NCBI RefSeq assembly: GCF_009905545.1
Contig: NZ_JAAALB010000039.1
Span: 1 to 58,702, forward strand
Direction: 5' to 3'
Source of the DNA: Cellulophaga sp. BC115SP
GTDB taxonomy: Bacteria; Bacteroidota; Bacteroidia; Cytophagales; Spirosomataceae
DNA: 58,702 nt
Part shown: piece after piece, positions 1-58,702 of the stretch
Layout of the letters: every line of letters begins with the position of its first letter
How positions within the stretch are numbered: position 1 is the stretch's first letter
Notes under the pieces: generated by a model
The model's database searches: none
Seen by the model: the letters and a program-made list of their open reading frames with translations, nothing else
What the model was told of the DNA's origin: nothing
Program-made: the position numbers and the translations under genes

Positions 1-77
1 ATTAGGGATTAGGGATTAGGGATTAGGGATTAGGGATTAGGGATTAGGGATTAGGGATTAGGGATTAGGGATTAGGG
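1..77. repeat. Tandem 7-bp repeat (ATTAGGG)11
   Basis: Eleven perfect, uninterrupted head-to-tail copies of ATTAGGG, beginning at the first base of the window, so the array may extend further upstream. It resembles a telomere-type repeat, but the unit is seven bases, not the vertebrate TTAGGG. Length change by slipped-strand replication is likely. It lies about 205 bp upstream of the meaB start and is not coding. Confidence 0.95.
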
Positions 78-138
78 GAAAAACGCTCCCACATCCTATC
101 TACTCACTTTTAACCTACGTTTTCCCACTTTTTTCGAA

Positions 139-240
139 AAAAACTAATCCCTATACCCTCACCCCTGTACCCTAAAAACACTTTGTGCCTTTGTGCCTGT
201 TCACTTCAAAAGAAAAACTAAACCCTATACCCTCACCCCT
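139..240. repeat. Pair of 28-bp direct repeats upstream of meaB
   Basis: Two copies of a C-rich word (139-166 and 213-240) that differ at one position. Both contain CTATACCCTCACCCCT. The copies are related in composition to the complement of the ATTAGGG array (taatccct). The second copy would fall inside the reading frame if meaB were started at the GTG at 193, which argues for the later start at 283. A doubled TTTGTGCC lies between the copies. Confidence 0.8.
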
Positions 241-282
241 AATAACTCAAAAAAACAAAACAAAACCCCATATAAAAACCAA

Positions 283-1278
283 ATGAGAAAACGACTTAGC
301 AAGGAAGAATACGTTGCTGGAGTATTAGAAGGCAACCGAATGATACTGAGCAGAGCAATTACCTTAATCGAAAGTCAGCTCGATACAGATAAGGCACTAG
401 CCAGAGAAGTACTCGAAACACTCTTGCCACATACAGGAAACTCAGTCCGTTTAGGCATTACAGGAGTCCCTGGCGTTGGCAAAAGTACTTTTATTGAGAC
501 CTTTGGAAAACACTTGACCAATCAAGGGAAAAAGATTGCTGTGCTGGCGATCGACCCAAGTAGTCAAATTTCAAAAGGTAGTATTCTTGGCGATAAGACA
601 CGCATGGAAGAACTTTCGAGAGACCCTTTGGCATATATACGACCTTCGCCAGCGGGTATCTCATTAGGAGGCGTAACACATAAAACAAGAGAAACGATGT
701 TGCTTTGCGAAGCAGCGGGTTTTGAAGTGATTATTATAGAAACTGTTGGAGTTGGACAATCAGAAACGTTTGTTCATGGTATGGTAGATTTTTTCTTATT
801 GCTAATGTTAGCTGGTGCTGGCGACGAACTTCAAGGCATCAAAAAAGGCATTATGGAAATGGCTGATTTGGTAGCAATTACCAAGTCTGATTCGGGCAAT
901 GAACTACAAGCTCGTCAGGCGAAAGTTTCCTATGAAAATGCCTTGCATTTATTCCCTGCCAGTGGTAGCGGCTGGTATCCAAAAGTATTAACGTGCTCGG
1001 CAGTGACACAAACGGGAATAGATGATATTTGGAAAACTATCCTTTCTCATCGTGAACTTTTACAACAAAATGGGTATTTCTTTAATAACCGCAAGCAACA
1101 AAATCTAGCATGGATGCATGATTTTATCAAGCAGACACTAGAAGAACGATTTTACCAAAATCCACAGATTCAACAAGAACTTTCGAGTGTAGAATCAGCG
1201 GTAACAGAAGGGCAAAAATTACCCATCAAGGCTGCTCTTGAGCTATTAAGGCTCTTTGAAAAGTCGATACATTCCTAA
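283..1278 (+). CDS. meaB: Methylmalonyl-CoA mutase-associated GTPase MeaB
   Basis: G3E-family P-loop GTPase of about 331 residues that protects and gates cofactor loading of adenosylcobalamin-dependent methylmalonyl-CoA mutase in the cytoplasm. Visible: Walker A GVPGVGKS at residues 61-68, DPSS after the first strand, the switch segment ETVGVGQSE near 153-161, and a TKSD guanine-specificity motif near 200 in place of NKxD. The frame opens upstream to a GTG at 193, but those 30 residues are low-complexity and cover a DNA repeat, so the ATG at 283 is chosen. The mutase genes themselves are not in this window. MeaB is usually near mutA/mutB, so these may lie upstream or elsewhere. Family assignment is firm; the start is likely. 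Confidence 0.93.
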   Translation: MRKRLSKEEYVAGVLEGNRMILSRAITLIESQLDTDKALAREVLETLLPHTGNSVRLGITGVPGVGKSTFIETFGKHLTNQGKKIAVLAIDPSSQISKGSILGDKTRMEELSRDPLAYIRPSPAGISLGGVTHKTRETMLLCEAAGFEVIIIETVGVGQSETFVHGMVDFFLLLMLAGAGDELQGIKKGIMEMADLVAITKSDSGNELQARQAKVSYENALHLFPASGSGWYPKVLTCSAVTQTGIDDIWKTILSHRELLQQNGYFFNNRKQQNLAWMHDFIKQTLEERFYQNPQIQQELSSVESAVTEGQKLPIKAALELLRLFEKSIHS

Positions 1279-1338
1279 TACATTCTCATAAGTTGTATTG
1301 CTCAGGCGTATGAGTTTTGACACAATCCATTTAGTAAC

Positions 1339-2523
1339 ATGACAAAAAAAAATTCTATTTACACCCTTCAGTTTTGGCTTTTATGTTTAAGTAATTTCCT
1401 TTTTTCAGCAAGTTTTCAAATGATGATACCAGAGTTGCCAGATTATTTGGCATCTATGGGTGGCAAAGAATATATTGGATATATCATTGCCTTATTCACA
1501 CTTACCGCTGGTATTTCGCGACCATTTTCAGGCAAGCTTACTGATACTATTGGTCGAGTACCAATTATGGCTTTTGGTTCTGTGGTATGTTTTATTTGCG
1601 GTGGTATTTATCCTTTAGTAAGTGGCGTAGCTACATTCCTTTTCCTAAGATTTATTCATGGGATGTCTACTGGAACCAAACCTACGGCAACTTCGGCTTA
1701 TGTTGCCGATATTATTCCCGAAGATCGTCGTGGCGAGGCACAAGGAATGTTAGGCATTTTTACCGCTACTGGTATGTCGATGGGTCCAACCATTGGAGGC
1801 TACCTCACTGAGTTATTCTCGATAAATACCATGTTTTATACTTCTTCTTCATTTGCCTTATTATCGATTTTGATTTTGGTAAATATGAAAGAAACCCTTC
1901 CCAAAGAACAAAAACAGCCTTTTTCGCTAAAACTTTTCAAAATAGGCTGGGTCGACGTCTTCGAACCGAGAGTAATTCCTACTTTTTTGGTCATGTTATT
2001 AGTTTCGTTTTCGTCGGGCGTAATCTTAACACTCATTCCCGATCAAACCAAGGTGCTTGGCATGAGCAACAAAGGAATATTCTTTACAGTTTATACGATT
2101 GCATCTTTAGTGGTTAGGATGTTTTTTGCCAAAAGCTCAGATAAATACGGACGAATTCCTGTACTTATCATTTCAAGTGTCTTATTGGCTGTAGCTATGC
2201 TGATTTTAGGATATGCCAATAACTTTACAGCCTTGATGTTAGCTTCTATTCTGTTTGGTTTCTCATGGGGCTTTAACACTCCTACCCTAACAGCTTGGAC
2301 TGTAGACTTGTCTGACGAGCGATACCGAGGTCGCGCCATGGCAACCATGTATATTGCTCTTGAAGCAGGCATTGGTATAGGAGCAGTTGTGGCAGGAAAA
2401 CTTTACCAAGGTAAAGTTGAAAACCTCCCCTATTCGTACATCATTGCAGCGGTATTGTCTTTGGTAAGTTTGGTGTATTTAGTAATATTACGTAAGAATC
2501 AGAAAAAGCACCTTGCTGCTTAA
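1339..2523 (+). CDS. MFS transporter (drug exporter type)
   Basis: 394-residue major facilitator with about 12 hydrophobic segments. Family hallmarks are visible: the loop 2-3 motif GKLTDTIGRVP (residues 66-76), a cytoplasmic loop with PEDRRGEAQG near 127, and a matching C-half motif KSSDKYGRIP near 265. These features fit the DHA1-type multidrug or metabolite exporters of the inner membrane driven by protons. The substrate cannot be told from sequence. It starts 60 bp after meaB in the same direction and is followed 18 bp later by a small gene, so the three may be cotranscribed. Confidence 0.88.
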   Translation: MTKKNSIYTLQFWLLCLSNFLFSASFQMMIPELPDYLASMGGKEYIGYIIALFTLTAGISRPFSGKLTDTIGRVPIMAFGSVVCFICGGIYPLVSGVATFLFLRFIHGMSTGTKPTATSAYVADIIPEDRRGEAQGMLGIFTATGMSMGPTIGGYLTELFSINTMFYTSSSFALLSILILVNMKETLPKEQKQPFSLKLFKIGWVDVFEPRVIPTFLVMLLVSFSSGVILTLIPDQTKVLGMSNKGIFFTVYTIASLVVRMFFAKSSDKYGRIPVLIISSVLLAVAMLILGYANNFTALMLASILFGFSWGFNTPTLTAWTVDLSDERYRGRAMATMYIALEAGIGIGAVVAGKLYQGKVENLPYSYIIAAVLSLVSLVYLVILRKNQKKHLAA

Positions 2524-2541
2524 AGTTTAAATCACAAAATC

Positions 2542-2727
2542 ATGGTATTTGAGCAATATCTCGAAGAAAAAAATATCAATGCTGAAATGTTTTTATGGGA
2601 CAATCCAAAGCATTTCGCAGAATTGAAAAAGATTTTTAATGAAATGCACCCTGATGGCTTTACAGCGCAGAAGAAGTTTTTAATAAACCAACTTCGTCGT
2701 AAGTATATGCTGAAGCAGTTTGCGTAA
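2542..2727 (+). CDS. Small conserved-looking protein, unknown function
   Basis: 61-residue protein, charged and helical in character, with an acidic N-terminal half (VFEQYLEEKNINAEMFLWD) and a basic C-terminal helix (NQLRRKYMLKQF). There is no signal peptide or membrane segment. It sits 18 bp downstream of the MFS gene in the same direction, and its codon use matches the neighbours, which supports a real gene. I do not recognise a family. It could be a small regulatory or accessory protein of the transporter operon, but nothing shows that directly. Confidence 0.65.
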   Translation: MVFEQYLEEKNINAEMFLWDNPKHFAELKKIFNEMHPDGFTAQKKFLINQLRRKYMLKQFA

Positions 2728-2792
2728 TGTGTAGATAGAGTACTGTTTATACTTCATTCTCAAAATATTCTATAAGTTATAACCAACTCATT

Positions 2793-3098
2793 ATGAACAC
2801 TGTTAGAATCAATGTAAATAAACAGATAGATGGGTATTCTTTCAGTATAGCCCCTTCGATAAGGGATTTTATCAAAAAGCTATTTCCCAATGCACATCCT
2901 GCTAATAATATTTTTGTAGGATACGATACCAAAAGTGATTTTGAAATATATTTTGGTACCTTAGAAAACTACATTTACCCTGCACTTTTAGGAGTTGATA
3001 AAAATAGTGACCTCAAAATGCTGGATGAAATTGAGTTTGTAGATAACAAGACAGGAAATGTTTTACACAAAGTAACACCTCGTGACGAAAAAATTTAA
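2793..3098 (+). CDS. Hypothetical protein paired with nuclease-like gene
   Basis: 101-residue protein of unknown family with no signal peptide. It has a mixed alpha/beta character: an N-terminal strand NTVRINVNK, a middle segment containing FVGYDTKSDFEIYFGT, and a charged C-terminus. The last 17 bases overlap the GTG start of the next gene, which points to translational coupling and a shared function. With a nuclease-like partner it could be a specificity, antitoxin or immunity partner; that is inference only. Confidence 0.6.
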   Translation: MNTVRINVNKQIDGYSFSIAPSIRDFIKKLFPNAHPANNIFVGYDTKSDFEIYFGTLENYIYPALLGVDKNSDLKMLDEIEFVDNKTGNVLHKVTPRDEKI

Positions 3099-3558
3099 TC
3101 AATATCTCGGCAAAGCCGGACACCTATTTATCATGTCAGAGTTTTTAATGTTAGGGTGGAATGTCGCTATCCCAGAGGTTGATATTGGCGATGATATTTT
3201 CGTGGTTCAGGATGATAGTGGGACATTAAGAAGAGTACAAGTAAAAACATCTACCTCAAAAATTCGTAAAGATGGATTCAGTGCCCAGTTTAGTGTTCCT
3301 CTTAAAAATTTAAGAAATATTTCAAATGTATTAGTTCACTATATCTTTTTGGTTAGGCACAATCATAATTGGTCGAAGCCTTTGGTTATTAGACAAGACT
3401 ATTTACTCGATTATTTTGAAAATAGCCATGTAGGGGCTGAAAGTAATGGTAACATAATTTTCTATTTTGCCTTCAAAAATGAGAGTGTTATTTGTTCGGG
3501 TAATGATTTTTCTAAATACTTAAATAATTATATTGATTTTCCTCAAATAGATCATTGA
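3082..3558 (+). CDS. PD-(D/E)XK nuclease-like protein
   Basis: 158 residues. The N-terminal 60 residues fit the core of the PD-(D/E)XK nuclease fold: a first helix with Glu20 (KAGHLFIMSEFLMLGW), a strand with Asp38 (VDIGDDIFVV) and a following strand with Gln53-x-Lys55 (RRVQVKTS). Related small proteins such as DUF4365 or PDDEXK_5 carry the same order. The GTG at 3082 is preferred over the ATG at 3133 because it keeps the first helix (GKAGHLF). It overlaps the preceding gene by 17 bp and ends in a strong terminator, so the two form a small operon. The substrate is unknown; a nuclease in a toxin-antitoxin or defence pair is one possibility. Confidence 0.65.
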   Translation: MTKKFNQYLGKAGHLFIMSEFLMLGWNVAIPEVDIGDDIFVVQDDSGTLRRVQVKTSTSKIRKDGFSAQFSVPLKNLRNISNVLVHYIFLVRHNHNWSKPLVIRQDYLLDYFENSHVGAESNGNIIFYFAFKNESVICSGNDFSKYLNNYIDFPQIDH

Positions 3559-3580
3559 GTCATTTTGATTCATATTACAC

Positions 3581-3638
3581 AAAACAAGGATTTTAAGCTA
3601 TCAGAATAGAAAAAAGCTTAATAATCCTTGTTTTTTTT
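3581..3638 (+). terminator. Rho-independent terminator
   Basis: Arms AAAACAAGGATT...AATCCTTGTTTT, extended by inner TTAAGCT/AGCTTAA pairing, followed by eight T. It lies 23 bp after the nuclease-like gene. Confidence 0.88.
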
Positions 3639-3985
3639 ATAGATATATTTCTAAATTTACTCACAACAAGATATAACCTTGGTAGTTGTTTTTTTGCCCC
3701 CTTTTTCATTTATATCATCTTGCTATAACTTTGAATAGTTGAATTTCTGACTCCTCGAAAATTTACTTTCAAAATCAATAGCTTGATTGTAGCTTAGCAT
3801 CAAAATCCTATCTAGCTTTTCTTGTCTATTAAGTTTGTGTAAAAGACTTGTATTTGTGCTTGCACGAAGTTTTGTCATAAATTTAAAATAATCTTTACTC
3901 AATAACTCTCTTTCTTTAATCGATTGAGGATTGGAGTAAAATCAAAACAACAATCTAATAATCAATTATTTAACTTTTAGAAAAA
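3639..3985. other. AT-rich gap, nothing recognised
   Basis: About 350 bp between a terminator and the DUF4332 gene. No open frame with coding character, no tRNA-like fold and no clear TAnnTTTG box. It presumably holds the promoter of the downstream gene. Confidence 0.5.
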
Positions 3986-4393
3986 ATGGCTTATAACATC
4001 TTAGACATCGAAGGAATTGGTCCAGTTTATGCTGAAAAATTAGGTGCCGTAAACATCAAAACTGTTGAACAACTTCTTGAAGTTGGCGCTACTAAAAAAG
4101 GTCGCTCTTCATTAGCAAATGAAACAGGAATCGATGAAAAACGCATCCTTCGTTGGGTAAACATGGCTGATTTGTTCAGAATCAAAGGAGTAGCAGAAGA
4201 AACATCAGATCTTTTGGAGGCTGCTGGTGTAGATACTGTAAAAGAATTAGCAACTCGTAATGCAGCTAACTTGCATGCTAAAATGTTAGAAACAAATGAA
4301 GCAAAAGGCTTAAGTGGACGCGTTCCAAGCTTGTCTCAAGTAGAAGGATTTATAGAGCACGCAAAAACTTTAGCTCCAGTAGTGACATACTAA
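3986..4393 (+). CDS. DUF4332 helix-hairpin-helix protein
   Basis: 135-residue cytoplasmic protein. It begins with a helix-hairpin-helix type segment (IEGIGPVYAEKLGAVNIKTV, residues 8-27) and repeats the pattern in the middle (RIKGVAEETSDLLEAAGVDTV, from about residue 66). This two-HhH layout is typical of DUF4332, which is related to DNA-binding HhH domains. The function of the family is not established. The gene stands alone between two terminators, with standard codon use, and is a single transcription unit. Confidence 0.85.
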   Translation: MAYNILDIEGIGPVYAEKLGAVNIKTVEQLLEVGATKKGRSSLANETGIDEKRILRWVNMADLFRIKGVAEETSDLLEAAGVDTVKELATRNAANLHAKMLETNEAKGLSGRVPSLSQVEGFIEHAKTLAPVVTY

Positions 4394-4434
4394 TTTTGAG
4401 CATTTGGTCACACGAATATATCTTTCAATAGAGT

Positions 4435-4487
4435 AAAAATACCTTCAACACGACTTTGTGATAGTAAGTGTTGAAGGTATTTTTTTT
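4435..4487 (+). terminator. Rho-independent terminator
   Basis: Arms AAATACCTTCAACAC and GTGTTGAAGGTATTT around a 16-base loop, then a run of T. It lies 42 bp downstream of the DUF4332 gene. Confidence 0.92.
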
Positions 4488-4790
4488 GCTTTATATCTAC
4501 CCAAAAACAATATACAAAGTCAACAAAACAGGAACTCAGAGTAGATAAAATAGCTTATAATATTAAGGCCATTTATCAAAGCTGAAAAGATTTTTTTTGA
4601 ATAAAACTAATCCAACATTGTAAAATTTCAATAAATCAACGAAGCTTGACGGATGAAATTAGCTTTTTATTGAACTTTGGCAAGAAATCAATCAGCGAAA
4701 ATTGTACAATTCGTAGCATATTCAAACACTATAGTAAAACTGTTAACTGAAACAAAAATTAATCTCAAGCCAATTATTTTTTAGCGTATT
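4488..4790. other. Gap upstream of the GapN-like gene
   Basis: Roughly 300 AT-rich bases with no coding signal and no recognisable RNA. It must contain the promoter for the dehydrogenase, but no convincing -7 box was found. Confidence 0.45.
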
Positions 4791-6413
4791 ATGAACACAT
4801 CCCAACTCGAAAATTTGTTTCCTGCGGAGGTTGATATTCCAGCAGAATATAATATCACTGAGCCGATTGAGCAACGTGAATACTTGGTAAATGGCGAGAT
4901 GCGTCAATGGACTGGTAAAACCCAAGATGTATGGTCTCCTGTTTATGTAAAAACTGAGAAAGGTTTAGAACAAAAACGTATTGGTTCTTACCCTATCACT
5001 GATGCCCCAGATGCCATTGAAGTGTTGTATGCAGCTGTGAAAGCTTACAACAACGGTCGTGGCGAATGGCCATCGATGAGTGTAAAACAACGTATCGAAT
5101 GTGTTGAGCGTTTTACACAAAAGATGATTCAAAAACGTGACGAGGTTGTTAAATTGTTGATGTGGGAAATCGGTAAGTCTTTAGGTGATTCTCAAAAAGA
5201 ATTTGACCGTACCGTTCAATATATCTACGATACAATTGATGCGCTTAAGGATATCGACCGTAACTCTTCTACTTTCTTGATTGAAGAAGGCATTATTGGT
5301 CAGGTACGTCGCTCGCCACTAGGAGTTGTATTGTGTATGGGACCATTCAACTATCCATTGAATGAGACTTTCACGACGTTGATTCCTGCTTTGATTATGG
5401 GAAATACGTTGTTGTTTAAGCCTCCGAAACACGGTACTTTATTGCACTACCCATTGTTAGAGGCATTCCGTGATTCATTCCCTGCTGGTGTAATCAACAC
5501 TGTTTATGGTCGTGGAAACTCGGTTATTCCTAGCTTGATGGAGTCAGGTAAAATCGATGTATTGACGTTAATTGGTTCATCGAAAGTAGCAGATAAGTTG
5601 AAAAAAATGCACCCTAAAGTAAACCGTTTGAGAGCAATCTTAGGTTTGGATGCTAAAAATGCAGCTATCGTTACAGAAAGTTCAGACCTCGAATTAGCCG
5701 TTAAAGAATGTATGCTAGGCTCATTGTCGTTCAATGGTCAGCGTTGTACTGCACTCAAAATCATGTTCGTTCACGACACATTGATTGAGAAGTTTAACCA
5801 ACGTATGGCAGAAGAAATTGGCAAATTGAAATTAGGTTTGATGTGGGAAAAAGGTGTAAATATTACGCCACTTCCTGAGCCAAATAAGCCTGCTTTTTTG
5901 AAAGAACTTATCGAAGATGCTAAATTGCACGGTGCTAAAGTGATTAACGAAAACGGTGGCGAAAGCTTCAAATCATTCGTATTCCCTGCTTTACTTTCAC
6001 CAGTAAGTAGCCAAATGAAAATCTGGCATGAAGAACAATTTGGTCCTGTAGTTCCAGTGGTTCCTTTCAACAATATTGAAGAACCAATCGAATATATTAC
6101 CAATTCGTCACACGGTCAGCAAGTATCTATTTTCGGAACGGATGTAAATCAGATTTCTGAATTGATTGATGCAGCAGTAAACCAAGTTTCTCGTGTGAAT
6201 ATCAATGCTCAATGTCAACGTGGACCAGATACATTCCCATTCACAGGTCGTAAAGACTCTGCTGAAGGTACTTTGTCTGTAACAGCAGCCCTTCGTTCGT
6301 TCTCGATTCGTACGGTTGTAGCAACAAAACAAACTGCTGAGAACAAAGCATTGGTAAACCAAATTGTTGAAAATCAAGAATCTAACTTCTTGTCAACTAG
6401 ATTTATCTTGTAA
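4791..6413 (+). CDS. GapN-like NADP-dependent aldehyde dehydrogenase
   Basis: 540-residue aldehyde dehydrogenase superfamily protein most like non-phosphorylating glyceraldehyde-3-phosphate dehydrogenase, which would oxidise G3P directly to 3-phosphoglycerate with NADP. Visible: GPFNYPLNE (about 184-192), the coenzyme-binding strand LLFKPPKHG, the nucleophile Cys319 in FNGQRCTALK, and EEQFGPVVPVVPF near 420. Oddity: the position 34 residues before the cysteine, normally the general-base Glu of ELGGK, reads GLDAK, with Gly285 at the Glu site. GapN is normally 470-500 residues; this one has extra N- and C-terminal segments. Single-gene unit facing cdaA across a bidirectional terminator. The substrate is therefore less certain than the family. 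Confidence 0.82.
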   Translation: MNTSQLENLFPAEVDIPAEYNITEPIEQREYLVNGEMRQWTGKTQDVWSPVYVKTEKGLEQKRIGSYPITDAPDAIEVLYAAVKAYNNGRGEWPSMSVKQRIECVERFTQKMIQKRDEVVKLLMWEIGKSLGDSQKEFDRTVQYIYDTIDALKDIDRNSSTFLIEEGIIGQVRRSPLGVVLCMGPFNYPLNETFTTLIPALIMGNTLLFKPPKHGTLLHYPLLEAFRDSFPAGVINTVYGRGNSVIPSLMESGKIDVLTLIGSSKVADKLKKMHPKVNRLRAILGLDAKNAAIVTESSDLELAVKECMLGSLSFNGQRCTALKIMFVHDTLIEKFNQRMAEEIGKLKLGLMWEKGVNITPLPEPNKPAFLKELIEDAKLHGAKVINENGGESFKSFVFPALLSPVSSQMKIWHEEQFGPVVPVVPFNNIEEPIEYITNSSHGQQVSIFGTDVNQISELIDAAVNQVSRVNINAQCQRGPDTFPFTGRKDSAEGTLSVTAALRSFSIRTVVATKQTAENKALVNQIVENQESNFLSTRFIL

Positions 6414-6514
6414 GTAATAGTTATTGGTTATTAGTATAATTGTTATCAGAGATTATCTACTTCAACAATGGATGTTCTCCTACTATTAACCAATGAAGGC
6501 TTTTTACTTATCAT

Positions 6515-6560
6515 AAAAACAAAATGGCTGTTTCAAATTTGAAACAGCCATTTTGTTTTT
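6515..6560. terminator. Bidirectional terminator
   Basis: Perfect 46-bp palindrome (arms ending CAAAATGGCTGTTTC and GAAACAGCCATTTTG) with A and T runs on its two sides. It separates the convergent GapN-like gene and the cdaA operon and can stop both. Confidence 0.95.
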
Positions 6561-6635
6561 ATGTATCACTATTAATGCTGAATTATGAGTTGTGAGCACC
6601 TTCAAATAACAGATATACGATTAACTAGTAACTAG

Positions 6636-7418
6636 CTAATTCAATAAGTACTCACTCAATTTTGCTTCTAAATCTTTGGTAGACATATTTCTAAAAATTC
6701 CACCATGAGATACAAATGAAACCTCTCCTTTTTCCTCAGAAACCACAATCACTGCCGCATCGGTTTGCTCACTCATCCCAAATGCAGCACGGTGTCTGAA
6801 ACCCAACGTTGGCGAAATCGTACCACTTTCTGAGATAGGAAGCATACAGCGGGCCGCAGCCAAACGACTATTTTTGATAATAACGGCGCCATCGTGTAAT
6901 GGTGAGTTTTTATGAAAAATGGTCAACAATAATCTTTTGGATACCTGAGAGTCTATTTCATCGCCAGATTCGATGAATTTTTTCAAATCATCTTCTTTTT
7001 CAATAACAATCAGCGCACCTGTATGAGTAGCCGCCATTGTACGAGTTGCTTCTACGATAGCTTGAAGATTGGATACCTTATCTTTGGAAATTTTAGGCGT
7101 ATAAAATCTTTTCAAAATAGCATTTTCCTGAACAGAAGTCGAGCGACCAAGCATCAATAAAAAACGGCGAATTTCTTGTTGAAAAATAATCAAAAGTGCC
7201 AATACTCCTACATTCATAAATTGCCCCAAAATGGCTGAAAGCAATTCCATTCCAAAGGCTGTTGCCAACAAATAGACAACATATACGATGATAAAGCCAA
7301 AAAATATCTTATTCGCAATACTACCCTGAATGAGTCGGTATATCTGATAGAGCAAGAAAGCTACCAGCATTACGTCAACTACATCTATAAAATCAATATT
7401 TAAAAAGCCAATGTGCAT
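6636..7418 (-). CDS. cdaA: Diadenylate cyclase CdaA (c-di-AMP synthase)
   Basis: 260-residue membrane diadenylate cyclase that joins two ATP into c-di-AMP, a messenger for osmotic and cell-wall balance. Three N-terminal membrane helices (residues about 10-28, 36-54 and 62-82) are followed by the DisA_N domain with DGA at 176-178 and RHR at 208-210, both needed for catalysis, and HGG at 238-240. Length and layout match CdaA/DacA. It is the last gene of a three-gene minus-strand run, 29 bp after the M23 peptidase, and ends at a strong shared terminator. Linkage to a peptidoglycan peptidase fits the cell-wall role of c-di-AMP. Confidence 0.95.
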   Translation of the reverse strand: MHIGFLNIDFIDVVDVMLVAFLLYQIYRLIQGSIANKIFFGFIIVYVVYLLATAFGMELLSAILGQFMNVGVLALLIIFQQEIRRFLLMLGRSTSVQENAILKRFYTPKISKDKVSNLQAIVEATRTMAATHTGALIVIEKEDDLKKFIESGDEIDSQVSKRLLLTIFHKNSPLHDGAVIIKNSRLAAARCMLPISESGTISPTLGFRHRAAFGMSEQTDAAVIVVSEEKGEVSFVSHGGIFRNMSTKDLEAKLSEYLLN

Positions 7419-7447
7419 ACAGTTTTAAGGTTTTTGCGATTAAAGTA

Positions 7448-8128
7448 CTAATATAAAGTGTCGGTTTTAAGTAAGATATGAGCATTAGGACAAATAGCTC
7501 GATAAAAATCAATTTTGGACGGTTCACATACCCCAGGGAAATCTCCTCGTTTACCCAACATATCCGTCATCACCTGAAAATGTAAATGCGGAGGCCAGTT
7601 ACCATTTTCTGGGAAATTGCCGAATTCTGCTATACGCTGTCCTTTATTGATTACTTGATTAATTGCTAGTCCATCTAAAGAACCTACACTCAAATGTCCA
7701 TATAAAGTATAGAAAATATGTCCTTCAAGTTCATGTTCCAGAATGATAGTTGGACCATAATCGCCAAAGTTATCGTTATTGGCAAAACTATGTACCTTAC
7801 CAGCCAATGGTGCAAATACTGCCGTACCAGCCGCAGCCCAAATATCCACTCCCAAATGAATAGAGCGTGCCTCTTCTGTCTGTTGGAAATGCTCACTTCT
7901 GCGATAAATATACCTATTTTCAAAGTATCCACCTATCGCACAAACAGCATGAGCTTCTTGGATTTTGGCAAATACATATTCGGTAAAAATAGCGGTATTA
8001 GTTAGGTCTATTTTTTCTAAGTCAGTATTTTCAGCGGTAAGGTCAATTTTCAGTAGTGTGTCTTTCGACAAATCGAAAGGCACAACTGGAGCAAAATCAT
8101 ATTTTCTTAATATTTCTTCTATTAACAT
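7448..8128 (-). CDS. M23-family metallopeptidase
   Basis: 226 residues. The C-terminal half is a LytM/M23 zinc peptidase domain with ligands His91 and Asp95 (HLGVD) and His183 (HLHF), plus His145 in YGHLS, so the active site is complete. The N-terminal 85 residues are of unknown family. No signal peptide or lipobox is evident, which is unusual for an enzyme that would cut peptidoglycan peptides; export may use another route or the substrate may be cytoplasmic. It lies 32 bp after the radical SAM gene and 29 bp before cdaA, so the three are probably one operon. Confidence 0.87.
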   Translation of the reverse strand: MLIEEILRKYDFAPVVPFDLSKDTLLKIDLTAENTDLEKIDLTNTAIFTEYVFAKIQEAHAVCAIGGYFENRYIYRRSEHFQQTEEARSIHLGVDIWAAAGTAVFAPLAGKVHSFANNDNFGDYGPTIILEHELEGHIFYTLYGHLSVGSLDGLAINQVINKGQRIAEFGNFPENGNWPPHLHFQVMTDMLGKRGDFPGVCEPSKIDFYRAICPNAHILLKTDTLY

Positions 8129-8160
8129 TTTTGTCTCAAAAGCTTGTTTGTATCAAGGCT

Positions 8161-9183
8161 TTATGCCCAAACTTGGGTACCTTCAGTACAGTTTTTACAC
8201 ATTTCAATCTCACTTCTTGATTTCAAAACAACTTGTCTAAAATGCTGATAAGCTTGTGCATTCCAGAGAGTTTTAAATGACGTTTGAGTCAAATCGCCCA
8301 GTCTGTGCTCAGCATCTTTATCAAAACAACATGGTACTACCAGTCCATCCCAAGTAATCACGCACGAATGCCACATTTTCCAACAGTGATTGAGCAAATG
8401 ATTCTTGATTTGATAACTACCGTCTGCTTGCTGTTGATAGCGAGCATATTTTTCTATCGTCGGTATCAAGTCCGAACCTTGCTCATAATCATAAATTTGA
8501 GCTGTTTTTAAAGCAACTTCATCTACCTCTAACTCTTTCGCCAATTGCTTTACTTCCTCGATTTGGTGCTCGTTGGGACGTACCACCAAAAACTGAAATA
8601 CGATATGTGGTGTGGAAGACTTAAGCGCTTTTTTCCATTTGACAATATGCTTTGTGCCTTCAATTACCTTATGTAGTTTACCACCCACACGGTACTGTTC
8701 ATACACCTCTTGCGTTGTTCCATCTATCGAAATAATCAGTCTATCTAGTCCTGACTCTACGGTTTTTTTGGCTTGAGCATCGCTTAAGTAGTGAGCATTG
8801 GTCGAAGTAGCTGTATAAATCTTCTTACGAGCAGCGTACTGAACCAATTCCAAGAATTGTGGATGAAGATAAGGTTCGCCTTGAAAATAAAAAATCAGAT
8901 ACGAAAGCGTATCCGAAAGCTCATCAATAGTCTGACGAAACATTTCATCAGAAAGCATTCCTGTTGGTCTGGTAAAAGAACGAAGTCCACTTGGGCACTC
9001 GGGGCATCGTAGGTTGCAAGAAGTCGTTGGCTCAAATGAAATACTAATAGGAAGCCCCCAATGATAAACTTTACCTGTAAATTTAGAGAAATAGTAGCTC
9101 GCCAATACTTGAGTAGCATTTAGGAAACGCTTCCATGTAAGTTTTGAGATAAAATTCAGACCATCAGTAAGGTTTCTATTCAT
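8161..9183 (-). CDS. Radical SAM / SPASM domain protein
   Basis: About 340 residues. The radical SAM cluster motif is CNLRCPEC (Cys at positions 56, 60 and 63 from this start). The C-terminal SPASM-type region has several Cys (NHCWKMWHSC, VPCCFD and EMCKNC), expected to bind auxiliary iron-sulfur clusters. The protein is of the type used in peptide or cofactor modification, but no precursor peptide gene is seen next to it. The frame extends to an ATG at 9222; the ATG at 9183 is preferred because the extra 13 residues look non-coding. First gene of the probable operon with the M23 peptidase and cdaA. Confidence 0.86.
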   Translation of the reverse strand: MNRNLTDGLNFISKLTWKRFLNATQVLASYYFSKFTGKVYHWGLPISISFEPTTSCNLRCPECPSGLRSFTRPTGMLSDEMFRQTIDELSDTLSYLIFYFQGEPYLHPQFLELVQYAARKKIYTATSTNAHYLSDAQAKKTVESGLDRLIISIDGTTQEVYEQYRVGGKLHKVIEGTKHIVKWKKALKSSTPHIVFQFLVVRPNEHQIEEVKQLAKELEVDEVALKTAQIYDYEQGSDLIPTIEKYARYQQQADGSYQIKNHLLNHCWKMWHSCVITWDGLVVPCCFDKDAEHRLGDLTQTSFKTLWNAQAYQHFRQVVLKSRSEIEMCKNCTEGTQVWA

Positions 9184-10097
9184 TACAGTGTATGAGCTAT
9201 GTGGAATAGGATTACAGAACAATAATCCGCCACATTTATCTAGTCATTTTGAGAGTTTTCCAACACCATGCAAGCCTTTATTTTACACAAAATCAGTCGT
9301 ACATTAAAGAACTTGGTTGTTATTGCTATTTACTCCGCAAATTACTCAATAAATGTCAAAACATTGGGGTATATTCTTTAATTCCTTGTAAAAGAGTACA
9401 GCTTTATTGAATAAAAGAGATATTTCAAAAAAAGTTCATGGGAGCAACGAACTCTTTCTTCATTTATTACCTAACAACGTTTATGTGCAATACAAGAGGG
9501 GTATCTATAAATAACAAATCTGAAAAGTATCTTTTCGAGTCATCTTCAGCGCATTTTGAAGCATGAAACTATAGATTGAAAATATCTATTTTCAACAGGT
9601 TATTTCAAGGGTAATTATACCTTAAATATACCATAAAATAAATTTTAGAGGCCCACATAAAATGAATGAATATTCGGAATCAAACAAAAACAAATCACTT
9701 TATTTTCTCAAAAATCATGATTTTTCAACGATAAAAATATATACTTTTAAAAAAATGCAGATTTTCTATGAAAAATATTTGAAAAAAATATTGTTATTTT
9801 AACAATTCTAATGCAAATTGCTGTTGTTATAGATGTCCTCAAAACATACCGCTAGATGTGATGACGATATGATATAATTAGTATAAATTATAACCTTACT
9901 TAATTTAAAACTAATTTCTTCATACTTGTTCCTGAGTTATAAGCTCGGCTCATCCTCGTTGCGTCCAATAAGCATTTAAGGCATCACTTGACCAAGATTT
10001 TAATCAACAATTAACATACGATATTCTATTGCGAAAGCATTCAAAATACTAACTAAGTAATCTTTTATTAGATTATTTTTTTATGGGTTCGGGTTAC
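9184..10097. other. Long AT-rich gap, no gene recognised
   Basis: More than 900 bases without a convincing gene on either strand. Most of it is very AT-rich with many short homopolymer runs, and there is a 16-bp palindrome (AAAAATCATGATTTTT at 9710-9725). A more GC-balanced patch at about 9930-10000 does not open a frame longer than about 20 residues. It may hold the radical SAM operon promoter at its left edge. A decayed gene or an unrecognised RNA is possible. Confidence 0.5.
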
Positions 10098-10131
10098 AGA
10101 AAAAGTCAAGAGTGATACTCTTGACTTTTCT
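10098..10131 (-). terminator. Terminator of the PaaG-like gene
   Basis: Arms AGAAAAAGTCAAGAGT and ACTCTTGACTTTTCT around a 3-base loop, flanked by T runs in the minus direction. It lies 32 bp beyond the stop of the isomerase gene. Confidence 0.88.
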
Positions 10132-10163
10132 AATTTATATCTATACCGTTTTGCTAATTTTCT

Positions 10164-10943
10164 TTATTTACCCTGAAAATTGGCAGGTCTTTTCTGTAAA
10201 AACGCTGTGACTCCTTCTACAAAATCATGGCTTTGAGCTGCCTCGTCTTGATGAACTGCTTCCAGTTCTAGCATCTGCTCTAAGGAAGAATGTGAAGATT
10301 GATTTAGCACTTTTTTGATTAGACCAATTGCTTTGGTTGGTGCTTTGGCATATTGTTGTGCGACAAGCGCTAAAGCTGCCTTAAATTCATTGGCTGGTAC
10401 TACTTTCGAAACTAGTCCTAACTCCAAACACTCTTGAGCGCTTAAGCGTCTGCCTGTGGAACACAATTCAAATGCACGTTGTGATCCCACAATTCTTGGT
10501 AAGAAATAGGAAGACCCTGCATCGATAATCAACCCAATACTAACAAAAATTTCAGACATAACTGCGTTTTCCGATGCAATCAGAATATCACAAGCCAAAG
10601 CAAGTGAACATCCTGCGCCTGCGGCAATTCCGTTTAACCCTCCAATGATAGGTTTGGGTGAATTTCGCATGGCTAAAACCATTGGGTTGTAGTTTTTACG
10701 CAGTGATTCGCTTGGTAGTTTTATATTACCTAACCCTTCTTTTAAGTCTGCACCAGAGCAAAAAGCCTTTTCCCCTTCTGAAGTCAACACTATCACACGA
10801 ACTTCCGTATCATCTGAAGCTATATTTACTGCCTTGGTTATCTCCTGAATCAATGCAGGATTTAAAGCATGATATACCTCTGGTCGATTGAGCGTAATAA
10901 ATGCAATGGCATTTTTCACTTCATATTTTAGTAATTCAAACAT
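10164..10943 (-). CDS. Enoyl-CoA hydratase/isomerase family protein, PaaG-like
   Basis: 259-residue crotonase-fold enzyme. Oxyanion-hole segments are SGADL (63-67) and NGIAAGAGCSLALACD (104-119). The two catalytic Glu of true enoyl-CoA hydratase are not both present: Ser113 lies where the first would be, and Asp141 (IIDAGSSYFLPR) replaces the second. The DAG.S...LPR pattern matches PaaG, the ring-epoxide isomerase of phenylacetate breakdown, better than a hydratase. No other paa gene is nearby, so a role in general acyl-CoA isomerisation is equally possible. Monocistronic: it starts 126 bp from its upstream neighbour and ends in a terminator. Confidence 0.85.
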   Translation of the reverse strand: MFELLKYEVKNAIAFITLNRPEVYHALNPALIQEITKAVNIASDDTEVRVIVLTSEGEKAFCSGADLKEGLGNIKLPSESLRKNYNPMVLAMRNSPKPIIGGLNGIAAGAGCSLALACDILIASENAVMSEIFVSIGLIIDAGSSYFLPRIVGSQRAFELCSTGRRLSAQECLELGLVSKVVPANEFKAALALVAQQYAKAPTKAIGLIKKVLNQSSHSSLEQMLELEAVHQDEAAQSHDFVEGVTAFLQKRPANFQGK

Positions 10944-11069
10944 AGATTTTCTGTTAAAAAGGTTTTACAATCAATGTTTGAAGTTCTAAAAAAATAATTT
11001 GTTATGCAAGCATACTATTTAATTTTAGCTTTAATATTCGTTTTGGATAAACCTCGCCACAATATCTAT

Positions 11070-11720
11070 TTACAGTAATAGTAAAGTGGCAGATAAGCTG
11101 ATCGCCAAGCCGACCGCTACTCCTGCAATAATTTGAGAAAGTGTATGTGCCGCCAGTTGTAGTCGAGCCGAAAGCAAGAATCCTGCTAAAAGTACCAAGG
11201 CAACAAGAGTTCCAAGCAAATGTGCTTCAGGAAAATGAATCGCAATTCCTAAGATTGCACCTATTGTTCCTGATATACCAACAGCATGAGCAGATATTTT
11301 CCAGTACAAACTAACAAAAGATACTACTGCGATAGAAAATGTAATGCTACTCATAAGCACGGCCACTTCAGGAAATTGTTGAATGGATTTTGTATAAAAT
11401 GCCGTAATAATAGTATAAATAATCACAGTGAGGAGATAAGGCAATCGTCGGTCGCGAAGCGTTTGCATATCAAGGGTTTTGATATAGCCTAAACGGTAGA
11501 CGAAATAAATAGAAAGAGCAGGAACAAGAAAAGTCTGAAGAAATATCAAAATCAAAAGTCCTAACTTTAGACTTAGCATTCCAACTTTGGCTGCACTGTT
11601 AAAAAGCTCCAAGTTGGCGATAGCAGCAGGCGCTTGGTAAAAAATAATCCCAAACAGCAAGGTTGGCATAACTAGGGGATGTAGTACTACAGAGAGAATA
11701 TATGCGAGACGAGCGTTCAA
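11070..11720 (-). CDS. PAP2-like integral membrane protein
   Basis: 216 residues with about six membrane helices. Degenerate phosphatidic-acid-phosphatase motifs are visible in order: RDRRLPY (for KxxxxxxRP), ISAHAVGISG (for PSGH) and a last helix start ARLQLAAHTLSQIIAG (for SRxxxxxHxxxD). Catalytic residues are thus only partly kept: the second motif has a His without PSG and the third has no acidic residue. It may be a lipid phosphatase relative or a non-catalytic homologue. It lies 89 bp downstream of rpoN, with a hairpin between. Confidence 0.72.
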   Translation of the reverse strand: MNARLAYILSVVLHPLVMPTLLFGIIFYQAPAAIANLELFNSAAKVGMLSLKLGLLILIFLQTFLVPALSIYFVYRLGYIKTLDMQTLRDRRLPYLLTVIIYTIITAFYTKSIQQFPEVAVLMSSITFSIAVVSFVSLYWKISAHAVGISGTIGAILGIAIHFPEAHLLGTLVALVLLAGFLLSARLQLAAHTLSQIIAGVAVGLAISLSATLLLL

Positions 11721-11735
11721 AGTCGAGTAAAATAA

Positions 11736-11794
11736 AAGTGAATGATGAATTATTTTCTTGCAACAGCAAATTTAAAACTATTCATCATTCACTT
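11736..11794 (-). terminator. Hairpin after rpoN
   Basis: 15-bp perfect arms AAGTGAATGATGAAT (11736-11750) and ATTCATCATTCACTT (11780-11794) just after the rpoN stop. It probably ends or attenuates the rpoN transcript. No long T run follows, so activity is less certain. Confidence 0.65.
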
Positions 11795-11809
11795 ATGATA
11801 GACTCGCAA

Positions 11810-13279
11810 TTAAAGTTGTTTACGAAGGCGGGCTACTGGGATATTTAACTGTTCGCGATATTTTGCTACCGTTCTTCTAGCAATATTATACCCTTTTTCG
11901 TTTAAGTATTTTTCTAGTTTATCATCCGAAAGTGGACTTTTCTTAGGTTCATTTTCAATCAATTCTTTCAAGATATTTTTCACTTCTCGGCTTGAAGCAT
12001 CTTCGCCAGATTCGGTCGATATACCTTCTGAGAAGAAATACTTGAGCAGATATAAGCCAAATTCTGTTTGTACGGATTTGCTACTTGCCACCCTCGAAAC
12101 CGTCGATATATCCATCTCAATTTCGTTGGCAATATCTTTCAAAATCATTGGCTTGAGTTTTGATTCATCACCAGACAGGAAAAACTCTTTCTGATAATCC
12201 ACAATCGCTTGCATAGTTTTCAGAAGCGTTTGTTGGCGTTGTTTAATTGCGTCGATAAACCATTTGGCCGAATCCAGCTTTTGCTTGATAAACGTAACCG
12301 TTTCTTTTATTGATTTATTATTTTTGTCGCTTTTATCGTAGGTTTCGAGCATTTCATGGAATGAAGTACTCACTCGTAATTCTGGTGCATTTTTAGAATT
12401 CAAGAAAATCTCCAATTTGCCATTATTATTCGTCAGAATAAAATCGGGCATTAAGAATTGTGTCACACTCGAATCATCATCAGAAGCGCCAGGCTTGGGA
12501 TTCAGTTTGGTAATCAAGGAAATTGCTTCCTTCATTGCCTCATCACTGATATTGAGTCGTTTTTGGATTTTTTCGTAGTGTTTTTTCGAAAACTCCTCGA
12601 AGTATTCGTCTACTATACGAATAGCATCTTGAATACGCGGTTCGCTTTGGGGCTTACGGTCAAGTTGAAGCAACAAGCATTCTTTCAAATCTCTGGCAGC
12701 AATACCCGCTGGATCAAAAGTTTGAATGGCACGCAGAACCTCCTCGACTTCTTCAATGCTGGTATAAACACCTTGAGTAAAAGCAAGGTCGTTTACGATG
12801 GCCTGCAAAGGACGTCGAATATAGCCATCGGCTTCAATAGACCCGATGATTTGTTTTCCAATTGTTTCTTTTGTTTCGTCTAATCGAAGAAATCCGAGCT
12901 GAGTATTGAGGTGGTCTGTCAAACTTTCCACCATCATGATTGGCATTTCTTTTTCTTCTTCCTCCCCTCCATTTCCGTCACCCTGCATTTTGTAGCCACT
13001 ATAATCATCATGGAGGTAAGAGTCTATATCCAAATCTCTATCCTCATAGTCTGCGAATTCATCTTCTTTAAAGTCGTCGAATTCTTCATCAAATTCCTCC
13101 TTTTGCTCTTGGACATCATTGTCCATCTCCATGCCCTCTTCCAAAGCTGGATTTATTTCAAGCTCCTCTTCAATTCTAGCCGCCAGCTCAAACGTTGGAA
13201 TTTGCAAGAGCTTTATGAACTGAATCTGTTGTGGTGATAGTCGCTGCTGAAGCGACTGGTTTAAGGATAGTTTTTGCAT
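11810..13279 (-). CDS. rpoN: RNA polymerase sigma-54 factor RpoN
   Basis: 489 residues, full length for sigma-54. Order seen: Gln-rich activator-interaction region I (QKLSLNQSLQQRLSPQQIQF), a very acidic region II (about residues 45-110, with EEEEKEM), core-binding domain, then the DNA-binding part with an HTH (MDISTVSRVASSKSV) and the RpoN box ARRTVAKYRE near the C-terminus. It directs core polymerase to -24/-12 promoters that need AAA+ activators; none of these activators is in this window. It is divergent from asnS across about 370 bp. Confidence 0.97.
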   Translation of the reverse strand: MQKLSLNQSLQQRLSPQQIQFIKLLQIPTFELAARIEEELEINPALEEGMEMDNDVQEQKEEFDEEFDDFKEDEFADYEDRDLDIDSYLHDDYSGYKMQGDGNGGEEEEKEMPIMMVESLTDHLNTQLGFLRLDETKETIGKQIIGSIEADGYIRRPLQAIVNDLAFTQGVYTSIEEVEEVLRAIQTFDPAGIAARDLKECLLLQLDRKPQSEPRIQDAIRIVDEYFEEFSKKHYEKIQKRLNISDEAMKEAISLITKLNPKPGASDDDSSVTQFLMPDFILTNNNGKLEIFLNSKNAPELRVSTSFHEMLETYDKSDKNNKSIKETVTFIKQKLDSAKWFIDAIKQRQQTLLKTMQAIVDYQKEFFLSGDESKLKPMILKDIANEIEMDISTVSRVASSKSVQTEFGLYLLKYFFSEGISTESGEDASSREVKNILKELIENEPKKSPLSDDKLEKYLNEKGYNIARRTVAKYREQLNIPVARLRKQL

Positions 13280-13649
13280 ATTTTATGACATGTAAGGATT
13301 ACTGTAGAAACATCCATCAAGTTTGGTATGAGGTTTGAGGACGGTCTTTCTTTTCACCCTCTATCAACAATCTTGCCAATTTATCTGATAAAAATAATTA
13401 AGATGTTTGATAAATCCCAAATACAAATAATCATTTTACACAAACACCTATAAAACAAATACTTACATTTTTTAAAATTTTTCTACTACTTATAAAAAAC
13501 TTATGAAAAGCAATTCTTCATTCGGTAATTGACAGAATTGTAAGTAATTTTGAATAGTAGGTAACCAAAATGGCAATCCTATTTACTAAAATACTTACGT
13601 ATTGAAGTATAAAGAAGATTTATTCAAATACATTTTGTAAAACTAGACA
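13280..13649. other. Divergent rpoN/asnS promoter region
   Basis: About 370 bp, AT-rich, no coding frame. It must carry promoters for both directions. A near-match to the Bacteroidota -7 box (TACATTTTG) lies just upstream of asnS, but the spacing and the missing -33 partner make it weak. Confidence 0.45.
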
Positions 13650-15095
13650 ATGCAAATCAAACAAATCTTAGCAGAAGCAGCTGTAGGCTCAGAAATTACA
13701 GTAAAAGGCTGGGTAAGAACCAAGCGTGAATCAAAAAACGTAACTTTCATTAATATAAATGACGGTTCGGTTATTCACAATATCCAAGCTGTAGCTGAGG
13801 CAGGTGTTTTGAATGAGGAAACTCAAAAACTCATTACAACTGGTGCATGTGTAGCCATTACAGGAACTTTAATCGAGTCACAAGGTTCAGGTCAAAAAGT
13901 AGAATTACAAGTAAAATCTGCACTTGTATATGGTACTGCAGACCCTGAGAAATACCCATTACAACCTAAAAAACACTCATTGGAGTTTTTGAGAGAAATT
14001 GGTCACTTGCGTCCTCGTACAAATACATTCTCAGCAATTCTTCGTGTTCGTCACACTTTGGCTTATGCGATTCATAAATACTTCAACGACAATGGTTTCT
14101 TCTATCTTCATACTCCAATCATTACTGGTTCGGATGCTGAAGGTGCAGGTGAAATGTTTCGTGTTACTACGCTCGACCCTAAGAATCCGCCATTGAACGA
14201 AGACGGTTCTGTGAACTACAAAGAAGACTTCTTTGGTCGTGAAACAAACCTTACTGTATCTGGTCAGCTTGAAGGTGAATTGGGTGCGATGGCTTTGTCA
14301 AAGATATATACTTTTGGTCCTACTTTCCGTGCCGAAAACTCAAATACTGCTCGCCACTTAGCGGAGTTCTGGATGATTGAGCCAGAGGTTGCATTCTATG
14401 AATTGGAAGACAACATGGCATTGGCAGAAGATTTCACCAAATATGTTATCAGATATGCCCTTGAAAACTGCTATGATGACTTGGTATTCTTGGAAAGTCG
14501 CTTGAAAGAAGAGGAGAAAAACAAGAAACAAGAAGAACGTTCTGAATTGGCGCTTATCGAAAAATTGAAATTTGTGATTGACAACGAATATGTCAAGTTG
14601 ACATATACCGAAGCAATTCAAATTTTATTGAGCTCAAAACGCCATAAAGAAGGTAAATTCCAATATCCTGTAGCGTGGGGTATCGACTTGCAATCTGAGC
14701 ATGAGCGTTATTTGGTAGAAAAACACTTCAAAAAACCAGTTATCTTAACCAACTATCCGAAAGATATCAAGGCTTTCTATATGAAACTAGATGAGGTTTC
14801 TGAGGGTGTTCCAGGACAAACTGTACGTGCTATGGACGTATTATTCCCAGGTATTGGTGAAATCATTGGTGGTTCACAACGTGAAGATAACTATGAAAAA
14901 TTGGCACAACGTTGTCAAGAAGTAGGTATCCCTATCGAATCTATTTGGTGGTATTTGGAGACTCGACAGTTTGGTACAGCTCCTCACGCTGGTTTCGGTA
15001 TTGGTTTCGAACGTTTGGTGATGTTTGTTACAGGTATGACCAATATTCGTGACGTAATTCCTTTCCCTCGTACGCCAAAAACTGCTGAGTTCTAG
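13650..15095 (+). CDS. asnS: Asparagine--tRNA ligase
   Basis: 481-residue class IIb aminoacyl-tRNA synthetase charging tRNA-Asn. An N-terminal OB-fold anticodon-binding domain (about 1-110, with [21 protein letters not shown] split over residues 21-42) is followed by the catalytic domain with motif 2 [19 protein letters not shown] and motif 3 [13 protein letters not shown] charged insert ([13 protein letters not shown]) around residue 290 is common in Bacteroidota AsnRS. Since AsnRS is present, the GatCAB system indicated by gatC at the window end is more likely needed for Gln-tRNA. Confidence 0.97.
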
Positions 15096-15175
15096 GAAAT
15101 AGTTAGTAATTATACGTATATCTGTTATCAGAAAATAAGATATATCTTGTATGCTACAGAAATAACCGATTTTAT

Positions 15176-15220
15176 AGGTTGTGTTGATGTTTGAAAAAAT
15201 GTTGACACAACCTTTTTTAT
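15176..15220 (+). terminator. Terminator of asnS
   Basis: Arms AGGTTGTGT and ACACAACCT around a 20-base loop, followed by TTTTTT, 80 bp beyond the asnS stop. Confidence 0.85.
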
Positions 15221-15360
15221 TATTCAGCATTTGTATCATTTATTTAAAATCCAGACATTGGTATTGAATCTCTACCGTTATGGTAAAATGATTGAAAATG
15301 GATATCTTTATTTGAAAATACACTTCAAAGTCAACATACGCATTTAAACTCTTTTTTGAT

Positions 15361-15828
15361 ATGAAAAAAATTATATTAACCTTCTCCATCTTCCTAGGTA
15401 TTACGGCATCACTATCTGCCCAATCGGCTGATGAAACTGCTGTAAAAGCGGTAATCGACCAGCTATTTGCAGGTATGCAAAAACATGACACCACTATGAT
15501 TAAAGCGGTATTTCACCCATCTATCCGAATGCAGTCGATAGGAATGAGTCGAAAAACCCAGCAAATGGAGCTTACAACCGAAAATGGAATTGTCGATTTT
15601 GTCAAACAAATTGGCTCACTCCCTGCCAGTTTGGCAATTGAAGAAAGATTATTGAGCTATGAAATCAGAATTGATGGGCAGATGGCAACCGCTTGGACTC
15701 CTTATGAATTTTATGCCAATGGTAAATTTAGTCATTGTGGCGTTGATGCCTTCCAGCTTTTCAAAACCCCAGAAGGTTGGAAAATCATCGCACTAGCAGA
15801 TACTCGTAGAAAAGATTGTGGCAAGTAA
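15361..15828 (+). CDS. Secreted NTF2-like (SnoaL/DUF4440-type) protein
   Basis: 155 residues. A signal peptide is predicted at the N-terminus (MKKIILTFSIFLGITASLSA, cut near AQS). The mature part has the cone-shaped NTF2-like pattern: helix DETAVKAVIDQLFAGMQ, KHDTTMIKAVFHP, and a C-terminal strand WKIIALADTRR. Such domains bind small molecules or act as simple enzymes; no catalytic set is identifiable. It probably acts in the periplasm. The gene is monocistronic between two terminators. Confidence 0.8.
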   Translation: MKKIILTFSIFLGITASLSAQSADETAVKAVIDQLFAGMQKHDTTMIKAVFHPSIRMQSIGMSRKTQQMELTTENGIVDFVKQIGSLPASLAIEERLLSYEIRIDGQMATAWTPYEFYANGKFSHCGVDAFQLFKTPEGWKIIALADTRRKDCGK

Positions 15829-15897
15829 GTATAAATGCTGAGTTGTGAATTAAGAATTGTGAATTTAATTCCTAATTAGCCACATTTAACCATATTA

Positions 15898-15986
15898 CCT
15901 AGTTCGAGACTTAGTCTCTGACTATAGCCTTTGCTTTAGTTTTAAAACTGTTTCAAAATAAGTCCAAGACTAAGTCTTGAACTAGG
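15898..15986. repeat. 20-bp inverted repeat with 49-bp spacer
   Basis: Arms CCTAGTTCGAGACTTAGTCT (15898-15917) and AGACTAAGTCTTGAACTAGG (15967-15986) match at 19 of 20 positions. There is no T tract, so this is not a simple terminator. It lies between the NTF2-like gene and the ATPase/HNH pair and could be a mobile-element footprint or an operator. Confidence 0.8.
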
Positions 15987-16022
15987 CATTGTCATTTAGG
16001 CACATTAAAGCATTAATTTAAT

Positions 16023-16051
16023 AGGTCAGTTCAAGGGACTGGCCTTTTTTT
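16023..16051 (+). terminator. Terminator upstream of the ATPase gene
   Basis: Arms AGGTCAGT and ACTGGCCT (one G-U pair) around a 7-base loop, then seven T. It insulates the ATPase/HNH pair from upstream transcription; the pair starts 31 bp later. Confidence 0.75.
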
Positions 16052-16081
16052 AGTTATTTTGCGAGGAAAATATCCATTACC

Positions 16082-17452
16082 ATGAAGCTAACAGAACTAC
16101 ATATCAAAGACTATAATCAATTTGAAGATTTCAAATTAGACCTCACCTATCCTAAAGGACACCCAAAAGCAGGTCAAGCCTTGGATAAAGTATGTTTTAT
16201 TGGTCAAAGTGGTACTGGAAAGACTAGTTTGATAGAATTACTAAGGAAAACTATGTTTACAATCTCTAGTGAGAGAGTACTAAATGCGTTGCTTGATAAA
16301 AAAAACAATGAATGTACTGTACTTGGTAATGAACAATTAAATGATATTGAATTTAGCAGGAATGGAATATCTATCAAATTAGATCAGGAAATTAACTTTA
16401 CATTTGATAGATATGATGATAAAAATGATTTTTCCAATAATGGAGAATCCTTTGTTTTAAAGGCGATTGGCTTAAACAAAGATATTGTCAACTTATTATC
16501 GAACAAGTCTAAGATATTTTATTACCCTTACGACATATCCTATTCATCTAATATTCAATTAGTGAATAACGATTTTATTCCTCTATTATTGGATACTACT
16601 CTATATGACTTTAGTAAACTTAGTTTACAAAATAGTTGGTCTTTTATCAATGAAAAAATAATAAAAGACCGAGAACTTGAAATCAAAAAAAGCCTAGAAA
16701 TATCTAAAGCCTTACAAAATCCCAAATTAACAAATGAAGATATTTTAAAGGCTAGAGAGGAGTTTTTTAACTGGCGTAAAAACTCACCAAATCCAATTGT
16801 CGATCTTGCAGAAAAATTTCTCGATAGAATCTTAAATCGTTTTAACCTAAAAGTAAAAACCGAGCTAGATTTTGAGAGAAAGGAAGATATAGAAACTATC
16901 AAAATTCAAACTCGACAAGGCGAGGATATACCTTTTGATGCCCTCAGTACAGGTACAAAACAAGTGATACTTACGGCATTGCCTCTTTATGGTCTAAAAC
17001 CTGAAAAAGCAATTATTCTTTTTGATGAGCCTGAAAGGTCGTTATATCCTGATATTCAAAAGGAAATTGTTGATTTTTATACGAGTATGGCAAAAGATAG
17101 TCAATTCTTTTTTGCTACACACTCACCCCTTATCGCTTCCTCATTTGAACCGTGGGAAATTGTAGAATTAAAGTTTAACGAAAAAGGTAAGGTATATCAA
17201 GAGAAATATTATGAAGGAGAGAACCATGTCGATAACTACACTATTAATCCTCAGTATTTGACATGGACAGGTATTTTACAAAAGGTTTTTGACTTAGAAC
17301 AAGAAAGTAATCCACTGAGAGATAGACAATTGATAGAGTTAGCAACCTTGGAAAGTAAGTTAAAGCATAACTCATTAAGCCTTGAAAAGAAAAAGGAAAC
17401 CTTTGAGAAATATCAAAAACTAGCTACACTATTAAATTGGGAATTGAAATAA
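16082..17452 (+). CDS. AAA/ABC-type ATPase of a Septu-like pair (PtuA-like)
   Basis: 456-residue SMC/RecF-style ATPase without membrane parts. In order: an N-terminal strand with KDYNQFEDF, Walker A GQSGTGKT (41-48), a variable helical middle, ABC-type signature LSTGTKQ (289-295), Walker B IILFDEPE (311-318), H-loop ATHSP (345-349) and a C-terminal charged helix, likely coiled coil (405-450). Such stand-alone ATPases work with nucleases in phage defence (Septu PtuA, OLD/Gabija-type). The HNH-like gene follows after one base, so the two are translationally coupled. PtuA identity is inferred from layout and motifs, not from an alignment. Confidence 0.78.
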   Translation: MKLTELHIKDYNQFEDFKLDLTYPKGHPKAGQALDKVCFIGQSGTGKTSLIELLRKTMFTISSERVLNALLDKKNNECTVLGNEQLNDIEFSRNGISIKLDQEINFTFDRYDDKNDFSNNGESFVLKAIGLNKDIVNLLSNKSKIFYYPYDISYSSNIQLVNNDFIPLLLDTTLYDFSKLSLQNSWSFINEKIIKDRELEIKKSLEISKALQNPKLTNEDILKAREEFFNWRKNSPNPIVDLAEKFLDRILNRFNLKVKTELDFERKEDIETIKIQTRQGEDIPFDALSTGTKQVILTALPLYGLKPEKAIILFDEPERSLYPDIQKEIVDFYTSMAKDSQFFFATHSPLIASSFEPWEIVELKFNEKGKVYQEKYYEGENHVDNYTINPQYLTWTGILQKVFDLEQESNPLRDRQLIELATLESKLKHNSLSLEKKKETFEKYQKLATLLNWELK

Positions 17453-17453
17453 G

Positions 17454-18110
17454 ATGAAAAAAATAGACAAATCAGTCATACTATCTACAGCCTATAAAGA
17501 ATGGGAAGAAAATCTGGAAGCGCATCAGCATCCTCATCCTGCATATAATTCATCAAAAGGAATGTTCTATCATGACATAATCATGAATCTATATCATTGT
17601 CAAAATGGATTATGTGCATACACAGAAAAATCACTCATTCTAACAGGTTTAGAAAATCATTGTTGGAATCAAGAAGGACGCTATTCAGCAGATTTACCAT
17701 CTCATTTTGGGGAATTAGAGCACTTTGATGAAAGTTTAAAATCCAATAAAGGTTGGCTATGGGATAATTTATTTATGGTTGACGGAAAAATTAATCGTAA
17801 AAAAAGTTCAAAAGGAATAGATAATATTTTAAAGCCTGATTTACCAGAATATGACCCCTTCTTATTACTTTCTTATGATGGCAAAAAACATATCTTTTTT
17901 GCCAATACACAGAATACAGATTTAACAGAAGAGGATATCAAAAGCATCAATGATATGATAGATATTCTTGGTATAAACTACGTCAAAGATTGGAGACGAA
18001 AGGAGATAACCTCAAGAATAAAAGCCTTAGAATTTGGTCTTGAACCTGTTCCACTTACTGAATACCCTACTGCATTCGAAATGACCAAACGAAATTTAGG
18101 TTTAGTATAA
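17454..18110 (+). CDS. HNH-like protein of a Septu-like pair (PtuB-like)
   Basis: 218 residues. Pattern close to TIGR02646/PtuB HNH proteins: CAYTE (54-58) where CxxCE is usual, GELEHF (86-91, the first catalytic His of the EHF motif), WLWDNL (101-106) and NRKKS (114-118) in place of the NLxxxCxxCNxxK stretch, then DPFLLL (134-139). The zinc-knuckle cysteines are mostly missing, so the metal site is either reduced or lost. It sits one base after the ATPase and ends where the dgkA region begins. It might be a divergent nuclease effector or an inactive homologue; another unknown family is also possible. Confidence 0.68.
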   Translation: MKKIDKSVILSTAYKEWEENLEAHQHPHPAYNSSKGMFYHDIIMNLYHCQNGLCAYTEKSLILTGLENHCWNQEGRYSADLPSHFGELEHFDESLKSNKGWLWDNLFMVDGKINRKKSSKGIDNILKPDLPEYDPFLLLSYDGKKHIFFANTQNTDLTEEDIKSINDMIDILGINYVKDWRRKEITSRIKALEFGLEPVPLTEYPTAFEMTKRNLGLV

Positions 18111-18137
18111 TTGTTAAACCAATACCATTATTTTCCC

Positions 18138-18512
18138 ATGATTCAATTTCCCAAATTTTTTAAAAGCCTCAGTTATGCTTTTCAGGGCTTAGGAATGTTA
18201 CTGAAAGAAAATAACTTTCGGATACATCTACTTATCTTCGGCTTTGGGCTTTTATTTGGTTGGTTTTTCGATATTAGCGTTACGGAGTGGCTATTTGTGA
18301 TATTGGGTAATGGACTAGCTATTGCCTCGGAAGGGTTTAATTCTGCCATTGAGGCGGTTGTAGATTTGGCTTCTCCAAACTTCCATCCTTTGGCGAAAAA
18401 AGCCAAGGATATTGCTGCTGGCTCAGTTTGGATTACGGCGATGGCTTCTATGATTTGCCATATTATTATCTTTTTACCTAAAATTATCAATTTCATAGAA
18501 AGTCTTTTATAG
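18138..18512 (+). CDS. Diacylglycerol/undecaprenol kinase family protein
   Basis: 124 residues from the ATG at 18138 (a TTG at 18111 would add nine unlikely residues). Small trimeric DgkA-type membrane kinase: an amphipathic N-terminal helix, three membrane helices, and the signature EGFNSAIEAVVDL (active-site Glu and Asn) followed by KDIAAGSV. In Gram-positives this family phosphorylates undecaprenol; in Gram-negatives diacylglycerol. Either recycles a lipid carrier. It is immediately followed by a copy of the dispersed palindromic repeat that supplies its terminator. Confidence 0.9.
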   Translation: MIQFPKFFKSLSYAFQGLGMLLKENNFRIHLLIFGFGLLFGWFFDISVTEWLFVILGNGLAIASEGFNSAIEAVVDLASPNFHPLAKKAKDIAAGSVWITAMASMICHIIIFLPKIINFIESLL

Positions 18513-18516
18513 AAAC

Positions 18517-18721
18517 ATGAGTCATCCCGAATTTTAAGATTGGGGTTATTCTCTAAGCTTTCATCAAAAAAGCGGTCGAAAAATATTTTTCGACCGCTTT
18601 TTTGATGAAACTATGCTAGATTTTACCCAGCTTAAGACGCAATCATTGCGTCTCTACTGCCACAATACAAATTTTAAATTAATCACTCATTCATTCAATC
18701 ACTAAATTCGGAATGACTCAT
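18517..18721. repeat. Dispersed palindromic repeat, copy A (complete)
   Basis: 205-bp element with 18-bp terminal inverted repeats, ATGAGTCATCCCGAATTT at 18517-18534 and its complement at 18704-18721, matching at 17 of 18. Inside are a 48-bp perfect palindrome (18561-18608), a smaller AGACGCAATCATTGCGTCT palindrome (18635-18653) and a tail containing AATCACTCATTCATTC. It fills the gap between dgkA and the FG-GAP gene. Related copies are at 31844, 38786 and 42235, with an inverted partial copy at 31728. Confidence 0.9.
18561..18608. terminator. Bidirectional hairpin inside repeat copy A
   Basis: 48-bp perfect palindrome with GCGGTCGAAAAA/TTTTTCGACCGC core and AAAAAA/TTTTTT edges. It ends the plus-strand dgkA transcript and the minus-strand FG-GAP transcript. 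Confidence 0.9.
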
Positions 18722-18728
18722 GTTTTTC

Positions 18729-21700
18729 TTACTGAATCTTATAAGCTTTTGGCGCTTGCTGATTGATACCAAAAACTATCGTTTGATTTAGTTGTAGCAC
18801 CGAACGAACGTCGCCTTTGATTTTCAGCCCTGACTTATTCTGTGGAATGGTTACAAAATTTCCTTTTCCATCGCCTTGTAAAAGTAAACCATAATTGGCA
18901 TCAGATTTTCCAAATTTGAGTCGAGTGATATTTTGATTACCTGCTAGCAATATATCTTTCTTACCGTCTTTGTTGTAGTCAAATATCAACAGGTTGTACA
19001 CTGGTGCAAATTGTGCCTCTATCGGTAACGCTTTTTCTTCAAATTTGCCTTGTGCATTCAAGGTAAAATATCCTGTCTTGAGATAATTAGCTGTTAACTT
19101 TTCGGCACCTTCTAGTTCTTTGTCGTCAAAAATATCTTTTAACGTGGCATCTCCATAACTGTCGTAGCTCGTGAATTTTTTACGCTTAATGGTAAGTTGT
19201 TCAAGCAATTCGTCACGGGTAAGATAAGGATATGACTTTCCTTGAACGTAAGTACACAAAATTGGATCGACAGTTCCGTTTTGGTCAAAATCTTTGAAAT
19301 ATAATTCGGCAGGTTCTTTAAAACTTACTTTACATTGACTGTTAAGCCCTTGATTTCCTAATAAGATTTCTGGCTTGCCATCACCATTCAAGTCTTCAAC
19401 GATGATTTTATTCCACCAACCTTGATAATTTTTATCAAAGTACTTATCCGTCTGATTTTCTATCTTATTTCCTTGTATAGTAAATACCGAAATAGGCATC
19501 CATTCGCCCACAACAAGCAGTTCTTGCTTTTTATCTTGATTCAAATCCACAAAAGCAGCGTCTGTCACCATACCAATTTTTTGTAATTCTGCTGGGGTTT
19601 GATCTTTGAAAGTGCCATTGCCTTGGTTAATGAGGATATAACTTCGTGGTGTTTCTGGATATCTGCCAGGAATTACTCTTCCCCCTACAAACAAATCAGG
19701 TTTTCCATCTTGATTGACATCGCCTACTCGTACGCAACCCGTGCTTACTGGCATAGCAGGCAGAGCAGAAGCGCTCAACGTAAATCCGCCTTTGCCGTTA
19801 TTGATAAATAGTTGGTCTTGAAGCAATGGATCATTTTCGGTGAAATTTCGATACCCGCCATAAGCCACATACAAGTCTACTTTTCCATCGCCATTGGCAT
19901 CGAAGAAAGTAGCGTCGCTTATATCAGCATTGGTTTTGGTATTAATACTTTGTTTGCTGAACCCATTGACTTTATTTTGGATAAATAACTCACTATTTTT
20001 ACCAAAACACCCCCCTACAAATACATCCTCCAAGCCATCTTGATTCACATCGGCTTTAATCATGACTGGTCCAACGAATGACATCGCTTGCGTGAGTAAC
20101 GACTGACGCTTAAAATCATTTTGAACTATCGTTGCCGCTGCGCTTTGAATAGGGGAGTTGGTTTCGACTAAATAGGTATTAACCACTGATTGTTTAGGAG
20201 CACTATCCGTCGCATTTTTCTCTTCCAATACTAAGGCTTGGTCTGCTTTAACATTTTTCAAAACTTGTACTTTACCGCTTGCCCAAGTAACCTTCAGTGA
20301 ATCAATTGTTTGTGATTTTCCTAAGCCAAAGTGGAGTTCAAAACTTACATTTGATTGGAAACCACGAGTTGGCATTTGCTCTTGTTGTTGTGAATTCCCA
20401 GAAGCGTATATTCTAACCGTTGTTCCGATTCCCATGGTGTTGGGAGCATTTCCTTTGAACTGAATATTGAGGTAGTGATTCTCAGACTTTTGCTTGCTTT
20501 CATTCTGGTAAATAAAGGCAGGAAGATTGATGTTATTGACCACCAAATCCAAATCGCCATCTTTATCAAGGTCGCTATAGGCAGCGCCACTGCTATTTGA
20601 TGGACGACTTAAGCCCCATTTGTCGGATAAATTGGCAAATTGGAGATTGCCTTTGTTACGGAACATGTAATTACTTACATTGGAAGAAGGCATTTTTTTG
20701 ACCAACTCCAATACATCTTCACGCTGAAAACCACCCTGTTTTTTCTTGATGAAATCATCCATATATTTCAAAAAGTCCAAATTAGTATAGTCATGCAAAT
20801 AGCCATTGGTTACATACAAATCTTTCCAGCCATCGTTGTCATAATCTGCAAAAAGTGCTGACCAGCTCCAGTCTGTATTCGAAATACCCGATACTTGTCC
20901 AATTTCACTAAATGAGCCGTTCCCGTTGTTTAAATGCAACATATTGCGCATATATTGGTGGTGAAAACCTGATTGTACGCTCAAGTCAAACTTGTAATAG
21001 TTGTCGGGAGCCATCAGTAATTTTTGACGACGATTGTCTTCTGGCAACATATCCAAGGTAAAAATATCTGGCAATAAATCATTGTTAATATCAGCTACAT
21101 CGTTGCCCATCGAAAAGTTAGAGGTATGCCCTAATTGCTCAAGACTAACCTCCGAAAACCCTCCTTTTTGATTGTTGAGATACAACCTATCAGGAACCGC
21201 GTAGTCGTTGCTTACATAAATATCCGGCCAGCCATCTTGGTTAAAGTCTGCAATTCCTGCTCCTAAACCATACGAAAGAGCCGAACTTTGAATACCCGCC
21301 TGACTTGTAATATCTCTAAAATACCCTTTATCATTGGTATAAAATCTTGAACCACTTACCGAGTCATCTACTTTCAGTAACTCGGCAGTATCTGACAAAT
21401 TGAGTACTGGAAGTGATTTGATATTATGATTTAACAGAAAAAGGTCGAGATCACCATCTTTGTCGGCATCAAAGAAATAAGCATTTGTGCTCGAAGCAGG
21501 GCTATCTAAGCCATATTTTGTAGCCTCCTCCAAAAATGTCGGAATACCATTGGCATCATTTCCCTGATTGATAAAAAGCTCGTTGGCTTTTTTCTCTGGA
21601 CGAAGATTCCCAGAATGACACACGTAAATATCTAGTTTGCCATCGCTATTAATATCCACCATCGTAACGCCAGTCTTCCAAGGACCTTGGCGACCAGCTA

Positions 21701-22046
21701 CACCAGCTTGGGCAGTAATATCTTGAAACGCCATTTGAGTTTTGTTCAAATAAAGCTTGTTTTCATTCATATTACTGGTAAAATACAAATCATCATAACC
21801 ATCTCCATTGACATCGCCCACGGCAACGCCTCCACCATTATAGAAGTACTCGTACATGAGTACGTTGGTATTGAGCCCTTCGTCTATTACGTTTTGGAAA
21901 TCCACATGAGTTTTTTCTGCAGGTAGTAAGGTGAAAAGCTCATCGGGAGACTCATCATCTTCCGAGGGAGCTTTGGAGGAATCTGTACAACTGATGAGAA
22001 TACTTGTACAGAGAATGAGAAAGGTTGAATAGGAAAAAATTTTCAT
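18729..22046 (-). CDS. FG-GAP/VCBS and ASPIC/UnbV repeat lipoprotein (CRTAC1-like)
   Basis: 1105 residues. A lipoprotein signal with Cys20 in ILISC. Then many FG-GAP/VCBS repeats with calcium-loop patterns such as DVNGDGYDDLYF, DINSDGKLDIY and DKDGDLDLFLL, predicted to form beta-propellers. An ASPIC/UnbV domain lies near 540-620 (GIGTTVRIY, HFGLGKSQTIDSLKVTWASG), followed by a second FG-GAP block to the end. Probably at the outer surface, binding carbohydrate or protein. It is divergent from susC across 784 bp and so likely shares control with that locus. Confidence 0.93.
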   Translation of the reverse strand: MKIFSYSTFLILCTSILISCTDSSKAPSEDDESPDELFTLLPAEKTHVDFQNVIDEGLNTNVLMYEYFYNGGGVAVGDVNGDGYDDLYFTSNMNENKLYLNKTQMAFQDITAQAGVAGRQGPWKTGVTMVDINSDGKLDIYVCHSGNLRPEKKANELFINQGNDANGIPTFLEEATKYGLDSPASSTNAYFFDADKDGDLDLFLLNHNIKSLPVLNLSDTAELLKVDDSVSGSRFYTNDKGYFRDITSQAGIQSSALSYGLGAGIADFNQDGWPDIYVSNDYAVPDRLYLNNQKGGFSEVSLEQLGHTSNFSMGNDVADINNDLLPDIFTLDMLPEDNRRQKLLMAPDNYYKFDLSVQSGFHHQYMRNMLHLNNGNGSFSEIGQVSGISNTDWSWSALFADYDNDGWKDLYVTNGYLHDYTNLDFLKYMDDFIKKKQGGFQREDVLELVKKMPSSNVSNYMFRNKGNLQFANLSDKWGLSRPSNSSGAAYSDLDKDGDLDLVVNNINLPAFIYQNESKQKSENHYLNIQFKGNAPNTMGIGTTVRIYASGNSQQQEQMPTRGFQSNVSFELHFGLGKSQTIDSLKVTWASGKVQVLKNVKADQALVLEEKNATDSAPKQSVVNTYLVETNSPIQSAAATIVQNDFKRQSLLTQAMSFVGPVMIKADVNQDGLEDVFVGGCFGKNSELFIQNKVNGFSKQSINTKTNADISDATFFDANGDGKVDLYVAYGGYRNFTENDPLLQDQLFINNGKGGFTLSASALPAMPVSTGCVRVGDVNQDGKPDLFVGGRVIPGRYPETPRSYILINQGNGTFKDQTPAELQKIGMVTDAAFVDLNQDKKQELLVVGEWMPISVFTIQGNKIENQTDKYFDKNYQGWWNKIIVEDLNGDGKPEILLGNQGLNSQCKVSFKEPAELYFKDFDQNGTVDPILCTYVQGKSYPYLTRDELLEQLTIKRKKFTSYDSYGDATLKDIFDDKELEGAEKLTANYLKTGYFTLNAQGKFEEKALPIEAQFAPVYNLLIFDYNKDGKKDILLAGNQNITRLKFGKSDANYGLLLQGDGKGNFVTIPQNKSGLKIKGDVRSVLQLNQTIVFGINQQAPKAYKIQ

Positions 22047-22830
22047 GCTTGTTAAATAGACAGTTTTAAAGGGTCTGCTTGATTTAGATTTTGTTAATTA
22101 ATAAGCCATTTTACCACTTTGGATTGGTAAGCTACTTATTGCTTAAGAGTTATAACTACTGAAAACTACCCAATTTTCTCGAATTTTTTAAAGAAGATAT
22201 AGAGAAAAAGAAGGAAAAAGTAATCTCATCAAGCACTTCATGTATGGCGAAACAAAGAGTACTAAAAAGTGCTTGCTCTAACATTTTTTTTCGATTGAAG
22301 TGAGTATTGAGCATTCCTCAAAAGGTAGTGGAGTAATCTTTAATAAAAATATTTAAAATATTTATAAAGTATCGTTTTACTCAATAAGGTATAGTTTTAA
22401 GGCGCTTTAAAATATACTTTTCATAGATGCATATTTCAGACATATTCTTCTTTTATCGTATTATATTGACATTAATCAATAAGTATGCAGACCAATTGAC
22501 TGTTTTATGATAAATTTTATTCTTTTTGTGCAAATGTTTGCACAGCCGTATTTATTCAAAAAACCAGAAAAAATAAAATAATTCTCAATTTTATGAATAA
22601 TGGTATGGGTATAAAAAGTACAACTATTTCTTAATTTGTTAAAAGTATGTCTGTGCTTAGACCCCACTTTCATACTACAGGCGAGCTTGTGCATGATGGC
22701 TTGACCATATCTATCTAAAGTAATAATAACTATGAAAATTTCGGACGACTGCGTGTTCAAGATTGAGCATTGCCTCAATACCTACGTGTATTTATTCCAA
22801 TCCCATTACAATTCCATAACATAAAAAATT
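22047..22830. other. Divergent regulatory region of the SusCD/haloperoxidase locus
   Basis: 784 bp between the minus-strand FG-GAP gene and susC. It is very AT-rich with no coding frame of credible composition. The part near 22640-22700 is more GC-balanced. No clear TAnnTTTG box, operator repeat or known riboswitch was found. No SusR, HTCS or sigma/anti-sigma gene flanks it, so the regulator must be elsewhere. Confidence 0.5.
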
Positions 22831-25800
22831 ATGATTAATTCTACTCAGTGGAAGCATCAGAGTCGGAGAATTTGTTTTCTGACTTTGGGGTTCATTTTTA
22901 TGGTTTTTGCTAATACACTTGCCCAAAGTGTAAAAGGAAAAATCACTGATGACAAAGGTCAAGGTTTGCCCGGGGTCAACATTTTAGTGAAGGGCACTAG
23001 CGTCGGTACTACATCCGATGTCAATGGTGTGTATTCAGTGAATGCTGGTAAATCTGCGACATTGGTTATTACCTCAGTTGGGTTTATTTCCCAAGAAGTA
23101 TCTGTGAATAATCGTTCTGTTGTTGACGTTGCACTTGCTACAGATGTCAAATCTCTCGAAGAGGTTGTTGTAGTAGGTTACGGTACGCAGAAAAAAGTGA
23201 CTGTTACAGGTGCTGTTGTTGCAGTACAAGGTGAGAAAATTTTGAAATCACCAGCAGTGGATTTATCAAACTCATTGGCAGGTCGCTTGCCAGGCTTGGT
23301 TGTTGTCCAACAAAGTGGTGAGCCAGGAAACGATGGTGCAAGTATTTCGATTCGTGGTACAAACACCCTTGGTAACAGTAGTCCGCTTGTTGTAATCGAT
23401 GGTATTCCTGATCGTGATGGTGGTTTGGGTCGTTTGAACCCACGTGACATCGAATCGATTTCGGTATTGAAAGATGCTTCGGCGGCAATTTATGGTGCTC
23501 GTGCTGCAAACGGTGCTATCTTGGTAACTACCAAAAGAGGTAAGTCTGGTAAACCAACAATTACTTATGACATGAACCTTGGTTGGGCTCAACCAACAAA
23601 AGTTCCTCAAATGTCAAGTGCTGTGGAGTATGCTAAAATCATGAATGAGCTTCCGATTTACAAAAACATTCCAGCAGGCGAGTGGGGTGCAGCATGGCAA
23701 AGTATCCAAAACACAGGTACTTACAAGTCTCCAACTGCAGGTGTTGGTACAATCAATGCGAATTATAGCCCAGATGCTGTGAAGAAATACGCTGATGGTT
23801 CAGACCCTTGGCGTTATCCAAATACTGACTGGTTTGGCGATGCATTCAAAACTTGGACGCCACAAACTCGTCATAACTTACAGTTATCGGGTGGTTCTGA
23901 AAATATGCGTTATATGGCTTCTTTGGGCTATGTTTCACAAGATGCGTACTACAAAAATTCAGCTACTAACTATCACCAATACAACTTCAGAACAAACCTT
24001 GATGCCAAAATCAATAAGTACATTAGTGCTAACTTGGGTATCATGGTGCGTCGTGAACAACGTAGATATCCTACTGAAAGTGCAGGTTCAATCTTCCGTA
24101 TGTTGATGCGTGGTCGTCCGACTGAGCCAGAAGTTTGGCCAAATGGAATGCCAGGTCCAGATATTGAAAATGGTCAAAACCCTTATGTGATTACAACTAA
24201 TGCTACAGGTTATGTAGATAACCCAACAGACTATGTGCAATCAAACGGTTCAGTAATCTTGACTAACCCTTGGGTAGATGGTTTGAAAGTAACTTTGTCA
24301 GGTGCTATCGATAAAAATAGCCAGACAAGTAAGACTTGGCAAACACCTTGGATGTTGTACTATTGGGACAAGCAAACCTATCAATCTGATGGTGTAACGC
24401 CTTTGTTAGTAGGAGCCATTCGCTCAAACTTTACTGATCCACGTTTAACTCAATCATACAGTAATGTTTTGAATACCAACTTGACTGCTATGATTAACTA
24501 CGACAAGAAATTTGGTGCAGACCATAACTTGAGTTTCTTGGCTGGTGTAACTCGTGAGACATTCGATGGCGACAACTTCTTTGCTTACAGACGTAACTAT
24601 ATTTCTTCGGCGGTTGACCAATTGTTTGCAGGTGGTTCATTACAACAAAATACAGGTGGTAGTGCTTACAACCGTGCTCGTTTGGGTTACTATGGTCGTG
24701 TGCAGTATAACTACAAAGAGAGATATTTGTTAGAATATATCTGGCGTTATGATGGTTCTTATATATTCCCAGGTGCTCACCGTTTTGGTTTCTTCCCAGG
24801 GGTGTTAGTAGGTTGGAACATTTCTAACGAAGATTTCTTCAAAGTTAAAGGTATTGACAATTTGAAACTTCGTGCTTCTTATGGCCAAATGGGTAACGAC
24901 CAAGTATTCTTCAACAATCAATTGCAAGAATATGCTTACTTGTCGACATTTGGCTTTGGACAGTACCCAATCAACAACCAAGTTGTAACAACCTTGAATG
25001 AGACGGTTTTAGCAAACCCTAACTTTACTTGGGAACGTGCCAATAACTATAACATAGGTATTGATGGTTCATTCTTAAACAACAAGATTAACCTAACATT
25101 GGAGTATTTCTACAACAGAAGAGATCAAATCTTGATTCAGAAAACAGGTTCAACACCAGCATCTTCAGGTATCAACTCTTTGTTGCCTCCAGTAAATGCA
25201 GGTATTGTTGACAACCGTGGTTTTGAATTCAATGTATCCTATAACGGAAAAGCATCAAAAGATTTGACTTTCAGAGCTTCTGTAAACGGAGGTTATGCTA
25301 AAAACAAGGTAGTGTTTATGGATGAAGTACCAGGAGCTCCTAGTTACCAGCTACAAGAAGGTAAGTCTATTGGTGGATATTTGGTGTATGAATATGATGG
25401 TGTATTTAAAAACACTGCTGATATTGATGCAAACAAATTAGACTACTCGGCAGTAACGTCAAAATTGATACCTGGCGATATGAAGTTTAAAGATGTAAAC
25501 GGCGATGGTAAAATCAATGGTGATGACCAAGTAAGATTAGACCAAAATGCAACACCAACATTCAACTTTGGTGCTACTATTGATGTTCGTTACAAAGGCT
25601 TTGATGTAAGTGCACTCTTCCAAGGTGCTATGGGTGCTGCTATTCGTATTCAAACAGAATCGGGTGACATCGGTAACTATTTGAAATACTCTTATGATCA
25701 CAGATGGTCAGTAGACAACCCAAGTAGTGTAGACCCACGTTTGGCAAGTAGAGGAGATACCTACTTTACTGGCGGTAACTACGGTAACAATACCTATTAC

Positions 25801-26028
25801 CTATTTAGTAAAAACTATGTTCGTTTGAAGAACATCGAATTAGGCTATAATTTTCCAAGTAATATTACTGAGAAGTTAAAATTAGGAAGTTTGAGAGTTT
25901 ATGTCAATGCATTGAATTTGTTGACAATTGACAAAAACAAAATCTTTGACCCAGAGGCGACTGCTCAAGGTGGTGTGTACTACCCACAATCACGTGTGAT
26001 AAATGCAGGTTTGAGTCTAACCTTCTAA
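22831..26028 (+). CDS. susC: SusC/RagA family TonB-linked outer-membrane transporter
   Basis: 1065 residues. Signal peptide ending near ANTLAQS, then a carboxypeptidase-regulatory-like domain (VKGKITDDKGQGLPGVNILV, with TSDVNGVYSV), a plug domain (GRLPGLVVVQQ, SIRGTNTLG, PLVVIDGIP) and a 22-strand barrel ending in aromatic Phe (AGLSLTF). There is a calcium-loop-like DVNGDGKINGDDQ near residue 893. It imports an oligomeric ligand with energy from TonB and pairs with the SusD lipoprotein starting 14 bp downstream. No TonB-interacting anti-sigma segment (STN) is visible at the N-terminus. The ligand is unknown. Confidence 0.95.
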   Translation: MINSTQWKHQSRRICFLTLGFIFMVFANTLAQSVKGKITDDKGQGLPGVNILVKGTSVGTTSDVNGVYSVNAGKSATLVITSVGFISQEVSVNNRSVVDVALATDVKSLEEVVVVGYGTQKKVTVTGAVVAVQGEKILKSPAVDLSNSLAGRLPGLVVVQQSGEPGNDGASISIRGTNTLGNSSPLVVIDGIPDRDGGLGRLNPRDIESISVLKDASAAIYGARAANGAILVTTKRGKSGKPTITYDMNLGWAQPTKVPQMSSAVEYAKIMNELPIYKNIPAGEWGAAWQSIQNTGTYKSPTAGVGTINANYSPDAVKKYADGSDPWRYPNTDWFGDAFKTWTPQTRHNLQLSGGSENMRYMASLGYVSQDAYYKNSATNYHQYNFRTNLDAKINKYISANLGIMVRREQRRYPTESAGSIFRMLMRGRPTEPEVWPNGMPGPDIENGQNPYVITTNATGYVDNPTDYVQSNGSVILTNPWVDGLKVTLSGAIDKNSQTSKTWQTPWMLYYWDKQTYQSDGVTPLLVGAIRSNFTDPRLTQSYSNVLNTNLTAMINYDKKFGADHNLSFLAGVTRETFDGDNFFAYRRNYISSAVDQLFAGGSLQQNTGGSAYNRARLGYYGRVQYNYKERYLLEYIWRYDGSYIFPGAHRFGFFPGVLVGWNISNEDFFKVKGIDNLKLRASYGQMGNDQVFFNNQLQEYAYLSTFGFGQYPINNQVVTTLNETVLANPNFTWERANNYNIGIDGSFLNNKINLTLEYFYNRRDQILIQKTGSTPASSGINSLLPPVNAGIVDNRGFEFNVSYNGKASKDLTFRASVNGGYAKNKVVFMDEVPGAPSYQLQEGKSIGGYLVYEYDGVFKNTADIDANKLDYSAVTSKLIPGDMKFKDVNGDGKINGDDQVRLDQNATPTFNFGATIDVRYKGFDVSALFQGAMGAAIRIQTESGDIGNYLKYSYDHRWSVDNPSSVDPRLASRGDTYFTGGNYGNNTYYLFSKNYVRLKNIELGYNFPSNITEKLKLGSLRVYVNALNLLTIDKNKIFDPEATAQGGVYYPQSRVINAGLSLTF

Positions 26029-26042
26029 AAACGTAATTTAAC

Positions 26043-27926
26043 ATGAAGAAATTTAGTATAAAAGTAGGCTTATTCGCTGCTCTGATGGGGCTTACTTTAT
26101 CTTGTGATCAAGAATTTTTGAATACCAAACCCTTAGATAAAATATCGAGTGCAGCAACATGGGCCGATGGACCACTTTCGGAAGCTTTTGTTTTTAATGT
26201 GTACTCTTTCTTAGGATATGGTGGTTTTGAAGAGCAAGCTTTAGCTGCTTACACCGATGAAGCGATGTTTACCCACGCTGGTCGTAATATTAATACTTTT
26301 ACGGAAGGCACTGAAAGTCCAAACAACATTGCTTGGGTGAGTGACACCTACGGTTGGGATAAAATGTACTTGGCTATTCGTGAAGCAAACGTAGCACTTG
26401 AAAACCTTCCAACAGCTACTTTTACCAATGCTACATTGAAGGATCGTTTGATCGGTGAGTCATACTTCTTGCGTGCTTACTACTATCAGCAGTTGTTGCG
26501 TTTTTATGGTGGTGTTCCACTCATCAGCAAATCTTATGGTTTGAATGAAGACTACACTGTAGCTAGAAGTTCGTATGATGATTGCGTGAAGTTTATTGTG
26601 AGTGATTTGGATAATGCCATCAAACTTTTGGATGGAAAACCATCTACACCAGGACGTGCTACCAAGTTGTCAGCTATGGCATTAAAAGCACGTGTATTGT
26701 TGTATGCTGCGAGTGATTTACATGATGGCCCTACCGCTAAAGCAAAATCTCCAGTGTTAGCTACCTATCAAAATATTGATTTGTTGGCATATCCTTCTGG
26801 TGACCGTGCTGCTCGTTGGCAAGCGGCAAAAGCTGCTGCAAAAGCAGTTTTGGATGCTACTACTGGCTATAAAATGAATTTGACAGCACCAGTATCTGCT
26901 GAAGAAGGTAAAAATAACTACAATGCTATTGCAATGGGTGGTCAAAGTGCCGTAGCGGATCCTGCTGCTGCATCTGAATTGTTGTTCCAACGTACACATA
27001 CAGCTTTGTATACACAGGAAGATAACTGGCCTTTGGGTGGTATTCACTATGGTATCAACAATGGTCCAAACGGTTATCACAACTGGGCAGGTAATACGCC
27101 AATCCAGCAATTGGTTGACGATTACGAAATGATGGACGGCACTAAATTTGATTGGAGTAATGCTACACATAAAGCAGCTCCATACGAAAACCGTGACCCT
27201 CGTTTCTATGCTTCGGTTTTATACGATGGTGCACCTTGGAAGCCTCGTCCTACTGACGTTAGTGCATTGGACCCTGCTAACCAAATCCAAACAGGTTATT
27301 ATGATGATGGAAAAGGAGGATTATTAAATGGTATTGACACACGTGAATCAGCCGTAGAAAACTGGAACGGTAGCCGTACGCACTACTATACTCGTAAGTT
27401 TATTGATCCGAACCCAGCATTGGCAGATAACCAATCTTCTGCACAGGTGATTCCTTGGCCGTTTATTCGTTATACAGAAATGGCTTTGAGTTATGCTGAA
27501 GCAAGTCTCGAAACAGGCGATGAAGCGGAAGCGTTGAAATGGATTAACAAAATTCGTTTCCGTTCGGGTATGCCAGCTGTAAATGATAAAGGAACTGCTT
27601 TGCGTGATCGTTTGAGAAATGAAAGACGTATCGAGTTGTCTTATGAAGAGCATCGTTATCATGACGCACGTCGTTGGATGATTGCTGCTTCTACGGTAGG
27701 ACGTGGCGTAAAATCTATCCACGTGGAGGCTAAACTTAAGTCAGGAATGACTGCTCCTGCTATCTATAAATACGATAAAAATCGTTACAATTATAGCTAC
27801 TCAGTGGAGGATAATACGTCTAACGAAACGCGTACTTGGAACGATAAAATGTACTATCGTGCGTTGAGTCGTAACGAGGTATTACGTAATACCAAGTTGG
27901 TACAAAACCCTGGATATTCGAATTAA
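26043..27926 (+). CDS. susD: SusD/RagB family outer-membrane lipoprotein
   Basis: 627 residues. Lipoprotein signal with the acylated Cys in GLTLSCDQEF, then the usual SusD opening FLNTKPLDKIS. A helical TPR-like first half carries ESYFLRAYYYQQLLRFYGGVP, the typical family motif, and the C-terminal part has RFRSGMP and RNERRIELSYEEHRYHD, which are also typical. It caps the SusC barrel and binds the ligand. Translationally close to susC (14 bp). A terminator-like hairpin follows, so the haloperoxidase gene downstream may have its own promoter or be reached by read-through. Confidence 0.95.
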   Translation: MKKFSIKVGLFAALMGLTLSCDQEFLNTKPLDKISSAATWADGPLSEAFVFNVYSFLGYGGFEEQALAAYTDEAMFTHAGRNINTFTEGTESPNNIAWVSDTYGWDKMYLAIREANVALENLPTATFTNATLKDRLIGESYFLRAYYYQQLLRFYGGVPLISKSYGLNEDYTVARSSYDDCVKFIVSDLDNAIKLLDGKPSTPGRATKLSAMALKARVLLYAASDLHDGPTAKAKSPVLATYQNIDLLAYPSGDRAARWQAAKAAAKAVLDATTGYKMNLTAPVSAEEGKNNYNAIAMGGQSAVADPAAASELLFQRTHTALYTQEDNWPLGGIHYGINNGPNGYHNWAGNTPIQQLVDDYEMMDGTKFDWSNATHKAAPYENRDPRFYASVLYDGAPWKPRPTDVSALDPANQIQTGYYDDGKGGLLNGIDTRESAVENWNGSRTHYYTRKFIDPNPALADNQSSAQVIPWPFIRYTEMALSYAEASLETGDEAEALKWINKIRFRSGMPAVNDKGTALRDRLRNERRIELSYEEHRYHDARRWMIAASTVGRGVKSIHVEAKLKSGMTAPAIYKYDKNRYNYSYSVEDNTSNETRTWNDKMYYRALSRNEVLRNTKLVQNPGYSN

Positions 27927-27949
27927 TCCTATCCCTAATCCAAATATCA

Positions 27950-27977
27950 ATTAGGCAGTCAGAAATGACTGCCTAAT
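27950..27977 (+). terminator. Hairpin after susD
   Basis: Perfect 12-bp arms ATTAGGCAGTCA and TGACTGCCTAAT with GAAA loop. The T tract is weak, so it may be a stabilising 3' hairpin or a leaky terminator. Confidence 0.75.
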
Positions 27978-28156
27978 TTGGTTAAATCGTTTTACATCTC
28001 TGGAGATGCTTTACCACTAATTCAATGATTTATTTTACTTTATGATTTTATCAATATAAAATATACATATATTGTGCACTAATCAGTCAATATTAGAGTT
28101 GTACTACTAGGTAGAAGGCATTTGACTTTTCCTCTTTCAACGTAAATTTATAAAAT

Positions 28157-29530
28157 ATGAAACCTTCAATGAAAAGCTTAGGTGTATTCAACGGGATAGT
28201 TGCAGTTGCTTTAGTTGGCTTTTGTATAAGTTGTCAGTTTTTTCAAGAAAAAATTACTGAGCAAGACTACGCTACCCGCTGGTCGGATATGGCTTTGTAT
28301 ATTACCAAAAATACCCCTGGCAACTCGCCAACTTATGCTTCTAGATGTCTTGGTTATATTGGTCTTACCATGTACGAATCTGTGGTGCATAGCGACCAAA
28401 CTTATGCCTCAATGGCAGGTCAGTTAGACAGTCTAAAAAGCTTACCGATGCCTCAGCCGAATCAGACCTATGATTGGCTTATTGCACTCAATGCATCTCA
28501 GGCGCATATCATCAAGGCGCTTTACAAACAAACATCTGATGTAAATAAAACAAAAATAGATTCACTCGAAAATGCTTTCCTAGAAGCACGCTCTGCTAAT
28601 ATCACTGACCCCGAAATTACAAAACGTTCTATTGCCTACGGACGTGCAGTAGCCGAAAAGATATTCGAATGGGCAAAAACAGATGGAGGCAACGAAGGCT
28701 ATTTTAATAATTTTGATAAAAAAAGAGTCTATCCTCAAAAGCCAGGAGGATGGCAACCTCCACTTTATAGTCAATCGATTAGTCGTTCACCATTACATCC
28801 TGATTGGGGTAAAAACCGTACCTTTTTAATAGCAGATCATAAAATAGCAGCTCCTAAGCCCATTCCTTTTGACTCAGTACCTCAATCTGAATACTATCAG
28901 CAGTTTTTGGCAGTATATCGTCAAAGAAATGCTTTGACTCAGCAACAAAAAGAAGCGGCTGTATGGTGGGGAGATGATCCAGACGAAACATTTACACCAC
29001 CAGGTCACTCTTATTATATTGCAACACTAGTGATTAAGAAAATCAATCCTCCGCTCATCAAATGTGCCGAAACGTATGCTCGTGTAGGTATGGGAGTTGC
29101 AGATGCTTTTGTTAATTGCTGGAAATGGAAATATCAGTTTTTTACAGAACGTCCCAATACCTTTATTCCAAAGTATATCGATAAGTTTTGGGAGTCATTT
29201 TGGCCAGATCCGCCATTTCCTGCTTTCCCATCAGGTCATGCTATTCAAGCGGCTGCAACAGCAACCGTTTTAGGCAATTTGTATGGCAACTCTATCACCA
29301 TCACTGATGACTCACACGTAGGTCGAAAACCCGATGGACTACGAAATGTAGAATTTAAAGCTCGTACATTTAATGCACTTTGGGATGTTGCCAATGAAGT
29401 AGCCAACTCACGCTTTTACGGCGGTATTCATACACCAATGGACAATAATGCAGGCTTGCAAAAAGGAAAAGAAATTGGAGAAAATATTAATAGCCTTACA
29501 TGGCAAAAAAGCCTCTATAAAAAGGAATAA
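28157..29530 (+). CDS. Vanadium-dependent haloperoxidase / PAP2-type acid phosphatase
   Basis: 457 residues with an exported N-terminus (hydrophobic helix 8-24, Cys26 could be lipidated). All three vanadate/phosphate-binding motifs are intact: Lys325 to Arg332-Pro333 (KYQFFTERP), PSGH at 358-361, and SRFYGGIHTPMD at 418-429 with His425, the residue that would bind vanadium. The family makes hypohalous acid from halide and peroxide, or removes phosphate; sequence alone cannot separate the two. It follows the SusCD pair and precedes a CRTAC1 protein, suggesting that it acts on the imported or surface-bound substrate. Confidence 0.88.
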   Translation: MKPSMKSLGVFNGIVAVALVGFCISCQFFQEKITEQDYATRWSDMALYITKNTPGNSPTYASRCLGYIGLTMYESVVHSDQTYASMAGQLDSLKSLPMPQPNQTYDWLIALNASQAHIIKALYKQTSDVNKTKIDSLENAFLEARSANITDPEITKRSIAYGRAVAEKIFEWAKTDGGNEGYFNNFDKKRVYPQKPGGWQPPLYSQSISRSPLHPDWGKNRTFLIADHKIAAPKPIPFDSVPQSEYYQQFLAVYRQRNALTQQQKEAAVWWGDDPDETFTPPGHSYYIATLVIKKINPPLIKCAETYARVGMGVADAFVNCWKWKYQFFTERPNTFIPKYIDKFWESFWPDPPFPAFPSGHAIQAAATATVLGNLYGNSITITDDSHVGRKPDGLRNVEFKARTFNALWDVANEVANSRFYGGIHTPMDNNAGLQKGKEIGENINSLTWQKSLYKKE

Positions 29531-29986
29531 TGAAGCGGTAAGGATTCGCCTTGTTATTGCCTTCATAGGTAGTAAATCAAGGTGGAATACACCACTTCTA
29601 AGTCATTTTAAATATTAATGTTGAATTGTGAGTGATGGATTAATGGTGTAAGGTATTGATAATTAAAACTTACATCAGAAATTCGTAACTCATTATTCGG
29701 CACTAAAAACCTACAAGTATAAATACTAAAACATCTAACATAGCTCAAGTTTGACACCTACCACTAGTTATTAACCCAACGAGCTACTGTTATACTACTT
29801 GATATTTGAATGATACCTTTAGTCTCATTCATGATACTCACGTTGACCATACTTGGCACTCTACTTATTTTAAGGATTGATTATGTTTTGCAGTTATACG
29901 ATTGCAAGGTGTTTCTTATGTAGTCTACTGGACGGATGTTATGTCTTTTCAGGGCTATTCTCTTTCATGTCTTTAAGCAAATTTCT
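29531..29986. other. Gap between haloperoxidase and CRTAC1 genes
   Basis: About 455 bp with no coding signal. It contains a stretch of the TTGAATTGTGAGTGATGG type that recurs in other gaps of this window (for example near 15840 and 6580). No clear promoter box or terminator. Confidence 0.45.
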
Positions 29987-31681
29987 ATGATTAAACCTTT
30001 ACTAAAATTAGGAATAGTGTTTCTTGCGAGCACTACAATTGTACAAGCGCAAAAAATGTTTACCGATGTTTCAAAACAAGCAGGTATCAATCACCAATTC
30101 GAAGTATTCGAAGGTTTTTTGGGTGGTGGTGCGTGTGTGTTAGACATCAACAACGATGGTTTTGATGATATTTTTATCGCTGGTGGTAAAGCCGATGATG
30201 TATTATATCTCAATAATCGGAACGGAACTTTTACCAATATCTATGCAAAATCAGGGCTTACCAAAACCCAAAAGTACTTAACACAAGGAGCAGTAGCAGC
30301 CGACGTAAACCGTGATGGATGGGTAGATTTATATATCACGACAATTACTTCGAAAGGGACAAAAAAAGTAATTCCGCGAGAAATCAATTTGCTTTTTTTG
30401 AATAATAAAAACAATACTTTCAGAGATGCTACCAAAGAATATGTGTTGGGTGAACTACACACTTTTAGTACAGGAGCCAATTTTGGCGATGTCAATGCCG
30501 ATGGATATCCAGATTTATATGTAGGAAATTATTTCACCCAATATCCTGGCGATCTGAGTACCATCAACGCCTCGATGATCGTTGGTGCCAATCAAATAGG
30601 AGAGGGCAATTTATTGATTAATCAACAAGGAAAAGCTTTTAAAGATGAATACAAAAACTACGGACTTTCGCATAAAGGTTTTGGTTTCGGAGGTGTTTTT
30701 ACCGATTACGACAACGATGGCGACCAAGATTTGATTGTCAACCATGATTTTGGGTATAAAAAGACCCCTAACTTGTTGCTGGACAACCAATATCCTATGA
30801 GTTATTTCAATGACGTAGCGCCTAAATTGGGAATGGACTTGAAAATTAATTCGATGGGAACTGCCATTGGCGATTATAACGATGACGGATTGTTGGATTA
30901 CTTTTTTACTAATATTCGGTTTAATAAACTGATGATAAATAATGGTCCTGGAAAAGCTTTTTCTGACAAAACGGCTGAGGCTGGACTCAATACCATTACA
31001 ATTAGTTGGGGCGCAAATTTTGCCGATTTTGACCACGATGGCGATTTAGATTTGTTTGTGGTAAACGGAGATTTAAATCCTAATTGCGTACCAATGGGGG
31101 ATTTTTATTTCGAAAATAACAATGGCAAATATACCGATCTGGCTGGTCTCAAAGGCCTAAATGATTATGGTATTGGGCGTGGTTCTGTCATGTTTGATTA
31201 TGACAACGATGGCGATTTGGATTTACTAGTGGTTAATCAAAAGCCTGTATTACCCAATTTCCCAACTGAGTCTGTTACCCATTTGTACCGAAACGATGGA
31301 GCAAAAGGAAATTGGATAAAAATTGCCTTGAAAGGTATTCAAGCCGAAACACACGGCTTGGGCTCAAAAGTAGAGATAGTCGTTAATGGCAAGCACCATA
31401 TTCGTGAAATTGATGGAGGAGGCTCAAGTCATTTATCCCAAAATGCCACGTTTGCCCATTTCGGACTCGGAAACGCTACTCAGGTTGATGAAATCATTGT
31501 GCATTGGACGGGAGGCTATACGCAAGTGCTCAAAAATCAGAAGGCTAATCAATTAGTAGTCATAACCGAAGAAGAACATATAAATCCTTTAGTTTGGACC
31601 AAATTAGCCATAGGAGTAGTCATAATACTGGTGCTTTTAGGAGGATTTTTTATTTGGAAAAATGTGAGAAAGAAGAAATAG
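29987..31681 (+). CDS. CRTAC1-type FG-GAP/ASPIC protein with C-terminal anchor
   Basis: 564 residues from the ATG at 29987, which gives a clean signal peptide (IKPLLKLGIVFLASTTIVQA). The ATG at 29936 would bury it behind 17 residues. FG-GAP calcium loops repeat (DINNDGFDDIF, DVNRDGWVDLY, DFDHDGDLDLF), then an ASPIC/UnbV domain (GSKVEIVV, HFGLGNATQVDEIIVHWTGG). Unlike the 1105-residue protein it ends with a membrane helix (LAIGVVIILVLLGGFFIW) and basic residues. That would fix it in the inner membrane facing the periplasm. Last gene of the SusCD/haloperoxidase locus. Confidence 0.9.
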   Translation: MIKPLLKLGIVFLASTTIVQAQKMFTDVSKQAGINHQFEVFEGFLGGGACVLDINNDGFDDIFIAGGKADDVLYLNNRNGTFTNIYAKSGLTKTQKYLTQGAVAADVNRDGWVDLYITTITSKGTKKVIPREINLLFLNNKNNTFRDATKEYVLGELHTFSTGANFGDVNADGYPDLYVGNYFTQYPGDLSTINASMIVGANQIGEGNLLINQQGKAFKDEYKNYGLSHKGFGFGGVFTDYDNDGDQDLIVNHDFGYKKTPNLLLDNQYPMSYFNDVAPKLGMDLKINSMGTAIGDYNDDGLLDYFFTNIRFNKLMINNGPGKAFSDKTAEAGLNTITISWGANFADFDHDGDLDLFVVNGDLNPNCVPMGDFYFENNNGKYTDLAGLKGLNDYGIGRGSVMFDYDNDGDLDLLVVNQKPVLPNFPTESVTHLYRNDGAKGNWIKIALKGIQAETHGLGSKVEIVVNGKHHIREIDGGGSSHLSQNATFAHFGLGNATQVDEIIVHWTGGYTQVLKNQKANQLVVITEEEHINPLVWTKLAIGVVIILVLLGGFFIWKNVRKKK

Positions 31682-31727
31682 GCATTTTATGGATAAATGA
31701 ATGAGCGATAAAGAAAGGGGGCATCCC

Positions 31728-31809
31728 TAATTTAGTGATTTAGCGATTGAATGAGTGATTAATTTAAAATTTATATTCTAGTTGTAGGGACGCAATGCAT
31801 TGCGTCTCA
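31728..31809. repeat. Dispersed repeat, inverted partial copy
   Basis: Matches the right half of copy A in the opposite orientation: AATTTAGTGATT, GAATGAGTGATTAATTTAAAATTT, then GGGACGCAATGCATTGCGTCTC with its palindrome. It lies 35 bp before complete copy B. The central hairpin is absent. Confidence 0.75.
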
Positions 31810-31843
31810 AGCAGAGTCAGATATTACAAGCTAGTATTAAAAC

Positions 31844-32006
31844 GTGAGTCATTCCGAATTTTAACTTCGGGTTATTGTCAAAAGTTTATCAAAAAAGGCG
31901 GTTGAAAAACTAATTTCAACCGCCATTCTTAATGATATACTTCAAAACAATACCTAATTAGACGCAAAGCATTGCGTCTCTACAAGTAAGATTCGGGATG
32001 ACTCAT
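31844..32006. repeat. Dispersed palindromic repeat, copy B (complete)
   Basis: Termini GTGAGTCATTCCGAATTTT at 31844 and ATTCGGGATGACTCAT ending at 32006. Internal hairpin GGCGGTTGAAA/TTTCAACCGCC and small palindrome AGACGCAAAGCATTGCGTCT. The tail with AATCACTCATTC is absent, so it is 42 bp shorter than copy A. It fills the gap between convergent genes. Confidence 0.85.
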
Positions 32007-32029
32007 ATTTTACTATAAAATACTAATAA

Positions 32030-33007
32030 CTACACGGTTGGCTCTGTAGGTTCTTCTGGATTAATTTCTTTCAGTACTTCACCCTCCTCTTCTTTTTTCC
32101 CTGTAAAAAATCGCCATATTGCAGACAATCCTGCTCCGACAGCCACAATCAACAATTTGCCAAACTTAAGAAGTGGTGCAAAAAACTTAGCCAAAACTCC
32201 TAAAATTCCCAATTTTGCTAAGACCTTCCCTGCTACCAATCCTCCTATACCAACAGCGGCAATCTTATCTGCGCTAGGATTAAAGTCTGCATATTTGTTT
32301 CCATCCGTAAACTCTACAATATCAAGTACTTTATTAATGTCTTTATTAACCAGCGGAAATTCAGCCATTCCAGCGACTGCATTGAGAACAAGTACTCCTT
32401 TTCGTCCTAAAATTCGGATATTATAATTTAAGGTATTTTCTGAGCCACCTTCAAACTTAAGTTCTTTAGCCCAATGCAAAATTTTACGATTTTTGTCATA
32501 AAAAGGTTTAGAAGCCCAACCTACAATTTGAATAGCAGGGTATCCTTCTTTTTTTCTTTCCTCATTTTCAGACTCCATGTCCTCTTTCATATCCTTTAAG
32601 AGGTCATCATAATTTATTTCGTCAGCGTCATCATCTTTTACATAACCCATTTCATCCCATTCAACTACAAACGCATAGGCATTCTCATCAGTGATTTTCA
32701 TTTTTTCGGGTAAAATAATCCCATAAATCCCTTCGCTTGGTGGATTACCCCATAGTTCTGTCAGCACTTGATTGGATTGCTCAGGATTAATATACTTAAA
32801 TCCAGCAGGAATTTTCAGTTTTGCCAAATTATTAGAGAGTGTAATAGTACCTGTTTGATACTTAATTGCAGTTTCAACTGAGTCAAGGTAGGCTTGTTGA
32901 GCTTTGAGTAGTTCAGCTTCTGTTAAAGGTTCTTTAGCTTTTTTTTGGGCAAAAGTATTTAGCCCTGTCAAGCACATCAGTGCGAGAAGTAGAAAAATTC
33001 TCTTCAT
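32030..33007 (-). CDS. DUF2167 membrane protein
   Basis: 325 residues with a signal peptide ending near TFAQK. A DUF2167 domain makes up the middle (GTITLSNNLAKLKIP, IYGIILPE, FVVEWDEMGYVKDDDA, IVGWASKPFYD, LHWAKELKF). A hydrophobic C-terminal region (about 245-300, rich in Gly, Leu and Ala) forms one or more membrane helices, and the tail is acidic. The function of DUF2167 is unknown; homologues are found in Proteobacteria and Bacteroidota. The gene is monocistronic. Confidence 0.88.
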   Translation of the reverse strand: MKRIFLLLALMCLTGLNTFAQKKAKEPLTEAELLKAQQAYLDSVETAIKYQTGTITLSNNLAKLKIPAGFKYINPEQSNQVLTELWGNPPSEGIYGIILPEKMKITDENAYAFVVEWDEMGYVKDDDADEINYDDLLKDMKEDMESENEERKKEGYPAIQIVGWASKPFYDKNRKILHWAKELKFEGGSENTLNYNIRILGRKGVLVLNAVAGMAEFPLVNKDINKVLDIVEFTDGNKYADFNPSADKIAAVGIGGLVAGKVLAKLGILGVLAKFFAPLLKFGKLLIVAVGAGLSAIWRFFTGKKEEEGEVLKEINPEEPTEPTV

Positions 33008-33176
33008 AGGAAATTATAAAAGATTTAGTGAATTGTGATAATAGATTACAGAAGCGAGCTTTGGTGTCGAAAAATAGGTTAGAATTTAGTAAGGTGAAAC
33101 TATCTTTCATTGAAGCATCTCAATTGTAAGTACCTGAAAATTAAGAATAAATTTTAATATTTTAAACTTTATTCAA

Positions 33177-33235
33177 CAAAAAACAAATTGCCACAAATAC
33201 ATATTAATTATGCATCTGTGGCAATTTGTTTTTTA
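33177..33235 (-). terminator. Terminator of the ATP-grasp gene
   Basis: Arms AAAAAACAAATTGCCACA and TGTGGCAATTTGTTTTTT around a 21-base loop, lying beyond the stop at 33337 on the minus strand. The rest of the 330-bp gap between 33008 and 33336 shows no gene. Confidence 0.85.
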
Positions 33236-33336
33236 GGAAAAGTAAATTCAATACTAATCTCTTAGCGCTTTACTTAAATATTAGTATCGAATGATGAGCT
33301 GTGAATTTCGTAACACTTTGGACTCAACATTCATAC

Positions 33337-34767
33337 TTAGTACAACACCCATGTATCTTTAGAGCCTCCACCTTGAGATGAGTTAACGACCAATGAGCCT
33401 TTGCGCAACGCCACACGAGTCAGTCCTCCTGGGATTACTTGTACACCATTTCCATAAAGGATATAAGGACGTAAATCCACGTGGCGACCTTCTGCGTGGT
33501 CATCGATCAAACATGGCACGCGCGACAACGAGATTGTTGGTTGAGCGATATAGTTTCTTGGGTTTTCCTTGATACGTTTTTTAAACAATTCTTGTTCTTC
33601 CTTCGTAGATTTCGGACCAATCAACATACCATAGCCACCCGCTTCGTTCGCTTCTTTGACAACTAACTTTTCAATATTTTCTAACACATATTTACAATCA
33701 TCATCCTCTCCACAAATGTAGGTCTCCACATTTGGAATAATTGGCTCTTCTCCTAGGTAGTATTTAATGATTCGAGGCACATAGGCATAAATTACCTTAT
33801 CGTCAGCTACACCTGTTCCTGGGGCATTGGCAAGCGCCACACGACCTGCTTTGTACACATCCATCAACCCTGGAATACCAATCAAAGAATGAGGATTAAA
33901 AGTTTGCGGGTCTAAGAACGTATCATCGATACGACGGTAAATTACATCCACAATCTGGAAACCCTTGGTTGTACGCATTTTTACATAACCATCGTGAACG
34001 ACTAAGTCACGGGTATCAACTAGCTCCACGCCCATTTGTTGAGCCAAATACGAATGCTCGAAATACGCAGAGTTATAAATTCCTGGCGTAAGTACAACAA
34101 TCGTTGGATTTGGGCGGTCGCTGATGTATTGTAACATTTGCAACAAGCGTGTTGGATAATCCGAAATAGGTTGCACGCGTGTTTTGCCAAGTACTTCAGG
34201 AAAAGTACGTTTTAATAGCTCACGGTTTTCGAGCATATAACTTACTCCCGAAGGACAGCGTAAGTTATCTTCCAAAACCATAAATTCACCATCGTCGCCA
34301 CGAATCAAATCGGTACCAGTAATGTGAATCCAAATACCTTTGGGAGGTTTTAACCCGATACATGGCTTCAAAAAGTTTTTCGAAGACTCGATTAACTCAC
34401 GAGGAACTACTCCATCATTTAGGATTTTTTGGTCGTTATAAATGTCGTCCAAAAACATGTTTAATGCTGTGATGCGCTGAACCAAACCTTTTTCAGTTTT
34501 TGCCCAGTCGTCGGCAGCTACTACCCTTGGAATAATATCCACGGGCATGATACGCTCAGTACCTTCGTTTTCAGAATACACGTTAAAAGTAATGCCCAAG
34601 GCCATCAACGAACGTTCAGCCGCTTGATGACGACGAAGAAATTCCTCTACGCCCAATTGCTCGGCACGCTCTTTGAAGGCTTCATATCCTATTCGTACAT
34701 TTCCTTCTGCATCGAACATTTCATCGTAAAATCCTTCTGTATTGTAATTGTTGAAGCTAAAGTTCAT
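33337..34767 (-). CDS. Circularly permuted type 2 ATP-grasp protein
   Basis: 476 residues of the CP_ATPgrasp_2 (DUF404/DUF407) family. Typical landmarks: MPVDIIPRV near residue 75, [18 protein letters not shown] and [17 protein letters not shown] (about 145-178), and a C-terminal [14 protein letters not shown]. The family probably forms amide or peptide bonds with ATP. It normally sits with an alpha-E domain protein and a transglutaminase-like protease, which are not next to it here. No signal peptide, so cytoplasmic. Single-gene unit with its own terminator. Confidence 0.92.
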
Positions 34768-34982
34768 AGGCTTTCTTTTAGTGTTTTGTTCAGAACGTAA
34801 AACCTAATTTATTAAAATTATATTTTGCTTCCAAATTGATTTACCAAACAATATTTTGAAAATAATAATTTTATAGTACTTTTTAAATGGGAGATTATAA
34901 ATAAAAAAGAATCCCTTTTAAAAATAAGTATTTTTACTCACTATATTTTTTAGCGTATTTTTTTCTAAATTTTTTTACCATC

Positions 34983-36209
34983 TCAAAAAGCCTCCAAAAC
35001 AGCTTTTACCATTCCATCTAAAGATTTATTATCAATCCATCGCACCACCATTACCAAGTCATGGTCTGGGTCGACATAAACCATGTTGGTGCCATTGCCC
35101 AAATGATAATACACGTTTGGCGAAGCACTCGGTAGCAATTTCTGATTTGTATTTAAAAACCAGTTCATATAACCATACGTTGGTTCGGCTGAGGTTGGCG
35201 TTAAGGCTTGTTTAATCCAATTTTCTGAAATAAGTTGTTGGTCTTTCCAACGACCTTTTCTCAAGCATAATAGACCAAATCTAGCCATATCATAAGCATT
35301 GATAAACATACCTCCGCCCCAATGTCCACCTCCACTCACTGATTGCACGGGCTGTCCGTCTAGTACAATCCAAGAATTGCGATAACCCGTCCAGCGCCAA
35401 GTATTCGAAGCACCAATTGGATCCATAATCATGGTTTTGAGTACTTGGGGTAAAGGTTTACGCCAAACGCCTGTAGCTGCCAAAGCCAAAGCATTTACCC
35501 GTACATCGTTGTACTCATACACTGAACCTGGCGTATTGCGTGGTCGGGTAGTCCATTCGGCAGGGTTAGCGCTTGGGCGATCTACCCACTCAGGCTTACC
35601 CCAAAGTGTTCCTTCCCAATCGCTCGTCTGACGCAACAAATGATCCCAAGTGATTTTACGATTGTGTGGCGTATCAAACGGTTTGAGCAATTCTGGTTTA
35701 CCGTAGTCCTCGGCTGGTCGAGCAACTGGGTTTCCATAAACCTCAATCGGTGGCACATATTTATATACTGTATCATTGACAGAACCAATAAGCCCGTTGT
35801 CAACAGCCAAGCCAACGACGGTCGACAAAAAACTTTTGGTTACTGAGTGGGTCATGTCACAACGCAATGGTTCACCCCAAGTCGCCACGACATATCCTTT
35901 ATGTATAATCACTCCTGTTGGTTCGCCCCTATCTGCAAAAGGTCCTATTCCGATACCATAAGGTTCTTTACCGAAGGTTTGGTAATGATTAACCTCCATG
36001 CTACGAGGATTCTTAATTTCGTGGGACTTAGCAAACTCTATTGCCGCTTGAATTTTGTCTGATTTTAAACCTACACTTTCTGGAGATTTTATTTGCCACT
36101 CTTTTGCCTCAGGATAATAAACCGTTGGCGTAACTGCAACAGATTTCTTTTGTGAAAAACCTAATAATGATTCACACAAGCAGGTAAGTATAAGTACTAT
36201 TTTTTTCAT
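34983..36209 (-). CDS. Serine hydrolase, beta-lactamase (class C/S12) family
   Basis: 408 residues with a signal peptide (KKIVLILTCLCESLLGFS). The S12 nucleophile motif is HSVTKS, Ser122 and Lys125. The second motif is YNDVRVN at 233-239, where the usual Tyr-x-Asn is Tyr-x-Asp. A third-box candidate is HLGNGTN near the C-terminus. Members cut esters, D-amino peptides or beta-lactams; no resistance function can be claimed. Probably periplasmic. Stands alone. Confidence 0.88.
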   Translation of the reverse strand: MKKIVLILTCLCESLLGFSQKKSVAVTPTVYYPEAKEWQIKSPESVGLKSDKIQAAIEFAKSHEIKNPRSMEVNHYQTFGKEPYGIGIGPFADRGEPTGVIIHKGYVVATWGEPLRCDMTHSVTKSFLSTVVGLAVDNGLIGSVNDTVYKYVPPIEVYGNPVARPAEDYGKPELLKPFDTPHNRKITWDHLLRQTSDWEGTLWGKPEWVDRPSANPAEWTTRPRNTPGSVYEYNDVRVNALALAATGVWRKPLPQVLKTMIMDPIGASNTWRWTGYRNSWIVLDGQPVQSVSGGGHWGGGMFINAYDMARFGLLCLRKGRWKDQQLISENWIKQALTPTSAEPTYGYMNWFLNTNQKLLPSASPNVYYHLGNGTNMVYVDPDHDLVMVVRWIDNKSLDGMVKAVLEAF

Positions 36210-36365
36210 AAGGTTTTTAGTTGGGATGAAAATGAGTTATTTCAGATAAGTAGCAACTCAATAGCCAAATTTACGCTACATCAATCGACAATTGTTCGAA
36301 GCAACAGAAAAAATTCGCTTATTCATTCAAGAAGAATAATTGTACCGAAAATGTTTGGGTCGCGC

Positions 36366-36399
36366 TTTGAGGAATATTAAGAAAGTCTTGATAGTTTTG
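36366..36399 (+). promoter_or_regulatory. Bacteroidota-type promoter of the DUF4494 gene
   Basis: TTTG at 36366-36369 and TAGTTTTG at 36392-36399 fit the -33/-7 boxes (TTTG and TAnnTTTG) with 22 bp between, inside the usual range. The start codon is 26 bp further on. Confidence 0.65.
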
Positions 36400-36425
36400 C
36401 AGGCATAAAATAAAACAGATTAATT

Positions 36426-36929
36426 ATGGCAACTTGGTATTTGGCCAAAATTCGTTACCAGAGAGAGGACGAGGCAGGCTCATTAAAAACCATCAACGAA
36501 GCGTATTTGATTGATGCAGTATCTTACACCGACGCAGAGGCTAGAGTTTTTGAGATTGTGGCCAGCAATACACCCGAATTTCAAATTACAAACCTTACAA
36601 AAATGAAACTAAGTGAGGTGTTTTTTGAAGACAACAATGCCGAAACTTGGTTTAAAGCAAAAGTGCAGTATATTTCTTTTGATGAGAAATCTCAAAAAGA
36701 GAAAAAAACGGCTCACATGATGCTAATCAATGCCAACGACCCAGGTGAAGTTTATACTTTACTAAAAAAGAATTTGGGCAACCTCAACGATTACCAGATT
36801 ACTGATATTAATATTACAACGATCTTGGAAGTATGTCCTTATGAGCCAGAAAACGAAATGCTCAAAAAAGGCAATTTTCGTCCAGTAGCAGAGGTATTGG
36901 CGGAGCAAGAAGCTAATCAACAGTCCTAA
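36426..36929 (+). CDS. DUF4494 domain protein
   Basis: 167-residue cytoplasmic protein of a family known almost only in Bacteroidota. Characteristic opening TWYLAKIRYQREDE, then EAYLIDAVSYTDAEARVFE, and AETWFKAKVQYISFDEKS in the middle. The function is unknown. It has its own promoter and terminator and lies upstream of the PolX-like gene in the same direction. Confidence 0.9.
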   Translation: MATWYLAKIRYQREDEAGSLKTINEAYLIDAVSYTDAEARVFEIVASNTPEFQITNLTKMKLSEVFFEDNNAETWFKAKVQYISFDEKSQKEKKTAHMMLINANDPGEVYTLLKKNLGNLNDYQITDINITTILEVCPYEPENEMLKKGNFRPVAEVLAEQEANQQS

Positions 36930-36949
36930 TACTTTGAGAAAATTCTGAT

Positions 36950-36988
36950 AAAAGGGTACATACACAATCGCTGTTTTGTACCCTTTTT
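36950..36988 (+). terminator. Terminator of the DUF4494 gene
   Basis: Arms AAAAGGGTACA (36950-36960) and TGTACCCTTTT (36977-36987), then T, 21 bp after the stop codon. Confidence 0.88.
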
Positions 36989-37081
36989 GCTATTTTTGAA
37001 AAGAAGTAACGTGCTTGCCAACGCCCTTAAATGAGGTGTAGTACAACAACTCTATTTCCTTGCGCTTTTAAATTTTACGAT

Positions 37082-38767
37082 ATGAACAATCAAGATATAC
37101 TGGACATTCTCGAACTAACCGTCAAGTTATTGGAACTTCACGACGAGAATGAATTTAAAATAAAAAACCTCAGCTTTGCTGTGCGTGCATTGGACAAAGC
37201 TACTGAGGACTTTATCACGACTCCCATAGCACAGTTGGCGGCTATCCAAGGAGTTGGGAAAAGCACTGCCTCTAAAATCGAAGAAATTCGTACTACAGGA
37301 CAACTTGCAGAGTTAAATGAGCTATTAAATAAAACTCCAGAAGGCATTTTGGAGATGTTCAAAATTAAAGGAATAGGTCCTAAAAAAGTGCGCATGATTT
37401 GGCAGGAATTGGGAATTACCGATACCCGTGAATTATTGCTAGCTTGTGAAAATGGTGAAGTAGCCAAACTCAAAGGTTTTGGGGACAAAATTCAAGAGAG
37501 TATTAAGCAATCTATTCTTTACAACCAGTCGAATTCGGGTAAATTAAGAATGGAAAAAGGACAAGAAATTGCCGATTTTATTCTCGATATTCTTGAGCCA
37601 GTTTTTGAACATGTCCAAATCGTAGGAGATATTCGTCGTAAAAATGAAGTGGTTGAGTCTATTCAATTGGTTGTGGGTCACGATCAACCTTGGGAGGTAC
37701 AACAATTACTCAATGCTACTCCTACCCTACAACAAAATGAAAAAGATTCGTCGCCATTTACTTGGCGTGGCAATATAGAAGGCAAACTGATTCCTATCGA
37801 AGTGATTATTTGTCCTGAAAAACAATTTATTAATCAAAGTTTTATATTCAGTGCTTCGCCAAAACATTTAGCCAAGCATCATCTTTATCAGACCGTTCAA
37901 AATCAGTCTTTTGACTCCGAAGAGGATATTTATGCCAAAGTGGGCATTCCATATATCATCCCTGAAATGCGTGAAGGTGCATTTGAGTTTGATTGGATTC
38001 AAAAACATCATAACGACCAACTCGTAACTTGGGACTCGCTCAAAGGTATTTTGCACAATCACTCTACCTATTCAGATGGTAAAAATACTTTGGCTGAGAT
38101 GGCCAATTATTGTCGTGAATTGGGCTTTGAGTATCTTGGCATTGCCGACCACTCCAAAACAGCGTCGTATGCACGTGGGCTCAACGAAGTCCGTGTGGCG
38201 GAACAACATGCCGAAATCGACCAGCTTAATGCACAATATACGCTAGGCGACAAACCTTTTAAAATTCTCAAAGGCATAGAATCCGATATTCTGGGAGATG
38301 GTTCTTTGGACTATGATGAGGAGGTTTTAAAAAGCTTTGATTATATCGTAGCATCGGTGCACCAAAACCTGAAAATGACTGAAGAAAAAGCCATGTATCG
38401 TTTGATAAAAGCCATAGAAAATCCTTATACAACGATTTTGGGGCACCCTACAGGACGATTGATATTATCAAGAGCAGGTTATCCTGTCGATCACTATAAA
38501 CTAATCGATGCTTGTGCTGCCAATGGTGTTGTGATTGAAATCAATGCAAGCCCTTATCGTTTGGATTTGGACTGGCGATATATTCAATATGCTTTGGAGA
38601 AAAACGTTAAGTTGTCTATTAATCCAGATGCTCACGAAAAAGAAGGGTATTTTGATATGCACTTTGGTGTTGCCAACGCCCGCAAAGGTGGCTTGACAGC
38701 AGATATGACTTTTAATGCAATGAGTATATCCGAAATGGAAGCGTATTTGAGGGGTAGAAAAAAGTAA
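37082..38767 (+). CDS. polX: PolX-family protein with PHP domain; polymerase site degenerate
   Basis: 561 residues from the ATG at 37082 (an upstream ATG at 37031 would add 17 unlikely residues). N-terminal helix-hairpin-helix domains (IQGVGKSTASKIEE, IKGIGPKKVRMIW), polymerase palm and fingers region, then a C-terminal PHP phosphoesterase domain. The PHP metal set is complete (HNHSTYSDG at 325-333, GIADHS, GIESDI, SVHQ, GHP and NPDAH). In the palm, GSxRRxxExxxDxD reads GDIRRKNEVVESIQ (182-195): both Asp are replaced (Ser193, Gln195), and the third site VDLRV reads IPIEV. It is probably a nuclease rather than a polymerase. Confidence 0.9.
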   Translation: MNNQDILDILELTVKLLELHDENEFKIKNLSFAVRALDKATEDFITTPIAQLAAIQGVGKSTASKIEEIRTTGQLAELNELLNKTPEGILEMFKIKGIGPKKVRMIWQELGITDTRELLLACENGEVAKLKGFGDKIQESIKQSILYNQSNSGKLRMEKGQEIADFILDILEPVFEHVQIVGDIRRKNEVVESIQLVVGHDQPWEVQQLLNATPTLQQNEKDSSPFTWRGNIEGKLIPIEVIICPEKQFINQSFIFSASPKHLAKHHLYQTVQNQSFDSEEDIYAKVGIPYIIPEMREGAFEFDWIQKHHNDQLVTWDSLKGILHNHSTYSDGKNTLAEMANYCRELGFEYLGIADHSKTASYARGLNEVRVAEQHAEIDQLNAQYTLGDKPFKILKGIESDILGDGSLDYDEEVLKSFDYIVASVHQNLKMTEEKAMYRLIKAIENPYTTILGHPTGRLILSRAGYPVDHYKLIDACAANGVVIEINASPYRLDLDWRYIQYALEKNVKLSINPDAHEKEGYFDMHFGVANARKGGLTADMTFNAMSISEMEAYLRGRKK

Positions 38768-38785
38768 ATGATTATGATATAAATA

Positions 38786-38912
38786 TGAAAAGCGTTCGAA
38801 AATAGGTTTTCGAACGCTTTTTTTGATACCGTATTTCTCCTGATACCTCTTTAGACACAAAACATTGCGTCTCTACAATTAAAAATAATTACCCATTCGC
38901 TCACTAAATTTA
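38786..38912. repeat. Dispersed palindromic repeat, copy C (partial)
   Basis: It keeps the central hairpin (AAAAGCGTTCGAAAA at 38788-38802 and its complement at 38807-38821), the small palindrome AGACACAAAACATTGCGTCT and the CACTAAATTTA tail. The left ATGAGTCAT terminus is missing. The hairpin plus T run to 38824 ends the polX transcript. Confidence 0.8.
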
Positions 38913-38916
38913 GCCT

Positions 38917-40314
38917 TTACGAATTCAATAAATAAACGCCTTTACCATCAGCATGATAGCGACGGGCTAGTGCGGGGATTCTTTTAAACAGTTTAGGAAC
39001 TAAATTCGCTTTGTCTATAATGACTTCTGGCGTATCTTTTTCAAAATTTCTCAAGATACTTATTACATTTTCGTAATTATCTAAATTCTCTAATTCATAT
39101 TTTGCCAAGTTCCAGTTAAGGTAAGGCGTGGCAGCATAGTTATCCAAGTATTCCTCCATACCATTTCCCAACACTAATACTTTTTTACTCTTGAAAGGAA
39201 AAGCACTATTACGCTTGATTTTCAAATTATTTAGCTTTGCAAAAGATTCATCGCTATCGTTTGCCCCTTGGAAATAGAAAAAAATCATTACTGATAAACT
39301 ACCCAAAAAGAGCATTTCGGCCATCCATGTTTTTTTGAAACTACTAAAAAAATTTGTTGCAAAAAATGCCAAAGCTGGCACAAAAATAATGAACTGCATT
39401 GGCGCCAAAAAGGGCATTAGTCCTATCGAAAGAAAACCTGTTAATCCCCAAAGCATCATCACTTGTTGACAACGAAGCTGAAAATTGACGAATCCTGTGG
39501 CATTAACCAATCTCAAAAAACCCAAAACAGCAAAAATAAATGGCAGAAACAACGTCGCCAATAACGTACGGAAGTCATTAAGATTATACTGGCGAATTTG
39601 GAATACAGATGAGATAAATATTTGGAAAAAATCATCGTAAGTACCATCCAAATAAAAGAATAGTCCAGTCAAAAATAAAGGGAACAAGAAACCAAATATA
39701 GCCAATGAATGCTGACGCAATGTAGCACCACTAAAGAACAATAATGAAGCAATTGCCCACAAAATAAAAACACCAGCAGGAGGATAAAACAATGTGGCCA
39801 CCCCAATCAAAAAGCCAATTTCAAACACTTCATCGGTAGCCTCTAGTCGGTTAACTTGCTTAACAATTGTCCCGAAAGCTAGCAACAAAAAACTAGTGCC
39901 CATCAACACGGGTGATAGCGTAGCGCAGTCAATCGAGATATTTAAAAAGATTACATACATCAAACCAGGCAAATAGGTTCTTTTGGGGAAAATATCTCTA
40001 TTGTTAATCACCACATTGAAATATATTACCTGAAAAGCAGCTACAAAAAAGGCTAGAAATTGATACGCAAATTGAGAACGACCAACAATACTATCAATTC
40101 CTGCATATACCATAGCAGAGAACGGCGCGGTATTATCCCAAATATCTGAGTACATTACAAAACCTTTATTGATTTGCTCGCCGACTAGCATCCACTGTAA
40201 TTCAGGAATCAGTTCAGGCGAACCGTACAAGAATATATGAATACGAGATATGATTAGTAAAATCAATAAACTAAATATTTGATAGAGGGCATTCACCCTG
40301 AAAAAACTTAACAT
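38917..40314 (-). CDS. Polytopic membrane protein, GT-C glycosyltransferase-like
   Basis: 465 residues with about nine to eleven membrane helices and a soluble C-terminal domain of about 100 residues (from KSKKVLVLGNGMEEYL). The first outer loop carries GEQINKGFVMYSDIWDNTAPF, which resembles the Asp-containing loop of GT-C enzymes (pattern G..lY.DiwdxxpP). A lipid-linked sugar transferase is thus possible, but no GT-C family was firmly matched, and DUF6427-type proteins are an alternative. Minus-strand single gene facing polX across repeat copy C. Confidence 0.7.
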   Translation of the reverse strand: MLSFFRVNALYQIFSLLILLIISRIHIFLYGSPELIPELQWMLVGEQINKGFVMYSDIWDNTAPFSAMVYAGIDSIVGRSQFAYQFLAFFVAAFQVIYFNVVINNRDIFPKRTYLPGLMYVIFLNISIDCATLSPVLMGTSFLLLAFGTIVKQVNRLEATDEVFEIGFLIGVATLFYPPAGVFILWAIASLLFFSGATLRQHSLAIFGFLFPLFLTGLFFYLDGTYDDFFQIFISSVFQIRQYNLNDFRTLLATLFLPFIFAVLGFLRLVNATGFVNFQLRCQQVMMLWGLTGFLSIGLMPFLAPMQFIIFVPALAFFATNFFSSFKKTWMAEMLFLGSLSVMIFFYFQGANDSDESFAKLNNLKIKRNSAFPFKSKKVLVLGNGMEEYLDNYAATPYLNWNLAKYELENLDNYENVISILRNFEKDTPEVIIDKANLVPKLFKRIPALARRYHADGKGVYLLNS

Positions 40315-40489
40315 AACTGTTACTTTAATTAAAAGGTATTTTTCACGAAATTACGGTTAATCAAATTAAATTCCCGAAATTTGCATTAATATTACAATAG
40401 CACCCTCAGAAAATCGCTATGATAACCAGTGCTATTGGTTTATTTATTCATAGATGGCAATATATGCCGATTTGTAAAGACTAGCGGAA

Positions 40490-40870
40490 ATGGATTCGAA
40501 AAGACAACAAAAATTTTCTCGTCAGATTCAAAAAGATTTGAGCGAGATTTTTCAAAAAGATATGCGTAGTGCTTTTGGTAATGCTTTCATCACGATCACC
40601 GATGTAAAAGTAACACCAGATTTGTCTATTGCCCGTATCTACTTGAGCTTCATGCTTGCCAACGATAAACAAGGTTTGATGCAGGAGATTCGTGAAAAAA
40701 CGAAACAAATCAGGGGAGTTTTGGGACAACGTATCCGTCACCAAGCTCGTATTATTCCTGATTTGGAGTTCTTTTTGGATGATACCGCCGAATATGCTGC
40801 CAAAATGGATCGTTTAATTTCAAGCTTAGACATTCCACCTTTGAAAGAAGGAGAAGAAATTGAGGATTAA
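40490..40870 (+). CDS. rbfA: 30S ribosome-binding factor A
   Basis: 126 residues, normal length for RbfA. KH-like fold: DSKRQQKFSRQIQKDLSEIFQ at the start, ITITDVKVTPDLSIARIYLS in the middle, and RHQARIIPDLEFFLDDTAEYAAKMDRLI, the family signature, near the C-terminus. It binds immature 30S subunits and helps 16S 5' end maturation and cold growth. A LolE-type permease follows after 131 bp in the same direction. Confidence 0.95.
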   Translation: MDSKRQQKFSRQIQKDLSEIFQKDMRSAFGNAFITITDVKVTPDLSIARIYLSFMLANDKQGLMQEIREKTKQIRGVLGQRIRHQARIIPDLEFFLDDTAEYAAKMDRLISSLDIPPLKEGEEIED

Positions 40871-41001
40871 TATTGGATTGCACCAATAGGAAGTGAAGAA
40901 TTTAGGTTTGAAACGTAATCTCATTTACGTTTCATTTCCTTCACTTTTATACTCATTGCTTCTTATATATTTGTTTATCTTATCTCCAAGAGCTCCCTAT
41001 C

Positions 41002-42210
41002 ATGAATTTGCCTTTCTTTGTTGCGAAACGATATTTCATTGCTCGAAAAAAGACTTCCTTTATTTCCCTTATTTCTTGGATTTCAATGCTCGGCGTTTGC
41101 GTTGGTACAATGGCATTGGTGATTGTTTTATCGGTGTTTAATGGATTAGAAGCTTTCCAAAAAGGTCTTTTCCGAACTTTTGATGCAGAATTAAAAATCA
41201 GTGCTAAAAAAGGGAAAAACTTTCCATGTACTCCTGCCTTTCTTGCCAAAATTCAAGCGGTAGATGGTGTAAGCACTATTACACAAGTTATTCAAGAAAG
41301 TGCCCTCATTAGGTATAAAGAAGCCCAAATGGTAGTAACGTTAAAAGGTGTTGATGACAATTTTCTCAAACAACAACGCCTCAAATCGAGCATTATTGAC
41401 GGTGAATTAAAATTGGGCGGTCAAGGTATCTCTTATGCAGTGGTTGGCTCTGGGGTAGCTTTTACACTAGGGGTTGATGTAGACGCATTTTATCCACTCG
41501 AAACATGGTATCCACGCAATAATCATAGTAAAACCATCGATTTTAATTCGACAGACGCATTTAATCGTTTAAACTTATTACCAACAGGTATTTTTGCCAT
41601 CGAGCAAGAATATGACAATAATTTTGTGTTTGTGCCACTTAGTTTTGCCCAAGAGCTGTTCGAATATGGCAACCAACGTACTTCTCTAGAAATCCAAGTA
41701 AAAGACCCTAAACAGATCCCTCAAATCCAGAGTAAGATTCAGGATTTATTAGGAGAAAGTTTTGTCGTACAAAACCAAGACGAGCAACACGCCAGTCTAT
41801 TACGTGCTATCAAAATCGAAAAACTTTTTGTATTTCTTACTCTGTCATTTATCATAGGAATTGCCAGCTTTAATATCTTTTTCTCACTTTCAATGTTGGC
41901 TATTGAGAAAAAACCAGATGTTAAAACCCTTCGTGCTATGGGCGCATCAAAAAGTGTAATTAAGCGAATTTTCTTATATGAAGGTGCTATTGTGGCGTTT
42001 AGTGGTGCTTTGGTAGGCTTGATTTTAGGTTTTACCATTTGTTGGCTTCAGAAAGTATATGGTTTTGTTTCAATGGGAATCGTAGGTTCTTTAGTAGATG
42101 CCTATCCTGTAGAAATGCGCTTCAATGATTTCTTTTTTACCGCAGTTGTCGTAATTATCATGACCCTTGTAGCATCGTACTTCCCTGCCAAGCGTGCAGT
42201 GAAGTTTTAA
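41002..42210 (+). CDS. FtsX/LolE-type ABC transporter permease
   Basis: 402 residues: an N-terminal membrane helix (SLISWISMLGVCVGTMALVIVLSVFNG), a large periplasmic MacB-like domain (about 55-265), then three membrane helices, with DVKTLRAMGASKSVIKRIF as the cytosolic coupling loop near 310-330. This is the LolC/LolE lipoprotein-release architecture. An ATPase partner (LolD) is not adjacent, so it must be supplied from elsewhere. It follows rbfA and ends at a repeat-borne terminator. Confidence 0.9.
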   Translation: MNLPFFVAKRYFIARKKTSFISLISWISMLGVCVGTMALVIVLSVFNGLEAFQKGLFRTFDAELKISAKKGKNFPCTPAFLAKIQAVDGVSTITQVIQESALIRYKEAQMVVTLKGVDDNFLKQQRLKSSIIDGELKLGGQGISYAVVGSGVAFTLGVDVDAFYPLETWYPRNNHSKTIDFNSTDAFNRLNLLPTGIFAIEQEYDNNFVFVPLSFAQELFEYGNQRTSLEIQVKDPKQIPQIQSKIQDLLGESFVVQNQDEQHASLLRAIKIEKLFVFLTLSFIIGIASFNIFFSLSMLAIEKKPDVKTLRAMGASKSVIKRIFLYEGAIVAFSGALVGLILGFTICWLQKVYGFVSMGIVGSLVDAYPVEMRFNDFFFTAVVVIIMTLVASYFPAKRAVKF

Positions 42211-42234
42211 TTACCTTATGGCTAGATATTAAAA

Positions 42235-42424
42235 CATAAGTCATCCAGAATTTTAGCATAAAGGTTATTATCCAACTTTTTATGAAAAAAGCGGTCGGAA
42301 AAACAATTTCCGACCGCTTTTTTGATACGAGATACAACTCGGCTTTAGACGCAATCATTGCGTCTCTACAGCTAAAATATAGACTTTAAAATAATCGCTA
42401 ACTCAATCAACACTCACTCATTGA
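42235..42424. repeat. Dispersed palindromic repeat, copy D
   Basis: Left end ATAAGTCATCCAGAATTTTA, central hairpin AAAAAAGCGGTCGGAAA/TTTCCGACCGCTTTTTT (42285-42323), small palindrome AGACGCAATCATTGCGTCT (42347-42365, identical to copy A) and a tail with CACTCACTCATT. The right ATGACTCAT end is missing, just where the helicase stop codon begins. The hairpin serves the convergent permease and helicase genes as a terminator. Confidence 0.85.
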
Positions 42425-42427
42425 AAA

Positions 42428-45400
42428 CTATATTTCTCTAATCAAGGCCAATAACTCCTCAGCTGATAATTTACCACTTCCTTCAGTACCTTCAAGCAAA
42501 CTATCTGCCAAATCCCTTTTCGTTTCATGAAGTTTCAATATTTTGGACTCAACGGTATCTTCTGTAACCAACCTATATACCGTTACTGGGCGTTGCTGAC
42601 CAATACGGTGCGCACGGTCGGTTGCTTGGTCTTCTACGGCAGGATTCCACCACGGATCGAGGTGAATCACATAATCGGCTGCTGTCAAATTTAGCCCTAC
42701 TCCACCAGCTTTTAAACTAATCAAAAATACATCGCCAGTTCCCTTCTGGAAAGCATCAATGCTCTCTTGTCGTTTGTTGGCAGGCGTACTGCCATCTAAG
42801 TATTGATAAGCAATGCCATTTTCTGTGAGATATTGTTTGATAATCTCTAGGTGTTTTACAAACTGGCTAAAGACTAATGCTCTATGATTATTTTCACGAA
42901 GTTCTTCGAGTATTTCAACAAAAGCTTCGAGCTTCGAACTACCAATTGGTACGTCTTCATTGACTAATTTTGGATTACAACACGCCAATCTGAGTTTTGT
43001 CAATTCGGCAAGAATCTTAAATCGTTTATCCTGACCTTCTTCTTCACTGGTTAATCTTTCAAGAGCCGACTGTCTCAAAGACTCATAAAATGAGCGTTCC
43101 TCAACAGACATTTCGATATTCAATACAATTTCTGTTTTGGCAGGAAGATCATCTAACACCTGATTTTTACGTCTTCTGAGGATAAAAGGTTTTACGACTT
43201 TCTGTAACGCCTTTTGGGCATCTTTATCTTGGTATCTTTCAATTGGATTTGAGAATTTCTCTTGAAAACTATCATGGCTTCCCAATAGGCTTGGATTAAG
43301 GAATCTGAACAAATTCCAGAGTTCGCCCAAATGATTTTCGACAGGTGTACCTGTTGTTGCAATCTTAAAATCACCGTCCAATGCCATAACAACTTTTGAG
43401 CGCTTAGTGGCTTTATTTTTGATAGCCTGCGCTTCGTCGAGCAAAATAGTCGCAAATTTCTTTTTCGTAAAAAGCGCTTCTTCACTTTGCAATAAGCCAT
43501 AGCTTGTAATTACAATATCAAATGTACCTGCATTTTCAAGCATTTCTGCTCTATTGCTTGCCGTTGCGAAGGTCAGTACATTGAGTGTTGGTGCAAACTT
43601 TAGCGCTTCGGACTCCCAATTTCGACAAACACTTACGGGTGCTATCACCAGTGCTGGTCCGAGTTCGGCGCGCTTGAGTAACAATGCCAAAGATTGTACC
43701 GTTTTACCCAAACCCATATCATCCGCCAAACACGCCCCTACTCCCCATTCAGACAAGCGAGCGAGCCATTGATAACCCTCTAACTGATAAGGTCTTAGTT
43801 GAGCCTCAAACGTTTTGGGCACTTCATAGGTTGTGTCACGAATTTTCTTGATACGCTTCAAATTTTCAAGCCAAGCTTTATCGGCTTTGAAACTATCTAA
43901 ATCATTCGATAAATCTTCGACAGTTTCTGACAAAAGCATATTACCGCGCATTTTGTTGTCCAATATACGGTTCATCAACTGTAATTGTTTACGAAGCTTT
44001 TCGGTAATAGCAATAAATTGCCCTTCTGATAATTCTATAAAATTGGCATTCGTATCGAGTTTTTCCAAAATATCTCGAAGCGACAGCACCAACTTATCAT
44101 CTAATTTTGCCTCGCCAGATACCTCAAACCAATCGGTTTGGCTTTTGAGCTTAAGCGATAAATTTTGGGTATTAATTTCTCCTAAATAATTCATTTTCTG
44201 ACCTTTTGGCCATTCTATGACTAATTTACCTTGTTTGAATGGTTCAGCCATTTCTTGTAAGATAGTCAAACAATCATTAGGCGAATCAACTGTCCATTGG
44301 TTATTCCCACTTTCAAACATTCCCAATGTTGGGCATTGTTCTATTATAGCCTCATAATTTTTGCGTTCTTTCTTCAGATTTCGCTTGAGTTGTACTCGAA
44401 CATCATCAACCGTAGAAACGAGGGTTTCGGAACCCTTGCCTACAGGCAAAAACATGGCTTTTTTACTAGAAGGTTTGATAAAAAACTCTATTAAAAACCC
44501 ATCATTTTGTGGATTAATCAGGGCATATATCCTATCATCGGCATCCAAAATAGGTAATGATTCAAACTGTTCTTCTAAATCACTTTGAATGACCACTTTT
44601 TTAGAAATCAACTCCAATGATTTCAATAGTTCAGTCTTCGCTTCGATAGGAACTTCCAAATTATTATTCCCGAACGCATTCTTAATGGCCACATGCGCAG
44701 GTGTTATTTCGACAAGTTTATAATGATTAGGCGTTTGCTTAATCAGCCTTATACCAGAACCCTCTATTTTCTCATCAAATTTTACCGTTAGCTTGGATTT
44801 CGTACTTTTTACTTGAAGTATCACCTCGCCTTTGGATAGCGTAAATGGAATCATCTCAGCACCTTTTTGTAGATACAAATGAGGATGATCACAGAGTAAC
44901 TTGTAAGCTTCGGAGGAATTAATTACGTATTGGCTAGAATTATATCTCCAATCATTATAGCTATTTTGAACGCTAATGCTCTTTTGAATAACCAATTTAT
45001 CCTGTTCGGTCAAATAATCTAACTCGTCATTGTACAATCTCTTGAGTGCCACTTTTCTTCCTACCGACCAAGTACCATTTTTTTGTAATTTTTGTTCAAT
45101 TGGCCAAACTTCATCAAAGTGTAAATCTATCCCCCAAGCCAGACGTACGTTTGATTTTTCATTAGTACTTGTAACTCCACCAATTGAATCTGCTACTTTT
45201 TGTAAGAGTAACAATGCCCGTTGCCAGTCCTCTTGCTCTGCCAAAAGATTACCCAAAATTGTGGTACCTATCTGTTCTTTTAAGAACGTTAATCTTTCTT
45301 CATTAGCTTGTGTATGTTTTTCTTCTTCTCTTTTCGCAATGGCATTTAACACTTCGGCCTCAATCACTATATAATTATTGGAAGTCAGGTATGGTAGGGC

Positions 45401-46528
45401 TTCTGCCAAACTATAGGACAAACTAGCATTTTTAAAGAGAGCATTGATAATACTTAAACCAAAATAGCTAAAAATACTTGGTGGGAGCGTGTTGGTAAGT
45501 TTTGACTTAGAAGATTGAATAAAATAACCGTAAAAGTAAATAATCAATTCAAAGACAATAGAATGGACGTTACTTTTCTGGTGAAAAGCATAATAATCTT
45601 CGTAGAACGTTATAAATTTAGATTTATCGACTTTTGCCAACGACAGTACATATCCGAAAAGTGAAAAGGTATTTGAATATCCTTTCTTTTTATTGTTTTC
45701 TTTTCTCCAAAGCTTAATCGACTTTTCGTACAGTTCAATCGCACGCGTATATTCTCCTTTCATTACTTCCGAGAAGGCATGCAATGCTAATATGTCGGAG
45801 TAACTATTATTTTCTTCAACAATTGCACTAAACTCCTGCCATTCTGCTCTAAAAAAATGATAGTAGGCTTTGTACAAATCTATTAACTGACTGTCGACAT
45901 TAAAGTCATTCAAGCCTGAAATAAACTGGCTTAAATCTTTTCCTATATTTAGGTAATACAGAAAAGCGTATTCGACACATTGAATTTGCTGACCAGCAAT
46001 GTAGCCTCCAAGTAAATTGGTAATATCTAATCCCGAACCAATTGCGTCTTGAAATAAGTTTATACGAGAATAGCTTACATAAACATCTTTCTGACTCTTG
46101 ACACTAAACTGACTAAAATCACCAGTATAAATAGCAACTCTAAACTCATTCAAATCGTTAAAATAAAGTCTATTATCAGTCATAAACCGACTATTAGCCT
46201 TTGTCAACTGTTGGATACTTTCCAGATAAGGACTTTTGATAAGTTCTTCAAATATATAGGTAGAAATCTCATCTGAAAGAGCTATTTCTGCTCCAAAATA
46301 GGTTCTTAAAAAACCTGTTTTCTTCAAGTCATCGATACATCTTTTGGTCTTTTGTTGTGTAAAATCCTTTCTATTCTCATCTTTGATTTGATATACATCA
46401 AATAATTTATATACTACCCCAATTGGTATGAATTTATTGAGATAGGAAAGCACCAACAGGATTTTTTTCTCTGCTTGCTCCAGCTCCTGATACTTCAATT
46501 TCAACTCTTCTGCACTAGCACTTGTCAT
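42428..46528 (-). CDS. SNF2-family DEAD/DEAH helicase-like ATPase
   Basis: 1366 residues. The C-terminal third is a complete SNF2 engine: motif I DDMGLGKT (near 935), motif II DEAQ (near 1031), motif [18 protein letters not shown], then helicase-C with motif V ([25 protein letters not shown]) and VI ([14 protein letters not shown], near 1307). The N-terminal 900 residues are of unknown fold: a probable winged-helix start, helical repeats (about 200-460) and beta-rich domains. ATP-driven DNA or nucleoprotein remodelling, as in RapA-like and bacterial SNF2 proteins, is likely; the target is unknown. Single gene. Confidence 0.92.
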   Translation of the reverse strand: [1366 protein letters not shown]

Positions 46529-46674
46529 ATTTATTCCTCTAATGATTCTTGAAACGCTAAAAGTCTAAAGTTAGTTACTTTCTGAATAATACTAAACATG
46601 ATAGGTTTATTCCATCTACTCTACCTATTAAAAAGTTTCTTTTTCTTAAAAGCTCGTATTTATTGAAAATAATT

Positions 46675-46734
46675 AATACATGATAACGAAAAAGGGATTG
46701 AGCAAGCTCAATCCCTTTTTCGTTATCATGTATT
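46675..46734 (-). terminator. 60-bp perfect palindrome, terminator of the symporter gene
   Basis: Perfect 29-bp arms around a 2-base AA centre. The core reads GGGATTGAGC...GCTCAATCCC, bordered by AAAAA/TTTTT. It begins 6 bp after the symporter stop codon on the minus strand and lies 147 bp upstream of the SNF2 gene. The arms extend beyond the T run, so they are longer than termination requires. Confidence 0.9.
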
Positions 46735-46739
46735 GCTAA

Positions 46740-47969
46740 TTACACATTCTGCAACTCACCTTCCAACTTCGACACCACACAAGTTGCCACTGCATTACCA
46801 GCAACCGAAGTTGCTGAACGTCCCATATCTAAGAATGGGTCTACGCCTAGAATGAGCGCAATACCTTCGGTAGGTAAATCAAACATGGCTAACGTTCCTG
46901 CGATTACGACTAATGAGGCACGTGGTACGCCTGCGATACCTTTTGAGGTAATCATCAACGTTAAAAGCATCGTAATTTGTTGTTCTAATGACAATGGTAC
47001 ACCATACGCCTGAGCGATAAAGCCTGTAGCAAAGGTCATATACATCATTGAACCATCGAGGTTAAAGCTATAACCTAATGGCAATACAAACCCGATGATA
47101 CGCTGCGAACACCCAAAACGTTCCAAAGCTGCAATAGTTTGTGGAAATGATGCTTCAGAACTAGCAGTACTAAATGATAAAAATAGCGCATCTTTTACTT
47201 CGGCCAATAATTTCCAATATGGAATTTTCATAACCAAACAAATAGCCCAAAGTACTACGAATATGAAGAAAAGTAATCCTCCAAAGAAACAAAGCAATAG
47301 GTAAGCATAGCTCACCAAAATTCCTAACCCTTTGCTAGCAACTACGGCAGTCATAGCACCCAATACGCCAAACGGAGCAAGCTCCATGACATAACTTACT
47401 ACTTTGAATACTGCTTCGGCTAAAGAATCAATGGCTTTGATGATAATCTTACCTTTATCACCAATCGAACCAAGTGCAATACCAAAAAAGATAGAGAATA
47501 CTACAATCTGAAGAATTTCATTTTCGGCTAATGCCTTAAACAAACTATCAGGAAAGATATGTAAGATAAAGTCTTCCATCGACTTCATTTTGCTACCAGT
47601 AATACCCGTATCTGTACCTGCTTGCGGACGAGGCCACTGTTGCACTTCGCCAGGACGGGTTACATTTACAACCACCATCCCCACGATTAACGATAAAATA
47701 GTAGCAAAGTAAAAATATAATAGGGTCTTGATACCAATACGACCTACCACTTTGAAATCCCCTAATTTGGCAATCCCTACTACCAATGTACAAAATACCA
47801 ACGGCCCAACAATCATCTTGATGAGCTTAAGGAATACCTTACTGAGGATTTGAAATTTTGATGAAATGGCCGCAGCCGCCTCTGGACTCATACTCACATT
47901 CAGAAACTGTCCGATGGCTACACCAATCACAAAACCCAATAGAATTTTTGTCGTAATGTTTAATTTCAT
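46740..47969 (-). CDS. Dicarboxylate/amino acid:cation symporter (DAACS, GltP-like)
   Basis: 409 residues, eight membrane helices plus two re-entrant loops. Family motifs: AFSTASSEASFP-like SFSTASSEASFPQT (HP1 serine-rich loop), NLDGSMMYMTFATGF (TM7, NMDGT equivalent), GIAGVPRASLVVI (HP2), and GVDPFLDMGRSATSVAGNA (TM8, with Asp/Arg and Asn for substrate and cation). It takes up glutamate, aspartate or C4-dicarboxylates with Na+ or H+. Exact substrate not determined. Confidence 0.93.
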   Translation of the reverse strand: MKLNITTKILLGFVIGVAIGQFLNVSMSPEAAAAISSKFQILSKVFLKLIKMIVGPLVFCTLVVGIAKLGDFKVVGRIGIKTLLYFYFATILSLIVGMVVVNVTRPGEVQQWPRPQAGTDTGITGSKMKSMEDFILHIFPDSLFKALAENEILQIVVFSIFFGIALGSIGDKGKIIIKAIDSLAEAVFKVVSYVMELAPFGVLGAMTAVVASKGLGILVSYAYLLLCFFGGLLFFIFVVLWAICLVMKIPYWKLLAEVKDALFLSFSTASSEASFPQTIAALERFGCSQRIIGFVLPLGYSFNLDGSMMYMTFATGFIAQAYGVPLSLEQQITMLLTLMITSKGIAGVPRASLVVIAGTLAMFDLPTEGIALILGVDPFLDMGRSATSVAGNAVATCVVSKLEGELQNV

Positions 47970-48063
47970 TTGATAAATGTTTAGTCTGTAATACGAAGTT
48001 TTCTTCCGATTAGAGCTTGTTTAAATTTTATAAATCATTAAAAGAGAAAAAGTTTATATCTAT

Positions 48064-48149
48064 GAAATCCTATTGTTTGAGCCGAAGGCGAGTTTAGGAT
48101 TTCTTGACTTTCTTTTGTTACTTTTCTTGTGTCAAGACAAGAAAAGTAA
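48064..48149. repeat. Compound inverted repeat
   Basis: Two adjacent hairpins: GAAATCCTA/TAGGATTTC (48064-48072, 48095-48103) and perfect 13-bp TTACTTTTCTTGT/ACAAGAAAAGTAA (48118-48130, 48137-48149). The second carries no T tract. Looks like a REP-type intergenic element in the 329-bp gap before the symporter; the rest of that gap holds nothing recognisable. Confidence 0.7.
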
Positions 48150-48240
48150 GGTGTGGCGAAAGGAAATTTAGTTTTTTCAAAAATGTCAAATAAAATTTTC
48201 AAACCTTCTCTTAGTGGATTTTGAATTAACGAAATAAAGC

Positions 48241-48276
48241 AAAAAATCCACCCTTTGCAAATAGAGTGGATTCTGT
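48241..48276 (-). terminator. Terminator of the SRPBCC gene
   Basis: Arms AATCCACCCT and AGAGTGGATT (one mismatch) with a T6 run in the minus direction, 23 bp beyond the stop at 48299. Confidence 0.75.
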
Positions 48277-48298
48277 TTTAGGATTTTGAGTAACAAAT

Positions 48299-48736
48299 CT
48301 ACGTATTGAAGTATCTTCTGTAAATTGGTTTTCTGTACAAAAATTGAAGATATAAAACTGGATAAATCAAAAAGTCCAAAATTATATTTGGTGTTTTATA
48401 TTTTATATCATCAATTATATAGGTCTGCTCATTTTCTCTAACAATTCGATGTTTGTGCAGCCAAGTACTCAAAAAAAATGGCAACCTACTTCCCTTATCT
48501 ACAAAATAGTATTCTCCGTCCGCTTTTTGATGCTCAATAATATCTGATTCCCAATTTTGTTTAAAAAAGATAAAATCTAACTCTATTCCAACTTTATCGC
48601 CAGTCAAACATCCGTCAAATCGTAATACTCGAAAGGGTGGAAATGGAGGAGCCAAAGCCTTGAAAAGCTTTTCATCAAAACCATCCCACACTTCTTGGAT
48701 ACTTTTTTCAACTGAGGTCTTCAGAAAAATATTCAT
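48299..48736 (-). CDS. SRPBCC-like ligand-binding domain protein
   Basis: 145 residues from the ATG at 48736 (an upstream ATG at 48793 would add 19 residues). The order of a START/SRPBCC fold is visible: first strand and helix NIFLKTSVEKSIQEVWDGFD, PPFPPFRVLRFDG, several strands (KVGIELDFI, YYFVDKG, HKHRIVREN), and a long last helix (NIILDFLIYPVLYLQFLYRKP). It would hold a hydrophobic ligand. No catalytic residues or partner known. Single gene with terminator. Confidence 0.72.
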   Translation of the reverse strand: MNIFLKTSVEKSIQEVWDGFDEKLFKALAPPFPPFRVLRFDGCLTGDKVGIELDFIFFKQNWESDIIEHQKADGEYYFVDKGSRLPFFLSTWLHKHRIVRENEQTYIIDDIKYKTPNIILDFLIYPVLYLQFLYRKPIYRRYFNT

Positions 48737-48837
48737 ATAGTTCAAAAGCAAGCTTAGGTATTCTTTGCTTTTCCTTAATAACTCTCTTTCCACTTAAAAG
48801 TTTGAACAAAGGTTGGTCATCTTTCACTAAACATATT

Positions 48838-49179
48838 TTAGTGTTTCATTCCCTTACTAGTTTTTTGGCAACAACTTGGAAGTTTGCTATGTGCCTCCTC
48901 ATTTTTTTGTACATCGTCGGCGTCGTAACCTGTTTCTGTAATCACTTTTTTAAGTGCTTCAACATTGGTTTTCTTTGGGTTAAAAGTCACCGAAACGACT
49001 TTATCATCCAAATTCAGATTCACATCTTTAACGCCCTTCGTAAATGCCAAACGTTTTTCGATACGCTCTTTGCACATTTCACAAATAGCCGATGTTTTGA
49101 TTTTTACCGTCGATGGATTATCTGCAAAGGATAAAAATGTGGTGAGTATCAATACCCACATAATTGCTAGCTTTTTCAT
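48838..49179 (-). CDS. Secreted heavy-metal-associated (HMA) domain protein
   Basis: 113 residues with a signal peptide ending near SFADN. An HMA fold: TVKIKTSAICEMCKERIEKRL carries CxxC (split over residues 25-45), then VNLNLDDKVVSVTFNP and VEALKKVITETGYDADD. The tail has a CC pair (SCCQK) and a His. It likely binds Cu(I) or another soft metal in the periplasm. It is the last gene of the probable metal locus. Confidence 0.88.
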   Translation of the reverse strand: MKKLAIMWVLILTTFLSFADNPSTVKIKTSAICEMCKERIEKRLAFTKGVKDVNLNLDDKVVSVTFNPKKTNVEALKKVITETGYDADDVQKNEEAHSKLPSCCQKTSKGMKH

Positions 49180-49213
49180 GTTGATGTTTATTAGAAGTTT
49201 AAAATAACAATTA

Positions 49214-49259
49214 AAAACGATGAGTTAAGAATGACGCTACATTCTCAACTCATCGTTTT
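49214..49259 (-). terminator. Hairpin between HMA and HMBD genes
   Basis: 20-bp arms (49214-49233, 49240-49259) with one mismatch, core AAAACGATGAGTT/AACTCATCGTTTT. It begins 2 bp after the metal-binding lipoprotein stop codon and separates it from the HMA gene. Confidence 0.85.
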
Positions 49260-49261
49260 GC

Positions 49262-49501
49262 TTACTTAACCTGAGCCAAATCCATACCACAAGATGGGCA
49301 TTTTCCAGCTTGAGCATACGTTTTTTCTCCCTCACATTTCATTGGACATTTATAAGCTTTTGTGCTATCGCTGTGTGCTTCTGCATGCTGAGTAGAATCC
49401 GCTGCTACAGCTTCTGTTTTTGTTTCTTCTTTCGCAGCTTCTTTTTGTCCACATGATGCCAATCCTGTTGCAAGCATCGCTAATACCAATAGTTTTTTCA
49501 T
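49262..49501 (-). CDS. Heavy-metal-binding (HMBD) lipoprotein
   Basis: 79 residues. Lipoprotein signal with Cys in GLASCGQKEA, a short acidic and His-containing linker, and a C-terminal metal-binding module YKCPMKCEGE...CPSCGMDL (Cys, Met and Cys-x-x-Cys) of the kind found at the N-termini of copper/silver efflux proteins. It likely captures copper at the membrane. It lies 45 bp downstream of the TonB receptor in the same direction. Confidence 0.88.
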   Translation of the reverse strand: MKKLLVLAMLATGLASCGQKEAAKEETKTEAVAADSTQHAEAHSDSTKAYKCPMKCEGEKTYAQAGKCPSCGMDLAQVK

Positions 49502-49546
49502 GAGTTTGATTTTTAAATTGAGTTTATGAATAAATTTACGTTTATA

Positions 49547-51796
49547 CTAGACTTTCGAAGGAATTTTCCAACGCATTCCTACATACACCATTCTTCCTGT
49601 GATAGGTCCCCAGACCATTGAGGCATCAAAGTGTTGACTAAATGGGTTACTAGCGCTCATAATTGGATTACTTTGTCTAAATCCTGTCAGGTTTTCTCCT
49701 CCAACATACAGCTCCCAACGATAAAACCCTCTAGTAACTTGGGCGTTGATATTAGAAAAAGCTGGAGCGTAGACTGGCTCAGAATCTATGGTTTGAACAT
49801 GCTCATGGCTTGCATCAGGAATGCGACGTTTGCCATTCCACTGCCATGTAAGGTCAAATTTCCATTTGTCAAACTTGGTAGCATAGCCCACATTTACAAG
49901 AATTCTATCTCGGTTGACAAACATTTTAGGTAGCAAAGCCAATTCTCCTGAGCTTGTCACTATATCGTTTTTCACATCAAATAAGCGATAAGCCAATTTC
50001 ACATCCATTCGTTTGATGGGCGAATAATTTAGCTCAGCCTGGAAACTATTAGAATAGCTTTTGCCTCGTTGATTATAAAACTTGATATAATAAGCTGACT
50101 CCATGTCTACAGTCAATTGATTATTGAAATCGGTACGATAGTAGTCTAAGGTCAAATTGGCATTGCGAGTACCTACTTTAAAGTCATGACTTAAACTTGC
50201 GCCATAATTCCATGATTCTTCAGGGCGAATTTGATCGAGTACCAATAGTTGTCTTGAGTTAACTAACATCGCAAAGTTTTCGGCAATAGCATTGGGCATT
50301 CTCCAGCCTTTACCTGCGCTTGCTCGCAAGTGTGTGTTGCTCGACAAGTCATATTTTGCATGAATTCTTGGCGTAAAACGATTTCCATAAAGATTATGAA
50401 AATCCATGCGTCCACCCAAGACCAACGTGAATTTTTCAGGAATTACATAAGTATATTCACCAAATACACCTGGCACTATTTCATTGCGATGAAAAGCCGA
50501 ATCTAAATAGCTTTCACGATACGAATCCGCGATAAAACTTGCTCCTACTTTATAAGTGTGATTGGTATTGTCGATGATATTTTGATAAATCAAATTACTG
50601 TAAAACGTCTTCTGTAATCCTGTATAACTACGAGATGTCAAACCAAAATACGCATTGGCATCATGTACAGAAGCATTCATAATAAAGCCCAAACCTTTGT
50701 AAGGTTTTTCTGGAAAAAGCGCTGCAATCTTCGCAAATGCCTCTACCCTTTTGGTTCTATTGCCAAACTCGTAATAAGGCTTATTGACAAAATCAGCAGC
50801 ATTTTGTCCTCCTGTTCTATTTTCATACAAGCCTTTTATGCCAAATTGTGCCATCATACGGTCAGACTGATATTTCCAGCGATTGAGTGCAGTAGCCAAA
50901 CCAAATAACGGCACATCTCTAAACGTATCGTGGTTTTGATCAATCGAAATACTTTGTCCCGAACCGTGCGTCAACAAACCTACCGACCATTTATCATTCA
51001 ATTTACGAGCGGTATTGATATTCAACTCCCCACGACCAAAAGAATTAATATAGGTATTCACATACAGTTTGTCTGAATCATCAGGTTTTTGGAGCTCTAC
51101 ATTCAATGCTCCAGTCATTGATTCATAGCCATTTACAACCGAACTTGCGCCTTTTGATACATCAATCGAAGAAATCCAAGTACCAGGAATATAGTTTAAT
51201 CCAAAAGTAGTTGCCAACCCACGAACACTTGGGATATTCTCTACATTGGTTTGTACATAATTACCTGACAAACCCAACATTTGAATTTGTTTAGACCCCG
51301 TAATCGCATCCGCATAACTCACAGATACAGAAGCATTTGTCTCAAAACTTTCAGATAAGTTACAACACGCAGCTTTTGCCAATGTTTTGGTATTAATAAA
51401 CTCTGTTTGTATGGGATTTAGTCGGTCGATATTGGTAGGAGATGAAGTAACCGTTACTTCGTTAAGCTGACCAGCTACTTGCAAAAGTACTTTCACAAAT
51501 CCAGTGGTGTGTACCATAAGCGTATCAGTTTTATAACCTACAAAACTTACAATAAGCTCATGATTTTCAGGCTTTTTCGAGATAGAAAAATTTCCCTCCG
51601 TATCGGTAAGTACACCACTTTTGGCATTGGCCCAGCGCACACTAGCACCAATAAGAGGCTCTAAAGAGTTATCACTTTTTTGCTCATAAACAGCACCTTT
51701 TACCACTGTTTGAGCCATGATTGAATAAGAAGAAATAAAGAGCAGGATTACTCCAAGAATTATACTAGGAATCAACCCTTTATAGGTAGTTTTCAT
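49547..51796 (-). CDS. TonB-dependent receptor (metal locus)
   Basis: About 749 residues from the ATG at 51796; earlier ATGs at 51841 and 51808 add only a few residues. Signal peptide (LIPSIILGVILLFISSYSIMA), a carboxypeptidase-regulatory-like domain with TDTEGNFSISKK, a plug with an unusual AACCNLSESFETN and NIPSVRGLATTFG, and a 22-strand barrel ending GMRWKIPSKV. TonB-driven uptake of a metal or metal complex across the outer membrane is likely, given its HYC_CC_PP, HMBD and HMA neighbours. The ligand is not shown by sequence. Confidence 0.92.
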   Translation of the reverse strand: MKTTYKGLIPSIILGVILLFISSYSIMAQTVVKGAVYEQKSDNSLEPLIGASVRWANAKSGVLTDTEGNFSISKKPENHELIVSFVGYKTDTLMVHTTGFVKVLLQVAGQLNEVTVTSSPTNIDRLNPIQTEFINTKTLAKAACCNLSESFETNASVSVSYADAITGSKQIQMLGLSGNYVQTNVENIPSVRGLATTFGLNYIPGTWISSIDVSKGASSVVNGYESMTGALNVELQKPDDSDKLYVNTYINSFGRGELNINTARKLNDKWSVGLLTHGSGQSISIDQNHDTFRDVPLFGLATALNRWKYQSDRMMAQFGIKGLYENRTGGQNAADFVNKPYYEFGNRTKRVEAFAKIAALFPEKPYKGLGFIMNASVHDANAYFGLTSRSYTGLQKTFYSNLIYQNIIDNTNHTYKVGASFIADSYRESYLDSAFHRNEIVPGVFGEYTYVIPEKFTLVLGGRMDFHNLYGNRFTPRIHAKYDLSSNTHLRASAGKGWRMPNAIAENFAMLVNSRQLLVLDQIRPEESWNYGASLSHDFKVGTRNANLTLDYYRTDFNNQLTVDMESAYYIKFYNQRGKSYSNSFQAELNYSPIKRMDVKLAYRLFDVKNDIVTSSGELALLPKMFVNRDRILVNVGYATKFDKWKFDLTWQWNGKRRIPDASHEHVQTIDSEPVYAPAFSNINAQVTRGFYRWELYVGGENLTGFRQSNPIMSASNPFSQHFDASMVWGPITGRMVYVGMRWKIPSKV

Positions 51797-51887
51797 AAAA
51801 TCTTTCATTTTGAGGAAATATAAAAAGTGAGGCATTTTCAAAAATGCACACCTTTAACACACTAATGATATGATCAAAAGTGTAATC

Positions 51888-52322
51888 TCAAATGAGGAAA
51901 GATTGAATTTTAACAAGAATTTGGCGCCCCGAAGGTGGTGGCGCAGGAGAATGGTAATATAAAACAGAAGCCGTTTCGATAGGCAAAATCTCGTTGCGGA
52001 AAACCCACATCGGAGGCATTTGGCTTTCCCAAATCAAAGAAACATGGTCAATCGAATCAGTATAGGTATTCTGACTTGATTCTGTTGTTACTTTGGCATG
52101 AAAAACCTTATCGTTACAGCATTTGGATTTTTTGTAAGAAGGGGATTTAGTTTGAAATTGCTTTTTTTCTTTAACAGAACAACAACCTCTAACTTTACTC
52201 AACGACCATACTTTCTCTCCTTTAATTTTACAATAATGCTCATTCATAGCAAAGCCAGCGCTCGAAAGAAGCACTTGCAAAGCCAAAAACAGGCAAAATA
52301 TGCGTGAGAGAAAAAGTTTCAT
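51888..52322 (-). CDS. HYC_CC_PP family protein
   Basis: 144 residues. Signal peptide (KLFLSRIFCLFLALQVLLSSAGFA), then the family marks in order: EHYCKIKG (HYC), RGCCSVKEK (CC), KCCNDK (second CC) and PAPPPSGR (PP). The cysteine pairs may bind metal. Members of this Bacteroidota family occur next to TonB receptors and copper genes. Function not established. It starts 3 bp after the small gene ahead and lies 46 bp before the receptor, so they form one operon. Confidence 0.88.
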   Translation of the reverse strand: MKLFLSRIFCLFLALQVLLSSAGFAMNEHYCKIKGEKVWSLSKVRGCCSVKEKKQFQTKSPSYKKSKCCNDKVFHAKVTTESSQNTYTDSIDHVSLIWESQMPPMWVFRNEILPIETASVLYYHSPAPPPSGRQILVKIQSFLI

Positions 52323-52325
52323 ATA

Positions 52326-52649
52326 TTACTTTAAATGGAACAATGCATTTATAAAATTGATAAACACAACATGAAGACTATTGGCTATCCATTGAATCAA
52401 TGAATCGGTTACTTTTTTATCAGAATCATCCGAATCTTGATTTGAATTATTGGAGCTTTCTTTCTTATCCTTGTCCTGCTCCAACTTCAATCTTTCAAGA
52501 CTCTGACTAGAATCAGCTCTCATTTCTGATTTATGGCGACGATTTTCGAGAACCGTTGTCGGCTCAACCAAACCAAATCCACTACTACTGACCCATACGC
52601 CAAGTAGTAAAGTTGAAAGCAAAATTTTATTTTGAGTAGATGTTTTCAT
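52326..52649 (-). CDS. Small exported protein, unknown function
   Basis: 107 residues with a signal-like N-terminus (KILLSTLLLGVWVSSSGFGL), a long hydrophilic spacer rich in Asp, Lys, Ser and Asn (about 45-80), and a hydrophobic C-terminal helix (LIQWIANSLHVVFINFINALF). I do not recognise a family. It is the first gene of the metal operon, 3 bp ahead of the HYC_CC_PP gene, so it probably has a related role. Confidence 0.7.
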   Translation of the reverse strand: MKTSTQNKILLSTLLLGVWVSSSGFGLVEPTTVLENRRHKSEMRADSSQSLERLKLEQDKDKKESSNNSNQDSDDSDKKVTDSLIQWIANSLHVVFINFINALFHLK

Positions 52650-52776
52650 ACTGAGAAGGTTATCAAGGCTAAAAAGAACGTTACTTCAAATGACATTGCA
52701 ATTTACAAAACTTCTCGATTCGAAAAAAAGTTTCAAACGTTAATATTTGTTAACCCACTAAAATATAAAATGTTAT

Positions 52777-53109
52777 CTAAAAGAGTCTTGCACCATTAGG
52801 AACGTTCCGCTCAACGGTAGTGAGAACGACCTCTCCGTCGCTTTGTTCAAAACCCGTCACCAACACTTCAGAAATAAAGTTGGCTATTTGTCGAGGAGGA
52901 AAATTCACCACACAAATCACCTGTCTGCCGATAAGCTCCTCTTTGGTGTAGAGCTTAGTAATCTGAGCAGAAGATTTTTTAATACCAATTTCTTCACCCA
53001 AATCTACTTTGAGTTGATAAGCAGGCTTTTTCGCTTTGGGAAAATCCTGCACTTCGATAATAGTCCCCACACGGAGGTCTACTTTTTCAAAATCCTGCCA
53101 AGTTATCAT
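52777..53109 (-). CDS. csaA: CsaA-like tRNA-binding domain protein
   Basis: 110 residues from the ATG at 53109 (an upstream ATG at 53223 would add 38 residues that do not fit the family). OB-fold of the EMAP/Trbp111 type: [41 protein letters not shown], and [21 protein letters not shown], which match CsaA closely. It binds tRNA and is described as a chaperone-like export factor in Bacillus. Cytoplasmic, single gene. Confidence 0.92.
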
Positions 53110-53381
53110 TAAATAAATTTCTTGATTCTTGTTAAAAAAAATGCGTAAACGGTCGATGATTGAGTAAACGGTTGACACCTTCCACGGGTTATCTCTTACA
53201 TTTGTTACAGATTCCTGCACCAAACAGCTACGGAAGTAGTTGATTTTTAGATTATCACGAATATTCTACACTAGTCACGTTTAAACAAATAATATCATGG
53301 GTTACAGATGTACCCTTTTACCTTACCCCTGGCAAATTAATAGTTTCATTTTACACAAAAGTTCACTTAAATCTTAAATTT
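53110..53381. other. Gap upstream of csaA
   Basis: About 270 bp between the csaA start and the DUF3298 terminator, AT-rich with no coding signal. A short frame runs upstream of the csaA start but looks unlike a real gene. Confidence 0.4.
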
Positions 53382-53418
53382 AAAAGAGGCAATTTCAATC
53401 GATTTTGCCTCTTTTTTT
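53382..53418 (-). terminator. Terminator of the DUF3298 gene
   Basis: Arms AAAAGAGGCAA and TTGCCTCTTTT around a 12-base loop, just beyond the stop at 53421, with a T run in the minus direction. Confidence 0.85.
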
Positions 53419-53420
53419 AT

Positions 53421-54242
53421 TTATTTTTTCAAAATTTCTTTTAAGTCTTCATAAGGAATCTCCAGCTCCGTGACTCCAAAAGCGTAGGCTTTAATTTCAT
53501 ACACATTATACAAAAATTTGAGCCCTTTGGGAGTTAATGTAAAATTATCATTCAGAATAAACTTTGCATTTTCGAAAAAATACCCATGTAAGTCGTCTAA
53601 TGGCTCATTGGGCTTGAGTTTTTCATTGATTCTAAACTGCTTCTCTGCTATTGCCAGCAATTTTTGGTCAAATCCTTTTTCAAACAAGTCTTCTAGTTTT
53701 ACTCTTTTCAAGGTTTCACGATTATACACAAAATAGTATTCCATACTGATGGGATGTGCACCGCCTTTAAACCAATTGGTATTGGCCTTGAGCATCAGAT
53801 AGGTATCTGTCTGACGTTCGACTTTCAAACTTGCTTCCTCTATCCATGGCATCACAAAAAAGCCTCCAGGGTTTTTCTCATTGGCATCTTCCGCATAATT
53901 CTTGCCTTCTTCAAGCGTTTGTGCGTATTCTTTAATGAAGGGTTCAGCTAGGTCGTCGACTTTCTTAGCAGGTACAACAGTGGAATCAGAACTATCCTGA
54001 AAAATAGCAATCAAATCTGTTTGAATTTGCTGGTCTAATGCTTCATTCTTAAAAAAAGGATACTCAAAACGTACCGTCGCACACAACGAGTCTTCTTTTA
54101 TACAGTTATCGCTTTTCTTTTCAAACTTTTTTAATTCATACGTTAAAGTATCGCTTGTTGCGGTTTCGAATGAATTGCCTGATTTTTTACAGCTTGCCAA
54201 GCCAACAACCAATATTGTAATCCCTAATAAGACTTTTTTCAT
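53421..54242 (-). CDS. DUF4163/DUF3298 lipoprotein
   Basis: 273 residues. Lipoprotein signal with Cys in GLASCKKSG. A DUF4163 domain (about 40-150) is followed by a DUF3298 domain (NWFKGGAHPISMEYYFVYN near 155-175, then FILNDNFTLTPKGLKFLYNVYEIKAYAFG). The pair resembles the extracytoplasmic part of RsiV, which binds lysozyme in Bacillus, but here there is no sigma-binding N-terminus. The function in Bacteroidota is unknown. It is 11 bp downstream of the EamA gene, so cotranscription is likely. Confidence 0.9.
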   Translation of the reverse strand: MKKVLLGITILVVGLASCKKSGNSFETATSDTLTYELKKFEKKSDNCIKEDSLCATVRFEYPFFKNEALDQQIQTDLIAIFQDSSDSTVVPAKKVDDLAEPFIKEYAQTLEEGKNYAEDANEKNPGGFFVMPWIEEASLKVERQTDTYLMLKANTNWFKGGAHPISMEYYFVYNRETLKRVKLEDLFEKGFDQKLLAIAEKQFRINEKLKPNEPLDDLHGYFFENAKFILNDNFTLTPKGLKFLYNVYEIKAYAFGVTELEIPYEDLKEILKK

Positions 54243-54253
54243 GGGTATATTTT

Positions 54254-55138
54254 TTATTTTGAATCCTTTTTGATGGAAATATAAATACCAGAAATAATGA
54301 TACAGACAATGCCTAGAATAGTAATCGTATCGGGTAGTTTGTCACCCAAAATTGTACCAAGAATCATCGCAAAGACTATACTGCTGTAACTTACTACTCC
54401 TACGATTCCAGCTTTTTCGGCTCCTAATGCTAAGGTATTGAAAATTTGTACGCCCATCGCTAAAAGCCCCATGAGCAATACCCAAAACCATTGCATACCT
54501 TGTGGCATCACAAATTTCCCTATCATAAAATCCCAGCGATGATCGGTAATCCACTCGCCCAAAATCATAGACACAATACTTGCCACAACACCTGTAAGCA
54601 TAAAAGACATGACTACCGAACGGGTATCATAATATCGCTTCAGTTCACGGATTGATAAGAAAGATAGTGCTGTAAAAATCGCATAGTTTAATCCTGCCAA
54701 ATGATGTTGCATTGGTATACGAACATCAGGTTTGAAAATCAATAAAATCCCGACAAACCCTAGTCCAACAGCTGCCCATTGTTTTCGATTGAGTTGCTCG
54801 TCTTTGGTTAAGAAATAGGAAAAAATAGCAAGAAATATGGGAAATGCTTGTCCGTAGGTACTCGTTTGAGCTAAACCAATATGCGTAATGCAATAAAATA
54901 AGGTGTACAGAGAAATCGTCCCCATAATACCTCGTAAGGTCAGAAGACCAAACCGCCCTCCTACTTGCTGTAAAGGTCGCTTGACGATGGAGGAAATAAT
55001 AAAAATTAATCCTACAATATTTCGAAAAAACACCAGTTCGACCGAAGGAAATACTTTGCCCAATACCTTTGCTATGGCGCTCATTATGGCAAAACATAAA
55101 GAGGACATTAGCATGTATTGAACACCTTTATTTTTCAT
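54254..55138 (-). CDS. EamA/DMT family transporter
   Basis: 294 residues with ten membrane helices in two EamA repeats. Repeat one has FFRNIVGLIF and GLAQTSTYGQAFPIFLAIFSYF; repeat two ends LGAEKAGIVGVVSYSSIVFAMILGTILGDKLP. Inner-membrane exporter or importer of a metabolite or amino acid; substrate unknown. Its start overlaps the VOC gene by 11 bp, so the two are translationally coupled, and the DUF3298 gene follows in the same direction. Confidence 0.92.
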   Translation of the reverse strand: MKNKGVQYMLMSSLCFAIMSAIAKVLGKVFPSVELVFFRNIVGLIFIISSIVKRPLQQVGGRFGLLTLRGIMGTISLYTLFYCITHIGLAQTSTYGQAFPIFLAIFSYFLTKDEQLNRKQWAAVGLGFVGILLIFKPDVRIPMQHHLAGLNYAIFTALSFLSIRELKRYYDTRSVVMSFMLTGVVASIVSMILGEWITDHRWDFMIGKFVMPQGMQWFWVLLMGLLAMGVQIFNTLALGAEKAGIVGVVSYSSIVFAMILGTILGDKLPDTITILGIVCIIISGIYISIKKDSK

Positions 55139-55517
55139 AAAACTCTATGGGTAATCCATCAGGGTCGGCAAAAAAGAAAAATTCTTTGCCTGTTGTTTCG
55201 TCGATACGAACAGGCTCGCATTCGACACCTTTTTGGGTAATTAATTGATGTACTAGTTTAACATCGTCGGTTTCAAAAGCAATATGACGCAAACCAACTG
55301 CTTCGGGGCGTGACGGACGTGCTGGAGGATTAGGAAAAGAGAACAGTTCTATTTGATATATACCATTTACTTTCAAATCCAGTTTGTACGAATCTCTTTG
55401 TTCACGATAAACCTCTTGTAGAATCTCAAAACCCATGATTTCGGTATAAAACTTTTTCGAAACCTCGTAATTACTACAAATAATGGCGATATGATGAATA
55501 TGATTGATAGGTAACAT
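55128..55517 (-). CDS. VOC family protein, YaeR/SMU1112c-like metalloprotein
   Basis: 129 residues, glyoxalase-I-like fold with two beta-alpha-beta-beta-beta units. Metal ligands fit His at the start (INHIHHIAIICSNYE), Glu (YQIELFSFPNPP), His (GLRHIAFETDDV) and Glu (GLPIEFYE). Matches the YaeR-type group; its substrate is not known. First gene of the overlap pair with the EamA transporter. Confidence 0.9.
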   Translation of the reverse strand: MLPINHIHHIAIICSNYEVSKKFYTEIMGFEILQEVYREQRDSYKLDLKVNGIYQIELFSFPNPPARPSRPEAVGLRHIAFETDDVKLVHQLITQKGVECEPVRIDETTGKEFFFFADPDGLPIEFYEK

Positions 55518-55687
55518 GATGGGGATAGTTTAGATAAATGATAAATGATGTTTGTGCAATACATTAACGATATTGATTACAGAAAGGCATTTAAACATAA
55601 TCGGATATTTCCTTCCTGATAAAGAATCAAACTTTGTATCTTGCAAGCAAAATCATTTTTTCCGTTAACAAACGTATTAAACTATCC

Positions 55688-56059
55688 ATGAGTAAGCAAA
55701 TAATTTTCACAGAAAAAGCGCCAGCGGCAATCGGTCCTTATTCACAAGCGGTTCTTTCAAACGGTACTTTATATGTATCTGGTCAAATCGCCTTGGCGTT
55801 GGTAGAAGCAGGTGCAAGCATCCAAGAAGAAACTAAACAAGTGATGGAAAACTTAAAAGCGATTCTTGAAGCAGCAAATATGACTTTCGAAAACGTGGTA
55901 AAGTGTTCGATTTTTGTAAAAGACATGAACAATTTTGCTTTGATAAACGAAGTGTATGGTAGCTATTTTACGGTTAACCCTCCCGCTCGCGAAACTGTTG
56001 AGGTAGCTCGTTTACCTAAAGACGTGAACGTTGAGATTTCTTGTATTGCAGTAGCCTAA
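55688..56059 (+). CDS. ridA: RidA family reactive-intermediate deaminase
   Basis: 123 residues from the ATG at 55688 (an ATG at 55634 would add 18). YjgF/RidA fold: IFTEKAPAAIGPYSQAVLSNG, LYVSGQIALA, NLKAILEAANMTFENVVKCSIFV, and the C-terminal PARETVEVARLP with catalytic Arg, then VEISCIAVA. It removes 2-aminoacrylate and related enamines, protecting PLP enzymes. One unusual point is that the segment after SGQI (ALALVEAGAS) differs from the common PLDPxTG. Single gene. Confidence 0.93.
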   Translation: MSKQIIFTEKAPAAIGPYSQAVLSNGTLYVSGQIALALVEAGASIQEETKQVMENLKAILEAANMTFENVVKCSIFVKDMNNFALINEVYGSYFTVNPPARETVEVARLPKDVNVEISCIAVA

Positions 56060-56157
56060 TTGGCATTCGGATATCAGCTTTCTGCTTTCATAGCTCGATT
56101 CATCCATGCATAAAGTTGTAATCGAAAATTGTGAAAGCTGCGGATATTGGATATTTC

Positions 56158-56213
56158 ATTTCGGATAGGGGTGTCATTGTTTCTTTTGAGTAATACCCCC
56201 CCCTATCCGAAAT
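56158..56213. repeat. Inverted repeat in the ridA/gltX gap
   Basis: 14-bp perfect arms ATTTCGGATAGGGG (56158-56171) and CCCCTATCCGAAAT (56200-56213), with a run of nine C. Further, weaker inverted words surround it (GGATATCAGCTTTC and GAAAGCTGCGGATAT; CATCCATG and CATGGATG), so the gap may fold as a nested structure or be a REP-type element. Confidence 0.75.
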
Positions 56214-56320
56214 CCCAAATCTCAAATCCGATATAGCCCTGCTCATGGATGGATTTTTCTTGTTTCCTCTCTTTCTCTGCTATTTTTCCTTTTCCGTACA
56301 ATATTCACATAAATCTCAAT

Positions 56321-56328
56321 TATCTTTG
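56321..56328 (+). promoter_or_regulatory. -7 box of the gltX promoter
   Basis: TATCTTTG matches the Bacteroidota -7 consensus TAnnTTTG exactly, 24 bp before the gltX start. A clear TTTG box at -33 is not seen. Confidence 0.6.
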
Positions 56329-56352
56329 CAGTCTGAATAAAACCAAGAGATA

Positions 56353-57849
56353 ATGAGTCAAGAAGTAAGAGTTCGATTTGCTCCAAGTCCTACGGGGCCT
56401 TTGCATATTGGTGGAGTAAGAACAGCACTGTATAATTATTTATTAGCTAAAAAATTAGGGGGCAAAATGTTGCTCCGTATTGAAGATACAGACCAAAACC
56501 GCTTTGTTCCTGGCGCTGAGCAATACATCATTGAGTCGCTTCAATGGTTGGGAATCACTATTGACGAAGGTGTTGGTGTAGGCGGTCCACATGAGCCATA
56601 TCGCCAATCTGAGCGTTCGGCTATTTATCAAGAACATGCTCAAATCTTATTGGACGCTGGTAAAGCTTATTACGCTTTTGATACGTCTGAAGAATTAGAT
56701 GCGATGCGTGCTACTTTCGAAAGCCAAGGTTCGGCATTCCAATACAATGCTGTAACTCGTACTCGCTTGAAAAACTCATTGACTTTAACGGAAGAAGAGG
56801 TAAAAGCAAAAATCGAAGCAGGCGAACCGTACGTAATTCGTTTGAAAGTACCTGCTAAAGAGGAAATCCGTTTCAAAGATTTAATCCGTGATTGGGTACA
56901 CGTTCACTCTTCAACCATCGACGATAAAGTTTTGATGAAGTCTGACGGTTTACCAACTTATCACTTGGCAAACGTTGTTGATGACCATTTGATGAATATC
57001 ACCCACGTAATTCGTGGAGAAGAATGGTTACCTTCGGCGCCATTGCACGTGATGTTGTATCGTGCATTTGGTTGGGAAAACACCATGCCTCAATTTGCTC
57101 ACCTTCCATTATTGCTTAAGCCAGAAGGCAATGGCAAATTATCAAAACGTGATGCAGAAATCGGCGGTTTCCCAGTATTCCCATTAGAATGGACTAACCC
57201 TGAAGGCGTTAAATCAATTGGTTTTAGAGAAGAAGGTTATTTGAAAGAAGCTTTAATCAACTTCTTGGCTTTCTTAGGCTGGAACCCAGGCACCGAACAA
57301 GAAATTTTCAGTTTGGAAGAATTGACACAGGCTTTCTCTTTGGAGCGTATCAATAAATCGGGTGCCAAATTTGACATTAATAAAGCAAAATGGTATAACG
57401 AGCAGTATTTGCGTCAACAAACTGACGAGGCTTTAGCATCTCAATACTTAACAGACTTTGAAAGTGATAAAGCGGTAAAAATCGTTCATCTGTTCAAAGA
57501 GCGTGTAACATTCCCTCAGCAAATTGTTTCAGAAGCTAATGCGCTATTTGTAGCTCCAACAAGTTATGACCAAGCGGTTATTGCTTCAAAATGGAACGAC
57601 GATGCTAAAAAAGCAATCACTACTTTCAAAGAGGCATTGCCAGCTTTAGAAAATTTTGTAGCCGACGAAATCAAACATACCTTATCTGCCGAATTAGAAA
57701 AACTAGGCATTAAAATGGGGAAAGTTATGCAGGCACTTCGTGTGGCTGTTACAGGTGCAGGTGCAGGTCCTGACTTGATGCTTTTGATGGAAATTATCGG
57801 CAAAGATGCCGTTATTCAACGCCTTGATACAGCATTGACTACCTTGTAG
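56353..57849 (+). CDS. gltX: Glutamate--tRNA ligase
   Basis: 498-residue class I synthetase. HIGH-type motif FAPSPTGPLHIGG near the N-terminus, KLSKRD as the KMSKS-type loop near 260, and a C-terminal anticodon-binding helical domain. Full length. It charges tRNA-Glu. A gatC gene follows two genes later, so mischarged Glu-tRNA-Gln corrected by GatCAB is possible if no GlnRS exists. Confidence 0.96.
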   Translation: MSQEVRVRFAPSPTGPLHIGGVRTALYNYLLAKKLGGKMLLRIEDTDQNRFVPGAEQYIIESLQWLGITIDEGVGVGGPHEPYRQSERSAIYQEHAQILLDAGKAYYAFDTSEELDAMRATFESQGSAFQYNAVTRTRLKNSLTLTEEEVKAKIEAGEPYVIRLKVPAKEEIRFKDLIRDWVHVHSSTIDDKVLMKSDGLPTYHLANVVDDHLMNITHVIRGEEWLPSAPLHVMLYRAFGWENTMPQFAHLPLLLKPEGNGKLSKRDAEIGGFPVFPLEWTNPEGVKSIGFREEGYLKEALINFLAFLGWNPGTEQEIFSLEELTQAFSLERINKSGAKFDINKAKWYNEQYLRQQTDEALASQYLTDFESDKAVKIVHLFKERVTFPQQIVSEANALFVAPTSYDQAVIASKWNDDAKKAITTFKEALPALENFVADEIKHTLSAELEKLGIKMGKVMQALRVAVTGAGAGPDLMLLMEIIGKDAVIQRLDTALTTL

Positions 57850-58048
57850 TTTGCTGCTGATGAAAGCTTGTTTAACACGGTGTTTAGGATTTTTGATTTT
57901 GTAGGTAAGTAATAGTTTTTTTACCTTAAATCTTTACTGTTTTATCTCTCAAAGATAAATTAGTAAATAAATGATTAAGTGATTAATTTAGACCTTTGAG
58001 AAGTATTTGAGTAATTATTTTCTCACCTCAAAATTTCTAAACTACGTT

Positions 58049-58237
58049 ATGGCAAAGAAAAAAGATAATGCAAAAAATGAACTCCCGAAGGTTCATGACG
58101 AACTTGCTGGATTCGATATAACAATCAACTCTTTCGGAGAAATCAATCGAACTGTTGACATCAATAAAATCAATGAGTTTTTGAATAAACACATGGATGA
58201 TAAAAAGTTAAGAGGTCGTGATGATTTAGAGAAATGA
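58049..58237 (+). CDS. Small protein between gltX and gatC, unknown function
   Basis: 62 residues from the ATG at 58049. It begins with a Lys-rich stretch (AKKKDNAKNELPKV), then ELAGFDITINSFGEINRT and a short helix (INKINEFLNKHMDDKKL). There is no signal peptide or cysteine. I do not recognise a family. The gene lies 26 bp before gatC in the same direction, so they are likely coupled. Codon use matches neighbours. Confidence 0.72.
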   Translation: MAKKKDNAKNELPKVHDELAGFDITINSFGEINRTVDINKINEFLNKHMDDKKLRGRDDLEK

Positions 58238-58263
58238 GAATCTGTTAACTAAATTATTTTCTG

Positions 58264-58551
58264 ATGAAAATCGACAAAGAAGCTTTACAGAAGATTGCTC
58301 ATTTGGCAAGACTCGAAATGCCCGCATCTGCTGAAGATGAAATGATGGGTTCGCTCAACTCTGTGTTGACATGGATGGAAGAACTCAATGAGGTTGACAC
58401 GGCAGACGTAAAACCTTTAACGCACATGAGCCTTGAGGTAAATGCTTTGCGTGAGGATAAAGTTATACCAAACATCTCTCGTGAACAAGGTTTGAAAAAC
58501 GCACCAAAACAAGATGGTGAGTATTTTAGAGTTCCGAAGGTAATTGAATGA
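58264..58551 (+). CDS. gatC: Asp/Glu-tRNA amidotransferase subunit C
   Basis: 95 residues, normal length. KIDKEALQKIAHLARLEMP at the start and a typical middle and end (VLTWMEELNEVDTADVKPLTHMSLEVNALREDKV, read in pieces; DGEYFRVPKVIE at the C-terminus) are GatC signatures. It stabilises GatA and GatB in the amidotransferase that converts Glu-tRNA-Gln (or Asp-tRNA-Asn) to the amide form. gatA and gatB are not in the window; in Bacteroidota they are often unlinked. Confidence 0.94.
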   Translation: MKIDKEALQKIAHLARLEMPASAEDEMMGSLNSVLTWMEELNEVDTADVKPLTHMSLEVNALREDKVIPNISREQGLKNAPKQDGEYFRVPKVIE

Positions 58552-58680
58552 TTTAGCGAATGAGTGATTGTTTTTATCTACAAACAGTTGGTAGAAATAC
58601 AATACCTTTTGTCTAAAAATTATAATGAAGCTGTTTAAACTTTTCAAAAAACATATTTTATTGATTAATTCTTAGTCTTA

Positions 58681-58702
58681 CTTTTTGTCTTAATACAAAA
58701 AG
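58681..58702. terminator. Hairpin at the window edge
   Basis: CTTTTTGT (58681-58688) pairs with ACAAAAAG (58695-58702) around a 6-base loop at the last bases of the window. It is 130 bp after gatC and may be its terminator, but it could extend past the window. Confidence 0.5.

What the first reader, a model, noticed from the sequence alone, without database searches (positions are those of the whole stretch)
16082..18110. Septu-like ATPase/HNH pair with a reduced zinc site
Two genes one base apart: an SMC-style ATPase with intact Walker A (41-48), signature (289-295), Walker B (311-318) and H-loop, and a 218-residue protein with the EHF and N-RKK pattern of PtuB-type HNH proteins but with CAYTE where CxxCE is expected and no second cysteine pair. 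The order and spacing match Septu (PtuA/PtuB). The pair sits between unrelated housekeeping genes, behind a terminator and a 20-bp inverted repeat, as an insertion would. A divergent or non-canonical Septu subtype is plausible.
Basis: partly seen in the sequence, partly recalled or inferred. Interest (0 to 1): 0.7.

Follow-up and report, generated by a model that had tools for sequence, protein, structure and literature searches.

The report
Septu defence with swappable ATPase centre
This two-gene bacterial anti-phage system is a Septu with a zinc-less nuclease, and the middle of its ATPase is replaced wholesale between some close relatives, as if bacteria exchange the part that may recognise the virus.

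Summary
The pair at 16082-17452 and 17454-18110 is a Septu: PtuA matches PADLOC PDLC00274 (249 bits) and the PtuB model's best PDB matches are PtuAB complexes. The missing zinc cysteines are not damage: 40 of 40 relatives lack the second pair, while 20 of 20 canonical Septu PtuB of the same bacterial family keep both. One sister genome has an empty site, another a decayed relic.

The unexpected part is inside PtuA. Against Flectobacillus longus about 420 bp after Walker A are unalignable, between flanks of 97-100% (left) and 88-100% (right, from 16883) DNA identity. In 19 Spirosoma-type systems at one chromosomal locus the PtuA centre varies independently of the PtuA C-terminus and PtuB (rho 0.00-0.08; AU tests reject shared trees), while neighbouring genes agree (rho 0.66-0.84). 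RecN shows no such thing. Exchange is not universal: some close pairs keep the centre, and one E. coli Septu type shows none. The centre is a recombining module; that it senses the phage is my inference. Ordinary as a family member, interesting as a modular immune receptor.

The parts
16082..17452 (+). ptuA: 456-aa ABC/SMC-type ATPase of Septu
   Evidence: AAA_15 9.3e-20, AAA_21 2.7e-18; PDLC00274 249 bits; Foldseek: retron I-A PtuA 9n6b 1.4e-13, E. coli PtuA 8sux 5.8e-13; TM-scores only 0.36-0.48
16082..16243 (+). conserved PtuA N-terminus through Walker A (residues 1-54)
   Evidence: 97-100% DNA identity to F. longus at 16045-16224; Walker A key residues invariant in 14 of 14
16244..16642 (+). 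hypervariable first part of the exchangeable module (about residues 55-187; lobe I strands and a helix in the model)
   Evidence: 40-48% DNA identity to F. longus in a forced alignment; blastn gap 16252-16635; module-only query finds itself and one weak, apparently unrelated ORF in 222 genomes
16643..16942 (+). transition, helical part (about residues 188-287), 67-98% identical to F. longus; belongs to the exchanged module in Spirosoma systems
16943..17452 (+). PtuA C-terminal part: signature, Walker B, H-loop, C-terminal helices; varies together with PtuB
   Evidence: C-PtuB rho 0.72, p 0.001 in 19 Spirosoma-type systems
17454..18110 (+). ptuB: 218-aa HNH nuclease without structural zinc cysteines
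16000..16060 (+). terminator-like hairpin (GGTCAGT...ACTGGCC then T run) ahead of ptuA; also in the empty site, so it belongs to the upstream gene
   Evidence: read by eye; no terminator scan was run

Best explanation
The pair is a retron-less Septu. PtuA is the ATP-dependent sensor and scaffold; PtuB is an HNH nuclease that keeps the catalytic His/Asn/Asn but has lost the structural zinc ribbon. On infection the complex is activated and PtuB cleaves nucleic acid (activity inferred from E. coli homologues; target unknown here). The stretch of PtuA between Walker A and the ABC signature is a separate module that is replaced by recombination, most simply homologous recombination through the conserved flanks, independently of the C-terminus and PtuB. 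The likeliest role of the module is to recognise the phage trigger. Shown: Septu identity by sequence and fold, clade-wide zinc loss, exchange of the centre in several lineages. Inferred: sensor role, nuclease activity, recombination route.
For: Identity; an ORF over 100 aa bearing EHF or DHF lies directly downstream in 41 of 41 loci examined (34 distinct). Exchange: window versus F. longus and G235 versus G245, unalignable centres between nearly identical flanks. 19 systems, all between gh3 and dxr-rseP (19 of 19): first versus second part of the module rho 0.68 (p 0.001), C-terminus versus PtuB rho 0.72 (p 0.001), module parts versus C or PtuB rho 0.00 to 0.08 (p 0.16 or more). AU tests reject the backbone tree on module data (p 6.7e-74) and the module tree on backbone data (p 4.3e-9). 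Positive control: flanking genes against each other rho 0.66-0.84. Negative control: RecN, an ABC-type ATPase, in 30 of 36 genus genomes: the stretch after Walker A is 86% identical on average, 76% at least. Sensor inference: in PARIS the related ATPase AriA senses phage proteins (PMC12409363, PMC11455837; passages), and here the C-terminus, not the module, tracks PtuB.
Against: No experiment shows that the module senses anything or that this locus defends. NCBIfam PtuA and PtuB cut-offs are not reached; fold TM-scores are moderate for PtuB (0.51-0.62) and low for PtuA (0.36-0.48). Not every close pair differs: of the 4 pairs with a PtuA C-terminus at least 90% identical, the centre is 96, 86, 50 and 22% identical. 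One E. coli Septu type shows no exchange in 14 of 14 genomes. Over all 34 systems, which include deep clades, the centre does correlate with the C-terminus and PtuB (0.59, 0.60; C-PtuB 0.89). In the 19 systems the N-terminus correlates with nothing either. PtuB can vary on its own: L015 and L016 have 98% identical PtuA C-termini but 77% identical PtuB. The PtuA model is of middling confidence (pLDDT 76.8, parts of the module under 50).
Confidence: 0.6

Rival explanations
1. The module is disguise: it varies to escape phage-encoded inhibitors that bind PtuA, and plays no part in recognising the trigger.
For: The same pattern of exchange would be expected. Phages do act against PtuAB in E. coli, though by supplying tRNA, not by binding PtuA, in the passages I saw.
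Against: Exchange of about 130-250 residues, lobe I core included, is more than surface variation needs (inference); no such inhibitor is known to me.
Confidence: 0.2
2. The module sets the substrate (which tRNA or DNA is cut), not the trigger.
For: Published PtuAB differ in target: tRNA-Tyr for retron-Eco7 and Septu EcB88, nicked DNA reported for E. coli ATCC 25922 Septu, as stated in PMC11555353 and PMC13096335 (passages).
Against: The module does not track PtuB, the nuclease (rho 0.04-0.08).
Confidence: 0.12
3. The centre is simply under weak constraint and has diverged quickly in place; no exchange.
For: Its G+C is lower (26.8% against 32-34% in the rest of the pair), and it varies in length.
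Against: Unalignable segments between nearly identical flanks, and like modules on unlike backbones (L111/L120: module parts 70 and 67%, PtuB 57%; L111/L114: module parts 16 and 24%, PtuB 86%) need exchange. AU tests.
Confidence: 0.04
4. The pair is not a defence system but a resident housekeeping ATPase/HNH pair.
For: Constant chromosomal position in Spirosoma, 17 of 36 genomes; no relative confirmed in IMG/VR contigs or phage records, and no PtuB in plasmids.
Against: Patchy presence, an empty site and a decayed relic among close sisters; fold match to Septu and retron effectors.
Confidence: 0.06

Closest known systems
Septu of PADLOC families PDLC00274 (PtuA) and PDLC00347 (PtuB)
   Same: Window PtuA 249 bits, PtuB 27 bits; one Spirosoma member fits at 566 and 214 bits; same gene order, CxxTE, no second cysteine pair
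   Different: The window and its nearer relatives have a longer PtuB (212-243 aa where complete, against 193-199) that fits the PtuB profile only weakly
E. coli Septu (PDB 8eea, 8ee4, 8ee7, 8sux)
   Same: PtuA and PtuB folds; 8ee7 PtuB shows CxxSE, not CxxCE, in a weak aligned piece
   Different: 13-16% identity over the Foldseek alignments; by sequence the PtuA match is confined to residues 309-369
Retron I-A effectors PtuA/PtuB (Ec78/Eco7, Ec83)
   Same: ATPase plus HNH pair; closest PDB fold matches
   Different: No reverse transcriptase among the neighbouring genes and no Rfam hit; NCBIfam cut-offs not met; retron Ec78 PtuB has CAYCE
Canonical Septu of the same genome (contig C45, locus L097)
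   Same: ATPase then HNH gene; its family shows a variable centre in some close pairs, e.g. L146/L147 PtuB 90%, C-terminus 96%, centre 19%
   Different: Both zinc cysteine pairs kept (20 of 20 in that family); overall its centre still correlates with C-terminus and PtuB (0.28-0.47)
PARIS (AriA)
   Same: Related ABC ATPase: AriA profile 4.2e-21, 8v46 by fold; sensor-plus-nuclease logic
   Different: Effector AriB is a Toprim nuclease, not HNH (passages of PMC12409363)
Conflict-system sensors diversified by diversity-generating retroelements (PMC10907252)
   Same: Diversified putative sensors in bacterial conflict systems (listing and start of abstract only)
   Different: There by error-prone reverse transcription; here whole segments differ between alleles, as by recombination

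Membership tests
Septu | PtuA: ABC/SMC-type ATPase matching Septu PtuA models | tested here: met
   PDLC00274 2.7e-74, 249 bits; fold; NCBIfam NF041760 PtuA, a retron Ec78 model, 41 bits against cut-off 500, not met
Septu | PtuB: HNH nuclease downstream of ptuA | tested here: met
   The 7 Foldseek matches below E 0.001 are entries of PtuAB complexes, with chains of PtuB length (205-258); H90, N105, N114 invariant in 15 of 15; profile scores weak: NF041761 27 bits against 150, TIGR02646 17.9 against 52.15
Septu | Two adjacent genes, ptuA then ptuB, inherited together | tested here: met
   41 of 41 loci (34 distinct) have the partner ORF; L017 and the relics were not in that set
Septu | Patchy presence in close relatives | tested here: met
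   Of 5 genus genomes: intact in G000, G001, G004 (G004 elsewhere than beside asnS), relic in G002, empty in G003; core PtuA in 40 of 222 family genomes
Septu | Blocks phage; PtuB cleaves nucleic acid | not testable with these tools
   needs experiment
Classical TIGR02646 HNH with zinc ribbon | CxxC ... CxxC structural zinc site | tested here: not met
   0 of 40 clade members have a second CxxC in the 45 residues after EHF/DHF; fourth position T 36, S 3, K 1
Retron type I-A | Reverse transcriptase and msr-msd beside ptuAB | tested here: not met
   Neighbours are sigma-54, a tRNA synthetase, a SnoaL-like gene, dgkA and an FG-GAP protein; Rfam none at gathering score in 15000-19000
PARIS | AriB Toprim nuclease partner | tested here: not met
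   Partner has the PtuB/HNH fold

The most novel reading that the evidence does not exclude
Septu PtuA is a modular immune receptor: bacteria keep the system at a fixed chromosomal place and re-target it by exchanging the sensor module of the ATPase (about 130 to 250 residues), leaving the nuclease half untouched, much as type I restriction systems exchange target-recognition domains (comparison recalled, not tested).
Probability: 0.42. Interest if true: 0.82.

Novelty: new variant of a known kind. Interest (0 to 1): 0.6.

Why it matters
In the passages I saw, the activator of retron-less Septu is not named; one paper tested a tail sheath protein and excluded it (PMC13096335). A naturally exchanged module points to the part of PtuA to test, and the alleles at one locus are ready-made chimaeras. 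Searches for PtuA with 'hypervariable' gave 0 papers; the searches listed none whose title or abstract start describes this. They cover open-licence PMC only. The zinc-less PtuB clade also suggests that the structural zinc of this HNH family is dispensable.

Tried and rejected
Tried without result: PtuB in PLSDB plasmids and INPHARED phages, none; PtuA in plasmids only weak, mostly C-terminal matches in 7 records, in phages none; both proteins in IMG/VR, no relative confirmed; an E. coli plasmid homologue was found in 1 of 5426 genomes and told nothing about exchange; donor copies of the window module or of the F. longus module elsewhere in the own genome: none found. Pfam on the two modules alone gave nothing below E 0.1; PADLOC gave one weak match for the window module, E2, 5.9e-4 over 47 residues, taken as chance.

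Rejected: damage or misassembly as cause of the missing cysteines (clade-wide); inverted repeat as insertion mark; recent arrival only (tRNA synthetase, SnoaL-like gene, ptuAB in the same order also in another genus, G039, and a relic in G002); a variable centre limited to the zinc-less clade (canonical pairs L146/L147 and L160/L158 show it too). Not done: the pdb_via second look; generality outside Bacteroidota beyond one E. coli type.

Rows dropped: one search was given 41 of the loci then held (L017 and relics left out). One search used 34 systems: those 41 less 8 (7 duplicate copies, the window itself among them, and L060 whose ptuB is cut by the contig end), plus the window; L021 kept although its ptuB is cut. 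One search used the 17 loci plus two from other genera (L074, L076); other matches without a locus were not included. RecN 30 of 36 (locus cap); canonical Septu 20 of 23 matches (L153, L161, L164 incomplete). One search was a failed script, repeated. A first count (3 of 20 canonical with both cysteine pairs) used too tight a spacing; one search gives 20 of 20. One search compared partial dxr (dxr-backbone 0.11); one search repeats it with full-length genes.

Full report
WHAT IS THERE. The two ORFs are as described: 16082-17452 (456 aa) and 17454-18110 (218 aa), one base apart. Upstream are a class-II tRNA synthetase (asnS) and a SnoaL/lumazine-binding-like ORF, downstream dgkA. The nearest named relative found is Flectobacillus longus LYT7W (PtuB 94%), so the window is probably from a Flectobacillus-like bacterium.

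FAMILY. PtuA matches Pfam AAA_15 and AAA_21 and PADLOC PtuA1 PDLC00274 with 249 bits. PtuB has no Pfam hit and only weak family hits: NF041761 PtuB 3.2e-6 and TIGR02646 0.0024, both below curated cut-offs, PADLOC HNH_I-A 2.7e-10 and several PtuB1 models. AlphaFold2 on an alignment of 15 gives pLDDT 85. The 7 PDB matches with E below 0.001 are entries of retron Ec78, Ec83 and E. coli PtuAB complexes, with chains of PtuB length, TM-scores 0.51-0.62; Cas9 HNH domains follow at E 0.05 and weaker. The PtuA model (pLDDT 77) matches retron I-A PtuA, E. coli PtuA and AriA, with low overall TM-scores (0.36-0.48 in the rows shown). The pair is a Septu by sequence and fold. No reverse transcriptase or Rfam RNA accompanies it.

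ZINC SITE. C54, E58, H90, N105 and N114 are invariant in 15 of 15 aligned relatives. Over 40 members of the clade the fourth residue of the motif is T in 36, S in 3, K in 1, and none has a second CxxC after EHF/DHF. In 20 of 20 canonical Septu PtuB from the same bacterial family, including a second Septu in the same genome (L097), both cysteine pairs are present (locus). The E. coli Septu PtuB 8ee7 shows CCYSE in a weak aligned piece. So this is an HNH clade that has dispensed with the structural zinc but kept the catalytic residues; mutation of the H-N-H residues H75 or N91 abolishes defence in E. coli Septu EcB88 (PMC13096335, passages; their correspondence to the residues here is my reading).

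SITE HISTORY. In sister G003 the window aligns up to 16070 and again from 18134, with about 30 bp between: an empty site. In sister G002 the place holds a relic of ptuB with several stops and, by eye, a scrap of the ptuA end. G039, another genus, has the tRNA synthetase, the SnoaL-like gene and ptuAB in the same order. The pair is thus an old resident with losses, or repeatedly regained.

THE EXCHANGED CENTRE. Window and F. longus PtuB are 94% identical and PtuA 72%, which is odd for one operon. The cause is local: DNA identity is 97-100% at 16045-16224, 40-48% at 16225-16642, 67-88% to 16882, and 88-100% per 60-column block from there to 18498. blastn finds no match for 16252-16635 although 11333-16251 and 16636-18514 match at 90 and 93%. 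Neither centre has a relative in 222 family genomes beyond one or two weak, apparently unrelated hits. Two Spirosoma genomes, G235 and G245, show the same: 97-100% over the first 120 bases of ptuA, 77% to +179, 35-67% from +180 to +950, 75% to +1010, 90-100% after that; PtuB 98%.

TEST. 17 of 36 Spirosoma-genus genomes carry the system. With two from other genera, 19 of 19 lie between a GH3-family gene and dxr-rseP (family names by Pfam). Distance matrices: first and second part of the module rho 0.68, C-terminus and PtuB rho 0.72 (both p 0.001); the four module-versus-C or module-versus-PtuB comparisons 0.00 to 0.08, p 0.16 or more. The N-terminus correlates significantly with nothing (rho -0.03 to 0.13). 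Module and backbone trees reject each other in AU tests. Neighbouring genes agree with one another (0.66-0.84) and not with the module (0.01-0.08); C-terminus plus PtuB agree weakly with the neighbours (0.14-0.20; p 0.07, 0.015, 0.024), so the whole operon is probably also replaced at times. RecN of 30 of the 36 genus genomes has 86% mean identity in the matching stretch, and its parts correlate (0.34-0.59, p 0.001).

WIDER SET AND LIMITS. Over 34 systems the centre is the least conserved part and falls into 16 groups without detectable similarity to one another (blastp E below 1e-4 as link). But deep clades make centre and backbone correlate there (0.59, 0.60, against 0.89 for C-PtuB); among the 21 non-Spirosoma systems the values are 0.22, 0.24 and 0.76. 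Of the 4 pairs with C-terminus at least 90% identical the centre is 96, 86, 50 and 22% identical: exchange is frequent, not constant. In 20 canonical Septu pairs of the same bacterial family some close pairs show it (L146/L147: PtuB 90, C 96, centre 19%; L160/L158: C 83, centre 16%) and one does not (L145/L148: centre 82, C 91%); overall correlations of module parts with C and PtuB are 0.28 to 0.47, p 0.011 or less. In E. coli one Septu type is full length at 93-100% identity in all 14 of 5426 genomes that hold it, with no replaced centre.

MECHANISM. The module runs from just after Walker A to the signature motif: lobe I strands, then long helices. The C-terminus, which here varies with PtuB, would be the nuclease-holding half. 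In the related PARIS system the ATPase AriA senses phage proteins and holds the nuclease (PMC12409363, PMC11455837; passages). By analogy I assign trigger recognition to the module; this is inference. Exchange could run by ordinary homologous recombination through the conserved P-loop and C-terminal coding regions; no donor copy of either Flectobacillus module was found elsewhere in the own genome.

KNOWN OR NEW. Membership in Septu is known in kind (PADLOC holds the clade). What I did not find in print is the exchangeable centre: 'PtuA' with 'hypervariable' returned 0 papers; searches listed none that describes it by title or abstract start. The library lacks most subscription papers, including the E. 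coli PtuAB structure paper.

Noticed in passing
L097 (own genome, contig C45) 7915-9872, - strand: Second, canonical Septu in the same genome with both zinc cysteine pairs (PADLOC PDLC00281 423 bits, PDLC00351 188 bits).
   Followed up: partly
G002:C6:792959-793389 (L043): Decayed relic of ptuB with several stops and, by eye, a scrap of the ptuA end at the site where the window has the intact pair.
   Followed up: partly
L015 versus L016: PtuA nearly identical (96-98%) but PtuB residues about 26-125 only 52-68% identical (rest 72-96%): PtuB can apparently vary or be exchanged on its own.
   Followed up: no
window 15899-15985: Imperfect inverted repeat (19-bp arms, 49 bp apart) upstream of ptuA; a more compact palindrome of the same sequence stands in the empty site of G003.
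   Followed up: partly
L098 5800-6111, L099 4746-5057: Small nucleotidyltransferase (NTP_transf_2) gene next to ptuA in two Spirosoma genomes; a homologue lies on the other side of the pair in L082.
   Followed up: no
window 18515-31722 versus L013 7083-12654: Just downstream of dgkA, synteny with F. longus breaks; the neighbouring stretch of F. longus matches window 26088-31722 in reverse orientation.
   Followed up: no
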